From NCBI GenBank assembly GCA_015501595.1, contig JADNRX010000026.1, forward strand, positions 186,001 to 250,000: a stretch of DNA of 64,000 nt, written 5' to 3'. Under the pieces are notes generated by a model. That model was not told where the DNA came from and made no database searches. It worked only from the letters and a program-made list of their open reading frames with translations. Below are positions 1-64,000 of the stretch, piece by piece. The stretch's first letter is position 1. Every line of letters begins with the position of its first letter. Origin of the DNA: Hymenopellis radicata (taxonomy: Eukaryota > Basidiomycota > Agaricomycetes > Agaricales > Physalacriaceae). The position numbers and the translations under genes were made by a program.

Positions 1-2322
1 ACCCACGTCGTCGTATCTAAAGGGAGCGCCCAAGCGGAAGGTTCTGCATCCAATTGCGCCACCGATGACCTGATAAATCCCGACGCGCCGTTATTCACAG
101 AAGACGAAGACGAGGATTTACCGAAGAAAGACGAGAAATTTGTGGATGAAACTCCAGCACCCGAGCAATCCCCGAGTGCAGACGGGCCTATGGACATTCT
201 TTTGGACGCGGCAGTGCCTGAGATTGTCAATACGGCTACGAGTGTGCCCCCATCGGAATCGTCAGTTCCTCCGAGTCTTCCTAAACCGCTGTCAGACTCC
301 AAGAAAGCTCTCAAAGCCGGTGCATCCAAGAACAAACAAATGACTTCCGGGATTCCTCGCGTCACGCGGGGTTCTTTGAAAAAGAAAGAACAACAAGCAG
401 AGAAGGCTGGTCAAGGTAATTAAAGCCATCTCTTCTGCGTTAGTGTAATTTCTCATTTCTTATTCGATAGCACCTAGAAGCACACTGGCCCGGAAGAAAG
501 CTCTCATTTCGGTTGCGCAGGCTTCCCCGAAGAAGGCTGATTTGCGAAAAGAGTTGTCGCCGCTTTCAGATTCAGAAGAATCTGGCGATGCCCCAGTCGC
601 ATCGACTTCGACTCTTCGAGTACCCCAGACTCCCGCAAAGCTTCCTTCTTTCGCGAAACCCACCCAATCGAGTTTAGCGAAAACACCTGCAGCACCGAGA
701 TCGCCCGTCAAGCCTTCTTTCGGATCTCCTACCAAGTTGGCCAGATCTACCACACTTGCTACACGGCCTGCGAGTATGTGTCCTTCTCTTTTTGGTCTTC
801 GATAAGGTTATTGACGACGTCGTGTGCAGAAACTTATGCATCCCAAACGGAGGCTAATTCACTGCTTAACGAATACTACAGGAAAGCTGGCGAGCTCAAC
901 AGCTCAATGATGTCTCATACACCCGTTGTCCTGCGTCCTCCTGGAGTTCCCCGCTCGGCACCCGCGTTGCAGCGTTCCGTCACACACGAGTCAGTCCTTT
1001 GCAACAAGGCGGGACCTAGCTCCGCGCGCTCGAGTGGTGCTTCTTCAACGTCGCAAGCTGGCCAGCAGCGCAGCCTTGCTGACTTCATTGATGTTAAATC
1101 CAATGATGCGAACCCTGTGGGGAAGCGTATGATGACCGGCCGTGGCAAGCCCATATTTCCGAACAAGGCAACATACAAGGCGAGTCAGAAGACGCCTCTG
1201 GCCGCTGTACCTGGTAGTCCCGTTAAAGGTACCAGTGTTGTTGACCTCAGCGAGGACGCGTCATTTGAGAGCGACAATAGGGCGAGGCTGCTGTTACTAA
1301 GGGCAGGACGAAGGATGACGAACTGAAAGCGATATTGGATAACACCCTTAACAGGAAAGAAGCTTCGCCAGAAGTGGAGGAGCCGATGGTGAGGGTGTCT
1401 ACGGCTGAAGCCTTCGATAATCTGCGACAAGCGATGGGTCCGCCAGCTACACCTCCGCGGAGAGGATTGCGCAGCGCGAGCAGCACTATACCGTCCTCTG
1501 CGCCAGTGCCGAATTTGGAACCATATACTCGCCCACATAGCGCTCTGGCAACGTCGCGGCCCGCGGCTGGTGATGCTGAGAGTTCCCCAGCGATGATGAA
1601 GATGTGGATGATGGGGATCTGATCGATGACAAGAACTACCATGGCGGGAGCAAGAAGCAGAGGGTGGATTGACTGTTCTGTCTCACGTGAGGGCGTTTGT
1701 CGATGTGCGGGATGCACATACGTCGCGGGATTCTGGAGAAGCATTTGTGGAATTCTTGGAACAGCTTGGTGCAAAGGTTCGTTGATCACTCATTCTTTCA
1801 TTGCATTGATGTTGAGCCATCACTAGGTTTTCAAGAAGTTCACCAAGACTTGCACGCACATCGTTTTCAAGAATGGCTCCTTTAACACCGTATCCAAGTG
1901 GAAGTGAGTCGACGGCGGTCTACTAGGGTTTCTCCACGAATGCTTACATTTGCATAGAGCCGCTGACCCGAAGCCACTTGTGGTGCGCCTCTCTTGGGTT
2001 ACGGAATGTGTCAACAAGAAGACACACATAGCTGAGGACGAACACCTCCTCGACATATCTGACTTATTCCCTAGTGGCGTCGATCCCAAGGTACGTCGAC
2101 CTAATTTTGTTTCTTACTCTTCATTGACGTCCATTAAGATCAGGGTGCGATCTTCCCGTTTGGGCCATCCTAGCTCTGACGGAGCTGACGAGTCGTTTGA
2201 GATTTGTAAGTCCATCTGCATCATCATGTCGGGCGCCACCTAACGCCCGTGCAGCCTTTGATTCGTCGTCGCAGCCCCTCGAGATGGCTCGTCGTCGTGA
2301 GAGCCGAGAGGGCCACAGATAG
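1..2322 (+). CDS. BRCT-domain protein, microcephalin-like (5' partial)
   Basis: The gene is open from base 1, so its start lies outside the window. The N-terminal part is Ser/Pro/Lys-rich and probably disordered (KELSPLSDSEESGD, repeated SPVK/SPTK). A C-terminal BRCT domain spans about 1675-2090: a conserved FTKTCTHIVFKNG block, then LSWVTECV with the invariant BRCT tryptophan. The tail is PLEMARRRESREGHR, stop at 2320-2322. Clear introns lie at about 417-470, 776-829, 1780-1827, 1903-1957, 2092-2140 and 2206-2253. BRCT domains of this type bind phosphopeptides in DNA-damage and chromosome-condensation proteins; the nearest match I know is the first BRCT of microcephalin. The reading frame steps by one base near 1285, 1590 and 1660, always in the same direction. 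These are unannotated introns, decay, or missing bases. BRCT assignment is firm; orthology is not. Confidence 0.75.
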
Positions 2323-2738
2323 TCCGGGGTCATACTATTTTTATGTTACTTTCCTTTAGCTTGCCGATTTCTGCTGTTAAGATTGTTGTTTCTTTATTAT
2401 CGTCCACGACATACGTTACTGTTTCCTGTATGATTATGCCAATGTGAAATATCACAATGTGTTCACGAACCTCGGACTCTCGGGTTGGTAAGTAGTGGTA
2501 GGACCGACTTGTCTTCATACAGCTCTCTCAGTCGGGTTTCGAGACTAACTCTCGGGCCACCCGATGTACTCGTCTACGTATATAAAGGTTTTATAAATCC
2601 TCATATCATATTGTGGGCGTGGTACGGACGTCGGGCATCGGAGCTGACACTACCCGATACCCATTCGTTTCAATTAAGTAATTCGTTTCCACATGTCTGC
2701 GCCACTACTTGTGCCCAATCTTATCGGCTACAATAATG
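2323..2738. other. Intergenic region
   Basis: This is the spacer between the BRCT gene and the SNG1-like pseudogene. No open frame in it resembles a protein. A TATATAAAGG-like box at about 2579-2588 has no start codon at a usual distance. Confidence 0.5.
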
Positions 2739-2746
2739 TATATAAA
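2739..2746 (+). promoter_or_regulatory. TATA box of the SNG1-like gene
   Basis: TATATAAA lies 63 bases before the ATG at 2809, followed by a pyrimidine-rich stretch (CTCTCCCCC) typical of fungal transcription starts. The promoter therefore still looks intact although the gene downstream is broken. Confidence 0.5.
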
Positions 2747-2808
2747 GGAGGGGGCATCCTTTCGATATTCGCAATCCAGCTCTCCCCCGAAATCCGCCTG
2801 TAAATACT

Positions 2809-3479
2809 ATGAGCGCCATGGCATCCACTCGCACTCTCTCGGAGCTGGCCGTGGAGAAGTCTCAGCCGCCCCTCTACTCTTCGCAGTTTACGGACGCGTC
2901 GAATGCACAAGAACGCGCTGCGTTCTTCAAAATTTCATCGTCGCCCTTTTGGCGATCTTCAGCATCTACTAGGGCGCGCTCTATAAGGTGCCGGACCACC
3001 AATTCGATGGGTGAATTGTGAATTTCGACGACGGGCCGGTCGGGGAAGCAGTCACTCGAGGTGTACTGGCGTCCTCTCTGACTAGCTATAGCAAGATAAA
3101 TTGGCAACTGCAGACTCCTGCTACTATGGGTTATCTGTGAGTATTTTTGGCGCCCTCCCCATCAGTACTTGGTTCTAACAGACAACCATAGGCAACGTCG
3201 CAGTGTGCTTCGAGCCCATTGAGGTACTCCCTCACAACTACCGCTACGGGTACGCCATGCCGTTCTACAACGTCGCTGGCGCCGTACGCACCATCCTCTT
3301 CGGTACCAAGAACGAACGTGAGTGCCCTCGGCAAGTTTCTTCTCCTATTGTCCTAATGGTTTATCACAGTTGGTCTTCACTTCGGAATTCTTATCGCATG
3401 GTCCGCCGTGTCCATAATATCCCTCCCAACCTTTCAGTGGTACAGGAGGAGGATCTTACGCAAGTCGAATGAAGATTAG
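2809..3479 (+). pseudogene. SNG1/DUF3533-family membrane protein, internally deleted pseudogene
   Basis: Both ends of a nitrosoguanidine-resistance (SNG1/DUF3533) protein are recognisable. The N-terminus includes ERAAFFK, the first membrane segment FIVALLAIFSIY, then GALYKVPDHQFDG and IVNFDDGPVGEAV. The C-terminus has YRYGYAMPFYNV, RTILFGTKNE, a final hydrophobic helix (FGILIAWSAVSIISLP) and a basic tail. Family members are multi-spanning membrane proteins of several hundred residues; here the central part is missing. Two tryptophan codons expected by the family (IY-W-GAL and DG-W-IV) read TAG and TGA. One A is missing between AAFFK and NFIVALL. The C-terminal exon splices cleanly (intron about 3319-3367). 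Identification rests on remembered family motifs. Confidence 0.65.
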
Positions 3480-4001
3480 AGCATTCTTGTATTAGCATCG
3501 CTGGGACTCCTCAGGATCTGTATTTCTATCAAGTACCATACGATTCGTATACCCTACTTACCATATTACCAGCATTACTAGACTTCCTTACAGCCTTGTC
3601 ATACAAACCAAAGGAATAGAATAGGCATTGTACACCAAATCTAAAAAAGTGAAAGAGAACAACATGATGATTGTAAGGATCGTGACTATCATAAGTAACT
3701 GTACATGAATTGTGCTCGGCCAGTGTGAGTAAACGAACATTGACAACTCGAGATACAAAAATAGAAAGCGACGAGATGGAAAACAACTTGAAGGAGATCA
3801 AGTAGAATACAGTGAAAGAGATAATGCGATGTAAACAAGGAAAACAATGCGATGTAAATAGGGAGAACAGTGCGATGGAAAACAACGAGAACAATCAAGA
3901 CAAACTGCTGCGAATATATATACATATACAGTAATCCCATGAACCTATAGTTTGTCCGGGGTGGCGATTTAAGAATAACAAGGAAAGGGAAATGAACCAC
4001 T
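3480..4001. repeat. Short imperfect tandem repeat in an AT-rich spacer
   Basis: The spacer between the pseudogene and the convergent halogenase gene contains about three imperfect copies of a unit near 25 bp at about 3817-3893, each with TGCGATGTAAA or TGCGATGGAAA followed by a GA/CA-rich stretch. No coding potential is convincing. Confidence 0.45.
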
Positions 4002-6198
<2,197 letters not shown>

Positions 6199-6932
6199 AG
6201 GTAGTAAGTATTGAGGGGTAGAAGGGGCGATGATGGACTCCCTAATCTTGAGCGACGTTTTATGTCAAATGCTAACAGCCGGAGCGCTGGAGCTCTTACA
6301 TACAGAGGATGGAGTCGGAGAAGAAAAGCAAGGCTTGTTTGGGCTTCTTGATTTCCTAAAATGGTCGCCATGTCTCACTTGGGCACTGTGGCGAGCATAC
6401 GATCCGGTTTGGCGATATCTCCGTTGGGATAATTTCAGTAAAAGCCCGTCTCGATTGAGGCCCCCGTCGGTTCTGGACTGCACAAACTGCAGAGAATAAT
6501 ATTCGCGCCGTTTCATTCCCTGCGCGGAATTGCGCGCTGCTTCCCTCAGAAATAAGAAAGAACTCTTCTCTCGATATCGGTCCAGCTCTTTTCCAAGGAA
6601 GATCCATGGAACAAGACCCGATCTTGCAAGGAGCAGGTTCCGAGGATACTTTCCGGTACGGAGAAAGCCTCTATTAGAAAGAGCTTTTTCAGACTCGGTT
6701 GCACACTGATCATTCGGTCGGTGCAAAGGCAAAACGCGTTTCCGTTGAATGGACTTAGAGAGTTCACGGTCAGCATGGTCAGCTTTCGGAGCAAAGTTCG
6801 GACCGCGTACATTTCCAGCACACTTCTGCCATAGCTTCGTGTAAGACGGTCATCCGTTTCGCTCGAAGATCATCTATCCGGCCGCCTGGCAGTGGAAGGG
6901 GAAACAGAAGAAAAAAGTGTGACACGATACTC
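6199..6932. promoter_or_regulatory. Divergent intergenic/promoter region
   Basis: This is 734 bp between the start of the halogenase (minus) and the next gene (plus). It has no recognisable coding sequence; a 155-codon minus-strand frame in it has no protein-like composition. It presumably holds both promoters. No clear TATA box was seen. Confidence 0.4.
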
Positions 6933-7975
6933 GTGACCGTGACCGATCGCGCCACTTGGCCTCCGACATCCATCACCACCGGTAACATTAAGCGCATGGG
7001 GCTCAATGCGCTAGAGGACCTTGTTTCAAATTATGACTACGCGCCGAGGGACCTCGAAAAATCGCATAAAGCCCTCATAGACGTCTCCTGTCCGTTCTTT
7101 TCTGGTGCCTTGAAGGGAAGGAGTTCCGTGCTGATCGAACTAACAGCTTTTATCGAACAAGAAGTCATAGGGAAGACACCGGAGGAAACTCTACCCTCTC
7201 TGAATATCCTCATATTTGCTATTAGGGCAGCCATTTCACCGTCTCTGATCCTCAATGGAGACGCCGTTTCTCATCTTCTGGATCTTCTTGCCAGCGTTGA
7301 GGAATATCGTCTCGCGCTAACACATACCGCTGATGAAGCGATCGGTTTTGACACGTTCTATACAAAGCGTGGAGATTCCGGCGATCCAGCACTGCCCCAA
7401 GAAGAACGAACGCGTCTTGAGAAGCAAATCAAGGATTCTTCAGTCCAGCGCGAGGTCTATGTTACGATCGTTGGGAGCTTGTGCCGAGCGGTAAGATGCA
7501 GCGCCTCAACCTCTTCCGGATTCTCTAACAACCTCCAGCATATCTCGCACTTGTTGACATCTGACCCATTCGATGCGATTGAATTTGTTGCCTATATGAA
7601 TCACTACTTTCCTTGGATATCATCCCGTCAAGAGAATTCTGCGCCACTGCACCTTCGGCAAAATGCTCTCTCTGCTACCGAGATACAAAGCATCAAGGAA
7701 ACAGCAAATGACTGCCGGGATGATTACCGTAAAGTCCTTAACTGGGCCAAGAAGACGAAACAAAAAGAGTAATGTCTTTCCTCGGTCCTCTTCCATTTCT
7801 TGCCTGACCGATTTTTAGTCAGTCGCTACAAGACGCCTTCTGTGGTGTTCGCGAGACCGATCTCATCGAGACCACGGACTTCTACGCGGACCTCAGCGGC
7901 CTGATTCTCGACTACCTCAAGACCATTTCCAAACTGAATAAAGATATTCACGACATCTTTCCTGCATCCACGTAA
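6933..7975 (+). CDS. Hypothetical helical protein
   Basis: Not recognised. The predicted product is about 315 residues, mostly helical and leucine-rich, without signal peptide or obvious membrane segment. Exon 1 contains an in-frame 48-nt intron at about 7492-7539 (GTAAGA...TCTAAC...CAG): it has no stop codon but does have a perfect branch site, so a simple reading frame wrongly includes 16 residues. A second intron is 7769-7818 and the last exon ends DIHDIFPAST, stop 7973-7975. The start at 6933 is the longest choice; the ATG at about 6996 (MGLNALEDL) is an alternative. It converges on the PDAT gene with 70 bp between stops. Confidence 0.6.
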
Positions 7976-8045
7976 ATAAGTACAGTTTAGGGTAAGTATG
8001 CTACATCAGTAAAATAGTGTGCAAGAGCCAGCATTAACACAACGT

Positions 8046-10965
8046 TCACAGATCCCACCGAATCTTTGACGCGTACTCGCGTATGTTGGAGACATAGTTC
8101 TCCTCAACCTCGTGGCCTACACCCGTAGCAACCTTTAGGATGATCTCGTTCAGACCTGTCGAACCGAGGATGTCGACGTGGTCGCTAGTATTCGCTCCGC
8201 CGCGTGGTATAGAAGGCACAGGAAGATGAGGAAGCTAGGTTTGGAGTTAGCCTAAACTAGCAGCGATTTACGCTCGGGGCTCACCTCGACCGTCGTAATG
8301 TTGATTCCAGCAGGATTCCATCTTGGTCTCTTCCAACCTTCGACGCACATGGCACCCAGACTTAACAGACTCACTGTTCCGTCACCTTCCCCCATTTTCA
8401 CGCCGTTCCGAATCTAGAGGCCACGTTGAAATGCTACTTAGCTTGTACTTTTAGAGTTACATACCTTCGGTGTAACAGTGTCGTTGGTGTATTCGGCATC
8501 AATCCAGCTCTTTCTAATTAAAGGAAACTCTAGAGGCGTTCCAAGGGTGACGCATTCGGTATCTTCTGAGTCTGCACACGTCGGGTTTGGACCATCGGCG
8601 GGGCTATCCTCATGTTCAAATTCTCCTCTTGCATACCTAACGTGTCATTTGGACATGGCTCTCGACAAGAGTATGAGAAAACGAACCAGTATGAGCGCTA
8701 CATGAATCTCAGTATGATAAATACTTGGCAAGAGAAAATACGCACCTCGGTCTCTTTACCATGCCCGTAAACGCAATACATCTTCATAGAAGGCGCATTC
8801 GGTAATCTAAAGCTTGTCAGAGAATTCATGAGTCTCGTGGTAAGTCACATTACGCACCGAACTTCAAGGGATTTGTCCACTTTGTGGGATCAGCATCATT
8901 TCTCTTCAATGCCTCTTCGTCGCGTTCGATACCGAAAGAGTAGTTGGTTGCCATCATTTTCTTCAGAGCGTCATTCAGTCACTATTTGAGGCTATCTTTA
9001 CTGAAAGCGTACCTGGAATGTTGACGGCGTATGCTGCAAAATCCATGTCCCGGCTTGTGCCGAGGTCATGTTGCTGAGATCCTCACCCAGGCTTGCGGCT
9101 TCAAGTGCTTGTTTATCTCTAAACGAAATAAGTTCTCCGTGAGTATGGGTGGAGTCCGGTTGGTCATCTGCAGCAAAAGTTTCGTTCCCCCATATATCGT
9201 CTCCTCCCTAAAATTTACATTCAGTCGCTGCTGTAGTATGCTTCACGATATGGTGCGCAGGAGTTTACCTTGATCCACATACTCGCACTTCCCGCCCAGC
9301 TCATGAATAATTTACGTCTCTCGCGCCGAGAGAAGAACCGCTCCAAGACTGTAACAACGTTAATACCCCCAAGCAGATGATCCGCGCAAACGTCTAACCA
9401 TATGCGCCTGCTGGGTTCATCTGAACTGTATCTTTCATTTCTCCAGAAAAGAAGGCTGCCATAGCCTTGGCCTTTCCACATATTTAAGATATGTACCGCG
9501 GAGAACACGAGTCCGATGAATACGCACCACGCCCTGTGAGAAGCGTAAGTATCAGTAGTTACCTCGAATTGACAACACGCACGAGATGGGTGCCCGCAAC
9601 AGAGATGTAAGCTTCTATGTGATCCTAAATTCAAAGAATCAGAATTTAGACGCGTCTAGGGACTCGAAATGATTTACTTCAACCCATGTGGGCCCGCCAC
9701 CGCCGTGTTCAGGAGATTCAACCCATTTGAAACTAGGAGGCGTAAGTAAGGCGGCCGCTAACATTGAAGATACTCACAAATACTGGGCAACATGAGACAA
9801 GACAGCGTTAGTTATCTGTTCTGAAACTTACCAATATGACTGTGGATCCCATTGAATGAGCCGCAATGACGGTCTTCTTCTTCTGGCGACGCCTGCATCA
9901 TATTAGAACATAGTCCACGAAGTCAAACGAAGCATACTTGAGACCTTCGATGGTACTCTTTAATCGAGAGAAGTATCCATCGCGTTCTTCTAGGTTGTAA
10001 TAAGATAATCGCCAATCGTAAGGCGCCAGATGCAAGTTGTTAGTATCGTAGTTGACGACAGCAAGATTCTCCACAATTTTGGACCTGCGGTAAATTAGCG
10101 CATGTAAAGCGTGTAAGCAAGTAGGATTCACCATATCCAGTATCCTTGAATGAAACTACTCGCTGCATCTATTCCCTCGGCCGCTCTGACCTTCCCATCT
10201 GGCGGGTCCAGACCAGTAACTGGATCCAACATCATGGCAGAGATCCATTTCTCTTTGTTGAAAGTGACTTGGGACAGCATATTGAAGCCACCCCATAGTT
10301 TCTCCGAAAGAAGGGTCGATAGTCGGGACTCGTTGACCATGATTCTAAACCCTGGTTCAAACGTGAGGTGAATGAAGAGCGAGGAGCGTGAAGAGCGTCA
10401 CGTACTGTCGATATCACACCTGGAATAAGAACGACGGGATGCTGAGCAGTGAGACCTCGTGCTGCTATCTGGTCGCCCACTAGGAATTCCCGCCCGTCTC
10501 GATTGAATTTCCACAACTCCGGAATGTTGCTCCGTAGTCTCGTGAATTCTTGCTCTACACGGGAAAAGTCAAAGTCCGGTAGTGCAGGAAGCGCAATGTC
10601 GTATTGATCCATGAACAACAACAGCTGGGCGTGCATGTCTTCTATGTCGCTCCGTTCTATCACGCTGAATCCGAGCAAGACACCAACTGGGTAGGTTCAG
10701 ACCGGGCATCAGGCCATAAGCGGTTCGCTTACACAGTATTCCAAGAGAGAAAAGGAATCTTCTCGTCGCGAATATTGAGCGTTTCTAACAGGCCCGTTAT
10801 ATGGTGCAGAACGCGCAGACTGACGCGACTCACCTCCTTCAAGTCTTTCACTTCATCTTTGAGATGGTCATTCTGTCTCTTGAGATGATTTTCAGATACT
10901 GGCGGCGAGAGCGATGTATCTGAGCCAGAGTCGTCGTTTGCTTTCGTGCGTTTTCTCAGCGGCAT
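8046..10965 (-). CDS. LRO1: Phospholipid:diacylglycerol acyltransferase (LRO1/PDAT)
   Basis: PDAT moves an acyl chain from a phospholipid to diacylglycerol, making triacylglycerol at the ER membrane. The order matches yeast Lro1: an N-terminal basic region (MPLRKRTK), VVLIPGVISTGLESW (lid/oxyanion region), KLWGGFNML, MLDPVTGLDPPDGKVRAAEG, APYDWRLSYYNLEERDGYF, nucleophile motif AHSMGST (about 9850-9880), the conserved block around SGEMKDTVQMNPAGAY, SWAGSASMWIKGG, and SDHVDILG holding the catalytic histidine. It ends KIRWDL. Introns are numerous and short; a 6-nt microexon at 9528-9533 (Gly-Val) is needed to keep the conserved HLGVAKAM segment. One base is missing near 10310 (FR-EKLWGG), a frameshift that may be an assembly error. 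An N-terminal membrane anchor, usual in the family, was not located with certainty. Confidence 0.88.
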
Positions 10966-11078
10966 GATAGTCGTGTCATGAGCGGGTGAATGAGCCGAGA
11001 GCGACGAAATGGATCGACTTCGATCGAGCTGCGTTAATTTAGTTATGTCATTATGCGTCATTCATCAATGAAACGTAT

Positions 11079-11160
11079 GGCACTTTGCCGGAGTGGTTAA
11101 CGGGATGGCCTGCTAAGCCATTGCACTTTGTGCGCCAGAGTTCGAATCTCTGAGGTGTCG
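11079..11160 (+). tRNA. tRNA-Ser (anticodon GCU)
   Basis: A 7-bp acceptor stem GGCACTT/AGGTGTC with discriminator G, box A-like TGCCGGAGTGGTTAACGGG, anticodon stem ATGGC/GCCAT with loop CTGCTAA (anticodon GCU), a long variable arm (TGCACTTTGTGC) as expected for a serine tRNA, and box B GTTCGAAT in the T arm. There is no intron. Confidence 0.93.
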
Positions 11161-11161
11161 A

Positions 11162-11167
11162 TTTTTT
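11162..11167 (+). terminator. Pol III terminator of tRNA-Ser
   Basis: A run of six T residues begins one base after the mature tRNA end, the normal RNA polymerase III stop. The TSD of element Y1 starts five bases further on. Confidence 0.8.
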
Positions 11168-11409
11168 GTGCCAATCATTTGGTGGTATCCTTGTCTAATA
11201 ATTCAAGCTCGCACTTACCTAGATTTCACTCACTTTCACCAATTTCTCCCCACTTTTCGCGAAGTGGCATCCTTACTTTCCGGAGTGCAGTCTCACAGAC
11301 TCTCACTGGCTTTTGGCGAAGCATTTGATTGCCGGAACAGGACCGGAGATCGGTTCTTCATTGGGAATGCTCGCCGGCGGGGCTTGAAATATCTCTGTCT
11401 GTACTTAAT

Positions 11410-11810
11410 CGAGATTAATCTTTTGATTACTCAAGGCCAATATGAGGTACGCCATTTCGCTTTCCATGCTCACAGCATCCTCACCAACAGTACTCATTAC
11501 AGATCCTTCGGATCTAAAATGCTGTACTTATGGTTCGTTACCCACCGGGTCGCAAAATGAACCAGGTGAGACTCTTCTGCCTTCGGGACGTTATCCTCGC
11601 TTACAGCGAGACTTTGACGTGGTCAGCTCTCAGCGCCACATCTTTCTCTTAGGTCGATCGTTGATTTCCATACCTGGCGGGCAGCTTAGGTATGCAGCCG
11701 AGGATGTCTCGCATCCCTCAGCTCTTACTGTGCCCCGCCAGGTGCGTTCTTGTATTTTTTCTCTTAGGCTCAGTCTCTTACTGTTTCACGCCAGTATTGT
11801 ATTCTCGTCG
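11410..11810 (+). repeat. Ngaro-1 left split direct repeat A1
   Basis: This 401-bp sequence, from CGAGATTAATC to ATTCTCGTCG, recurs directly at 18572-18971 and, truncated, at 19101-19400, and in Y2 at 23401-23801 and 30564-30863. It probably includes the 5' untranslated leader before gag. Confidence 0.8.
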
Positions 11811-11848
11811 ATTGCGAAATAAATTTCCATCTAACGACTCATACGATT

Positions 11849-13185
11849 ATGCCCGGACATGCCGAAGGCAGCAAAAAGCGAAAAGCCGGAGACTGTTCTA
11901 TCCCTGACATCCCTGACTCAGAACTCACGGAGGAGCAGTATTGCGAAGCTGTACGGAAAACCCTCGAAGAGATCGTCAGTCGATACCGTGAGGGACGGGC
12001 GTCCAAAGTTGACGTTCAAACCACGGTCGTTGCCTACATCGGCGGTGTTTCCGAAGCCGGACTGTACGACTTCAGCGGACGTAACGAGCTCAAGCCGTGG
12101 TTCGAGCAACTCGAGAGCGACGCTAGACGTCTCGAGCGAGCCAAGCAACGAGGGAAAGAGTTGGGAAAGTCGCGAAAAGATGACGACGACGTATCCGGAG
12201 GAGAAGAGACCGTCGACGAGGAAGAGGACGGTGATGACCACGAAGAGAGTGTCAAACCCGGAGTTAAACGCAAACGGGCAGAGACACCCAATTCCAATAG
12301 TTCGCTCTCAGAATATGAGAGTGGAGGAGACGACAACCCAAGTCCAAACCTCCTCGCAAACACCACCACGCTCGCGAGTCCAACGATGGCGATGTACCAG
12401 ACGACAATCTCTTCGGATGGGCCGCCGCCGCCGTCGTCCAAGAAGTCGTTCTCTCAGCTGAGCACAAGAAAATCCGCGACGCCGTCGAAAATCACAGACG
12501 CGACGTCAAGTACACCTTGCACAACCTTTTGCGCACAGGACTCGCCCCGTCTTCCCTGAAGCTCTCTGGAAGAAAATCCTCCTTGATCAAGTCGTCGACT
12601 TCGACGAGATCAACGCTTTCTTCTTCTCCACCAAACTCGACCTCGACCCCACTCCAGTCAGTACGGTCGAATCGGCACTTCACAAAGCCTTGGGACGAAA
12701 GCGCGGAGAAGAAGACTGTTAGTTCGTCAGTCGTCTGGTTTAGATGCTTTGATAAGTATGTCAAGGCAGTCGAGACAATCTTCCCTTACCGGACGAACGA
12801 ACTCCGAGCCTGGCGAGAGCACATCGACGACCTCTTCACGTCCAAAGTCGAAGATTCCCATGCCCGAGTCATTGCGTACGACATCGCCGCTCGCAAAGTT
12901 ATCGGGTCGAACCCAGCCATCCTCTTCAATCAGTACAACGCCCCCGAGATCACGAAACTCCAGCGAGCTTTCCTCGACAGAGACGGCGTTCGGTACAATG
13001 ATATTGGAGGCACAGGTGGGAGCGCAAAATCTGCGAGAACAAAATTGGCAAAGAAGCGAGAGCGAGAGATCTGCAACAACTGGAACGAGGGGAAGTGCTT
13101 CCGTAGCGCTTGTTCCAGACGCCATGTCTGCAGCTCCTGCGAAGGACCGCACGTCGTCACCTTGTGTAAACCGAAAAGCAGCTGA
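11849..13185 (+). pseudogene. Ngaro-1 Gag-like ORF, frameshifted
   Basis: Equivalent to the intact 445-residue Gag of copy 2. It is broken by one missing A near 12335, one missing C near 12547 and one extra A near 12700; the later indels partly compensate. The acidic middle (SGGEETVDEEEDGDD) and the C-terminal Cys/His cluster (CNNWNEGKCFR... RRHVCSSCEGPHVVTLC) remain readable. All three changes are in short homopolymers. Confidence 0.7.
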
Positions 13186-14161
13186 GTCCTCGACTAGCTC
13201 TTCCTTCGTGGCAAGCCTGTGGCACGCGGCACGTCATTTCGCAGGTGGAGGAGGGGAAGATGAGGAAATAGAAGACATTGAAGAGAGTCGTGTGGAGGAT
13301 GAAAAAGAGAGTGGCTTCGGATCCTTCCTGCCACGCTACCTGAGGGGTTTCGGATGGAGGAACGCAGCCCCGCAAGGCAGTCGAACGGCGTGGTTCACGG
13401 AAGTAGACGAACCTCTTCTGCACCCACCTGAAAAAGAGTACCATCATGTAGCTATGAAAAACTATCCATGAAAATCCTCACCTTTTCCACGTTTCCACTC
13501 CGATCAATATAGATCGTTTCGCAAGCGCTCTAGCCATACATCCGAATCGAGCGTTCGTCGCCTCCGTCGTTCGAACATTGAAAATCGGGTTATGGCCATG
13601 GGCCGACACGAATCCATCGAGCGATTTTCCAGAAACGTGGGACAATGCGTGGGCCAAGATCCCGTCAACTGAGGAGAGTCAGTTTATTGCGGCGCAATGC
13701 ATAGAAGAAGTAGACAAGGGTCAACACTCACCAGCGTTCGGCCCACACCTACTTCCAGGCATGTACAGCACGCCCAATATTGCTGTTCCCAAACCTCACT
13801 CAGACGATCTCCGCCTCGTCGCGAATCAATCTGCGGGAGAATATTGTCAAAACAACATGGTGGACAAGTCTCAAACGAAGGGCGCACGTTTGGACTCTCT
13901 CCTCGTTTTCATCCCGTTACTTTTGATGTTCTCCAGCTTGCATCCTGGCAAGAGATTACTCCTCTGGAAGGCCGACGTGATGGGCGCGTTTCGAACGATA
14001 CCCGTTCATCCGTTGTGGCAGTTGAAGCAGGTTGTAACGTCCATGGTGGGAGAAAGCAAGACAGACAAGACCGCATGGTTGCGTTACGTGGACTGGCGTG
14101 CCTGTTTCGGAAGTCGCGCTTCTCCGAGAGCATGGGCGTCGGTGATGGGTCTTGTCGTGTG

Positions 14162-15313
14162 TAGGGTTTACAAGTCCGGTTGGGTCCGGTTGCGGCACCC
14201 CAATTTGGAAAGACCGGCAACCGCAACCGGTTGCCCAACCCGACTTTTCTCGTCAACCGAGACCGCAACCGGTCCTTGTCAAGGACCGGTTGAAACCGCG
14301 GTCTTTCACCGGTCCTCAACCGGTTGGGACCACTCACGGTCGCAACCAGTCGCGACCGGTTCGAACCGACCCTCTTCCGCATCCACACCCGCACTCGCTA
14401 TCACTTCATGCCCAGTCCGCATCCCCCAGCAATTGCGAGGGGAGCAGAGGCGGTGCATGATGGGATGATGCAAGGGGTTGTAGGAGGAGGAAGGGGGTGA
14501 GGAAGGTGGGGGGATTGAGTGTATGGTGCCTCATTCGAGGGCTTACCCGTTAAGAAGGAAATAAAGGTAATCTAGAATAGATCTTCAATAACAAGACTTG
14601 ACGGCGCCTGAAAACGCCGCCGAAACGAAAAGAAATAAGTGTCACTTACAAAATCTGCCACGTCGCCTGCAGACGACGTGGCAGCCCGCACTATCCACTG
14701 CCCCCGCTCTTCAAGCGCGCTGTTGAGCGCGGCGGTAGGCGTCACGACGTGTGGCTCCCATAATTATCGTTTGCTGCCCATATCCGGGGGCTTACGCGTG
14801 CTGTGGTCATTTCTGTGCAGACGACGCAAAGTCGTCTCACAGTCCATCGACGCCGACCCAGAGTCGAGCGTCGGGGCGAAAATCACCGACTTGAAGTCGG
14901 GTGACGCTGCCATCGTCGCCGACTTGAAGTCGAGCGACGAGTGGTAGTAGGTGGTGGTGGTCAGAGGTGAGAAGAGACGACCTGATCACACGCTTACGCG
15001 TACGATCGGATCTCGGCCCGAGTCGCCGGATCTGCGGAAATAGTTGCGGATGGCTCGTTTAGGCCACGCCAGGGCCCGTTTGAGTCCAAAAAAATTTGAC
15101 AATTCATCTTAAATATATATGTATATTATCCGGTTGAAACCGGTCTCAACCGGTTGGGTGGCGGTCCTAAGAAAAATAGCCAGACGTTCGGACCGTCAAC
15201 CGCAACCGGTTGCAACCGGCAACCGGTCCTTCTAAAACCGGTCCAAAATCGGTTGCGGTCCGGTTGGGTCTGCCGGTCCTACCCGGTCCTACCAACCGGA
15301 CTTGTAAACTCTA
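14162..15313. mobile_element. hAT-like non-autonomous element A, copy 1
   Basis: TIRs begin TAGGGTTTACAAGTCCGG on the left and TAGAGTTTACAAGTCCGG on the right (reverse complement), with the 8-bp TSD GTCGTGTG on both sides (14154-14161, 15314-15321). Both ends hold dense AACCGGTT/ACCGGTCC subterminal motifs. The interior contains GACTTGAAGTCG-type motifs shared with element B and no transposase. An 8-bp TSD and YARNG-type ends fit the hAT superfamily. Confidence 0.75.
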
Positions 15314-15345
15314 GTCGTGTGGATAGCGATATGTCTTCTGAACAT

Positions 15346-16449
15346 TAGAGACCTCAACGAGTCACCGAGTCACCGAGTCATCTGGTGACTCGACTCGCTT
15401 CGGGCACGTCGGCGTTCGCACTCGTGTGACTCACGAGTCACATACTCGCGAGTCCGAGCACGAGTCTGAGTATTGATTTTCAGAGCACGAGTCATCACAC
15501 GATGACTCGCAAATATTTAGATCTATATTTAAACTAAATTTACGAATTTTTTGCAGAGCAAATGGTCCGCAACGTCTCGAGAACGAGACGTGCACGATTA
15601 TCCTGCCCGATCCGGCGATCCGGGCCGAGTCCCGAAGCGACGCGTCAGCGTCTGATCGAGTGTTATTTCTTTCTTCTGAACCACCACCACGACCACCACG
15701 ACTACCCAGGGAGTGACGATTGTCACTCCCGCTGCTCTGACGATTGTCAGGCAGCCTGTGGGGTGTGGATTTGGCTCTGGCTCTGTGCCGGGCCTGCTGC
15801 TGCTGGCTCTGCGCCAGTAGCAGATCTTGAGGACGACTTCCGTCGCTCGACTTCAAGTCGGCGACGACGACACTGGCGCTCGACTCTAAGTCGGCGTCCA
15901 TATAAATGGAGACCGACTTCACGTCGTCTTCATGGAAACGTGGACGCGACGCGCAGCAAGTGGGCAGTATTCGACGATGATGGCGATGACACGACGACCG
16001 AGATGGACGGCGATGAGAAGGAGGAGGAGGAGGATGCAACATGATGAGGAGGAGGAGGTGAGGGGTCGGATGATGTGAGAGGACGTGTCGACGCCGCAAC
16101 CACCACCACCACCACCACCATTCCCCATCACCACTTCCCTCACTTCTCTACCATCTTCCCCACTCTCCTACCATCACTCCCATCCCATCCTCATGCCCAG
16201 CTGACTGTCCCCGTGCCATTGCCCGGGGATGCTCGCTGAGCATGAATACTAGGAGGTGATGGACTCGCGAGTACTCACAAGTATCCGAGATGACTCGGAC
16301 TCATGGTGAGTACTCGCGAGTGGACTCGCGATGACTCACGAGTCATCGCGAGTCGAGTCCGACGCGAGTCTGAACTGGACTTCGTTTTGCCTGAGTACTC
16401 GCGTCACGAGTCGCGAGTCTGACTCGCGTCGGACTCGTTGAGGTCTCTA
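15346..16449. mobile_element. hAT-like non-autonomous element B, copy 1
   Basis: Perfect TIRs TAGAGACCTCAACGAGTC and complement, with the 8-bp TSD CTGAACAT (15338-15345, 16450-16457). Subterminal regions are packed with GACTCG/CGAGTC and ACTCGCGAGT motifs. The interior shares a module with element A in opposite orientation and holds low-complexity CCACCA/GAGGAG runs. Open frames inside look like composition artefacts. Confidence 0.78.
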
Positions 16450-17459
16450 CTGAACATGGTCTTCCTTTGCTGTTATGTTGACGACTGCTACAGCGTAGGC
16501 TTAGTCGACGACATGACATGGTACGATCCGTACGAGCAATTCTATCCGACGGATCAAGTCCGACTTCTTCGACTGTGGGATTGGCTCGGCATTCCCCACA
16601 AAGCGAAGAAGCAAGTTTGGGGAGAAGTTCTCGTCATCATCGGCTTCCTCGTTGATCCGAACGCTATGACAGCGACTCTTCCGGACGATTCAAAGTCTGA
16701 CCTCATCCGTCATGTACATCAATTCGCACACGTTGCCCGTCGACGCCAGACGCTCCACGACTTCGAGCAGTTGACCGGTTGGATAAACTGGTCGCTGAAC
16801 GTCTATCCTCTACTCAAGCCCGCGTTATCGAACATATACGCCAAAATGTCTGGAAAAGAACACTCGCATGCACCAATTTACCTTAACAAGGCGATCATTC
16901 AAGATTTAGCATGGTTTGAAGAGCATGTTGAGGCTTCGTCTGGCATGTTCTTCTTCGCTAATCTTGACTGGAATCCCTTCACAGAGGCGAACATGGTGAT
17001 CTTCTGCGACGCGTCTCTGACAGGCATGGGTTTTTGGGTACCGGAGATGGACCTCGGTTTCACGTGCGCTGTTGCGGGTGACTTGATGCGAGACAAGATC
17101 TTCTTTTGGGAGGCACTCTGTGTTCTCGGCGCGCTCGTCTGGTACGAGCAGTCGAACCTCGCCTTCTTTGCCACACCTGAGTGCCCAGCTCGCTTAACTA
17201 TTTTTACTGATAACACGAATACAGTCAACATCTTTGACACCCTCCGCGCGCTACCGGATTACAACCCTATCCTCAAAGCAGCGGTCGATATTCGTATTCG
17301 GTCAAATATTGACCTACGCGTCGTACACATCTCTGGCGAACTGAACACCGTAGCGGACGCCCTCTCTCGCGACTACCTTGACGTCGCGCAGTCTCTCGTG
17401 CCGAACTTATACATCGACACATTTAAACCCCCTCGACTTACGCTGGGGGCAACACAAAA

Positions 17460-18449
17460 ATGAAGATCGTCCAATTGCGGACGCCGAGGCAACCGCGTAG
17501 GGAACCTTGGTCCCGCGAACGGCTTCTCCATGAGAGAGCCATTGCACTAGGACTTGCCATCGACATCTCCACCAGTGCGACTTACGACTCCCACTTGAAC
17601 TCTTATCTCAACTTCTGCACTCTGCATCACTTCCCCGTCGAACCAACACCCGACACTCTATCATTCTACGTTGTCTACATGTGCGCGAACATCAAGCCAC
17701 GCTCCGTCGCATCCTACTTAACCGGGATTTGCAATAAACTCGAACCATATTTCCCCGGTGTCAGCGCGAACCGAAAATCAATCTTAGTGGCGCGGTCTTT
17801 GTCAGGTTGCATGAAGAGGTACGGAACTCCAATCCAGAGGAAACTCCCTCTAGCCCGACAGCACATTCTTTCCACCATCAATGACCTTCCGCCGAACGCT
17901 TCCCACGACAGTTTGCTCTTCGCCGCGATGCTGACAACGGGTTTCATGGCTTTACTCCGTCTTGGCGAAATGTCGCTCCCGGACAACGTCGCGATCCGTG
18001 ACCTGCGCAAGTGTTCGCGCCGGTCCACAGTGACGTGGTTCGATGACGGGTATGGCTTCGACCTACCATATCACAAGGCAGACCGGTTCTTCGAGGGCAA
18101 CAAGATACGGATCATCCGTCGTGGCGATTTCAATCCCGCTCCCGTCTTTCGCCGCTACATCGTCTCGCGTGACAAGATTTCGCGCCTGAATCCTTTCCTT
18201 TGGGTGACGGCAAAGAACGAGATCCCGACGCGAACTTGGTTCATGAAGCGTCTTCGACGCCTTGAGCCAGACGAACAATTTGCTGGCCAATCGATGCGAG
18301 CTGGAGGAGCGACAGCGATGGCCGAGGATGGATGCGCCCCCCACCTCATTCAGGCTGCGGGACGCTGGGCTTCAAACACCTTCCAGATTTATATCAGGAA
18401 GAACCCCGTTCTCCTACAGGCACTACTCTTCAACCGAACCCAACAATGA
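17460..18449 (+). CDS. Ngaro-1 tyrosine recombinase
   Basis: The 329-residue protein is intact. The N-terminal half is a SAM-like core-binding domain (ISTSATYDSHLNSYLNFC). The catalytic half shows LLRLGEM (first Arg), AGQSMRAGGAT (box II, where the usual His of HxxR is Gln) and GRWASNTFQIYIRKNP with the nucleophilic Tyr. It would integrate the circular DNA copy of the retrotransposon by strand exchange. The start overlaps the reverse-transcriptase stop, suggesting translational coupling. The Gln for His change is also present in copy 2, so it is not a recent mutation. Confidence 0.85.
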   Translation: MKIVQLRTPRQPRREPWSRERLLHERAIALGLAIDISTSATYDSHLNSYLNFCTLHHFPVEPTPDTLSFYVVYMCANIKPRSVASYLTGICNKLEPYFPGVSANRKSILVARSLSGCMKRYGTPIQRKLPLARQHILSTINDLPPNASHDSLLFAAMLTTGFMALLRLGEMSLPDNVAIRDLRKCSRRSTVTWFDDGYGFDLPYHKADRFFEGNKIRIIRRGDFNPAPVFRRYIVSRDKISRLNPFLWVTAKNEIPTRTWFMKRLRRLEPDEQFAGQSMRAGGATAMAEDGCAPHLIQAAGRWASNTFQIYIRKNPVLLQALLFNRTQQ

Positions 18450-18486
18450 TTGATATCATCTTCCGACTCATTTATTAGCCATTTTT

Positions 18487-19471
18487 TACGAACATCAATC
18501 ATACTCGCGGCCGCCGCGGTGGCGGTCGGCTTTTTGGCTACCGTGTCCCCCGACAGGTTCATCAGATTGGTCGAGATTAATCTTTTGATTACTCAAGGCC
18601 AATATGAGGTACGCCATTTCGCTTTCCATGCTCACAGCATCCTCACCAACAGTACTCATTACAGATCCTTCGGATCTAAAATGCTGTACTTATGGTTCGT
18701 TACCCACCGGGTCGCAAAATGAACCAGGTGAGACTCTTCTGCCTTCGGGACGTTATCCTCGCTTACAGCGAGACTTTGACGTGGTCAGCTCTCAGCGCCA
18801 CATCTTTCTCTTAGGTCGATCGTTGATTTCCATACCTGGCGGGCAGCTTAGGTATGCAGCCGAGGATGTCTCGCATCCCTCAGCTCTTACTGTGCCCGCC
18901 AGGTGCGTTCTTGTATTTTTTCTCTTAGGCTCAGTCTCTTACTGTTTCACGCCAGTATTGTATTCTCGTCGCCCGCCCGTTTGTATTCGTATCCTCATAC
19001 TTGTACCACTTACCCTACGAACATCAATCATACTCGCGGCCGCCGCGGTGGCGGTCGGCTTTTTGGCTACCGTGTCCCCCGACAGGTTCATCAGATTGGT
19101 CGAGATTAATCTTTTGATTACTCAAGGCCAATATGAGGTACGCCATTTCGCTTTCCATGCTCACAGCATCCTCACCAACAGTACTCATTACAGATCCTTC
19201 GGATCTAAAATGCTGTACTTATGGTTCGTTACCCACCGGGTCGCAAAATGAACCAGGTGAGACTCTTCTGCCTTCGGGACGTTATCCTCGCTTACAGCGA
19301 GACTTTGACGTGGTCAGCTCTCAGCGCCACATCTTTCTCTTAGGTCGATCGTTGATTTCCATACCTGGCGGGCAGCTTAGGTATGCAGCCGAGGATGTCT
19401 CCATACTCGCGGCCGCCGCGGTGGCGGTCGGCTTTTTGGCTACCGTGTCCCCGACAGGTTCATCAGATTGG
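18487..19471 (+). repeat. Ngaro-1 right-end B-A-B-A-B repeat array
   Basis: B units carry the GC-rich palindromic core CCGCCGCGGTGGCGG and end CAGGTTCATCAGATTGG. They alternate with a full A (18572-18971) and a 3'-truncated A (19101-19400). Copy 2 has only B-A(truncated)-B, so 18487-19015 is an additional unit in copy 1. It accounts almost exactly for the length difference between Y1 and Y2. Confidence 0.8.
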
Positions 19472-21993
19472 CTGCCATGACATGACACGACGCGTTCGCC
19501 GCCGTGAATACACTCTGTCTTGATCATGTAGCCTCTATCCTGAAGCTTCTAGCCTTCCTTGCTAGATCCGACGCCGACTCATTAGCATTGCTTGGACATG
19601 AATGCTTGCCTCTGTCATGTCGGACACTGCCCTCTGCCCTCTTTCGTGCCCTTGATTTGTATATTGGATTCCTATATGGCGGAGACATTGCCCTTTATTC
19701 AAGGACTATGGCGGACTCCATCTTGGGCGCCGGAACCATGTTACACAGATCACTGTCTACGAGTCGACACCGTCCCAGTCAGCATTGTATCCTCTCTGAA
19801 CAATTCAAGAAAAATGACCGCACCTCTCTGCACCTCGTACTTGATTCCCTCTCCCATGCATGCTCATTCTTCATAGTATCGCACAGGACCTTAATCCTCA
19901 AATTTTCGCTGTTTTCCCGCTTTAGACGTTCCGCTGTCGTCGCCCATGTCACGGAGAAGGAGCTGACGACGACCCAATGAGCACCACGCACGCGTAAGCT
20001 TCCGAGATGGAGCAGCCACGCCTGTGGATGACGACGCCGGCTTCACAATGCTGGATTATCCCTGGCCCGTCACACCTACGTTGGAAGGTGGCATGAAGAG
20101 CACAAGAGAGGGCTCAGAACGAGCTGCATTGTGCTGCCAGCACAGGTGCATCTTTCATTCTCTCTTTTCCTCCTCTCTCACGCTACCGAAGGCCATACCG
20201 CATTCATGAGGCCTCGAGTGCCGTCTGTTCGAAACGGCGGCGTCTATTTCCTGCCGTTTCGTCCTCGTGCTCATCATTGTCTTTCCTTGCATTCCCATCG
20301 CTGTTCGGTCCTCGAGTTGTCTTCAAACAGCCGTGGATATGACGGTTGACTTTTCTTTCGCTCTGACGGCGAGCAAAGGACGCACGCGTCAGCCTCCAGG
20401 ACGGAGCAGCAGCATTTTTCAACGCCGGCCTCGGCTTTTAAGAGGCTGGACGAGCCTCAGCAAGGATTCGACAATGTTTGCGCCATCACCACGGCAATGG
20501 GATGCGTAAGCCCAGTGCGACTCTCCAAACACAACGGAGACGACGTCGACCAACAACGCGTAGGCCCCGATGAGGCAGCGTACGACTCAGGGACTCGACG
20601 CTGCTGTCTTCACGGCAACGGGACGCGTCAGCGCAAGGACCAGTGCCTTCGGTACCCAGCTGAGTAATATACTTCCTTCCTTCCTTCCACACCGACACCC
20701 TCTGCAATCTGCAACAACAAATCTCGAATCAGTGTGCGGTTCGCTACCGGTTCGTACGTGTCTGCTTCGAATGTGTTTCTTTCCCGCAACAAATGCTTTC
20801 TCATTTTCATTTCGTTAGCCTTCCACCATCGGGTAAGCCCTTCAACAAGGCACCACAACGATTCTGCAGTGACCAGACGGGTAACCCCGACGTAGCTACC
20901 TGACTTCGCCGATGACGAGGACCACGACGCGTAAGCCCCGGCCACAGCGTCCTCTCCCAGATAAGCCGCCGTCGTTATATCCCTCATCAACGTCGTGTGT
21001 AACATAACTGTCAATGCCAAGGGCCGTTGAGAGGTACATGATATCCAGGATACACCCGACCACATCATTCACGGTAATATCTGCGACTCGTTCCCGCGCC
21101 CTTCATACTGAATGCAGACATCACCGCATGCTTCAAGATGGCCTGCCTGTACCGTATGAGCGGGAGACTTCTCCGGACACTGTAGTGCAGTCTCGGCTAG
21201 GCCGATTTTGCACGGTGGTGTGGCGGGGCTCGGTAGTGGGACAAGCGTGAGCACCCCCATCTTTCGCGAGTATGATCAGCTTGTTCGATGATCCCCAGAC
21301 GTTCTGAAATGGTGTGTAGCCATCAATGTTGTGAGGAGGACATGAGCGGGCTGAGTGTGTTATCTCCGAGTCCAACACAAATGATTGGACATAACAGCGA
21401 CCATGCTGAGAAAACTGTTGGTGTTTTTGGGAGAGCTTCAACATTTCATGCTCCTGATACCGTGAGTACTATTGAGTTCCCGTTTCTAGTACTCCGTGTT
21501 TTGTAACGCTGAGCGGGATGTTGGTTGGTGTCGCTGCCCAGGCCCCAGAGGACCTTGAAAACGCGCGATGGCGCTGGTGGAATGAAACGGTCGACAGCTG
21601 AGCCCGAGTGACACGGTGCGCGCCTGTGCGCGCAGCAGTAGATGGAGATATGTCAGTCTCGTTAATGCACTATTAATCTGACATTCGTTGAATACCTATT
21701 ATGAAATATGATCTGTTGTTTGAATAATCGCGACACATTTGCTGTTCAGAACAATTCTAGAGGGTGACGTGACCAAAAGCGGCAAGTCCTCCGGCGACTT
21801 GCCGTTGCTCCCGGACATAATTTCCGCTCTTGCGTCTTACTTTCTTCACCTGGGCGAAGTGGAATCGTGCTTTAGTAAAGTGGGGTCACACTTTGCCAAA
21901 GTGAAATCAAAATATTGTGAAGTGAGCTAGGAACAGGCCTGAAAAAAGTGGAAAGTGCAGGAAATTGAATTTTTAGACAGTATATTGCCCATA
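19472..21993. other. Y1 core, right part, no recognisable gene
   Basis: Duplicated at 30936-33456. Open frames here are short and not protein-like. The stretch has six dispersed ACGCGT-containing motifs (19990, 20384, 20512 in degenerate form, 20556, 20623, 20927) and, from about 21840, AAAGTG/CACTTT motifs leading to the right TIR. Confidence 0.55.
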
Positions 21994-22524
21994 CAATCAT
22001 CATCGGATCATGACATGCTACGGTCCGAGACTCCGAGTCGACGGGTCACGGTCGTCGGTCTAGTATCTACCACTGCTTCCAAGGTCCAAGGACCAACAGG
22101 CGTAACCCGACCCGCTATCCATCTAGCGCGTTACGCAGTGCGAAGAGTTTTGGACCCAGGAGTGCTGGTGGCAGCTGGTCCTAAGAGTGCAGGGATTACG
22201 AGTGCGGGTCTCAAAAGCGCGGGATCTACGGGAAGTGGCACAACACCCAAAGAGGAAGATATCGATCCTGTGTACGCCTGATCATATCTCTATTTCTGAC
22301 CCGCTTTATAGACGTGCAGTTACCATTTCACTCGCGGTGATCTGTTGGCCCGACACAAGAAACGGTGCAGCTCAGAGTACGTAGCCTTTCGCCTTGTTAA
22401 TACACTCGCTAATACACATCCTTTTAGCCAAGACACGACGCGCCGAAAGTCGTGTGTTGCCTACACGGAGTCGAAAGTAAAATGCGATCGCCAGATGCCA
22501 AGTTGTTCGAAATGCAGGTAGGCA
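21994..22524. other. Unique DNA between Y1 and X1
   Basis: About 520 bp of probable pre-insertion sequence. A plus-strand frame ends at 22281 with a short internal Lys-Ser-Ala-Gly repeat (GPKSAGITSAGLKSAGSTG), which may be a host gene fragment but is not recognised. The last six bases, TAGGCA (22519-22524), are the left flank of X1. Confidence 0.35.
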
Positions 22525-23168
22525 TATGGGGGTAATGCTGGGGAAAAATTCAGAGCGATTTTACTCTTACTTTGTCACTTTTGTTCACAAAAAGTATTAC
22601 TTTTAATCTCACTTTTTAGAAAGTGCAAAGTAGGACTGATCTCAATCGCAGTGAGTCCCACTTTCGAGTACGACTTTCGCTCCTCCTGGTGACCGTTACA
22701 CGACGCGTCGACATGACCCGACGGCCGACGTGTCGTGTTGACCAAAAAGAGATATTTGATTAAGACAATATTTTTGAATATCAATTATGTCGTGTTTTTC
22801 AACGTGATCACGTTACACCATATTCTGCTACGCCACACACGTCAAGCGTGCTTCGACTGGTCGAAGTCTTCCCGCGGCGCGCGCCCTGGTGCTCATCATC
22901 CGAACCTTCCGGACGTCGTCACAGAGCGTGACAATGCGCCTTGCCACCTACCACCATCACCAAGCATGTCAACACAAGCCGCGGCCCCGCTGTTCGCTGG
23001 GGGCGTTGTCGGTGGTGGCGGTGGTGGAGAATAACGTTGAAGGTGTGTGGCTTTCATTCACTGTGCTTCCACCATGTGACTGCTGGACTTTAGCAGGGAA
23101 TGGCCCTCCTCTGCCTACAATAGTGTCTCTCCCCTTCTCATGGCCTGCGCGAACGTCGTAACCGTCAA
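22525..23168 (+). other. X1 left segment
   Basis: TIR followed by about 150 bp of CACTTT/AAAGTG subterminal motifs, then an AT-rich stretch and a region with an open frame (about 22889-23161) that continues in X2 into a Ser/Pro-rich segment. In X1 it is cut by Y2 at 23169. Reverse-complement copy at about 63055-63697. Confidence 0.55.
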
Positions 23169-23839
23169 TTTGGTGGTATCCTTGTCTAATAATTCAAGCT
23201 CGCACTTACCTAGATTTCACTCACTTTCACCAATTTCTCCCCACTTTTCGCGAAGTGGCATCCTTACTTTCCGGAGTGCAGTCTCACAGACTCTCACTGG
23301 CTTTTGGCGAAGCATTTGATTGCCGGAACAGGACCGGAGATCGGTTCTTCATTGGGAATGCTCGCCGGCGGGGCTTGAAATATCTCTGTCTGTACTTAAT
23401 CGAGATTAATCTTTTGATTACTCAAGGCCAATATGAGGTACGCCATTTCGCTTTCCATGCTCACAGCATCCTCACCAACAGTACTCATTACAGATCCTTC
23501 GGATCTAAAATGCTGTACTTATGGTTCGTTACCCACCGGGTCGCAAAATGAACCAGGTGAGACTCTTCTGCCTTCGGGACGTTATCCTCGCTTACAGCGA
23601 GACTTTGACGTGGTCAGCTCTCAGCGCCACATCTTTCTCTTAGGTCGATCGTTGATTTCCATACCTGGCGGGCAGCTTAGGTATGCAGCCGAGGATGTCT
23701 CGCATCCCTCAGCTCTTACTGTGCCCCGCCAGGTGCGTTCTTGTATTTTTTCTCTTAGGCTCAGTCTCTTACTGTTTCACGCCAGTATTGTATTCTCGTC
23801 GTTTGCGAAATAAATTTCCATCTAACGACTCATACGATT

Positions 23840-25177
23840 ATGCCCGGACATGCCGAAGGCAGCAAAAAGCGAAAAGCCGGAGACTGTTCTATCCCTGACA
23901 TCCCTGACTCAGAACTCACGGAGGAGCAGTATTGCGAAGCTGTACGGAAAACCCTCGAAGAGATCGTCGGTCGATACCGTGAGGGACGGGCGTCCAAAGT
24001 TGACGTTCAAACCACGGTCGTTGCCTACATCGGCGGTGTTTCCGAAGCCGGACTGTACGACTTCAGCGGACGTAACGAGCTCAAGCCGTGGTTCGAGCAA
24101 CTCGAGAGCGACGCTAGACGTCTCGAGCGAGCCAAGCAACGAGGGAAAGAGTTGGGAAAGTCGCGAAAAGATGACGACGACGTATCCGGAGGAGAAGAGA
24201 CCGTCGACGAGGAAGAGGACGGTGATGACCACGAAGAGAGTGTCAAACCCGGAGTTAAACGCAAACGGGCAGAGACACCCAATTCCAATAGTTCGCTCTC
24301 AGAATATGAGAGTGGAGGAGACGACAAACCCAAGTCCAAACCTCCTCGCAAACACCACCACGCTCGCGAGTCCAACAATGGCGATGTACCAGACGACAAT
24401 CTCTTCGGATGGGCCGCCGCCGCCGTCGTCCAAGAAGTCGTTCTCTCAGCTGAGCACAAGAAAATCCGCGACGCCGTCGAAAATCACAGACGCGACGTCA
24501 AGTACACCTTGCACAACCTTTTGCGCACAGGACTCGCCCCCGTCTTCCCTGAAGCTCTCTGGAAGAAAATCCTCCTTGATCAAGTCGTCGACTTCGACGA
24601 GATCAACGCTTTCTTCTTCTCCACCAAACTCGACCTCGACCCCACTCCAGTCAGTACGGTCGAATCGGCACTTCACAAAGCCTTGGGACGAAGCGCGGAG
24701 AAGAAGACTGTTAGTTCGTCAGTCGTCTGGTTTAGATGCTTTGATAAGTATGTCAAGGCAGTCGAGACAATCTTCCCTTACCGGACGAACGAACTCCGAG
24801 CCTGGCGAGAGCACATCGACGACCTCTTCACGTCCAAAGTCGAAGATTCCCATGCCCGAGTCATTGCGTACGACATCGCCGCTCGCAAAGTTATCGGGTC
24901 GAACCCAGCCATCCTCTTCAATCAGTACAACGCCCCCGAGATCACGAAACTCCAGCGAGCTTTCCTCGACAGAGACGGCGTTCGGTACAATGATATTGGA
25001 GGCACAGGTGGGAGCGCAAAATCTGCGAGAACAAAATTGGCAAAGAAGCGAGAGCGAGAGATCTGCAACAACTGGAACGAGGGGAAGTGCTTCCGTAGCG
25101 CTTGTTCCAGACGCCATGTCTGCAGCTCCTGCGAAGGACCGCACGTCGTCACCTTGTGTAAACCGAAAAGCAGCTGA
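23840..25177 (+). CDS. Ngaro-2 Gag-like protein
   Basis: Intact 445-residue protein. The N-terminus is charged and helical. The middle (about residues 110-170) is very acidic with a basic nuclear-localisation-like KRKRAE. The C-terminal half is a helical domain (KYVKAVETIFPYR, LRAWREHIDDLF). The last about 35 residues form a Cys/His cluster CNNWNEGKCFR...CSRRHVCSSCEGPHVVTLC, a CCCH-type RNA-binding finger followed by extra cysteines. It presumably packages the retrotransposon RNA. The +1 frame stays open through the whole gene. Confidence 0.75.
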   Translation: MPGHAEGSKKRKAGDCSIPDIPDSELTEEQYCEAVRKTLEEIVGRYREGRASKVDVQTTVVAYIGGVSEAGLYDFSGRNELKPWFEQLESDARRLERAKQRGKELGKSRKDDDDVSGGEETVDEEEDGDDHEESVKPGVKRKRAETPNSNSSLSEYESGGDDKPKSKPPRKHHHARESNNGDVPDDNLFGWAAAAVVQEVVLSAEHKKIRDAVENHRRDVKYTLHNLLRTGLAPVFPEALWKKILLDQVVDFDEINAFFFSTKLDLDPTPVSTVESALHKALGRSAEKKTVSSSVVWFRCFDKYVKAVETIFPYRTNELRAWREHIDDLFTSKVEDSHARVIAYDIAARKVIGSNPAILFNQYNAPEITKLQRAFLDRDGVRYNDIGGTGGSAKSARTKLAKKREREICNNWNEGKCFRSACSRRHVCSSCEGPHVVTLCKPKSS

Positions 25178-28100
25178 GTCCTCGACTAGCTCTTCCTTCG
25201 TGGCAAGCCTGTGGCACGCGGCGCGTCATTTCGCAGGTGGAGGAGGGGAAGATGAGGAAATAGAAGACATTGAAGAGAGTCGTGTGGAGGATGAAAAAGA
25301 GAGTGGCTTCGGATCCTTCCTGCCACGCTACCTGAGGGGTTTCGGATGGAGGAACGCAGCCCCGCAAGGCAGTCGAACGGCGTGGTTCACGGAAGTAGAC
25401 GAACCTCTTCTGCACCCACCTGAAAAAGAGTACCATCATGTAGCTATGAAAACTATCCATGAAAATCCTCACCTTTTCCACGTTTCCACTCCGATCAATA
25501 TAGATCGTTTCGCAAGCGCTCTAGCCATACATCCGAATCGAGCGTTCGTCGCCTCCGTCGTTCGAACATTGAAAATCGGGTTATGGCCATGGGCCGACAC
25601 GAATCCATCGAGCGATTTTCCAGAAACGTGGGACAATGCGTGGGCCAAGATCCCGTCAACTGAGGAGAGTCAGTTTATTGCGGCGCAATGCATAGAAGAA
25701 GTAGACAAGGGTCAACACTCACCAGCGTTCGGCCCACACCTACTTCCAGGCATGTACAGCACGCCCAATATTGCTGTTCCCAAACCTCACTCAGACGATC
25801 TCCGCCTCGTCGCGAATCAATCTGCGGGAGAATATTGTCAAAACAACATGGTGGACAAGTCTCAAACGAAGGGCGCACGTTTGGACTCTCTCCTCGTTTT
25901 CATCCCGTTACTTTTGATGTTCTCCAGCTTGCATCCTGGCAAGAGATTACTCCTCTGGAAGGCCGACGTGATGGGCGCGTTTCGAACGATACCCGTTCAT
26001 CCGTTGTGGCAGTTGAAGCAGGTTGTAACGTCCATGGTGGGAGAAAGCAAGACAGACAAGACCGCATGGTTGCGTTACGTGGACTGGCGTGCCTGTTTCG
26101 GAAGTCGCGCTTCTCCGAGAGCATGGGCGTCGGTGATGGGTCTTGTCGTGTGTAGGGTTTACAAGTCCGGTTGGGTCCGGTTGCGGCACCCCAATTTGGA
26201 AAGACCGGCAACCGCAACCGGTTGCCCAACCCGACTTTTCTCGTCAACCGAGACCGCAACCGGTCCTTGTCAAGGACCGGTTGAAACCGCGGTCTTTCAC
26301 CGGTCCTCAACCGGTTGGGACCACTCACGGTCGCAACCAGTCGCGACCGGTTCGAACCGACCCTCTTCCACATCCACACCCGCACTCGCTATCACTTCAT
26401 GCCCAGTCCGCATCCCCCAGCAATTGCGAGGGGAGCAGAGGCGGTGCATGATGGGATGATGCAAGGGGTTGTAGGAGGAGGAAGGGGGTGAGGAAGGTGG
26501 GGGGATTGAGTGTATGGTGCCTCATTCGAGGGCTTACCCGTTAAGAAGGAAATAAAGGTAATCTAGAATAGATCTTCAATAACAAGACTTGACGGCGCCT
26601 GAAAACGCCGCCGAAACGAAAAGAAATAAGTGTCACTTACAAAATCTGCCACGTCGCCTGCAGACGACGTGGCAGCCCGCACTATCCACTGCCCCCGCTC
26701 TTCAAGCGCGCTGTTGAGCGCGGCGGTAGGCGTCACGACGTGTGGCTCCCATAATTATCGTTTGCTGCCCATATCCGGGGGGCTTACGCGTGCTGTGGTC
26801 ATTTCTGTGCAGACGACGCAAAGTCGTCTCACAGTCCATCGACGCCGACCCAGAGTCGAGCGTCGGGGCGAAAATCGCCGACTTGAAGTCGGGTGACGCT
26901 GCCATCGTCGCCGACTTGAAGTCGAGCGACGAGTGGTAGTAGGTGGTGGTGGTCAGAGGTGAGAAGAGACGACCTGATCACACGCTTACGCGTACGATCG
27001 GATCTCGGCCCGAGTCGCCGGATCTGCGGAAATAGTTGCGGATGGCTCGTTTAGGCCACGCCAGGGCCCGTTTGAGTCCAAAAAAAATTTGACAATTCAT
27101 CTTAAATATATATGTATATTATCCGGTTGAAACCGGTCTCAACCGGTTGGGTGGCGGTCCTAAGAAAAATAGCCAGACGTTCGGACCGTCAACCGCAACC
27201 GGTTGCAACCGGCAACCGGTCCTTCTAAAACCGGTCCAAAATCGGTTGCGGTCCGGTTGGGTCTGCCGGTCCTACCCGGTCCTACCAACCGGACTTGTAA
27301 ACTCTAGTCGTGTGGATAGCGATATGTCTTCTGAACATGGTCTTCCTTTGCTGTTATGTTGACGACTGCTACAGCGTAGGCTTAGTCGACGACATGACAT
27401 GGTACGATCCGTACGAGCAATTCTATCCGACGGATCAAGTCCGACTTCTTCGACTGTGGGATTGGCTCGGCATTCCCCACAAAGCGAAGAAGCAAGTTTG
27501 GGGAGAAGTTCTCGTCATCATCGGCTTCCTCGTTGATCCGAACGCTATGACAGCGACTCTTCCGGACGATTCAAAGTCTGACCTCATCCGTCACGTACAT
27601 CAATTCGCACACGTTGCCCGTCGACGCCAGACGCTCCACGACTTCGAGCAGTTGACCGGTTGGATAAACTGGTCGCTGAACGTCTATCCTCTACTCAAGC
27701 CCGCGTTATCGAACATATACGCCAAAATGTCTGGAAAAGAACACTCGCATGCACCAATTTACCTTAACAAGGCGATCGTTCAAGATTTAGCATGGTTTGA
27801 AGAGCATGTTGAGGCTTCGTCTGGCATGTTCTTCTTCGCTAATCTTGACTGGAATCCCTTCACAGAGGCGAACATGGTGATCTTCTGCGACGCGTCTCTG
27901 ACAGGCATGGGTTTTTGGGTACCGGAGATGGACCTCGGTTTCACGTGCGCTGTTGCGGGTGACTTGATGCGAGACAAGATCTTCTTTTGGGAGGCACTCT
28001 GTGTTCTCGGCGCGCTCGTCTGGTACGAGCAGTCGAACCTCGCCTTCTTTGCCACACCTGAGTGCCCAGCTCGCTTAACTATTTTTACTGATAACACGAA

Positions 28101-28344
28101 TACAGTCAACATCTTTGACACCCTCCGCGCGCTACCGGATTACAACCCTATCCTCAAAGCAGCGGTCGATATTCGTATTCGGTCAAATATTGACCTACGC
28201 GTCGTACACATCTCTGGCGAACTGAACACCGTAGCGGACGCCCTCTCTCGCGACTACCTTGACGTCGCGCAGTCTCTCGTGCCGAACTTATACATCGACA
28301 CATTTAAACCCCCTCGACTTACGCTGGGGGCAACACAAAAATGA
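25178..28344 (+). pseudogene. Ngaro-2 reverse transcriptase-RNase H, interrupted by hAT-like A
   Basis: Frame +1 relative to Gag, open before and after the insertion. Motif A (WKADVMGAF) lies at about 25960, then element A at 26153-27306, then LCCYVDD at about 27350 and the RNase H residues FCDAS, FWEAL, FTDNT and ADALSRD up to the stop at 28342-28344. How translation reaches this frame is unclear: a +1 shift within the overlap or re-initiation. Copies 1 and 2 carry element A at the identical site. Confidence 0.78.
26153..27306. mobile_element. hAT-like element A, copy 2
   Basis: Same site, same TSD (GTCGTGTG, 26145-26152 and 27307-27314) and nearly the same sequence as copy 1, differing mainly by homopolymer lengths. 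It was therefore present before the Ngaro-loaded Y element was duplicated. Confidence 0.77.
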
Positions 28345-30442
28345 AGATCGTCCAATTGCGGATGCCGAGGCAACCGCGTAGGGAACCTTGGTCCCGCGAA
28401 CGGCTTCTCCATGAGAGAGCCATTGCACTAGGACTTGCCATCGACATCTCCACCAGTGCGACTTACGACTCCCACTTGAACTCTTATCTCAACTTCTGCA
28501 CTCTGCATCACTTCCCCGTCGAACCAACACCCGACACTCTATCATTCTACGTTGTCTACATGTGCGCGAACATCAAGCCACGCTCCGTCGCATCCTACTT
28601 AACCGGGATTTGCAATAAACTCGAACCATATTTCCCCGGTGTCAGCGCGAACCGAAAATCAATCTTAGTGGCGCGGTCTTTGTCAGGTTGCATGAAGAGG
28701 TACGGAACTCCAATCCAGAGGAAACTCCCTCTAGCCCGACAGCACATTCTTTCCACCATCAATTAGAGACCTCAACGAGTCACCGAGTCACCGAGTCATC
28801 TGGTGACTCGACTCGCTTCGGGCACGTCGGCGTTCGCACTCGTGTGACTCACGAGTCACATACTCGCGAGTCCGAGCACGAGTCTGAGTATTGATTTTCA
28901 GAGCACGAGTCATCACACGATGACTCGCAAATATTTAGATCTATATTTAAACTAAATTTACGAATTTTTTGCAGAGCAAATGGTCCGCAACGTCTCGAGA
29001 ACGAGACGTGCACGATTATCCTGCCCGATCCGGCGATCCGGGCCGAGTCCCGAAGCGACGCGTCAGCGTCTGATCGAGTGTTATTTCTTTCTTCTGAACC
29101 ACCACCACGACCACCACGACTACCCAGGGAGTGACGATTGTCACTCCCGCTGCTCTGACGATTGTCAGGCAGCCTGTGGGGTGTGGATTTGGCTCTGGCT
29201 CTGTGCCGGGCCTGCTGCTGCTGGCTCTGCGCCAGTAGCAGATCTTGAGGACGACTTCCGTCGCTCGACTTCAAGTCGGCGACGACGACACTGGCGCTCG
29301 ACTCTAAGTCGGCGTCCATATAAATGGAGACCGACTTCACGTCGTCTTCATGGAAACGTGGACGCGACGCGCAGCAAGTGGGCAGTATTCGACGATGATG
29401 GCGATGACACGACGACCGAGATGGACGGCGATGAGAAGGAGGAGGAGGAGGATGCAACATGATGAGGAGGAGGAGGTGAGGGGTCGGATGATGTGAGAGG
29501 ACGTGTCGACGCCGCAACCACCACCACCACCACCACCATTCCCCATCACCACTTCCCTCACTTCTCTACCATCTTCCCCACTCTCCTACCATCACTCCCA
29601 TCCCATCCTCATGCCCAGCTGACTGTCCCCGTGCCATTGCCCGGGGATGCTCGCTGAGCATGAATACTAGGAGGTGATGGACTCGCGAGTACTCACAAGT
29701 ATCCGAGATGACTCGGACTCATGGTGAGTACTCGCGAGTGGACTCGCGATGACTCACGAGTCATCGCGAGTCGAGTCCGACGCGAGTCTGAACTGGACTT
29801 CGTTTTGCCTGAGTACTCGCGTCACGAGTCGCGAGTCTGACTCGCGTCGGACTCGTTGAGGTCTCTACCATCAATGACCTTCCGCCGAACGCTTCCCACG
29901 ACAGTTTGCTCTTCGCCGCGATGCTGACAACGGGTTTCATGGCTTTACTCCGTCTTGGCGAAATGTCGCTCCCGGACAACGTCGCGATCCGTGACCTGCG
30001 CAAGTGTTCGCGCCGGTCCACAGTGACGTGGTTCGATGACGGGTATGGCTTCGACCTACCATATCACAAGGCAGACCGGTTCTTCGAGGGCAACAAGATA
30101 CGGATCATCCGTCGTGGCGATTTCAATCCCGCTCCCGTCTTTCGCCGCTACATCGTCTCGCGTGACAAGATTTCGCGCCTGAATCCTTTCCTTTGGGTGA
30201 CGGCAAAGAACGAGATCCCGACGCGAACTTGGTTCATGAAGCGTCTTCGACGCCTTGAGCCAGACGAACAATTTGCTGGCCAATCGATGCGAGCTGGAGG
30301 AGCGACAGCGATGGCCGAGGATGGATGCGCCCCCCACCTCATTCAGGCTGCGGGACGCTGGGCTTCAAACACCTTCCAGATTTATATCAGGAAGAACCCC
30401 GTTCTCCTACAGGCACTACTCTTCAACCGAACCCAACAATGA
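28341..30442 (+). pseudogene. Ngaro-2 tyrosine recombinase, interrupted by hAT-like B
   Basis: Same protein as copy 1. The coding sequence is broken after residue 141 by element B (28764-29867) with the TSD CCATCAAT, and resumes at 29868 through the catalytic Arg, Gln-x-x-Arg and Tyr motifs. The interruption separates the core-binding domain from the catalytic domain. Confidence 0.82.
28764..29867. mobile_element. hAT-like element B, copy 2
   Basis: Perfect TIRs and the 8-bp TSD CCATCAAT (28756-28763, 29868-29875). The same length (1104 bp) and, by eye, the same sequence as copy 1, but in a different target gene. Recently mobile. Confidence 0.8.
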
Positions 30443-30935
30443 TTGATATCATCTTCCGACTCATTTATTAGCCATTTTTACGAACATCAATCATACTCGC
30501 GGCCGCCGCGGTGGCGGTCGGCTTTTTGGCTACCGTGTCCCCCGACAGGTTCATCAGATTGGTCGAGATTAATCTTTTGATTACTCAAGGCCAATATGAG
30601 GTACGCCATTTCGCTTTCCATGCTCACAGCATCCTCACCAACAGTACTCATTACAGATCCTTCGGATCTAAAATGCTGTACTTATGGTTCGTTACCCACC
30701 GGGTCGCAAAATGAACCAGGTGAGACTCTTCTGCCTTCGGGACGTTATCCTCGCTTACAGCGAGACTTTGACGTGGTCAGCTCTCAGCGCCACATCTTTC
30801 TCTTAGGTCGATCGTTGATTTCCATACCTGGCGGGCAGCTTAGGTATGCAGCCGAGGATGTCTCCATACTCGCGGCCGCCGCGGTGGCGGTCGGCTTTTT
30901 GGCTACCGTGTCCCCCGACAGGTTCATCAGATTGG

Positions 30936-33456
30936 CTGCCATGACATGACACGACGCGTTCGCCGCCGTGAATACACTCTGTCTTGATCATGTAGCCTCT
31001 ATCCCTGAAGCTTCTAGCCTTCCTTGCTAGATCCGACGCCGACTCATTAGCATTGCTTGGACATGAATGCTTGCCTCTGTCATGTCGGACACTGCCCTCT
31101 GCCCTCTTTCGTGCCCTTGATTTGTATATTGGATTCCTATATGGCGGAGACATTGCCCTTTATTCAAGGACTATGGCGGACTCCATCTTGGGCGCCGGAA
31201 CCATGTTACACAGATCACTGTCTACGAGTCGACACCGTCCCAGTCAGCATTGTATCCTCTCTGAACAATTCAAGAAAAATGACCGCACCCTCTCTGCACC
31301 TCGTACTTGATTCCCTCTCCCATGCATGCTCATTCTTCATAGTATCGCACAGGACCTTAATCCTCAAATTTTCGCCGTTTTCCCGCTTTAGACGTTCCGC
31401 TGTCGTCGCCCATGTCACGGAGAAGGAGCTGACGACGACCCAATGAGCACCACGCACGCGTAAGCTTCCGAGATGGAGCAGCCACGCCTGTGGATGACGA
31501 CGCCGGCTTCACAATGCTGGATTATCCCTGGCCCGTCACACCTACGTTGGAAGGTGGCATGAAGAGCACAAGAGAGGGCTCAGAACGAGCTGCATTGTGC
31601 TGCCAGCACAGGTGCATCTTTCATTCTCTCTTTTCCTCCTCTCTCACGCTACCGAAGGCCATACCGCATTCATGAGGCCTCGAGTGCCGTCTGTTCGAAA
31701 CGGCGGCGTCTATTTCCTGCCGTTTCGTCCTCGTGCTCATCATTGTCTTTCCTTGCATTCCCATCGCTGTTCGGTCCTCGAGTTGTCTTCAAACAGCCGT
31801 GGATATGACGGTTGACTTTTCTTTCGCTCTGACGGCGAGCAAAGGACGCACGCGTCAGCCTCCAGGACGGAGCAGCAGCATTTTTCAACGCCGGCTCGGC
31901 TTTTAAGAGGCTGGACGAGCCTCAGCAAGGATTCGACAATGTTTGCGCCATCACCACGGCAATGGGATGCGTAAGCCCAGTGCGACTCTCCAAACACAAC
32001 GGAGACGACGTCGACCAACAACGCGTAGGCCCCGATGAGGCAGCGTACGACTCAGGGACTCGACGCTGCTGTCTTCACGGCAACGGGACGCGTCAGCGCA
32101 AGGACCAGTGCCTTCGGTACCCAGCTGAGTAATATACTTCCTTCCTTCCTTCCACACCGACACCCTCTGCAATCTGCAACAACAAATCTCGAATCAGTGT
32201 GCGGTTCGCTACCGGTTCGTACGTGTCTGCTTCGAATGTGTTTCTTTCCCGCAACAAATGCTTTCTCATTTTCATTTCGTTAGCCTTCCACCATCGGGTA
32301 AGCCCTTCAACAAGGCACCACAACGATTCTGCAGTGACCAGACGGGTAACCCCGACGTAGCTACCTGACTTCGCCGATGACGAGGACCACGACGCGTAAG
32401 CCCCGGCCACAGCGTCCTCTCCCAGATAAGCCGCCGTCGTTATATCCCTCATCAACGTCGTGTGTAACATAACTGTCAATGCCAAGGGCCGTTGAGAGGT
32501 ACATGATATCCAGGATACACCCGACCACATCATTCACGGTAATATCTGCGACTCGTTCCCGCGCCCTTCATACTGAATGCAGACATCACCGCATGCTTCA
32601 AGATGGCCTGCCTGTACCGTATGAGCGGGAGACTTCTCCGGACACTGTAGTGCAGTCTCGGCTAGGCCGATTTTGCACGGTGGTGTGGCGGGGCTCGGTA
32701 GTGGACAAGCGTGAGCACCCCATCTTTCGCGAGTATGATCAGCTTGTTCGATGATCCCCAGACGTTCTGAAATGGTGTGTAGCCATCAATGTTGTGAGGA
32801 GGACATGAGCGGGCTGAGTGTGTTATCTCCGAGTCCAACACAAATGATTGGACATAACAGCGACCATGCTGAGAAAACTGTTGGTGTTTTCGGGAGAGCT
32901 TCAACATTTCATGCTCCTGATACCGTGAGTACTATTGAGTTCCCGTTTCTAGTACTCCGTGTTTTGTAACGCTGAGCGGGATGTTGGTTGGTGTCGCTGC
33001 CCAGGCCCCAGAGGACCTTGAAAACGCGCGATGGCGCTGGTGGAATGAAACGGTCGACAGCTGAGCCCGAGTGACACGGTGCGCGCCTATGCGCGCAGCA
33101 GTAGATGGAGATATGTCAGTCTCGTTAATGCACTATTAATCTGACATTCGTTGAATACCTATTATGAAATATGATCTGTTGTTTGAATAATCGCGACACA
33201 TTTGCTGTTCAGAACAATTCTAGAGGGTGACGTGACCAAAAGCGGCAAGTCCTCCGGCGACTTGCCGTTGCTCCCGGACATAATTTCCGCTCTTGCGTCT
33301 TACTTTCTTCACCTGGGCGAAGTGGAATCGTGCTTTAGTAAAGTGGGGTCACACTTTGCCAAAGTGAAATCAAAATATTGTGAAGTGAGCTAGGAACAGG
33401 CCTGAAAAAAGTGGAAAGTGCAGGAAATTGAATTTTTAGACAGTATATTGCCCATA
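30936..33456. other. Y2 core, right part, no recognisable gene
   Basis: Copy of 19472-21993 with scattered single-base differences. It ends in the AAAGTG-rich subterminal region and the right TIR of Y2. Confidence 0.55.
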
Positions 33457-33462
33457 CGTCAA

Positions 33463-35803
33463 TTACCCCCGACGCAACCCTCATCCTCAACCATCAGTCG
33501 CTGCTCCTCCCTCCAGCTCTCAAGAATCGTCGTCTCTATCACCAAGCAGTGCTCGAATTCGAGCCATACTGGATCTGGCATCCTCGGCGCCTGCCCTGAA
33601 CACTGCCGCGCCGGACTCTACCCGCATCACTTCAGCTTCAACCTCACCTTTCTGTTTGCTTTAAGCATGCCTGCCACCCATCTTCAACGAGCACCTCTGC
33701 CAGGCGACCGACGCTCTATGGGCCAACGCTACCTTCATCATCTTCCAAACTATTCTGATCTCTATCGATACTCAAATCAAATGTGGCGTGGACATCGTCA
33801 GCACTCAGGACGAAGCGTTCTTCGTGCGGCTCGCCGCTCTTCATGTGGCTCGCCCGCGCATCAGTCACAACCAGAACCCTTTGAAGGGCGGCCTTTTCTC
33901 TATTTCTCCCCAAGTGGGTCTTGTGTACATTGTCATCCTCGTCGTATCCGAGTTGACAGTCGTCTCATGTTTAGGTACCATTCTTGACGTCGTCCAGAGA
34001 CTAACGCGTACTTCAGAGATTGTGTCTCTTCACTAACCACAATGCCACCTTCTATGTCTTTCGATTCTCGACTCTGGTTCTGATATCCTGCGGCAGCGCT
34101 CAGCGTTTGAATTTTCGCGCACACCACTGCATCAAACTCGTTTGTAACACGTCAGTGTCCATGTCCTTCGGGTATCCCTCCGAAGAACTCATCCAAGTCA
34201 CCAATCAGGTCATCAAAGCCATCAGTGCCTTTCATCAATGGGCCCTCCAGGTACTTCGTGCGCGACATGTAATCGTAGAGCTCCCCATGGAAATTTCTCC
34301 CAGCTTGACTTCACGGTGCGCACCGACCATCGTTCATTTCTGCTGATCTTTTCCAGATCGACCTTTTCCTCTCGGATACGGCCAGCGGATCAAGATCAGG
34401 ATCTCGTCTTTCCTTTGTTTAAGATGGTTCTGGGACGACTCGACGTGCCCTCCAGAGCGCTCAACACCATTTCTATGGTGCGTTGTCGGGTTCGCCTTCC
34501 CAACCTCACGACTGAGCCGTCTCGCAGGTGTGGGTTCTGGGTCGGGTGCCTGCTTCCATCTCACTTGATATTTACCACCTTCTTTCGCAATAAATGTCTT
34601 ATTCTTCCGCATTTCGCGTGAACATTGAGTCCGCAAAAGGTTTCGGGTACCCTCCCTACAAAGGCTCAACATCTTTCCTCACGACTAAGGATATGGGCAT
34701 CCGATACTGGGCTGTAGCTATTCATATTCGACGTCCACCTCGGTGTCGGTATCCAACAGCACAGCCCTCGTTCCGTCGTCTCTGTGGCGACCTCTGATTC
34801 TGCCTCTGCCTCTGTCGACCCCTGGCTTGGTCGCAGCCATTTCATCCTGGGCAACGTCGTAGGCTTGGACATCATCTTGGACCTCCATGTCTATCTGGGC
34901 GGAGACATTGACTTGGGAACTACGTGGGTTCACGACTGCGGACGCCGCAACGTTGACGTAGTGTTTCCTGGCTGGGATGGAGAACTATGGATGGCGGAGT
35001 CGCGTTCGAGGGATTATGGACCGGAAATTGCGAACTCCACGATCTTCACCTTGGGTAAGGCTCATCGCACATACACATGCGGAAGTACGTGTTTTCTATT
35101 CTCAAACTGTTGACAAATATAAAGGTTGTTGATAACAGGTCTACGCATAATGTTTGAATGGAGTGCATTCGGGTAAACGTGGATGGTCCGGAGCGGGCCC
35201 TTCAAGCGCAGAACGTCGTCCGCTAGCGACACAGCAGGGCTATGTATCTTCAATAACCGGTGCTTCCTGGATAATCGGTGTCTCCTCTTCTACTGGTACA
35301 GCCGGTATAACCTCCTTAGGGACGAGCGGGACAGTTTGTTCTGTGGCGAGGACGATGGGCGCATTGGGAATTCCTCCACAGGCTCGACTTCATCAGAAAG
35401 AGGAGTGTGTCAAGCAGTGCAACAGGTGCGTACTCCTCTTCAACCACATCTTCAACAACGGGTGCTGGTTTTTCGTCCAGAGCCGCTGGAGCTGTATATC
35501 AACAATAGGCGCAGGAGCAGAAATATCATCGACAGGTACTGGCGCGAGAGTATCATCAACGGGCGCTGGAACAGACCGCTCCTCAACTACAGGCGCCTCG
35601 ACAACAGGTTCCTCCACTGCACTCAGGTATTGCATTCTCCCTGGAGGCTCGGGTAGAACACAACCTCAGGAGCAACGCTCTTCACTGCAGGCTCTCTACG
35701 ACAGCCTTTGGACAGCACTCTCGATGACAGGTCCGGCCGTAGTCTCCTTCAAGGCGGGCACAAACGCGAACCTTGATTTTGATCAGAGTGGCAGATTGAC
35801 GGC
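33463..35803. other. X1 middle segment with eroded, protein-like frames
   Basis: Protein-like frames occur on both strands and I cannot decide which is coding. Plus strand: QATDALWANATFIIFQTILI... VDIVSTQDEAFFVRL (about 33690-33910) and YPSEELIQVTNQVIKAI (about 34170-34250). Minus strand: RTKYLEGPLMKG...DDLIGDLDEFFGG (about 34180-34290), DMEVQDDVQAYDVAQDE (about 34830-34890) and a Pro-Val-Asp/Glu repeat such as APVPVDDISAPAPIVD (about 35500-35640). Several one-base frame breaks are shared with X2. A 228-codon plus-strand frame at 35154-35840 is largely the shadow of the repeat. No transposase motif is seen. Confidence 0.4.
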
Positions 35804-36101
35804 TGGAAGGGCGTCGTCGTATGACGACGCACAACACTGATGAGATCACACCGAGAGAACAGACACGTACTCTATATTGCAGATGAGACGAGAAGGAGAG
35901 ACGCCCGAGGGCAAAGATACAGGAAGGTATGGACTATGAGTCTGAGGTATGAGAGATGATGGTAGACTAGAGAGAGGGAGAGAGAGAGGGAAAACCGAAG
36001 AAGCTCCCGTGGAACCAATCATGTCCAAATATCATCATGTGACCGTCAGCCTCGGCAATCCGATCGCGTCGTGCTCGTGTCCTGAAGGCGCCAGCCTTAC
36101 A
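35804..36101 (-). repeat. 3' LTR of the gypsy element
   Basis: 298 bp, TGTAAGGC...CCTTCCA on the element strand, same as 44449-44746. It contains a GA-rich low-complexity stretch (GAGAGAGGGAGAGAGAG on the plus strand). Confidence 0.93.
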
Positions 36102-38210
36102 CTCTCCCCCACCCCGAAAAGACCGGTGTGCCTAAAAAATTGGGTCGTTCAAATAGCGTAATCGTAGCTGCTACCGTTAGGATAGGCGCACACGTCGAGT
36201 GAGCGTAGCTGGTGGTCTGAACCTGCCAAGCGTGTAGTGTGCCAAACAAAATCTTCACAGGCTCCTCAAGCGTGGTTGCCCGCAAGTCAAACAGCCACGA
36301 AAATACGACCAAGCTAACCAATGAACATCAGCACCAGTGTCCGACGTAGGACAAAAATCCATTTTCGTTGCCCAATATAGCGGTAGTCCGATATGCCATC
36401 CGACCGCACTCCGGCAAGACTATGTGTGTTGTGTAGGAGATACTCCCAACAAGGCGAGTTGTGCAAAATGCGTGCAACGTATGCGTTAAGACTGGTATGC
36501 ACTTCGCAACGAGTCCGCGCGAGACAGAAAGAAACTCCAATGTCAGTACACGCCTTAATTTCCCAGATGTCAAAAATAAGCCTTCACGGAAGCAGACAAG
36601 CGTCTGCGCTCAGCCGAACAGCGAACAGGCCGCATCATTTGCCAGTCATCATCCTACAGGCGAGATGTCGATACAATGCGGTCCTCAAGAAGTAGACAAG
36701 GTAGGCGGGATCTGGCATAACGTGCGAGAGCCAACGAGCAAAAGAAACCAACGTATTCCCGACGACATTGTGCCGCGGGAGCCACTAGGCCACCCGCAGA
36801 CGACAATCAAGCATCAAGCCCTAGCATAGAGTCCGGTGCAGGGTGCGTCGCAGCGTCAAAATAATTCAGTTGGTCTAACTCAGAAAAATAAGCCATTCGA
36901 GTGTACAGTTGGCTGTTTATGGTGCGTCGTAGCCGCCGAGCCAACAGCCCACGAACATCCGTGAGCCTGAAGAGTCCCAGTAGAACACGATAGGGAACTA
37001 TCGCAAAAATCATGTGCACCATCCCTATGGGTTAAGAGTCCGTTAAGCCAAGTGACCACCTGCAGATTTACAGGTGTGTCCATAACCGTATGTTCCCAGC
37101 CGTCGCCTAAGAAAACTTACACGGAGGCATCTGCGAGTAGCAAAATTGCGACCTAAGCAAATGCTCACTTAATCGCGGGTGCCTGTCCGCCATGCAACCA
37201 CAACAAGGCGTCGCTGTGTGTAGCAAAGTCGCGCTGATTCCCAGAACTGCGAGACAAAACAACAACCTTCGTGCGCAAACTGTCGAGGCCGCTAGGCTAT
37301 CGGTCAGTGGATATCGTTGTCGCGGACGCCTCCAGCCTTGTAACGGCAACCGAACCGGTAGAAAAAGAATCCCGAGGAAACGTAGGAAGTAAGCGCTCCT
37401 TGTCAGCCAAGTGAGCACAATTAATGCGAGTCATAAGCTTCCTTCGGATCGTCCGAGCGCCGTTGCGATGTCCCAAAAAGTTGGCCAGGATTCATGGAAG
37501 CGACAGTAACCGATAAGCGACGAGACCGCGAAAGTGTTGACATGCGCAAGCCTAATAGCTCATGGTCGTCCTTACGTAGCCCAGGGAACTGGCTGCAAAA
37601 ATCCGCCTCCAAGGCTGCACGGCGAGCATACCAAGTCGATTGATCTGCCACAATCAGGTTCAGCAGCCGGTGCTCATGTAAAATTAATCCCTCAATCACA
37701 CACGGCGCTTATCCAGTGCGACGTCTAAGCGCGTCGGTGTGTTGAACCCAAACACAAGAGGCATCCTGTACGACCCGTGGGGTTAGCATCAAAATCTAGG
37801 CCCAATACCAAAAGGTGTTCAAAGTTCCACTTTCCATTGCCAGGCCATAGTACGATAGCGATTGTGCCATTGTGCTGCGAAGTGGAACCCTTTCCGAAGG
37901 TCGTAGATCAGTATCAGTCCAACACGCGTGTTAACAAAGAGAAAAAAAAACCGTTGTCTCTACACACATACAGGCCAGCCCACTAGGCGATGGGTGCCGC
38001 GCTGTGCCATCATCCCAGCCTGAAAAGCAGCATCGCGACCAACCTCACTCATGTCGAATCAGCGAGGTCGAAATAGAAAAGAAATAATCCTCAAAAAGCC
38101 CTCGTCATGAGTATCCGCGTAAACAAGTCAGTTCGCATCATCCGTCAGTAAGAGAAGGAGCCAAGCAATATCAACCACTCCGATCAGTCGAGTCAACGAT
38201 CGACCTCAGA
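36102..38210 (-). other. Gypsy element region between pol and 3' LTR
   Basis: About 2.1 kb without recognisable coding sequence, unusually long for a gypsy element. It begins (element orientation) after the pol stop and ends in the polypurine tract. Open frames are short and not protein-like. Confidence 0.55.
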
Positions 38211-41200
38211 CTATCTCATCAACCAGACGTCGAGAGCCTCGCAGTCATCTAATTCGCGTCCAGGTAGCCACGTGTCGGCCTCAACGCCGTACCCGGCCCA
38301 GCGTACAAGGTATTGCTTGCCTCTGCCACGCTTACGCTCATCTATTATCTTCTCAATCAAATATTCCTCCATGCCGTCCTCGGTGACGATCGGCCCAGGT
38401 CTTTGATTTTCCCTTCCAGGGAATAGGCCCGCGTCATTCGGCACATACGGTCGCAGCACATCTATGTGGAAGGTGTCGAAACGAGACGGGTCATTCACGA
38501 GCTCCAGAGTATAGGACGAGAGGTCCGCGTTACAGTGAGTGACCTTCCACGGGCCATCGTACACGGGCATGAACTTAGCCACGCGTCCATCCTTCTTCTG
38601 GACGTAGTCGCGCTTTCTATGGAAGGTCGACAACATCACCAGATCTCCGGTCTTGATCTCCCAATCCGGCTTGCGGTGTCTGTTTGCGAAGCTGGCCTGG
38701 TCTACCTTTGCACGTATCATATTATCCTGGGCCTCCGCCGTTATCGTGAGTAGCTTGCTAATAACGTCCTCCGCTTTGACAGCCTCTTTCGTCCTCTTCC
38801 CTACTGTGTCTGGTACCATAGGGGGAATGATACGTGGTACGCGCCCCATGCGTAACTCAAAGCCAGAGAAGCCCGTAGATGCATTCACCGCGCTCATCAT
38901 GTTGAAGCGTATAAGCGGGAGAGCGCGGACCCAGCCCTTCTGATGGCGGTCGACATGATAACGAATAGCCTGGTTGACCGTCTTATTGGTCCTCTCCGAG
39001 GTTCCGTCCGTCTGTGGGTGGTATGAGGATGACATCCCCAGTCGCACACCGGTAAGCTTGTGCAGCTCCTTCCAAAACTTCGATACAAATAATTTATCAC
39101 GATCCGTGATCAGTTCGTCCATGAGGCCGTTCTCGCAATACCAGTTATCGAAGAAGATTTGCGCGAAGTCCTCAGCCGTCATCGTCGTCTTACAAGGCAC
39201 AATCCGAACATCAGACCCTAGCCTGTCGGAGATCGTGACGATCTGGTCGAATCCTTCGTCTACGGGTAGAGGACCAATGAAGTCCATCGCGACACTCGAG
39301 CCCCGGCCGTCAGGTACTGGTAGAGGGTGTAAAGGCCCCGCCTTTCTCTGCGTGGGTGCCTTATTCCGCTGGCATTCCATACAACCGGGTATGTATGAAG
39401 CCTCAAGGTCTCTTCTCATATTCGGCCAGTAATAAGCATCGCGAAGCGACGCGTATGATCTCTCCGCTCCAAAGTGACCCATGCAATCGTGAGCCAGTCG
39501 GAACAACTGTTCACGGACGTCACCCACGCGCGGTATGAGTAATCGGTCACCGATATACCAAAGTCCGTTGCTCTCGCGTACGGAGGGTAATATCTTCTCG
39601 CCCGATACAAACTTCTTACAAAAATCATCATCGTTATAGCCCTTCCTGATGGACTCCAAAATCTTCGCGTCGGCGGTGACTCGCATCGATGTCTGTACGG
39701 CAGCGATGGGGTGTTCGTTCAACCAACCCTGCCAGCAAGGTATCTCTTCTAGGTCCACGTCAGTCACCGGGGAATCGTCGGGCGGCAAGCGAGATAGTGC
39801 GTCAGCTACCGTATTATCCTCGCCACGTATGTATCGTATCGTCATGTCAAATTGCGAGAATTCTTCAAGCCACCGTGCCTGACGTCGGGAAAGGTTTTTC
39901 TGCGCGTTGAAATTCTCGAGTGTGCGGTGATCCGTGTAGACCCAAAACTGCTCCCCCAGCAGGTCCGGGCGAAACTTCTTCAGTGCACGTACAATCGCCA
40001 GCATTTCCTTCTCGTGGACAGGGTAATTGAGCTGGGCACCTTTCAACTGCATCGAGTCGTATGCGACTGGGCGAGCAGTCTCCCAGGTCGGACCCCAGGA
40101 TAACACCGCACCGGTCCTCCAATCGCTGGCATCCGTCGTCACGAATATCTTGTTATCCCCTGGGTTCATGTGATCTATCACCGTGAGGCAATCTGCCGAT
40201 AGTACCAAACCTTTAATGGACTCGAACGCGACCTGATGCTCATCGGACCATCCGGGCCACTGTGACTCCTTAAGGCCCGTGAGAGGCGTGAGTATCCGCG
40301 TGTATTCAGCAAGCTTGGGTAGGAACTTGTCGAGGTAACGAACTAGCCCGAGGAACTTCCGTACCTCACTCGAAGAGCTTGGCGGCCGCCAGTCTCTTAC
40401 CCTCGCCACCTTTCCATTGTCTGGTTCGATACCGCGTCTCGAGATCTTATGACCGAGGAAGGAGATCTCGTCACGGAAGAACTCGCACTTCTTCTTATTG
40501 CAGTATAGTTTATTCTTGCGTAGAGCATCCAATATCAATCTGACATGTTCTGCATGCTCCTCGACGGACTGCGACCATATCACGATGTCATCAAGGTAAA
40601 TGTGACAAAACTTTCCAATGTAATCTCGTAGAGCATCATTCACGCGTCTTTGGTGTACGGATGGCGAGTTTTTCATCCCCTGTGGCATGACGAGCCATTC
40701 GTAGAGTCCGAAAGGCGTATTTACCGCGGTGTAAGGAACGCTATCGGGGTGCATCTTAGTGTGGAAGAAACTGTCGGTCATATCAAGTTTGGCCCATATC
40801 TTCCCCCGGCCGGCGTCCGCTAGAATGTCTTCTATGCGATATAGTGGATAACGATCTGTCTTGATATTCGCGTTTAACTCGCGGTAGTCGTTCACCCATC
40901 GCGGCATAGCCGCGGGGTCTGCCTTTGGTACCAGGAAGGCAGGGGAAGCGTAAGGAGAAGATGACGGTCGAATCCTCCCGGCATCCAGATGTTGTTCTAT
41001 CAGCGTTTTCCACGCGTCGCGGAATTTGCGTGGACAAGGGTATGAGCGTGAAGCAATTGTTCGTTCCGCATCGATGAGGTCTATTTTGCAAGTTACTTTA
41101 TCAGGCATCTCGTCAATATGTGGTAGTGGCTCAAACACGTCTTTGTATTCCGCCTTCAAATCGTCGGACAGTTTCTCGAGCCTCTCATGCCCCGCGAGGG

Positions 41201-43070
41201 TTTCTATACGCTCCCTCACTGCGGCTACCGTATCAAAATCCCGAACATGTTCGCATGAGGCATCTACGGAATCCCGCCTATTGTTGCAAACGTCTTTCAA
41301 TTCGGATTGCAAACTACGAAAATGTCCACGGGTATTGTACAATTTCTGCTTTAACGAAGTCTTCTCAGGGATACCGGTACCGAAATGCGAAGGGAAAGTA
41401 GGCTGGAGTAAGTCGAAATTAACGCGAGTATCTACAATGGTGCGAGCGAAGGCGTCAACTACGAGGCGATTATGCGTGAGGAAAGGAAGACCGAGGATAA
41501 CGTCCGAGCAAAGGGAGGGAACGATTATAGCGCGAACAACATGCGAGGACCATAGGTTATTTCTATCGTGGAAGGCGAGGCGGACGTATTCATTAAGAAT
41601 CGAAGTTGAATTGGGGCCGGGAGTGGCAGTGTTCATGCGAATTGGTTCATGTAAGCGATGTATCTTCAGGCCGAGCGTCATAGCGAATTCATGCCTAATA
41701 AGAACGAACGGTGAGCCATGGTCGATCAAAGCACGACATGGGGAACGCGTAGCGAAAGACACATTGTTACTGTCCACATCGCAGTCCCAGAACATGTGCG
41801 GAACATATAGAGGAGCCTCTATGCTCGAATGATCAAGGAAAGCGACACTTACAGTCTTATTAGCGCGTTCGTCGATTACAGCATTGACCGAAGGGCTCGG
41901 GTCCCCAAGGGATACGAAATCTTTCGAGTCAGCAGGTTGTCCACCTTCAGTGGTCGCGCCACCGATATCGTCAACGAGTTCATCCTCGACCTCCCGTGCG
42001 TCCACAGCGTCGTCATCTGCAGGCGTGCGAGGCATGGGCGGCGTCGTTGGAGAATGGACCCAATTTCCTTCATCCCTCCTAGGCGGGGTAACGAATCCCT
42101 GCACAGGTGAGGGCGACTGCCTGTATCTGTTCCTGTTTCCTGACAAGCTGCGAGTACTGTGTCGCCTGCCCGACGCCCTACGTGTCACCGGAGATGCGGG
42201 CGAGATGTCCCGACGCACATAGCGAGGGGATTCCTCAGAGATACGCTGGCGCGTGTTGGGGCGAGCCCTGGCGCGGGGAGGAGAGAGCGAACCATCGTCC
42301 CTGAACTCGTCGTCGTCGCTGGCGTAGGACACACCAACGACGGATGAGGTGCTATAAGTCGTATTGTACGCGGGCATGAAGGCGGCGACGGGTTCAGCCT
42401 CGTGACGCCTCTGGAAGTTGGAAGAGTCACGTCGCGTATAAGCGTTGTGCGAGTCGCGTGCATTATATGTACGTCCACGTCCACCCAGACCGAAGGTACT
42501 CTCCACCGAAGCCACAGGTACGACAAAGTCATGTGGCGCAAAAACGGGTGCTACCGGTACCGTCGAAGGTCCAGGCATAATGGGGCCGTTCCTGGTCCCC
42601 AAAGGGGCAGTGTTCGCTCCCGAAGCGACAGTTGGGCCACCGGGCATTAGGTAGCGGAACTCCTCTGGAATGTCGTTCGTCTTCCCTTTATCGAAAGCGC
42701 GGCGTACACCGTCTTGGATACGTTGGCGTGTGATGGTGAAGGGGGTAAAGACCTCGTTAGTCGGCGTGTTCCGGTTCTCGTAACCCTGCGGGTTCAACCT
42801 AGCCCAAGCATTTATCCACTCCACATCGCGGCGTTGGTATTCCGCGTGTCCTGGGCGAATCTCTGGGGGAGCGCAAACTTTCTGAAAGCCGGCGTGTTTC
42901 TGGAAAGGGCAAAGGCAACAGAGACAACCAAAACAGACCCAACGCATGAGGAAAAATTCGACTTTATCGAGTCTGTTGAAATCGTGGGTAGCTCCGTTGT
43001 TGTGCGTCGGCGCAACGTACGGTTGGGCGGGCCCGGCGAAGGCTTGCGGAACGTTAGGTCTCTTCTCCAC
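38211..43070 (-). CDS. Gypsy Pol polyprotein (protease-RT-RNase H-integrase-chromodomain)
   Basis: 1619 codons, intact. The N-terminal part continues the capsid region with a Cys/His stretch (CFGCLCCLCPFQKHAGFQKVC). Then come the aspartic protease with ALIDHGSPFVLI; reverse transcriptase with MPQGMKNSPSVHQ and catalytic CHIYLDDIVIWS; RNase H starting FVTTDASDWRTGAVLSWG; integrase zinc site HDCMGHFG...CMECQ and core VAMDFIGPLP, ITDRDKLF, SERTN (D,D,E). The C-terminal chromodomain is EYLIEKIIDERKR...YLVRWAGYG...TWLPGREL. Chromodomains direct such elements to methylated H3K9 heterochromatin, which fits insertion inside other transposons. Its frame is -1 relative to gag. Confidence 0.92.
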   Translation of the reverse strand: MEKRPNVPQAFAGPAQPYVAPTHNNGATHDFNRLDKVEFFLMRWVCFGCLCCLCPFQKHAGFQKVCAPPEIRPGHAEYQRRDVEWINAWARLNPQGYENRNTPTNEVFTPFTITRQRIQDGVRRAFDKGKTNDIPEEFRYLMPGGPTVASGANTAPLGTRNGPIMPGPSTVPVAPVFAPHDFVVPVASVESTFGLGGRGRTYNARDSHNAYTRRDSSNFQRRHEAEPVAAFMPAYNTTYSTSSVVGVSYASDDDEFRDDGSLSPPRARARPNTRQRISEESPRYVRRDISPASPVTRRASGRRHSTRSLSGNRNRYRQSPSPVQGFVTPPRRDEGNWVHSPTTPPMPRTPADDDAVDAREVEDELVDDIGGATTEGGQPADSKDFVSLGDPSPSVNAVIDERANKTVSVAFLDHSSIEAPLYVPHMFWDCDVDSNNVSFATRSPCRALIDHGSPFVLIRHEFAMTLGLKIHRLHEPIRMNTATPGPNSTSILNEYVRLAFHDRNNLWSSHVVRAIIVPSLCSDVILGLPFLTHNRLVVDAFARTIVDTRVNFDLLQPTFPSHFGTGIPEKTSLKQKLYNTRGHFRSLQSELKDVCNNRRDSVDASCEHVRDFDTVAAVRERIETLAGHERLEKLSDDLKAEYKDVFEPLPHIDEMPDKVTCKIDLIDAERTIASRSYPCPRKFRDAWKTLIEQHLDAGRIRPSSSPYASPAFLVPKADPAAMPRWVNDYRELNANIKTDRYPLYRIEDILADAGRGKIWAKLDMTDSFFHTKMHPDSVPYTAVNTPFGLYEWLVMPQGMKNSPSVHQRRVNDALRDYIGKFCHIYLDDIVIWSQSVEEHAEHVRLILDALRKNKLYCNKKKCEFFRDEISFLGHKISRRGIEPDNGKVARVRDWRPPSSSSEVRKFLGLVRYLDKFLPKLAEYTRILTPLTGLKESQWPGWSDEHQVAFESIKGLVLSADCLTVIDHMNPGDNKIFVTTDASDWRTGAVLSWGPTWETARPVAYDSMQLKGAQLNYPVHEKEMLAIVRALKKFRPDLLGEQFWVYTDHRTLENFNAQKNLSRRQARWLEEFSQFDMTIRYIRGEDNTVADALSRLPPDDSPVTDVDLEEIPCWQGWLNEHPIAAVQTSMRVTADAKILESIRKGYNDDDFCKKFVSGEKILPSVRESNGLWYIGDRLLIPRVGDVREQLFRLAHDCMGHFGAERSYASLRDAYYWPNMRRDLEASYIPGCMECQRNKAPTQRKAGPLHPLPVPDGRGSSVAMDFIGPLPVDEGFDQIVTISDRLGSDVRIVPCKTTMTAEDFAQIFFDNWYCENGLMDELITDRDKLFVSKFWKELHKLTGVRLGMSSSYHPQTDGTSERTNKTVNQAIRYHVDRHQKGWVRALPLIRFNMMSAVNASTGFSGFELRMGRVPRIIPPMVPDTVGKRTKEAVKAEDVISKLLTITAEAQDNMIRAKVDQASFANRHRKPDWEIKTGDLVMLSTFHRKRDYVQKKDGRVAKFMPVYDGPWKVTHCNADLSSYTLELVNDPSRFDTFHIDVLRPYVPNDAGLFPGRENQRPGPIVTEDGMEEYLIEKIIDERKRGRGKQYLVRWAGYGVEADTWLPGRELDDCEALDVWLMR

Positions 43071-44173
43071 GTATGAACGAATGGGGGAGCCACCGCCGAA
43101 GCGGCGTTTATTGCCGCAACAATGTTGTCCCCTCCGCGAAGTTCGTTATCTCTTTTATGCCACTGCTCCGCTTTCATCATCAATTCTTTCCATCTAGCGA
43201 AGGTCTGCTTCTCCGAAGGCGTCTCACCCTTCAGGGCCTCGATAACCGTCTCCGCCTCCGGCTGGAGTACCTTGGCCTGGTGACGAAGATGTTTGTCCAC
43301 CCCATTCAACAGGTATTCCGCGAAGAGACGATCGGCGACAGCCATGCCGGGTATCTCGTTCAACTTCCTCTTCAGAGTGTTCATGCTCTCGTAGTATTGC
43401 GCGAAAGATCGCGTTCCCTGCTTGCCCGTCGTGAGTTCGTTGCGCATTTCTTCAATGAATTCCAGGCTGATGAAGCGAAGGCGCACGCGGCGCATGAAGC
43501 CCGCGATATCGAGCGTGCTGAAGGTTTCTCTGTCGCTCCTGTACCACGAGCGTATAGCCTGGTTTTGGACCCCCGTTATGATCCTGGGAACGACGGTGTT
43601 GGCTTCGGAGATACCGCTCAGCCCGCCGTCGAACCAATCATTTAGCGCATCTTCGTAGGAGTCGAGTATCTTTGCCGTGATCTGTGTCTCTTCGCATTCT
43701 CCAAACGTGGGTGGGCGATGTCTGGACCCCGCGATGATGATACTCGTGTTTGTGTTGTTCATTCTAAAGGAATCTTCGGAGGAGGAATAATACGATTTTG
43801 GTGATGCGTGCGAGGAGGAATCCGAAGTATACGGCGACTCTGAGGGTATTGTGGTTGGGGAATTCGGTGGGGAAGGTGTGCGTGTAAGTGAGGACTGCGG
43901 GGGTGGATCGACTATGGACGAATATTGTACCTGGTCGTGTGGTTGTGCGACCGTAAGCGTGATGGCAGGTGGTACTACCGTTGTATTGTTCCGTGGCGTG
44001 GATGTGATGGATGAGGGCGAAGGCGAAGGGTTGCTATTCCCGCCTTTCTTGTTCTGGGTCGTGTTGTTGGCACGAGTTCCGCTCGACACTGCGGGCGATG
44101 TCCGCTGAGTCGTCGTCTTGTTTGTATTTGGAGACGTTTTGTCTTTGGGCACGAGCGTTTTCTGCGAAGGCAT
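42812..44173 (-). CDS. Gypsy Gag
   Basis: 453 codons. A low-complexity Ser/Thr/Pro N-terminus is followed by the retrotransposon capsid domain (about residues 165-330: LDSYEDALNDWF, IRSWYRSDRETFS, FMRRVRLRFISLEFIEEM, GTRSFAQYYESMNTLKRKL). It overlaps pol by 259 bp in another frame. The true nucleocapsid-like Cys/His region lies in the pol frame, so about the last 90 residues of this frame are probably not used. A -1 frameshift or a one-base assembly error would join them. Confidence 0.8.
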   Translation of the reverse strand: MPSQKTLVPKDKTSPNTNKTTTQRTSPAVSSGTRANNTTQNKKGGNSNPSPSPSSITSTPRNNTTVVPPAITLTVAQPHDQVQYSSIVDPPPQSSLTRTPSPPNSPTTIPSESPYTSDSSSHASPKSYYSSSEDSFRMNNTNTSIIIAGSRHRPPTFGECEETQITAKILDSYEDALNDWFDGGLSGISEANTVVPRIITGVQNQAIRSWYRSDRETFSTLDIAGFMRRVRLRFISLEFIEEMRNELTTGKQGTRSFAQYYESMNTLKRKLNEIPGMAVADRLFAEYLLNGVDKHLRHQAKVLQPEAETVIEALKGETPSEKQTFARWKELMMKAEQWHKRDNELRGGDNIVAAINAASAVAPPFVHTWRRDLTFRKPSPGPPNRTLRRRTTTELPTISTDSIKSNFSSCVGSVLVVSVAFALSRNTPAFRKFALPQRFAQDTRNTNAAMWSG

Positions 44174-44448
44174 AGTCAGCTCTGGATCTGGCGATGCGAG
44201 TTAAGCGAGACTGCGAAGAGGGCGAGAATGCGAATGGTATGCGATGCGAAAGGCGTGCGAAGGATAACGAGCGAATTTATGCGAAGAAAAAGGCGATTAC
44301 GACGATATGCGTGAAGCGAATAAGCGGGCGAGGAGATTTTCTACGGTAAAAACGGGTGTATATGCGTCAAATAAGACGCGATATCGTCAAGGCGAGGTGA
44401 AGGAAAGAGAAAGGCGTGTATAGAGTACGGTACTGTTCAAAAAAAAAG

Positions 44449-44746
44449 TGGAAGGGCGTCGTCGTATGACGACGCACAACACTGATGAGATCACACCGAG
44501 AGAACAGACACGTACTCTATATTGCAGATGAGACGAGAAGGAGAGACGCCCGAGGGCAAAGATACAGGAAGGTATGGACTATGAGTCTGAGGTATGAGAG
44601 ATGATGGTAGACTAGAGAGAGGGAGAGAGAGAGGGAAAACCGAAGAAGCTCCCGTGGAACCAATCATGTCCAAATATCATCATGTGACCGTCAGCCTCGG
44701 CAATCCGATCGCGTCGTGCTCGTGTCCTGAAGGCGCCAGCCTTACA
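44449..44746 (-). repeat. 5' LTR of the gypsy element
   Basis: Same 298 bp as 35804-36101 by eye. Followed directly (plus strand) by the TSD ACGGC and the resumed X1 sequence. Confidence 0.93.
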
Positions 44747-44751
44747 ACGGC

Positions 44752-45239
44752 CTTCGTGCTTCGGAACTTGTCGCAGCAACGACAGCAGCAGAGTCGGTGA
44801 TGCTCTCTCATTTTTCGCAGGCAAGTTTTCGACTGTGCAGACCGGTCGACGGTGATCACAAGTCGTTTCGCTCGACTGGGACGAGGATATTTCGGAAGAC
44901 ATTAGAGTGTTGTTCACTCAGGAGAACTTTGATTGCGAGGCAGACAACGGGAAGTAACTGGGAGATTGATGTTTTTCGTGAGGTCAGCTTACGTGTTGTG
45001 GCGCACTGAAGATTACTAAATCTAGTTTAAACTTAAGTGTCTAAGTACTTAGGTACAAAGGATGCAGCCCAAAAGAGTGGTGTGACAATTGTGAATCTAC
45101 AGGAAAGGAAAACTGATACTGGTTGAAGAAGTGGGACTCCGAAGTAGAACTGTACCACTTTTCATTTTGGCTCAAAAGTCGTAGTGAAAGTTATACTAAA
45201 AGTGAGAATACTTCATAGTAGTAGTAAAACAGTCAACTT
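44752..45239. other. X1 right segment
   Basis: Matches the reverse complement of 60227-60714 in X2. It ends with AAAGTG/CACTTT subterminal motifs (about 45130-45225) and is then cut by Y3 at the TSD CAACTT (45234-45239). The last 27 bases of X1 lie beyond Y3 at 60034-60060. Confidence 0.6.
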
Positions 45240-45937
45240 TTTGGTGGTATCCTTGTCGAATAATTCAGCGTAGCACTTGGCATAAATCACACTTTTTTAC
45301 ACTCACTTTTATTGGATTATTTTCACTTTTGAGGGAAGTGCGTAGCTCACTTAATAAAGTGAGCACTGCACTTTCCTAAGCGTGTTCCCACTTCTCCCAG
45401 TGAGCAGTTGCTGTCCCGGGTCCTGACCTGAGAGGCGGGTTAGGGCGGGCAAGGCCGCCACGAGCTGTGACGGTGACAGTGAGATAATACGCACGTGGAG
45501 GCTGTCTGTTGTGGCGTTAGACGCCGTCTTCCTCATTATGCTGTCAAACCGCTGCATCGGCTGCATTGCTACAGGCGTGTATACAAATAACAAGCTGTGT
45601 TTGTATATCAGACAAAGAGAGACAGGACAATGGCGGTCTGCCTCTGAGAGAACAGGTGTAAGTGTAAGCTTTCCTGCATGACTCTGTCGAAAATAAACTT
45701 ACAACCTTACGGCAGTCCGAATAATTACGCGCGTCCACGTTGAGGTATCACCGCCTACTGTTTTTCTTATTCTCATTACTCAGAAATAACATCTTGTCTG
45801 CACTATACCTTGAACACCGGCATACAACTATATCAGCATTGAGCCGTTGCTTTATTTATGCACTCTGTTTGTCCCTCAGCCTCAAAAATATGTATTTAAG
45901 CCCGCTTTCTCTCCCTGCCTCCATCATCTACTCCTTC
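45240..45937. other. Y3 left terminal region
   Basis: TIR, then at least seven CACTTT/AAAGTG-type motifs to about 45420, then non-coding DNA. A TATTTAA box at about 45893-45899 precedes the ATG of the next gene by about 40 bp. Confidence 0.55.
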
Positions 45938-48900
45938 ATGATGCCTCTCTTCGACCTCACCCTTCTTGGAGGCTGTAACAAGCCCAACTGCCCTCAAGCA
46001 TGCGGATTTGCCTTTGTCAACGACAAAACACCAGAGAACTATCTACCAACGGATCCTTGTGGCGTTTGCGGCTGTCCAATCGGTGCTCATATTCGGCGGG
46101 TAAGATTAACTGTTTTACTTCAGCCTAACAGTAGTCAACTGAGCTTAACATTTAGGCGCCCGAACAACCAAAAGTCGACACGGAGGCCAAGGGTCAGCAG
46201 TCTCAGTCACCTCCCTCAACGGAAGCGCGTCAGGTATAGTTACACCTTATTCATCTCAAGACTCCTCTGATCAGTATGCTACTAGAAAACCCAATCGAAC
46301 AAGGTTGACAGCACTGCATTTGCAGGCACTACACGGGACAGTCTATTTGCCTCACGTCCGGGAGGCGATCAGGATCCAAAACCCGCACATCATCCACCGG
46401 GCGCCTGGAAGAAAGCGCCGCCCACTGAGGCCTTTCGAGACGCGTCAAAAGCTCGGAACGATAAGCGCCACAAGGCGGCTGTCAGTCAAGGACTTGGCGG
46501 GGCCTTGAAGTTTGACCCCTCTGAGAAGGTATGAAGTTCTTCTTTGCACATCCTAATGCCGTATTTGAACGCCTTGTAGATTATCGTGGATAAACTCGCG
46601 AACAAGACAGGTCGTCCAGGACCCAAGAAGAAACCTGCAGAGGAAGAAGACACCAGACCTAGGATCGTGACAGTAATCCTGATTCCGGAAACACAAGCCG
46701 CTCATCGTGAGGAGGTTCGCCGCCCTTCTCGGCAGAGGTATTTGTCTTTCCCTCAAGTTGTCAACATAATTTGTAACCTTTAAACTTAGGTTTGAGATCC
46801 TTCAGCGCCCAGGAAACGACTACGTTCGGGAAGTTCAGATCAACGTCACTGACCTGGACAATGCAGATGCCTTCACTGCTGCCGTGTACGAAAAGTTTGC
46901 CAAGGTCTGGCCCGCCGAACATTCTACAAATCCCAAGGAGCTTTTCCACACCATGGATGTCATACAGCCCGAAAGTCGAGGCATGGCATCAATGTTGATG
47001 GTCAACACTTGGGTTCAGGATGACAGAGCTTGCTTTCGAACGATTCGAGGGTAAGTCGTCTCATCTAGAATATGATTCTCAACTAACAACTTCAATACAG
47101 ATCAAACTCGCGCCACCATCCATCTAGCATGAACGATAAAGAGGTCAAGTGCCCGGTCTACATCTGTTTGATAGAGGCGCACAAAGACCTCCCGGTTACA
47201 GAGCCTAAACTCTCTGCCCCGAAGAACAACAGTTCTTCGTCGAAAAAGGTCATTATTCAGTTGTTTTTCAAGTCATAAGCTTACCTCTTCATAGTCAAAA
47301 GACGCGTCGAGCTTCAAAGAGACTAAACATCAGGAGAAGACCACAGAGCCGGCCTCTGTCTCCGAAGATGAGTTGAAAAAGCCTTCCTCTCCGCAGACCA
47401 GAAGTACCTCAAAAGTAAGCTGTTTATCGTCTGGCTATGAATATCGACTTACTGTGCCTTAGCGCAAGGCCACGGAGCCCCTTCGTGAGTCTAAGCCGAA
47501 GCGCCAAAGGAACCAGACTATTGAGATCTCGGACGATGAGGATGTTGAGATGAAGTCCTCTGAGGACACATTCCACGCTCACAAGGCATGTTCAAGTGCC
47601 TCCACTGCTAGTCAAAATCTAACCTCATTCAACATAGGTTTTATCCATCCCTCAGTCCGTCTTAGTCGCAAAAAGACTGGCAGCCAATACTGGATCCTTG
47701 GCGGACCGTCCTTCCCATTCCGCCGGTTACGCGGGATGCGGTCAATGGGTTAGTATACCTGTTGATCTCTCAAACCTTTTTCTTATTCCTCATTGATAGT
47801 CGACATTGATTCTGTCCTCGCCCTACGACCTTCTCTCGAACGTGGTTGGTCACTCTAATGCGCTGCTGTCCAATCTGCGGAATACGTCTCTGGGCACGGA
47901 TGCCGATTTGGCGGCAGAGCTGTTGTACAGCTATCGCCCTCAGACTGAGGCCTTCGCACACTTTACGGAGCTCGCTGCATGGCTGGATAGTGCACCTCTC
48001 GGCTACGACTACCAGCCGGAGCAGAACCCTGCCTTTGTGAAAAAGTTCAAGTTGGGTCCACATGGAATGACCTTAGCGATCGAGGCCCTCTTATCCCTTT
48101 CCGCCCTCGTTCAACAAATATCATCAAAGCCCGGCCTCTCAATCAATGCGTACGAGGAACTTCGCACTGTTCATGAAGAACTTACCGATTTCGGGGAGGC
48201 TGTTACACGACTATTCCAATTCTTCTTCAAAACGGTGGAGCCTCGTTTCTGGTACCCAAAGACAGGTCTTCGACAGTTGGAGGCTGTTATCGCTCTTAAC
48301 CGACCTCTGTTGGAGGAACACGCGGTTCGTTGTATTTTTAACAGTATTTGTTATAGCTAATACTGAAATGTAGCCTGGCGCTGCTCCTCTATCCTCCATA
48401 CACCAAGGCCTTTCGAGGTTACGCAGTCTGCTCCGGGAAGATGGTACTACTGAAGACATCCTTCGCGCTCATATTCGCACCTGCTTTGGCCACGCTGAGG
48501 ATCCTGCGTACATGGAGATCAGCCTTATTTCGCGAGGGCCGTTCGGCCTGGATCTTCTGATTGAAACGATTCGGGAATACGTGCAGGACCGGGAGATCCA
48601 CTGCAACTACGACGGGTGTTTAGCAGTGCTTGGAAAGCTGGCTCTAGCTGTGGCTTGGAAGACGTTCCAGTTTTTATCGGTACGAGAACTGAATACTTTG
48701 TCTCCTTCATCCTCTCACTGTTCTTCCAGAGACCCAAACACTACAATCAACCATCTAAGCGCGAAGACTGGAAAAGAAACCCCGCGTTCGTGTTACCTCC
48801 TACTATCACACCTTCATGGACTCACTTGTTTCCTCAGCACTGGAAATGACCAACCGGCGGGGAGCGAATTCGATGAAGGTGCGCTCTTTGTCATGACCTC

Positions 48901-49399
48901 TTGCACATTCATGGAACTGCATTCTTAGATCTACCGCCTGCTCCGGACTCTCCAGACTCTGAATGGTACACGGATCTCATTATCCCAGACATCTCTTGTC
49001 GTCCAGCTTTCAGCTTCCAACCCGAACACTCTAGCTTCACGCCAGGACCACAACAACAACAGGCCTTTGTTGCAGTAGATCCTCGCCTGGAGAAAGCTGC
49101 CGCGTTCGCTCAGGAGAAACTGTCCTGGACATCACTTCTGAACCGGCTGCGCACAGAATTTCCTCACCCCCTCCTATCTATCCGAAAACGTTTCGAGGAT
49201 CAGATTAAGGGAGAGCCGGATCGCAGAAAGCAGTATTTAGCAGCTCAATTGGTAAGTCTCCCAAGGGATTCTGTCTTAAAGAAGTCTATTGACAATTCCA
49301 TAGGCGTATCATCCTGACAAGAATCGAGTTGCTGGAGAAATTTGGGTTCAAATCGTCACACAATTGAACTGTGCTATCAATAAGGCCTATGGCCAGTAG
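45938..49399 (+). CDS. Multi-exon transposon cargo protein with Cys-rich N-terminus and J-domain-like C-terminus
   Basis: Not recognised by name. It starts MMPLFDLTLLGGC with a Cys cluster (GGCNKPNCPQACGFAF... DPCGVCGCPIGAH) that could bind zinc. There follow a Pro/Lys-rich linker, a block RFEILQRPGNDYVREVQINVT, a Ser-rich linker rewritten over several small exons, and a large helical C-terminal region (about 47800-49240, including FGLDLLIETIREYVQ and PRPKHYNQP...FVLPPTITPSWTHL). The final exon joins AAQL to AYHPDKNRVAG and INKAYGQ, stop 49397-49399. HPDKN with flanking helices is the J-domain signature, so it may recruit an Hsp70. About 15 introns of 40-60 nt splice cleanly, which argues for a functional gene. 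It converges with the dioxygenase gene (stops 71 bp apart). Confidence 0.65.
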
Positions 49400-49470
49400 A
49401 TTCTTGTAACTAGTAACTTTCTTGTGCATTACAATACGTCGAATGGCTTTCAAATTGTTCTACTATATGT

Positions 49471-51360
49471 CTAATATTTGGGAAAGACTCCGTCTTCACC
49501 AAGGAACTTTTCTCCATCCGCGTTACCCGAATGCCCTTTCCTACGCGCAATCTCCAGTGTCTCATGCCCCGTTTCAGACGTCTGAAACATTGACGCCTGA
49601 TTAAACCACACAACGGAACCCCGCCCGTTGCCCGCCTCCCAATCCTCCTCAGACACATCTTCCGGCCGACAAAGGGGTTCTGAATTTTCGGGCGTCGGGC
49701 GCTCTCCATTCGACGTCGTCACGATTTGAATGCCTGTTGAGATGTGAGGAAAAGAAATCACCAAAAGACGATCCAGCGTACGATCGATATTGAAGTGAAA
49801 GAACAGGGAGGAGGGGTAAAGCAAGAAGACCCCGGGTGGGAGCTCCAAGCAGACGCCTGCCTCCCAGATGACAAGCCAAGCCTTCTCACGGAAATTGAAC
49901 ACGCCTGTCAGGTTGTTAGAGGGCGGGTGGGAGAAAGACATTAGCACTAACCGTAAACGAAAACAATGCATATGCCAAGGGCGATGTTCTTGAAATCAAC
50001 GTGGGGGTCACAATGGACGCGCTTCACACCCAGTCGTGGCGCATTCAAGCACCAATTGAAGAAGAGTCCGAATGGGGTGGTGATGCCGTACTCGTCTCTC
50101 ATGTATTCGTGACAGGTCTTATAGCGCCTAGCGATGCCTGGGAAGTGGTCTTCTGCCATGGCGCTTGCAAGCCCACTAAGCCTCCTCAGCCTGGAATTCG
50201 TGCAGGGATACAAATACAGGCTTACTTGAAGAATGCAAAAGCGGTGCCAGGCCTAAAGAAGTGCTTGATGTGGTGTTCGTTATCCTTATGCCATTTTGAA
50301 AACGCAGGGGCCTGGACGAATGTCAGAAACAGGCTCTTGAGTGGAGTTCACCACTTACTGATTTGTTATTGCGGTCCGCCCCCGCTATGCAAAACCAGTG
50401 CGGTCCACGACGGTTAGCGGCCATGTCGTCTTCGGTCATGGGGGTGCAGGCCTTGACAAAAGCCTTGGCCTCCTTGATGAAGTCGTCCAGGCGTTCCCGA
50501 ACGTTGTCCGTAATTTTTGAGCGGTAAATCAGCATGCGGCCTTGCGAATCTAGGAATCGGGTTGCTTTACTAGGAGAACATCAGGAAGACGGCCGTGAAA
50601 TGATGGGGGCGGACTCACTTCAAGTACGGCACCAGAGTGATCCCGGAGAGGTGATGACCAATGCCCTGGGGAGAGGCGTGGGCTGCCCTCATCTGAGCGG
50701 CAGAGTAAGAGGGGAAGTTCGTCCCCATCCACCAGGTGGTTGTAGCAGGTAGGGCCTCTGCCTGAAGATCCTCGGCTTGGAAGGTCTCAGCGTCCTCTTT
50801 CATGCGACGGACGTGATTTTGCTTCCGGCGTTGATTACGATTAGGCTTGTCCTTCGGGTGAGGGGGTAGCGTGGAGGGTCGCGCCCTGGAGAACAGACAT
50901 CAGAGGAGGCCTGCACAGACAGGCCACAGGCCAACGTACTGGTATGAAACCTTGGGAATAGTCTCCTGCTCCTCTATCTTCTGCCTCTTGTTTGGCGGCG
51001 GCCCATATGAGGCGGGAGCTGTCGCCCGCTTCGCGGAGCTCTTACGAGAGGCGGGGCGCATGTGAGACGAAGACGCGCCAGTCTGAGGCGCGCGTGTTTG
51101 ATGAACGGAGTTGAGGAGCTCTCGAATCACGTCGGGGTCGGTGTTGCGTGAGGCAGGATCTTCGTCGACGTGACGGCGGATCACGAGGTCTTCGAGGTCG
51201 ATCACAAGATGGAAAGTTTTGCCATCGTCGTCGCTGGTGAGGGAGGTTCTGAAGCTAGGGGGTCGTCAGGACGTGAGCCGGCGTTAAGTGGGCTGACGCA
51301 CCTTGAGGCGTCAAAGAACCGGGCCACAAACTTCTTGACGGCGAGGCGCGTCAATCGCAT
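49471..51360 (-). CDS. 2-oxoglutarate/Fe(II) dioxygenase, TET/JBP-like
   Basis: Start MRLTRLAVKKFVARFFDAS at 51360; a disordered linker with KRQK follows. The catalytic double-stranded beta-helix is encoded at about 49600-50120: YGITTPFGLFFNWCLN, then RVHCDPHVDFKNIALGICI with the metal-binding H-x-D, then WEAGVCLELPPGVFLLYPSS and a distal His in LFFHFN. Last comes RGSVVWFNQASMF, resembling the Arg-containing C-terminal strand of fungal TET/JBP proteins. It ends GEDGVFPKY, stop 49471-49473. TET/JBP enzymes oxidise 5-methylcytosine or thymine in DNA; large basidiomycete families ride on transposons. About eight short introns; a TATATAAA box lies about 155 bp upstream (51515-51522). The 2OG-dioxygenase fold is fairly secure; TET/JBP membership is a motif-level inference. 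Confidence 0.65.
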
Positions 51361-51514
51361 CTCGAAGAAAGGGAAATGGTTGGTGAGGGCAGCAGGCTGC
51401 TTTGGTACTTGCCGAAGCGTTCCCGGGAGACCTCGCGGGTTTGTCGTCCTAGCACTGCCAGCAACAGCCGTCAGTGCTTACGCTCGGTCTGGGGACAACG
51501 ACGCGGCTCACCTG

Positions 51515-51522
51515 TTTATATA
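51515..51522 (-). promoter_or_regulatory. TATA box of the dioxygenase gene
   Basis: TATATAAA on the minus strand, about 155 bp before the ATG; the only such box in the upstream 250 bp. Confidence 0.4.
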
Positions 51523-51539
51523 GGCCCGGTTAGCAGTCA

Positions 51540-52113
51540 ACAATCGGGCGCCAAACGCGTCCACATGGTGGTCACGGTCGTGGTTCTGGGTCAACAAACA
51601 ATTGTTAGGGGTCAGTGCCTGATTTAGACTTATTTTTGTCTTCTTTCATCCACCACCCATGCCCGTGCTGTTGAAAGACGCAGACTCTGAAAAATGTTGC
51701 AGAATTCGTCGACTGCGAAGCAAGCTGTTGCCTGTTCTCGCGTGAACTGGTGCGTCGCTTCACCGTCGACCTTGTTTTCGAATTGAGCCACATTTTCTAG
51801 GCGCGTCTCCGACAACACAACATTTACAGGCGCAGCTACACCAGACTCGACGGAGGGTTGTCCTTTGTTGAACGACAGGCTCTCTGTCCGATTTGAAACT
51901 CGCGCTCACTCGATTGGAGCAGGTCGAACGGGCTGCCGCCTGTTCTTGCGTGAAATCTTCGGCAGACGACGACAACACCTTGAGGAATACGACGCCGACG
52001 TCATGAAACGGTTACTCACTCACAAGGGAGGACGACAGCCCAAGTAGGCGGAGGCTGGCAAGGCGAGCGGCAGCGGCAGGGGTCACGGCGCACTCCCAAC
52101 CATTGCAGCAAGC
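51540..52113. other. Y3 spacer upstream of the dioxygenase
   Basis: Two short minus-strand frames (51630-51818 and 51760-51978) share the pattern FT(R/Q)EQA(T/A)A, hinting at an old internal duplication of about 150 bp. No gene is supported. Confidence 0.3.
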
Positions 52114-52172
52114 TTTGGGGGTGAGTGGTGGTTATAACCCCAAAGCCACTTGCCTGAATCAGTGGTTATAAC
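52114..52172 (+). repeat. Left arm of a 3.6-kb-spaced inverted repeat
   Basis: TTTGGGGGT, a 6-base gap, TGGTTATAACCC, then TTGCCT and GTGGTTATAAC. The inverted partner is at 55659-55718. Possible ends of an older element nested inside Y3; no TSD was found. Confidence 0.5.
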
Positions 52173-54400
52173 GGGTATGCTCAGTAGGGTTTTGACCCTC
52201 AAATCACGGTTACAACCACTGACACCGGGTTCCACTGACCTACCTGGAAAAACACCCATTCTGGGTGCCTACTATATGCTTTAAAGCCTCAAAGCGGTAT
52301 ATGAGGCTCGTTGAATCTAGTGTGTCCGAATACAGGTATTAGATATTCACGCAGTCGTCCAAATATGGATGTGTTCATCTAAATACGGATGCTTGCTCTA
52401 AAAATAAACCGTTGCGCATAGCGGCGTCGGTGCCCACAAAAGCTGGGTCTGTTCATAGTAGGAAGGAAGTGCGTAGGTCGAGGCCGTCTCGATTTTGAAG
52501 ACGGCGCGTGGAGCACAAATGTGCCCCACGCATACCGCACAACAAAAATGCGACGTAGCTCTCAGCGCGGGGTACAGCAGGGAATGGATTCCGGAGGCTG
52601 GACAGAAATGAAAAATTGGTGGTGCAACTGCTGCGTTGCTGTATTCCTCTGTTGCAGGTGCCTGTCGTTGACTCCAACACGAGCGAGCGACGTAACCATC
52701 GTGCCGCCGTAGAAGGTCCTGAAATATGGTGTCAGGATGTGCGCCTGGGCGTAGAGGTAGCGAAAATAAATTCGAGACCTATAGAGCCCGCTATGAACTG
52801 AATCATGGATGAAAAAAGGGAGAAACACGCACTCGGCACCGAACATATTCTCCCTATTTCCCCGAATGTCGTACCACCGCCCTACACTCTCCGTCGAATG
52901 CCTACTGCCATCGGATGGCGTGTACTCTTGCTGGGCCAGGACGATGAAGAAGGATCGGGGCCTGCTGCCAACAATCGTTCGGGGAATCGAATCGACCTCT
53001 ACTGGTGATGACGGTATGAGGTGGAGACGCGGGGATGCCGGATCCTTGCTGGCTGACGAGCCTGTTGATATCAGACGAACGCGCGGCCCTACGTCATCGA
53101 CGCACGGACCATGGCGTTCGTTACGTTGGCGGATTATGGTGATGGCGGGGATCGTGTCGAAATATAATAATTCCCCCTCCGAGGATTCGAACCTCCAGAG
53201 GCTACCTTTTAGCGAGGGGGACAAATGACGAGACTGTGGGAACCATGGAATCCGGAATCCTTGTCGTCGTCTGCTCCGCGCTGGCAGGGAAGCGGGTCCA
53301 TCGTGATCGTTATTTTTTTTCGTAACATCCAGGATCCTTGGTTGTCGAGGGTTGTCTTCTTGCTACGCCAGCATTGTCGTGTACAAGAATTGTTTTGGGA
53401 ATCAACTCGCCAGGCCAGAAATAGAAATACTAACAGAAAGCCTACGCCAACAGTGAGATACGCCTGGAAAGCAAGAAATGAACGCACTCGATTTGTCGTC
53501 GTCGCCAGCAGACGACATTTCAATACTAGCCCCAGCCCGCGATCTTGAGGCTCCTCAACCACAATGCGCTCGCAGCCCAAAGCATGGCGTAGCTAAAGGG
53601 CACTAGCTTCTGCTTAACGCTAATCCAAAATCGACGTTGTGTGGTCCTAACGAGGGCGTGAGGGCAATCGCGGTCGACGGGAACAGTGGTGGTGGAAAGA
53701 GGATAAGATGAATTGCCGTATTTGGACAACCGCGCGATGCGTTCAGCTCAGCGGCGGCATAAGCGACCATGAGCGTCGTCTCAATGGCGATCGAGAGCGT
53801 CGTCGCAATGACGGGCGAGAGCGTCGTCCAATGTGCGTGGGCAGAAGTCAACGCCTTGAGAGGTCAATACCGATGTCAAGGCGGATTAAGACCACGGAAA
53901 AGAAACGCACCTGGCAACGACAACGACCTCGGACCACCCGTATCTCTCGATCCTTCATAGCGGAAAGCAACGTGAGCCAGAAGCGTCCAGCGTGGTCATG
54001 ACTAGCGTGAGTCAAGACGATGAGATTGTGATGGTGGTCAGAGCCCGCGTTGACGACGCTCTCGGCGGCGGTGCAGACGATCACAGCACACGTCGTTGTA
54101 TGAGGGCCCAGGAGATGTTCCAGGGAGGGCAGGGCAATGGAGATTGAGGCGAGAAATAAGACATTTGACGAGGGAGCGGGTTCTTGACGCTGGCGATGCT
54201 TCAACAACGGAACGACATTTCCAGCGTCTGTATGCGAGTTTACGACTCAGATTAAATAAATTCAATAACGAGAAGAAGGCTACGTACCTTCCGGGTCGAT
54301 CCTGGGCAAGTGTCCCTAAAAGAGGCAAAGAGAGGTAGCACGCAGTGGATGTGCAAAGGTAAGGTGTCCAACATTATAGTGTATCTACCTTGACTTTTGA
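52173..54400. other. Y3 interior, no confident gene
   Basis: Several minus-strand frames between 54328 and 53210 are hydrophobic (for example FLAFQAYLTVGVGFLLVFLFLAWRV near 53450 and SYAMLWAASALWLRSL near 53570) and could be exons of a small membrane protein, but splice joins are not convincing. A 220-codon minus-strand frame (52562-53224) has no recognisable domain. Confidence 0.3.
53172..53221 (-). ncRNA. tRNA-like 3' fragment / box B element
   Basis: On the minus strand an 8-bp stem TCCCCCTC/GAGGGGGA encloses a T-arm-like GGAGG-TTCGAAT-CCTC with an exact box B (GGTTCGAATCC). D and anticodon arms are absent. It is a tRNA remnant or the promoter part of a SINE, not a normal tRNA. Confidence 0.4.
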
Positions 54401-54779
54401 GGTCTTGAGACTTTTATCGGACTTTTACTTTTTGAGCAAGCGGACTGTCAGGTACAAGGCGGGCTTCAATGCCATCTCAAAGTAAGTAAAATTTCCGATA
54501 TATGTCTTGCCGATCCGGGCCCGCCACCCCGAGCGCTGCCCGCCCGACTGATTTTACCGGGTAATGGACTCTTCAGACTTTTATGGGATCAAAATCGTGA
54601 AGCCTCGGAGCAGCCCGATTTTCCTCGCAGCTCAAGTAGAATACATTCGAGTGAAGTTTCATCAACATTCCGAGCCGGGGGAGGCCCGCCGCGCCGCCCA
54701 ATGCTCATTCCATTTTCTGCGCGGATATTGAATAACCGCTATAGCCGGCTCAAAATTAGTTTATTTTTAGACACCAGAT

Positions 54780-55530
54780 GGCTGAGTATCCGTTCCCGCT
54801 CAAATGCACGTCATGTCAGCAGTATCTAAGTTGTAGGGTGTCCCATTCAGCGATTGTCGGGTTGGAAAGCATACAAATGCAGTATCAATCAGATCTAAAC
54901 TTGTATGAGCCTACAGCGCGTACAGCGCTCTCAACGGGGGCGGGAACCAACCCGATCAAGACCAAAAGATGCTGAGTCAACGGTATCCTGCGCGCATCCA
55001 GCGATTAGCGGGCTTAGAAACACATAAATAGGGTATCATTCTGAAGCTATAGAACAGATAGATAAGAAGCTAAATAGAAAAAAGCCGTAGGGCGCGCCGC
55101 TCAAGGGCGGGAGCTGACCCGAAGGCCAGCCACCAATCAGTGTTGCCGAGTTGCCGAAGCACCAGCGCATCCAACGATTTGCGAGCCCAAAAATATACAA
55201 TTAGGGTATCAATGCACAGCTATGACCCAAGGGAGCATGTATGCAAATTTTCAAGAGGATACAGCGCGTACTGCGCGCCCAACGAAGGCGGGAGCGCAAC
55301 CCGCCAAACCCAAACCAGGATGTGCCGAGATGCCGAATCAACGGTATCCGGGCGCATCCAACGATTAGCAGTGGGTAAAAGAGACGATTTTAGTATCAAT
55401 AGAAAGGTACAGGCTCAGAGAGCATGGTGTGATAAGTATTAATTATATATGGCCCGTACAGCGTGCCCAACGGGGGCGGTAAACCCAGCCAGGTAGTCGG
55501 TGATGCCGAGATGCCGATCCAAAAGGGGAT
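54780..55530 (+). repeat. Diverged tandem repeat, period about 170-185 bp
   Basis: About four units sharing GCGCATCCAACGATTAGC, then AGGGTATCAAT, then ACAGCGCGTACTGCGC and a CCAACGGGGGCGGGA stretch. The CATCCA(A/G)CGATT landmark recurs at about 54998, 55171 and 55353, with a degenerate copy near 54850. No coding sequence. Confidence 0.6.
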
Positions 55531-55658
55531 GCCCCGATCACACACCCCAAATCCGTGGTGAACAATAATAAATCAAATACTCTATGAATAATGTTGGAGC
55601 CATAACGGGAGGCCTGCTAGGGTTAGCAGGCAGTGCTAGGGTTACTCTGGACAGAGTG

Positions 55659-55718
55659 GTTATAACCACTTCTGTAGGCAAATGCCATTTGGGTTATAAC
55701 CAGGACTGGACCCCCAAA
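55659..55718 (-). repeat. Right arm of the 3.6-kb-spaced inverted repeat
   Basis: Inverted partner of 52114-52172: GGTTATAACC twice with TTGCC between, ending ACCCCCAAA. Adjacent sequence has GCTAGGGTTAGCAGGC direct and inverted motifs. Confidence 0.5.
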
Positions 55719-55853
55719 AATTACAGCCAGGCCTGGCACTCCACCCGTCAAGTTTTGGGCGTTATGCGAGGGACTTGTATATCAGAAGGGCAAGATCCTT
55801 GTTAGAGCGTTCTCTGTCCCCTTCCCTTTTTTCTCGCTGACTTTTAGCAGGAC

Positions 55854-56084
55854 ATGGATCTCTATGACGATAGTAGAACACTCATATATGCCGGCCCCGT
55901 CGCTCGAAGAATTCGCTCCTCGACATCTGGGTCGACTTGGAACGACTTGACGTTGGCCCTCTTAGACGAGTCGGACTTCAGTACGCATCACGTCTAACCA
56001 TTAACCGACTCAACTAACGTTGCATTAGTACTCATGACTCGGGAAGAAACCGAAGCTAACGGTCTGGCCGCTACAGACCAATAA
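55854..56084 (+). pseudogene. Captured host fragment resembling a fungal RhoGEF PH-domain region
   Basis: Two spliced pieces (55854-55980 and 56029-56084; intron with a CTAAC branch) read RTLIYAGPVARRIRSST, WNDLTLALLD, and then ILMTREETEANG. This resembles the start of the PH domain in fungal Rom-type Rho exchange factors, from memory. An intact acceptor (TTTTAGCAG) lies just before 55851, so these are internal exons taken as genomic DNA. Only about 60 codons; no catalytic domain. Confidence 0.45.
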
Positions 56085-56490
56085 TTTGGGTATTATGGGT
56101 TATATTTTGTGTTGGCTATGGCCTCATGTCGATGCTCGACAGCCATAGTCCGCGTGGGGAGAAGGTGGTTTTCCCGCTGATTGGAAGTCTGGGTTTGGGA
56201 TGTTTGTTCCAGGTGCGAGGATTGTTCTTCGCACACGCGCACGCTGATACGATTTCCCAAGATACCTGTCGTTGCACTGCAAGCCGCGATGCCCTTGAAG
56301 GATACGGCGACTTCGACCTCTGCATTCGGCTTCATCCGTACGCTGGGGGGTACGATAGGTATTTCTGTTGGTCAGGTCGTGTTTTCAAGCGTGCGTGTAC
56401 TTTTTTATTATTGGAATTCCATCTCATCTCGTCCAGACTCTGACACGTCGGGTTGACGATATCCCCGGAGCTGCTGCTGCTTTGTCTGGT
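56047..56490 (+). pseudogene. Captured fragment of an MFS multidrug-type transporter
   Basis: Reading with two introns (56213-56261 and 56391-56436) gives the late part of a DHA-type major facilitator: RYRPIIWVLWVIFCVGYGLM, DSHSPRGEKVVFPLIG, AAMPLKDTATSTSAFGF, IRTLGGTIGISVGQVVFSS, then RRVDDIPGAAAAL. A stop codon (TAA at 56055-56057) lies upstream in frame and the match ends abruptly near 56490. It overlaps the preceding fragment in another frame, a direct join of two unrelated host genes. Confidence 0.6.
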
Positions 56491-56499
56491 GCGCGTCGT

Positions 56500-57300
56500 T
56501 GGCCCAGACCAAGACGCTGACTACGAGGGCGAGAACGACACACCCTCAGACGACGAATACCACTATTCCCTCACATCTTCCTCGGTATCCAGAGATTACG
56601 ACGAATCAAGCACCACCGAACGATTAGGTGAGTTTCAATTATTCTTCGACATACGATTCAGTTTCCTGACGGTAAATTGCAGCTTATCCTGCTGGAATCG
56701 ATGCCTGGCCGGCGAGGCTACGCATGCTGCTGTTCTTCGACGCGCCGTTCTTGTCGGTACCTCTTCCTTACACTCTTCGATATCCAGAGATGTCGAATCA
56801 ACCGCCGCCGAACGATTAGTAAGTTTCAATTATTGGTCGACTTCCAATTCACTTTCTGACTGTAAATCTCAGTTTAGCCTTCTGGGAATCAAAGCCTGAC
56901 CGGCGAGGTCGCCAACGCTGCTCACCTCGGGCGCTATCGGCCTATGCCAATGAGGTGTATTCTTATCTTTGCGGTACTAGCGACTATCAATACGCCGCCG
57001 CCTTACTCTGAGGAACGCGTTCCAGTGTGGATTCTGCTAAACAGGTCAGTGTTTAGTGTCTGCATGCATTCTCAGCCGGACTCCAACTTGACCTTACTAG
57101 GGATAAACACACCAAAGACGATGTTCAAACGCGAAGATGACGACTTGCCGTTCCTGGAGAACCTCCACACGCTCCCGCTAAAAAAGCACAGGCCGTCGCC
57201 CTTCCTCGCGCCCTTCCGCGCGTCGCCGCCCCGCAGGCTATTACCGCTCTCGACCTGTCTGCGTACAACGCCAACACTACAAGTGTCCAGTTTGTGACCG
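56500..57300 (+). other. Y3 region with a 196-bp partial tandem duplication
   Basis: TATCCAGAGAT...GAACGATTAG followed by an intron-like (G)TAAGTTTCAATTATT...CAG segment occurs at 56585 and again at 56781. A spliced reading gives short acidic peptides but no known domain. A Cys pair (YKCPVCDRVQ) is encoded near 57280. Perhaps another captured host exon set. Confidence 0.35.
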
Positions 57301-57690
57301 GGTGCAAGAGAACCCCTGGAAGTCGTCTCAACATGCACGTGCGCGCCCCAGAAACTGACCAGAGGAAGGATGGCGGTCCATGGGCGTCCGTCTCGAGGAT
57401 CTCGACCTGTATAATTAGGGCTCGTGCGAGGACGGTCGGAAGACTATTTTTCGGGACACGGTGAAGGATTTCTGTCTGCTCCTTGTTTATGACCCCCTTA
57501 TGACTTACTGCGTGCCATCTACTCTCGTATTCGTACTCGTTCATCTTCTATCATCTCTTATGTATTCATAATGTCTGTGCGCCGTCCATAATGAACGCCG
57601 TTCTTGCCTCTCAGTCGTCGTGGACGTAAAACTATTTTCATCCTCCAATCTTGCCCACAACCATCTTGAATTAAATTTACTGACGGCGCT

Positions 57691-57969
57691 ATGTCTGACC
57701 GGACAAATGCCGACGAGGCGGGCACAAACGTACAGACAGGCGTCACCCTTACTGTCGAGGCCGTTTTCCAGATCCAGTTCATTCGGGCTAGGTGTGGTCT
57801 CAACATCGAACCAGCTTGAGAAATCTGAGCTGTTTCTAGATCCACCCCCAATAGACGCATTGAACAACTGTGGGAGTCGGTGCAACCGCCACCAGGAGAC
57901 TCAGAGCCTCACGTTGAAGAGCAGACACAGCCGCACGAAGGAGCCTCCTCAGATAGCACTCAACCTTGA
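57691..57969 (+). CDS. Possible small two-exon protein
   Basis: Exons 57691-57791 and 57840-57969 join in frame to a 76-residue acidic protein beginning MSDRTNADEAG and ending SSDSTQP. The intron has a GTGTGG donor, a CTGAG branch-like site and a TAG acceptor. No domain recognised; it may be part of a longer untranslated leader of the integrase gene. Confidence 0.3.
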
Positions 57970-58157
57970 ACACGTTAGTCACCCTTGCTCTGAGAATCAT
58001 AATTTAATTTGACCCCTTCTAGTTCCCCATCCACTCCGGGCCTACGCCAGTACAGTAGAATCTGTGTCGCACTGAGATGTAAATTCTTGTTACTGTAATC
58101 ATTCGGAGATAAGATCGGAGCCATTAAAATCAGTCTTGCTCTTCACCGTCACCCGCC

Positions 58158-59745
58158 ATGGCAGAGCGAGACAATATCCAACAATTTCTATCATACTGCC
58201 ACGGACTATGCAACGAGTCTCGTTTTATCATCACCTCCTTCCCCAATGCAGAGATACCAGCAGTGGAAAAGGTGGCACATCAACTCTATGCCGTTCGAAC
58301 CATTATCCATGGCTTGGACGACCCCTACCTCAGCGAAGCCCAAGTTGAGGCTATGCTAGATCAAGTTGATGACCTCCTGCGGCAGTTGGAGGATTTCCTG
58401 GAGACACCGCCGCCGCCCGTATCCCAAGGCCTGCCTCGCGTTTATACAGGACGCCCTGGGCGCCCTGCCTACCAGTTGGATATGGAGAGGGCGTGCCTGC
58501 TCCATGACTTAGGGAATACATGGGAGGATATAGCTGGGGTCTATGGTGTGAATCGCCAAACCCTTTACAATCATATGGCCCAGCATGGGATTTCACCCGC
58601 ACGAAAAATGTTCACGGATATTCAGGATGAGGAACTCGATGAAGCAGTGGCGGAGATTTCCATGAAGCATCCCTTCATCGGCTCTGCAATCGTTCAAGGC
58701 CATCTGGAAACGATTGGAATCCATCTACCCCGAAAGAGAGTTCAAGAGAGCCTAAGGCGAGTGGATGCCATTGGAGTCCTAACAAGGCGTGTAACACTCT
58801 TATTTCAAGGTGAACGACTGATTGACTGTAGTATAGATGGGCGAATGTTACCAAGCGAAGGGTCTACAAGGTCCGAGGATCCAATGCACTCTGGCATCAA
58901 GATGGGCACGAGAAACTCAAATACTGGGGCTTCTGGGTGCACGGCTGCGTCGATGGACATTCACGCCTAATCGTTTATATGGAGTGTCGATCAAACAAGC
59001 GCGCGGAGACTGTTCGTCAGTGTTTCCTTGCCGGAGTGGCATTATTGGGATGGCCAAGTCGTGTTCGCGGGGACTTTGGGACAGAGAACAACAGCATTGA
59101 GAAGGACATGATTCTGCATTGGGGTGAAGCACACCACGCCTATCTACGAGGACGGTAAGTCATCATCCTGCTTGATGGCAAGGCTAACGGGCTGATAGAT
59201 CAACCCATAATGTTCGGATTGAGCGTCTTTGGGTCGATGTTCAGAAGGACTCGTTAGAGGCCTTTCGGCAGGTCTTTCTCTATATGGAACAGAACGGGCT
59301 GTTTGATAAGGAAAATGCTATCCATTGCCTCTGCATATTCCTAGTCTACCAACCTCGTATCCAGGCCTCCCTGAATCGTGCAAAACATGCGTGGAACCAC
59401 CACAAGATTCGTACCGCTCGCAGCAAGACTCCCATTGCCATGTATGAATTGAGTCGGGAGAAACTCATTATGCTTGGTGTGTGGACTGGGGATGTCGGTG
59501 ATGACATCTCCTGCGTTGATGGATTCTACGGCGTTGAAGGAGCAGAACGTGAAGAGGAGGGCTTGGCTATGCCAAGGGTGGATCCAAATGATCCTAATTC
59601 AGCGCTGGCAGAAGACGAGGACATTGAATCTGCGCGTGAAGCCTTAGGTGATTTTGATTTTGAGGAGGAAGATGACAACTGGGGCATAGATGTTTATTGT
59701 AGAGCTGTAGTTCAACTGCACGCCCATGTCTGTAGTCTTAATTAG
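58158..59745 (+). CDS. Integrase/transposase of Y3 (rve-type D,D,E core with HTH-like N-terminus)
   Basis: Three exons (58158-58790, 58832-59154, 59199-59745) give exactly 500 residues. The N-terminal about 110 residues are helical. An HTH-like DNA-binding region follows (MERACLLHDLGNTWEDIAGVYGVNRQTLYNHM). The catalytic core is NALWHQDGHEKLKYWGFWVH (first Asp), VRGDFGTEN (second Asp), then STHNVRIERLWVDV (Glu), with spacing of the retroviral-integrase fold. The C-terminus is acidic (LGDFDFEEEDDNW). This family of integrase-core proteins is repeated many times in Agaricomycete genomes. Its position beside the right TIR and the 6-bp TSD make it the likely transposase of Y3 and possibly of X, Y1 and Y2. 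No stop or frameshift interrupts it. Confidence 0.85.
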
Positions 59746-60027
59746 GCATCTCAAACTGTTACCTGTGACTGAGTTGATGGCGGGATTCGGGCTACCCTTT
59801 TTGGAGCAGCGGCGATATCTAGGGTTAGGTCCTACCATGGCCTCTTCTCACTTGCGGCTCACAAGGGAAAGTGGAATCTGACTTTACACTGAACCAGGAA
59901 AAGTCATTCCTCACTTTTAGAGAGTGAGAATGTACTTTTCCCGAAATTTTACAAAGTGTAGCAGAAATCCAGGCAAAAGTGAGAAAAGTGAGTGTAATTG
60001 AATTATTAGACAGTATATTGCCGATAC
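59746..60027. other. Y3 right terminal region
   Basis: About ten CACTTT/AAAGTG-like motifs from 59868 to 59995, then the right TIR ending CCGATA. Confidence 0.6.
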
Positions 60028-60060
60028 AACTTGGATTTTTCCCCAGCATTACCCCCATAA

Positions 60061-60196
60061 AACTAGCCATCCCAGTGAGATCGCGAGCGTAAGAAGTCCC
60101 TCTTATGAGGCATTTTTTGTTAACGACGCGTAGCCTGGTCACATTTCGAACTGCATTTTCATCACTAGTGAGGTACGAGCTAATGGAGTCTGCCTA
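60061..60196. other. 136-bp spacer between X1 and X2, inferred inverted
   Basis: Begins AAACTA and ends TGCCTA. These are the reverse complements of the outer flanks TAGTTT (63698-63703, right of X2) and TAGGCA (22519-22524, left of X1). The segment therefore sits in inverted orientation relative to its original flanks. No gene. Confidence 0.7.
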
Positions 60197-63100
60197 TATG
60201 GGGGTAATGCTGGGGAAAAATCCAAGTTGACTGTTTTACTACTACTATGAAGTATTCTCACTTTTAGTATAACTTTCACTACGACTTTTGAGCCAAAATG
60301 AAAAGTGGTACAGTTCTACTTCGGAGTCCCACTTCTTCAACCAGTATCAGTTTTCCTTTCCTGTAGATTCACAATTGTCACACCACTCTTTTGGGCTGCA
60401 TCCTTTGTACCTAAGTACTTAGACACTTAAGTTTAAACTAGATTTAGTAATCTTCAGTGCGCCACAACACGTAAGCTGACCTCACGAAAAACATCAATCT
60501 CCCAGTTACTTCCCGTTGTCTGCCTCGCAATCAAAGTTCTCCTGAGTGAACAACACTCTAATGTCTTCCAAAATATCCTCGTCCCAGTCGAGCGAAACGA
60601 CTTGTGATCACCGTCGACCGGTCTGCACAGTCGAAAACTTGCCTGCGAAAAATGAGAGAGCATCACCGACTCTGCTGCTGTCGTTGCTGCGACAAGTTCC
60701 GAAGCACGAAGGCCGTCAATCTGCCACTCTGATCAAAATCAAGGTTCGCGTTTGTGCCCGCCTTGAAGGAGACTACGGCCGGACCTGTCATCGAGAGTGC
60801 TGTCCAAAGGCTGTCGTAGAGAGCCTGCAGTGAAGAGCGTTGCTCCTGAGGTTGTGTTCTACCCGAGCCTCCAGGGAGAATGCAATACCTGAGTGCAGTG
60901 GAGGAACCTGTTGTCGAGGCGCCTGTAGTTGAGGAGCGGTCTGTTCCAGCGCCCGTTGATGATACTCTCGCGCCAGTACCTGTCGATGATATTTCTGCTC
61001 CTGCGCCTATTGTTGATATACAGCTCCAGCGGCTCTGGACGAAAAACCAGCACCCGTTGTTGAAGATGTGGTTGAAGAGGAGTACGCACCTGTTGCACTG
61101 CTTGACACACTCCTCTTTCTGATGAAGTCGAGCCTGTGGAGGAATTCCCAATGCGCCCATCGTCCTCGCCACAGAACAAACTGTCCCGCTCGTCCCTAAG
61201 GAGGTTATACCGGCTGTACCAGTAGAAGAGGAGACACCGATTATCCAGGAAGCACCGGTTATTGAAGATACATAGCCCTGCTGTGTCGCTAGCGGACGAC
61301 GTTCTGCGCTTGAAGGGCCCGCTCCGGACCATCCACGTTTACCCGAATGCACTCCATTCAAACATTATGCGTAGACCTGTTATCAACAACCTTTATATTT
61401 GTCAACAGTTTGAGAATAGAAAACACGTACTTCCGCATGTGTATGTGCGATGAGCCTTACCCAAGGTGAAGATCGTGGAGTTCGCAATTTCCGGTCCATA
61501 ATCCCTCGAACGCGACTCCGCCATCCATAGTTCTCCATCCCAGCCAGGAAACACTACGTCAACGTTGCGGCGTCCGCAGTCGTGAACCCACGTAGTTCCC
61601 CAAGTCAATGTCTCCGCCCAGATAGACATGGAGGTCCAAGATGATGTCCAAGCCTACGACGTTGCCCAGGATGAAATGGCTGCGACCAAGCCAGGGGTCG
61701 ACAGAGGCAGAGGCAGAATCAGAGGTCGCCACAGAGACGACGGAACGAGGGCTGTGCTGTTGGATACCGACACCAAGGTGGACGTCGAATATGAATAGCT
61801 ACAGCCCAGTATCGGATGCCCATATCCTTAGTCGTGAGGAAAGATGTTGAGCCTTTGTAGGGAGGGTACCCGAAACCTTTTGCGGACTCAATGTTCACGC
61901 GAAATGCGGAAGAATAAGACATTTATTGCGAAAGAAGGTGGTAAATATCAAGTGAGATGGAAGCAGGCACCCGACCCAGAACCCACACCTGCGAGACGGC
62001 TCAGTCGTGAGGTTGGGAAGGCGAACCCGACAACGCACCATAGAAATGGTGTTGAGCGCTCTGGAGGGCACGTCGAGTCGTCCCAGAACCATCTTAAACA
62101 AAGGAAAGACGAGATCCTGATCTTGATCCGCTGGCCGTATCCGAGAGGAAAAGGTCGATCTGGAAAAGATCAGCAGAAATGAACGATGGTCGGTGCGCAC
62201 CGTGAAGTCAAGCTGGGAGAAATTTCCATGGGGAGCTCTACGATTACATGTCGCGCACGAAGTACCTGGAGGGCCCATTGATGAAAGGCACTGATGGCTT
62301 TGATGACCTGATTGGTGACTTGGATGAGTTCTTCGGAGGGATACCCGAAGGACATGGACACTGACGTGTTACAAACGAGTTTGATGCAGTGGTGTGCGCG
62401 AAAATTCAAACGCTGAGCGCTGCCGCAGGATATCAGAACCAGAGTCGAGAATCGAAAGACATAGAAGGTGGCATTGTGGTTAGTGAAGAGACACAATCTC
62501 TGAAGTACGCGTTAGTCTCTGGACGACGTCAAGAATGGTACCTAAACATGAGACGACTGTCAACTCGGATACGACGAGGATGACAATGTACACAAGACCC
62601 ACTTGGGGAGAAATAGAGAAAAGGCCGCCCTTCAAAGGGTTCTGGTTGTGACTGATGCGCGGGCGAGCCACATGAAGAGCGGCGAGCCGCACGAAGAACG
62701 CTTCGTCCTGAGTGCTGACGATGTCCACGCCACATTTGATTTGAGTATCGATAGAGATCAGAATAGTTTGGAAGATGATGAAGGTAGCGTTGGCCCATAG
62801 AGCGTCGGTCGCCTGGCAGAGGTGCTCGTTGAAGATGGGTGGCAGGCATGCTTAAAGCAAACAGAAAGGTGAGGTTGAAGCTGAAGTGATGCGGGTAGAG
62901 TCCGGCGCGGCAGTGTTCAGGGCAGGCGCCGAGGATGCCAGATCCAGTATGGCTCGAATTCGAGCACTGCTTGGTGATAGAGACGACGATTCTTGAGAGC
63001 TGGAGGGAGGAGCAGCGACTGATGGTTGAGGATGAGGGTTGCGTCGGGGGTAATTGACGGTTACGACGTTCGCGCAGGCCATGAGAAGGGGAGAGACACT

Positions 63101-63697
63101 ATTGTAGGCAGAGGAGGGCCATTCCCTGCTAAAGTCCAGCAGTCACATGGTGGAAGCACAGTGAATGAAAGCCACACACCTTCAACGTTATTCTCCACCA
63201 CCGCCACCACCGACAACGCCCCCAGCGAACAGCGGGGCCGCGGCTTGTGTTGACATGCTTGGTGATGGTGGTAGGTGGCAAGGCGCATTGTCACGCTCTG
63301 TGACGACGTCCGGAAGGTTCGGATGATGAGCACCAGGGCGCGCGCCGCGGGAAGACTTCGACCAGTCGAAGCACGCTTGACGTGTGTGGCGTAGCAGAAT
63401 ATGGTGTAACGTGATCACGTTGAAAAACACGACATAATTGATATTCAAAAATATTGTCTTAATCAAATATCTCTTTTTGGTCAACACGACACGTCGGCCG
63501 TCGGGTCATGTCGACGCGTCGTGTAACGGTCACCAGGAGGAGCGAAAGTCGTACTCGAAAGTGGGACTCACTGCGATTGAGATCAGTCCTACTTTGCACT
63601 TTCTAAAAAGTGAGATTAAAAGTAATACTTTTTGTGAACAAAAGTGACAAAGTAAGAGTAAAATCGCTCTGAATTTTTCCCCAGCATTACCCCCATA
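60197..63697 (-). mobile_element. TIR element X2, uninterrupted copy (inverted)
   Basis: 3501 bp with TIR TATGGGGGTAATGCTGGGGA at each end and CACTTT/AAAGTG subterminal motifs. It provides the empty sites for Y2, the gypsy element and Y3 in X1. Differences from X1 are few (for example an extra C near 61597 and isolated substitutions). It has the same undecided frames: plus 60880-61122 (Pro-Val-Glu/Asp repeat), plus 61844-62182 and minus 60663-61361. No transposase was recognised. Confidence 0.8.
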
Positions 63698-64000
63698 TAG
63701 TTTGATTATGACTACTATGACTACTCATTCCAATATACACTAGGGACCCTGGCTGAAATACTACGACTACTGCCGAAGAACACACTCAATTTGAGACCCA
63801 CGCACTTCCTTATTGGGCTCTTGTGGGCGCCTAATGACGGACGCATACGTCATGCCCGTGTGCTTCTTATGCTCGCTCTCTTATATAGAAGCGCACTCGT
63901 TGTGTCTTTCTTCCAGACCCCCACCACTCCAGCTTTCAGCGACGTGCTCCCTGGCTGACGCGGTCTTTGGCTCGAATTGCTTCGGTAATTTCTCATCCAA
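63698..64000 (+). promoter_or_regulatory. Unique right flank with a TATA-like box
   Basis: Host sequence resumes with TAGTTTGATT. TTATATAGAA at about 63881-63890 followed by pyrimidine-rich TCTTTCTTCCAG suggests the promoter and leader of a plus-strand gene starting beyond the window. No ATG-led frame is long enough to judge. Confidence 0.35.

Follow-up and report, generated by a model that had tools for sequence, protein, structure and literature searches.

The question raised by this locus is whether a 14.8-kb segment of the window, i.e. the whole 64,000-nucleotide stretch of Hymenopellis radicata DNA that was analysed, is a single transposon carrying its own DNA-modifying enzyme, and if so to which kind of transposon it belongs. 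Our analysis indicates that it is probably a large agaricomycete DNA transposon of the cut-and-paste, IS3EU-like kind, with a partner gene (J), a transposase gene (I) and an accessory gene (D) for a dioxygenase of the TET/JBP fold, whose likeliest role would be anti-silencing. The element is apparently self-mobile (putatively autonomous), and its borders were assigned as follows:

45240..60026, plus strand: complete element of 14,787 bp, with TTTGGTGGTATCC as its left end and ...TATATTGCCGATA as its right end; these ends recur in other copies
45234..45239, no strand: left target site duplication, CAACTT; this 6-mer recurs at the right border and is present a single time in the empty site
60027..60032, no strand: right target site duplication, CAACTT, matching the left copy

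The original prediction had placed the element at 45240..60027; its left border was retained, and the right border is at 60026. The predicted 6-bp duplication with an intact target in palindrome arm X2 was borne out by the two CAACTT copies and by an exact, uninterrupted match, in the other palindrome arm of the window, to the rejoined flanks (346 nt ending with the left duplication plus 27 nt beyond the right one). Homologous terminal inverted repeats, also predicted, were not upheld. The termini showed a weak likeness, with 16 of the 28 outermost positions identical. When the outer 90 nt were aligned locally, the top alignment was located inward of these positions, and its score was attained in 3 of 2000 randomly drawn pairs of sequence windows and in 26 of 2000 shuffles. 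Because the termini are only weakly alike, the borders were defined by the duplication, the empty site and the recurrence of the ends rather than by inverted repeats. Within these borders the order was J (+), D (-) and I (+), with D between J and I:

45938..49399, plus strand: J gene, with many exons, encoding a Cys-rich motif near the N-terminus and HPDKN near the C-terminus (gene model, homologue match)
49471..51360, minus strand: D gene, TET/JBP-fold 2OG-Fe(II) dioxygenase, many exons, 515 aa (P0001) (gene model, fold comparison)
51384..51520, minus strand: D 5' region, common to the C1235, C796 and C596 elements, where only the first D exons remain
51600..57209, no strand: variable interior, differing among the C484 and C865 copies
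58158..59745, plus strand: I gene, in three exons, for a DDE transposase of the integrase type (Pfam rva_4)
58158-58790, 58832-59154 and 59199-59745, plus strand: I gene exons, best reading of the gene model

The transposase was matched to Pfam rva_4 (E 1.5e-61), with rve under the cut-off (E 5.7e-4), and contained the catalytic residues D235, D292 and E327 (DD34E). A KDZ transposase was ruled out, as the six Pfam families that I hit with E up to 1 did not include KDZ, in agreement with the prediction of an integrase-core rather than a KDZ enzyme. The expected D,D,E integrase by the right end was thus recovered, though not as an uninterrupted frame, three exons being the best reading. All three dN/dS comparisons made for I were saturated.

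The many-exon gene ending in HPDKN was also confirmed, its C-terminal part reading ...AYHPDKN...INKAYGQ (HPDKN at 49310-49324, stop at 49399), and P0052, whose contig agrees in length with that of the C865 copy, was 89% identical to J with the entire query covered. The AYHPDKN motif was present and Pfam DnaJ was under the cut-off (E 0.061). Three homologues, all from Hymenopellis radicata, were found among the 8000 candidates scored; a structure model built on 3 sequences (pLDDT 35.9) was too poor for use. Among three copies J had dN/dS values of 0.06-0.12, while the comparison with the C674 copy was saturated.

The dioxygenase gene was confirmed as a many-exon gene on the minus strand, P0001 (a Hymenopellis radicata protein) being 99% identical to the gene model over 90%. 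An HVDFKN motif (HxD) was located at 49986-50003, with PHVDFKN present in P0001-P0005 and P0008, and the metal triad of P0001 was H371, D373 and H424. Across 45 aligned homologues (45 of 51, leaving out P0023, P0027, P0033, P0043, P0045 and P0051), H371 and D373 were kept in at least 90% and H424 was invariant. The protein adopts a TET/JBP-type double-stranded beta-helix fold, which is closest to that of 5-methylcytosine (5mC) oxidases. Its identity to CcTET of Coprinopsis cinerea (PDB 7vpn, 7w5p, 8jkk) is 10-13%; Pfam returned no family for P0001, none of the 45 homologues matched Tet_JBP at E up to 0.1, and PDB sequence searches with D and with a D profile returned unrelated matches only, without reaching CcTET.

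Among seven copies in the host genome with both ends seen, six had perfect 6-bp duplications, two contained J, D and I, two contained J and I with a D remnant, and three contained none of the genes. Same-ended copies without the genes, which the original prediction had taken as counter-evidence, do therefore occur; we read them as deletion derivatives and non-autonomous copies. Two are located in the window:

11178..21993, plus strand: non-autonomous copy B1, same ends, duplication CAATCA, no J, D or I match
23169..33456, plus strand: non-autonomous copy B2, same ends, duplication CGTCAA, no J, D or I match

Open reading frames of B1 gave weak matches to a reverse-transcriptase thumb (E 0.001) and to phage integrase (E 0.061), neither of which passed the Pfam cut-off. 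The left end TTTGG was observed in the window element, C865, C1235, B1, B2 and C1007, and was altered in C484; the right end was TATCGG/TATGGG. Co-occurrence of the three genes in multiple duplication-flanked copies, the check put forward with the original prediction, was found in part: all three were present in the same order in the window and in C484, and 15 of the 17 J loci had I downstream on the same strand, but the C484 copy lacked a duplication. It is also a mosaic (92.7% on the left, 99.4% on the right), with about 1 kb in place of window positions 51600-56505. The C865 copy lacked window segments 49541-56447 and 56490-57209, losing D by this deletion, and carried two inserts, one of 0.24 kb at the border of I exon 2 and one of 0.5 kb after I. 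It is extremely improbable that three unrelated insertions simulate a single 14.8-kb unit, despite the abundance of nested repeats in the region; we ruled this out on the repeated J-D-I order in C484, the J-I units of C865 and C1235, whose ends and duplications are of the same kind, the arrangement at the 15 J loci, and the remnants or junctions of D seen in C865, C1235, C796, C596 and C335.

J and I form the core of the element, and D is accessory to it. Across the J+I loci D was intact in two, a remnant in four and not found in three sister elements (C264, C1008 and C629, with J-I gaps of 98-353 bp and no D match), so the family does not need D. The remnants in several copies suggest that the ancestor of at least two sub-lineages already had D, which would since have been lost or truncated repeatedly. 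An alternative is that D is a passenger from other mobile elements or the host, captured by chance in one J+I sub-lineage and of no benefit. Of 20 contigs strongly matched by D, some of them short so that neighbouring genes may be missing, 18 showed neither a J match nor a close I match near D. Deletion in C865 and decay in C1235, C796 and C596 also agree with a passenger, as do the seemingly captured host pieces in the interior (56064-56493 is 93% identical to C518:711366-711804) and the D of C335, which lies outside any recognisable J+I element and also looks constrained (dN/dS 0.08-0.09, dS above 1). However, D of the window and C484 differed with a dS of 0.17 and a dN of 0.017 (dN/dS 0.10) and none of the compared codons was a stop, which is not expected of a neutral passenger, and the remnants in the C1235 group, whose integrase is 70-76% identical, show an old association. 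We consider a passenger unlikely and favor an accessory gene under selection, the compared copies of D and J having dN/dS values of about 0.1.

For D outside these elements, the C697 locus had an integrase (34% identical) 9 kb from D, and no element ends at up to 4 mismatches within 3 kb around D. Pfam scanning of 10 open reading frames in the surroundings of D in C335 and C1171 returned one aspartyl protease only. The idea that close D paralogues are usually carried by KDZ or Plavaka elements was rejected, as no strong D match in the 20 contigs was within 20 kb of a KDZ or Plavaka match among the matches listed (76 of 107 and 150 of 180 candidates scored; KDZ matches listed from 166).

In the proposed mechanism, I would cut at TTTGG...CCSATA ends and insert at 6-bp staggered sites, and J would be a further protein on which transposition, or its control, depends. 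Anti-silencing is the likeliest role of D, which would most likely oxidise 5mC on the element or nearby DNA and allow escape from methylation-based silencing, a prediction drawn from its fold, conserved metal-binding residues and purifying selection. Action on another substrate (e.g. 6mA, thymine or RNA), and hence no counter to cytosine methylation, is doubtful for a fold nearest to 5mC oxidases. It is favored by CcTET acting on 6mA and 5mC, CMD1 producing 5gmC and JBP hydroxylating thymine (PMC12730594), and by CcTET Asp337, given as essential for 5mC and 11 residues past the HxD His (PMC12730594), whose position, Asp in the AG type, would correspond to Cys382 in D by gap-free counting.

Heavy CpG decay was not seen over the element, with an observed/expected ratio of 0.96 versus 1.08 for the window; the I gene had a CpG ratio of 0.76 and a TpG ratio of 1.22, and such ratios are no measure of methylation. 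Elements with intact, deleted, decayed and not-found D share one transposase family in one genome, so their methylation and activity can be compared as a natural experiment that bears on whether TET enzymes protect their carrier transposons.

TET-bearing KDZ transposons of Agaricomycetes are said to have been described by Iyer et al. in 2014. Kojima (2025; PMC12730594, December 2025) places TET-bearing Kyakuja/Zisupton (KDZ) transposons of Agaricomycetes in an AG type; our element likewise has a transposon-borne TET/JBP dioxygenase in mushrooms, but its transposase is integrase-like, not KDZ. The same paper describes TET-carrying IS3EU elements with 6-bp duplications and an alpha-kinase partner in rusts (Pucciniales, PU type) and a truffle (Tuber indicum, PE type), so this kind of element is not without precedent. 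These families have TAYGG..CCRTA termini and the TET gene between the transposase and alpha-kinase genes (PMC12730594). The present element shares with them the 6-bp duplication, the integrase-type transposase, the TA-type right terminus and the placement of the TET/JBP gene, with the transposase on one side and a second gene on the other. It differs in its agaricomycete host, its TTTGG left end, a J-like rather than alpha-kinase partner that shares the strand of the transposase, and HxD where the PE type has HxE. Alpha-kinase was not matched in Pfam by J or by the seven interior open reading frames scanned. With the IS3EU/GingerRoot superfamily (PMC10045372) it shares the 6-bp duplication and integrase-core DDE transposase. 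IS3EU elements usually have 6-bp duplications, TA..TA termini and an IS3/IS481-related integrase-core transposase; the right end here fits, whereas the left end begins with TT.

With similar combinations known in rust fungi and truffles, the mushroom element adds a variant to a kind already described. New here are an IS3EU-like TET carrier in a mushroom, the J-like partner, HxD and the TTTGG left end, and an integrase-type transposon thereby joins the mushroom elements that carry TET enzymes; for Agaricomycotina, the main text of PMC12730594 mentions no superfamilies besides Kyakuja, Zisupton, EnSpm, Plavaka and Helitron2. We tentatively suggest that agaricomycete IS3EU-like elements may have captured TET/JBP in the same slot independently of the rust and truffle families, a third, convergent origin of a cassette for DNA demethylation in one superfamily. 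If true, the dioxygenase would be outside all three published types, with a J-like partner replacing the alpha-kinase.

The empty target of the 14.8-kb element is the left arm of a neighbouring element:

60197..63697, plus strand: neighbouring element bounded on either side by TATGGGGGTAATGCTGGGG, which is also the terminus of sister J+I elements (C629, C264, C1008)

Arms X1 and X2 both open with this sister-element terminus, which indicates that the 14.8-kb element is nested in a relative. The three sister elements and the neighbour show TATGGGGG at their ends. The window region is rich in nested repeats.

The 14.8-kb element is a genuine IS3EU-like transposon with clear boundaries. It carries an accessory gene, D, for a TET-type dioxygenase, which lies on the minus strand between J (a many-exon gene ending in an HPDKN-type motif) and I (an integrase-type DDE transposase, rva_4). 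IS3EU elements are described as having TA..TA termini and a target site duplication (TSD) that is usually 6 bp (PMC10045372). The host is Hymenopellis radicata according to matching protein records (best identity 99%), and the window is part of contig C585 in the 75.5-Mb host assembly (1405 contigs). Searching this assembly, we observed seven copies with both ends, six of which had a perfect 6-bp TSD; J, D and I were all present only in the window element and the C484 copy.

Copies of the element with both ends observed
Window 45240-60026: whole 14.8-kb element, length 14,787 bp
Window 45234-45239 (left) and 60027-60032 (right): its TSD, CAACTT
C484 3432-14242: J, D and I; without TSD, left end altered
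C865 2092-10117: TSD GGCGAG; J and I with a D remnant
C1235 11288-19274: TSD AGAGGA; J and I, N-terminal D exons remaining between them
Window 11178-21993 (B1): TSD CAATCA; without J, D and I
Window 23169-33456 (B2): TSD CGTCAA; without J, D and I
C1007, 2,912 bp: TSD CGCTTC; without J, D and I

The joined flanks of the 14.8-kb element (346 nt ending with the left TSD, and 27 nt beyond the right TSD) recur exactly and without a break in the palindrome's second arm; the palindrome is therefore older than the insertion. Both arms start with TATGGGGGTAATGCTGGGG, also the terminus of sister J+I elements (C629, C264, C1008), and thus the element inserted into a relative's terminus. Its own left and right ends show a weak likeness (16 of 28 positions). 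Window 60197-63697 holds another element, of 3.5 kb, which has TATGGGGGTAATGCTGGGG at each end and no clear TSD; next to it lie a spacer of 137 bp and a second terminus in inverted orientation.

A genome-wide pattern search (≤3 mismatches) returned ten right ends and six left ends (window, B1, B2, C865, C1007 and C907, the last with no partner end seen), and missed the C484 left end and both C1235 ends, which are too diverged. The C484 copy is 92.7% identical to the window element in its left part and 99.4% in its right part, and is thus a mosaic. B1 and B2 are non-autonomous elements sharing ends with the 14.8-kb element and having differing 6-bp TSDs. B1 corresponds to the C1007 element with ~8 kb inserted past position 226, and B2 is almost a copy of B1, with rearrangements. 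Since this ~8 kb has weak matches to reverse-transcriptase-thumb and phage-integrase and is missing from the 2.9-kb C1007 copy, it may be a retroelement carried along. In C674 (7545-7552 of stretch L033), two element ends stand back to back, separated by exactly 6 bp (CCGACG), as would result from insertion of one element at another's TSD.

I was observed downstream of J on the same strand at 15 of 17 J loci, at 1.5 to 10.4 kb between the coordinates compared. At the remaining loci, the J match in C1237 begins ~2.3 kb from the contig start, and no I match was found at C545. Intact D was present in two of the J+I loci and remnants in four (C865, C1235, C796, C596), in a tally where C863, C956, C752 and C852 were covered by the genome-wide D search only and C674 falls in no class. 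In C1235 and C596 the remnant consists of two collinear pieces, and in C796 of the first exon only. No D remnant was found in C264 or C1008 (J-I gap 98 bp) or C629 (gap 353 bp), and no D match at the C445 locus. An internal deletion in C865 cuts into D and spares its C-terminal end, and this copy also has a 0.24-kb insert at the edge of I exon 2 and a 0.5-kb insert past I; as the deletion could have come before or after insertion, D is not shown to be dispensable for movement.

Between the window and C484, D had a dN of 0.017 and a dS of 0.174 (450 of 515 codons), and D compared with C335 gave dN/dS of 0.09 and 0.08 with dS >1, by a method that lowers dN by discarding stretches below 50% local identity. 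For J, the same method gave dN/dS of 0.12, 0.12 and 0.06 in three pairs (662-744 of 914 codons). No stops were observed among the codons compared; I against C674, C264 and C1235, and J against C674, were saturated. At the level of sequence, borders, TSDs, gene content, predicted fold and constraint on D and J are all established. I would move the element by cut-and-paste transposition, J may serve as a helper or regulator, and D would oxidise methylated cytosine and so relieve silencing. D could instead be a passenger, against which the best argument is the purifying selection on D across diverged element copies, or it may act on another substrate than methylated cytosine.

TET-carrying IS3EU elements are reported from seven Pucciniales species and Tuber indicum, with the TET gene always between transposase and alpha-kinase, and the Agaricomycotina TET carriers named in the main text are Kyakuja, Zisupton, EnSpm, Plavaka and Helitron2 (Kojima 2025, PMC12730594). 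The literature searched, which included few subscription papers, gave no other account of a mushroom TET-carrying IS3EU, though Table S1 of Kojima may contain one. The original prediction was of a distinct lineage; the kind is already known, and the host group and gene make-up are new as far as searched.

Strong D matches were observed in at least 20 contigs, and among the matches listed none of those 20 had D within 20 kb of KDZ or Plavaka. A more distant TET-like gene (C544:82218; weak match to Pfam Tet_JBP, E 0.013) lies near a KDZ at 78346. The intact D in C335 (P0002) adjoins J's final 35 nt (195 nt aligned at 87% identity), and tblastn detected neither J nor I in the surrounding 20 kb; the locus is either a fragment of a J/D/I-type element or a relocated D. 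In C697 (33501-36500, L051), a D homologue lies 9 kb from an rva_4 integrase (34% identical); the two may form a separate element with its own dioxygenase, or be neighbours by chance. C1171 (L043/L044) has a near-identical 3.1-kb duplication (99.4%) with two D-family copies, and no transposase was found among the 5 ORFs scanned.

Within the 14.8-kb element, pieces at window ~55860-56493 are 93% identical to other loci (C518:711366, C220:11960) and look like captured host gene fragments; they had no Pfam match, and one resembles a membrane transporter on visual inspection. A 59-nt imperfect inverted repeat (76%) at 52114-52172 and 55659-55717 encloses 3.5 kb, possibly a nested transposon.
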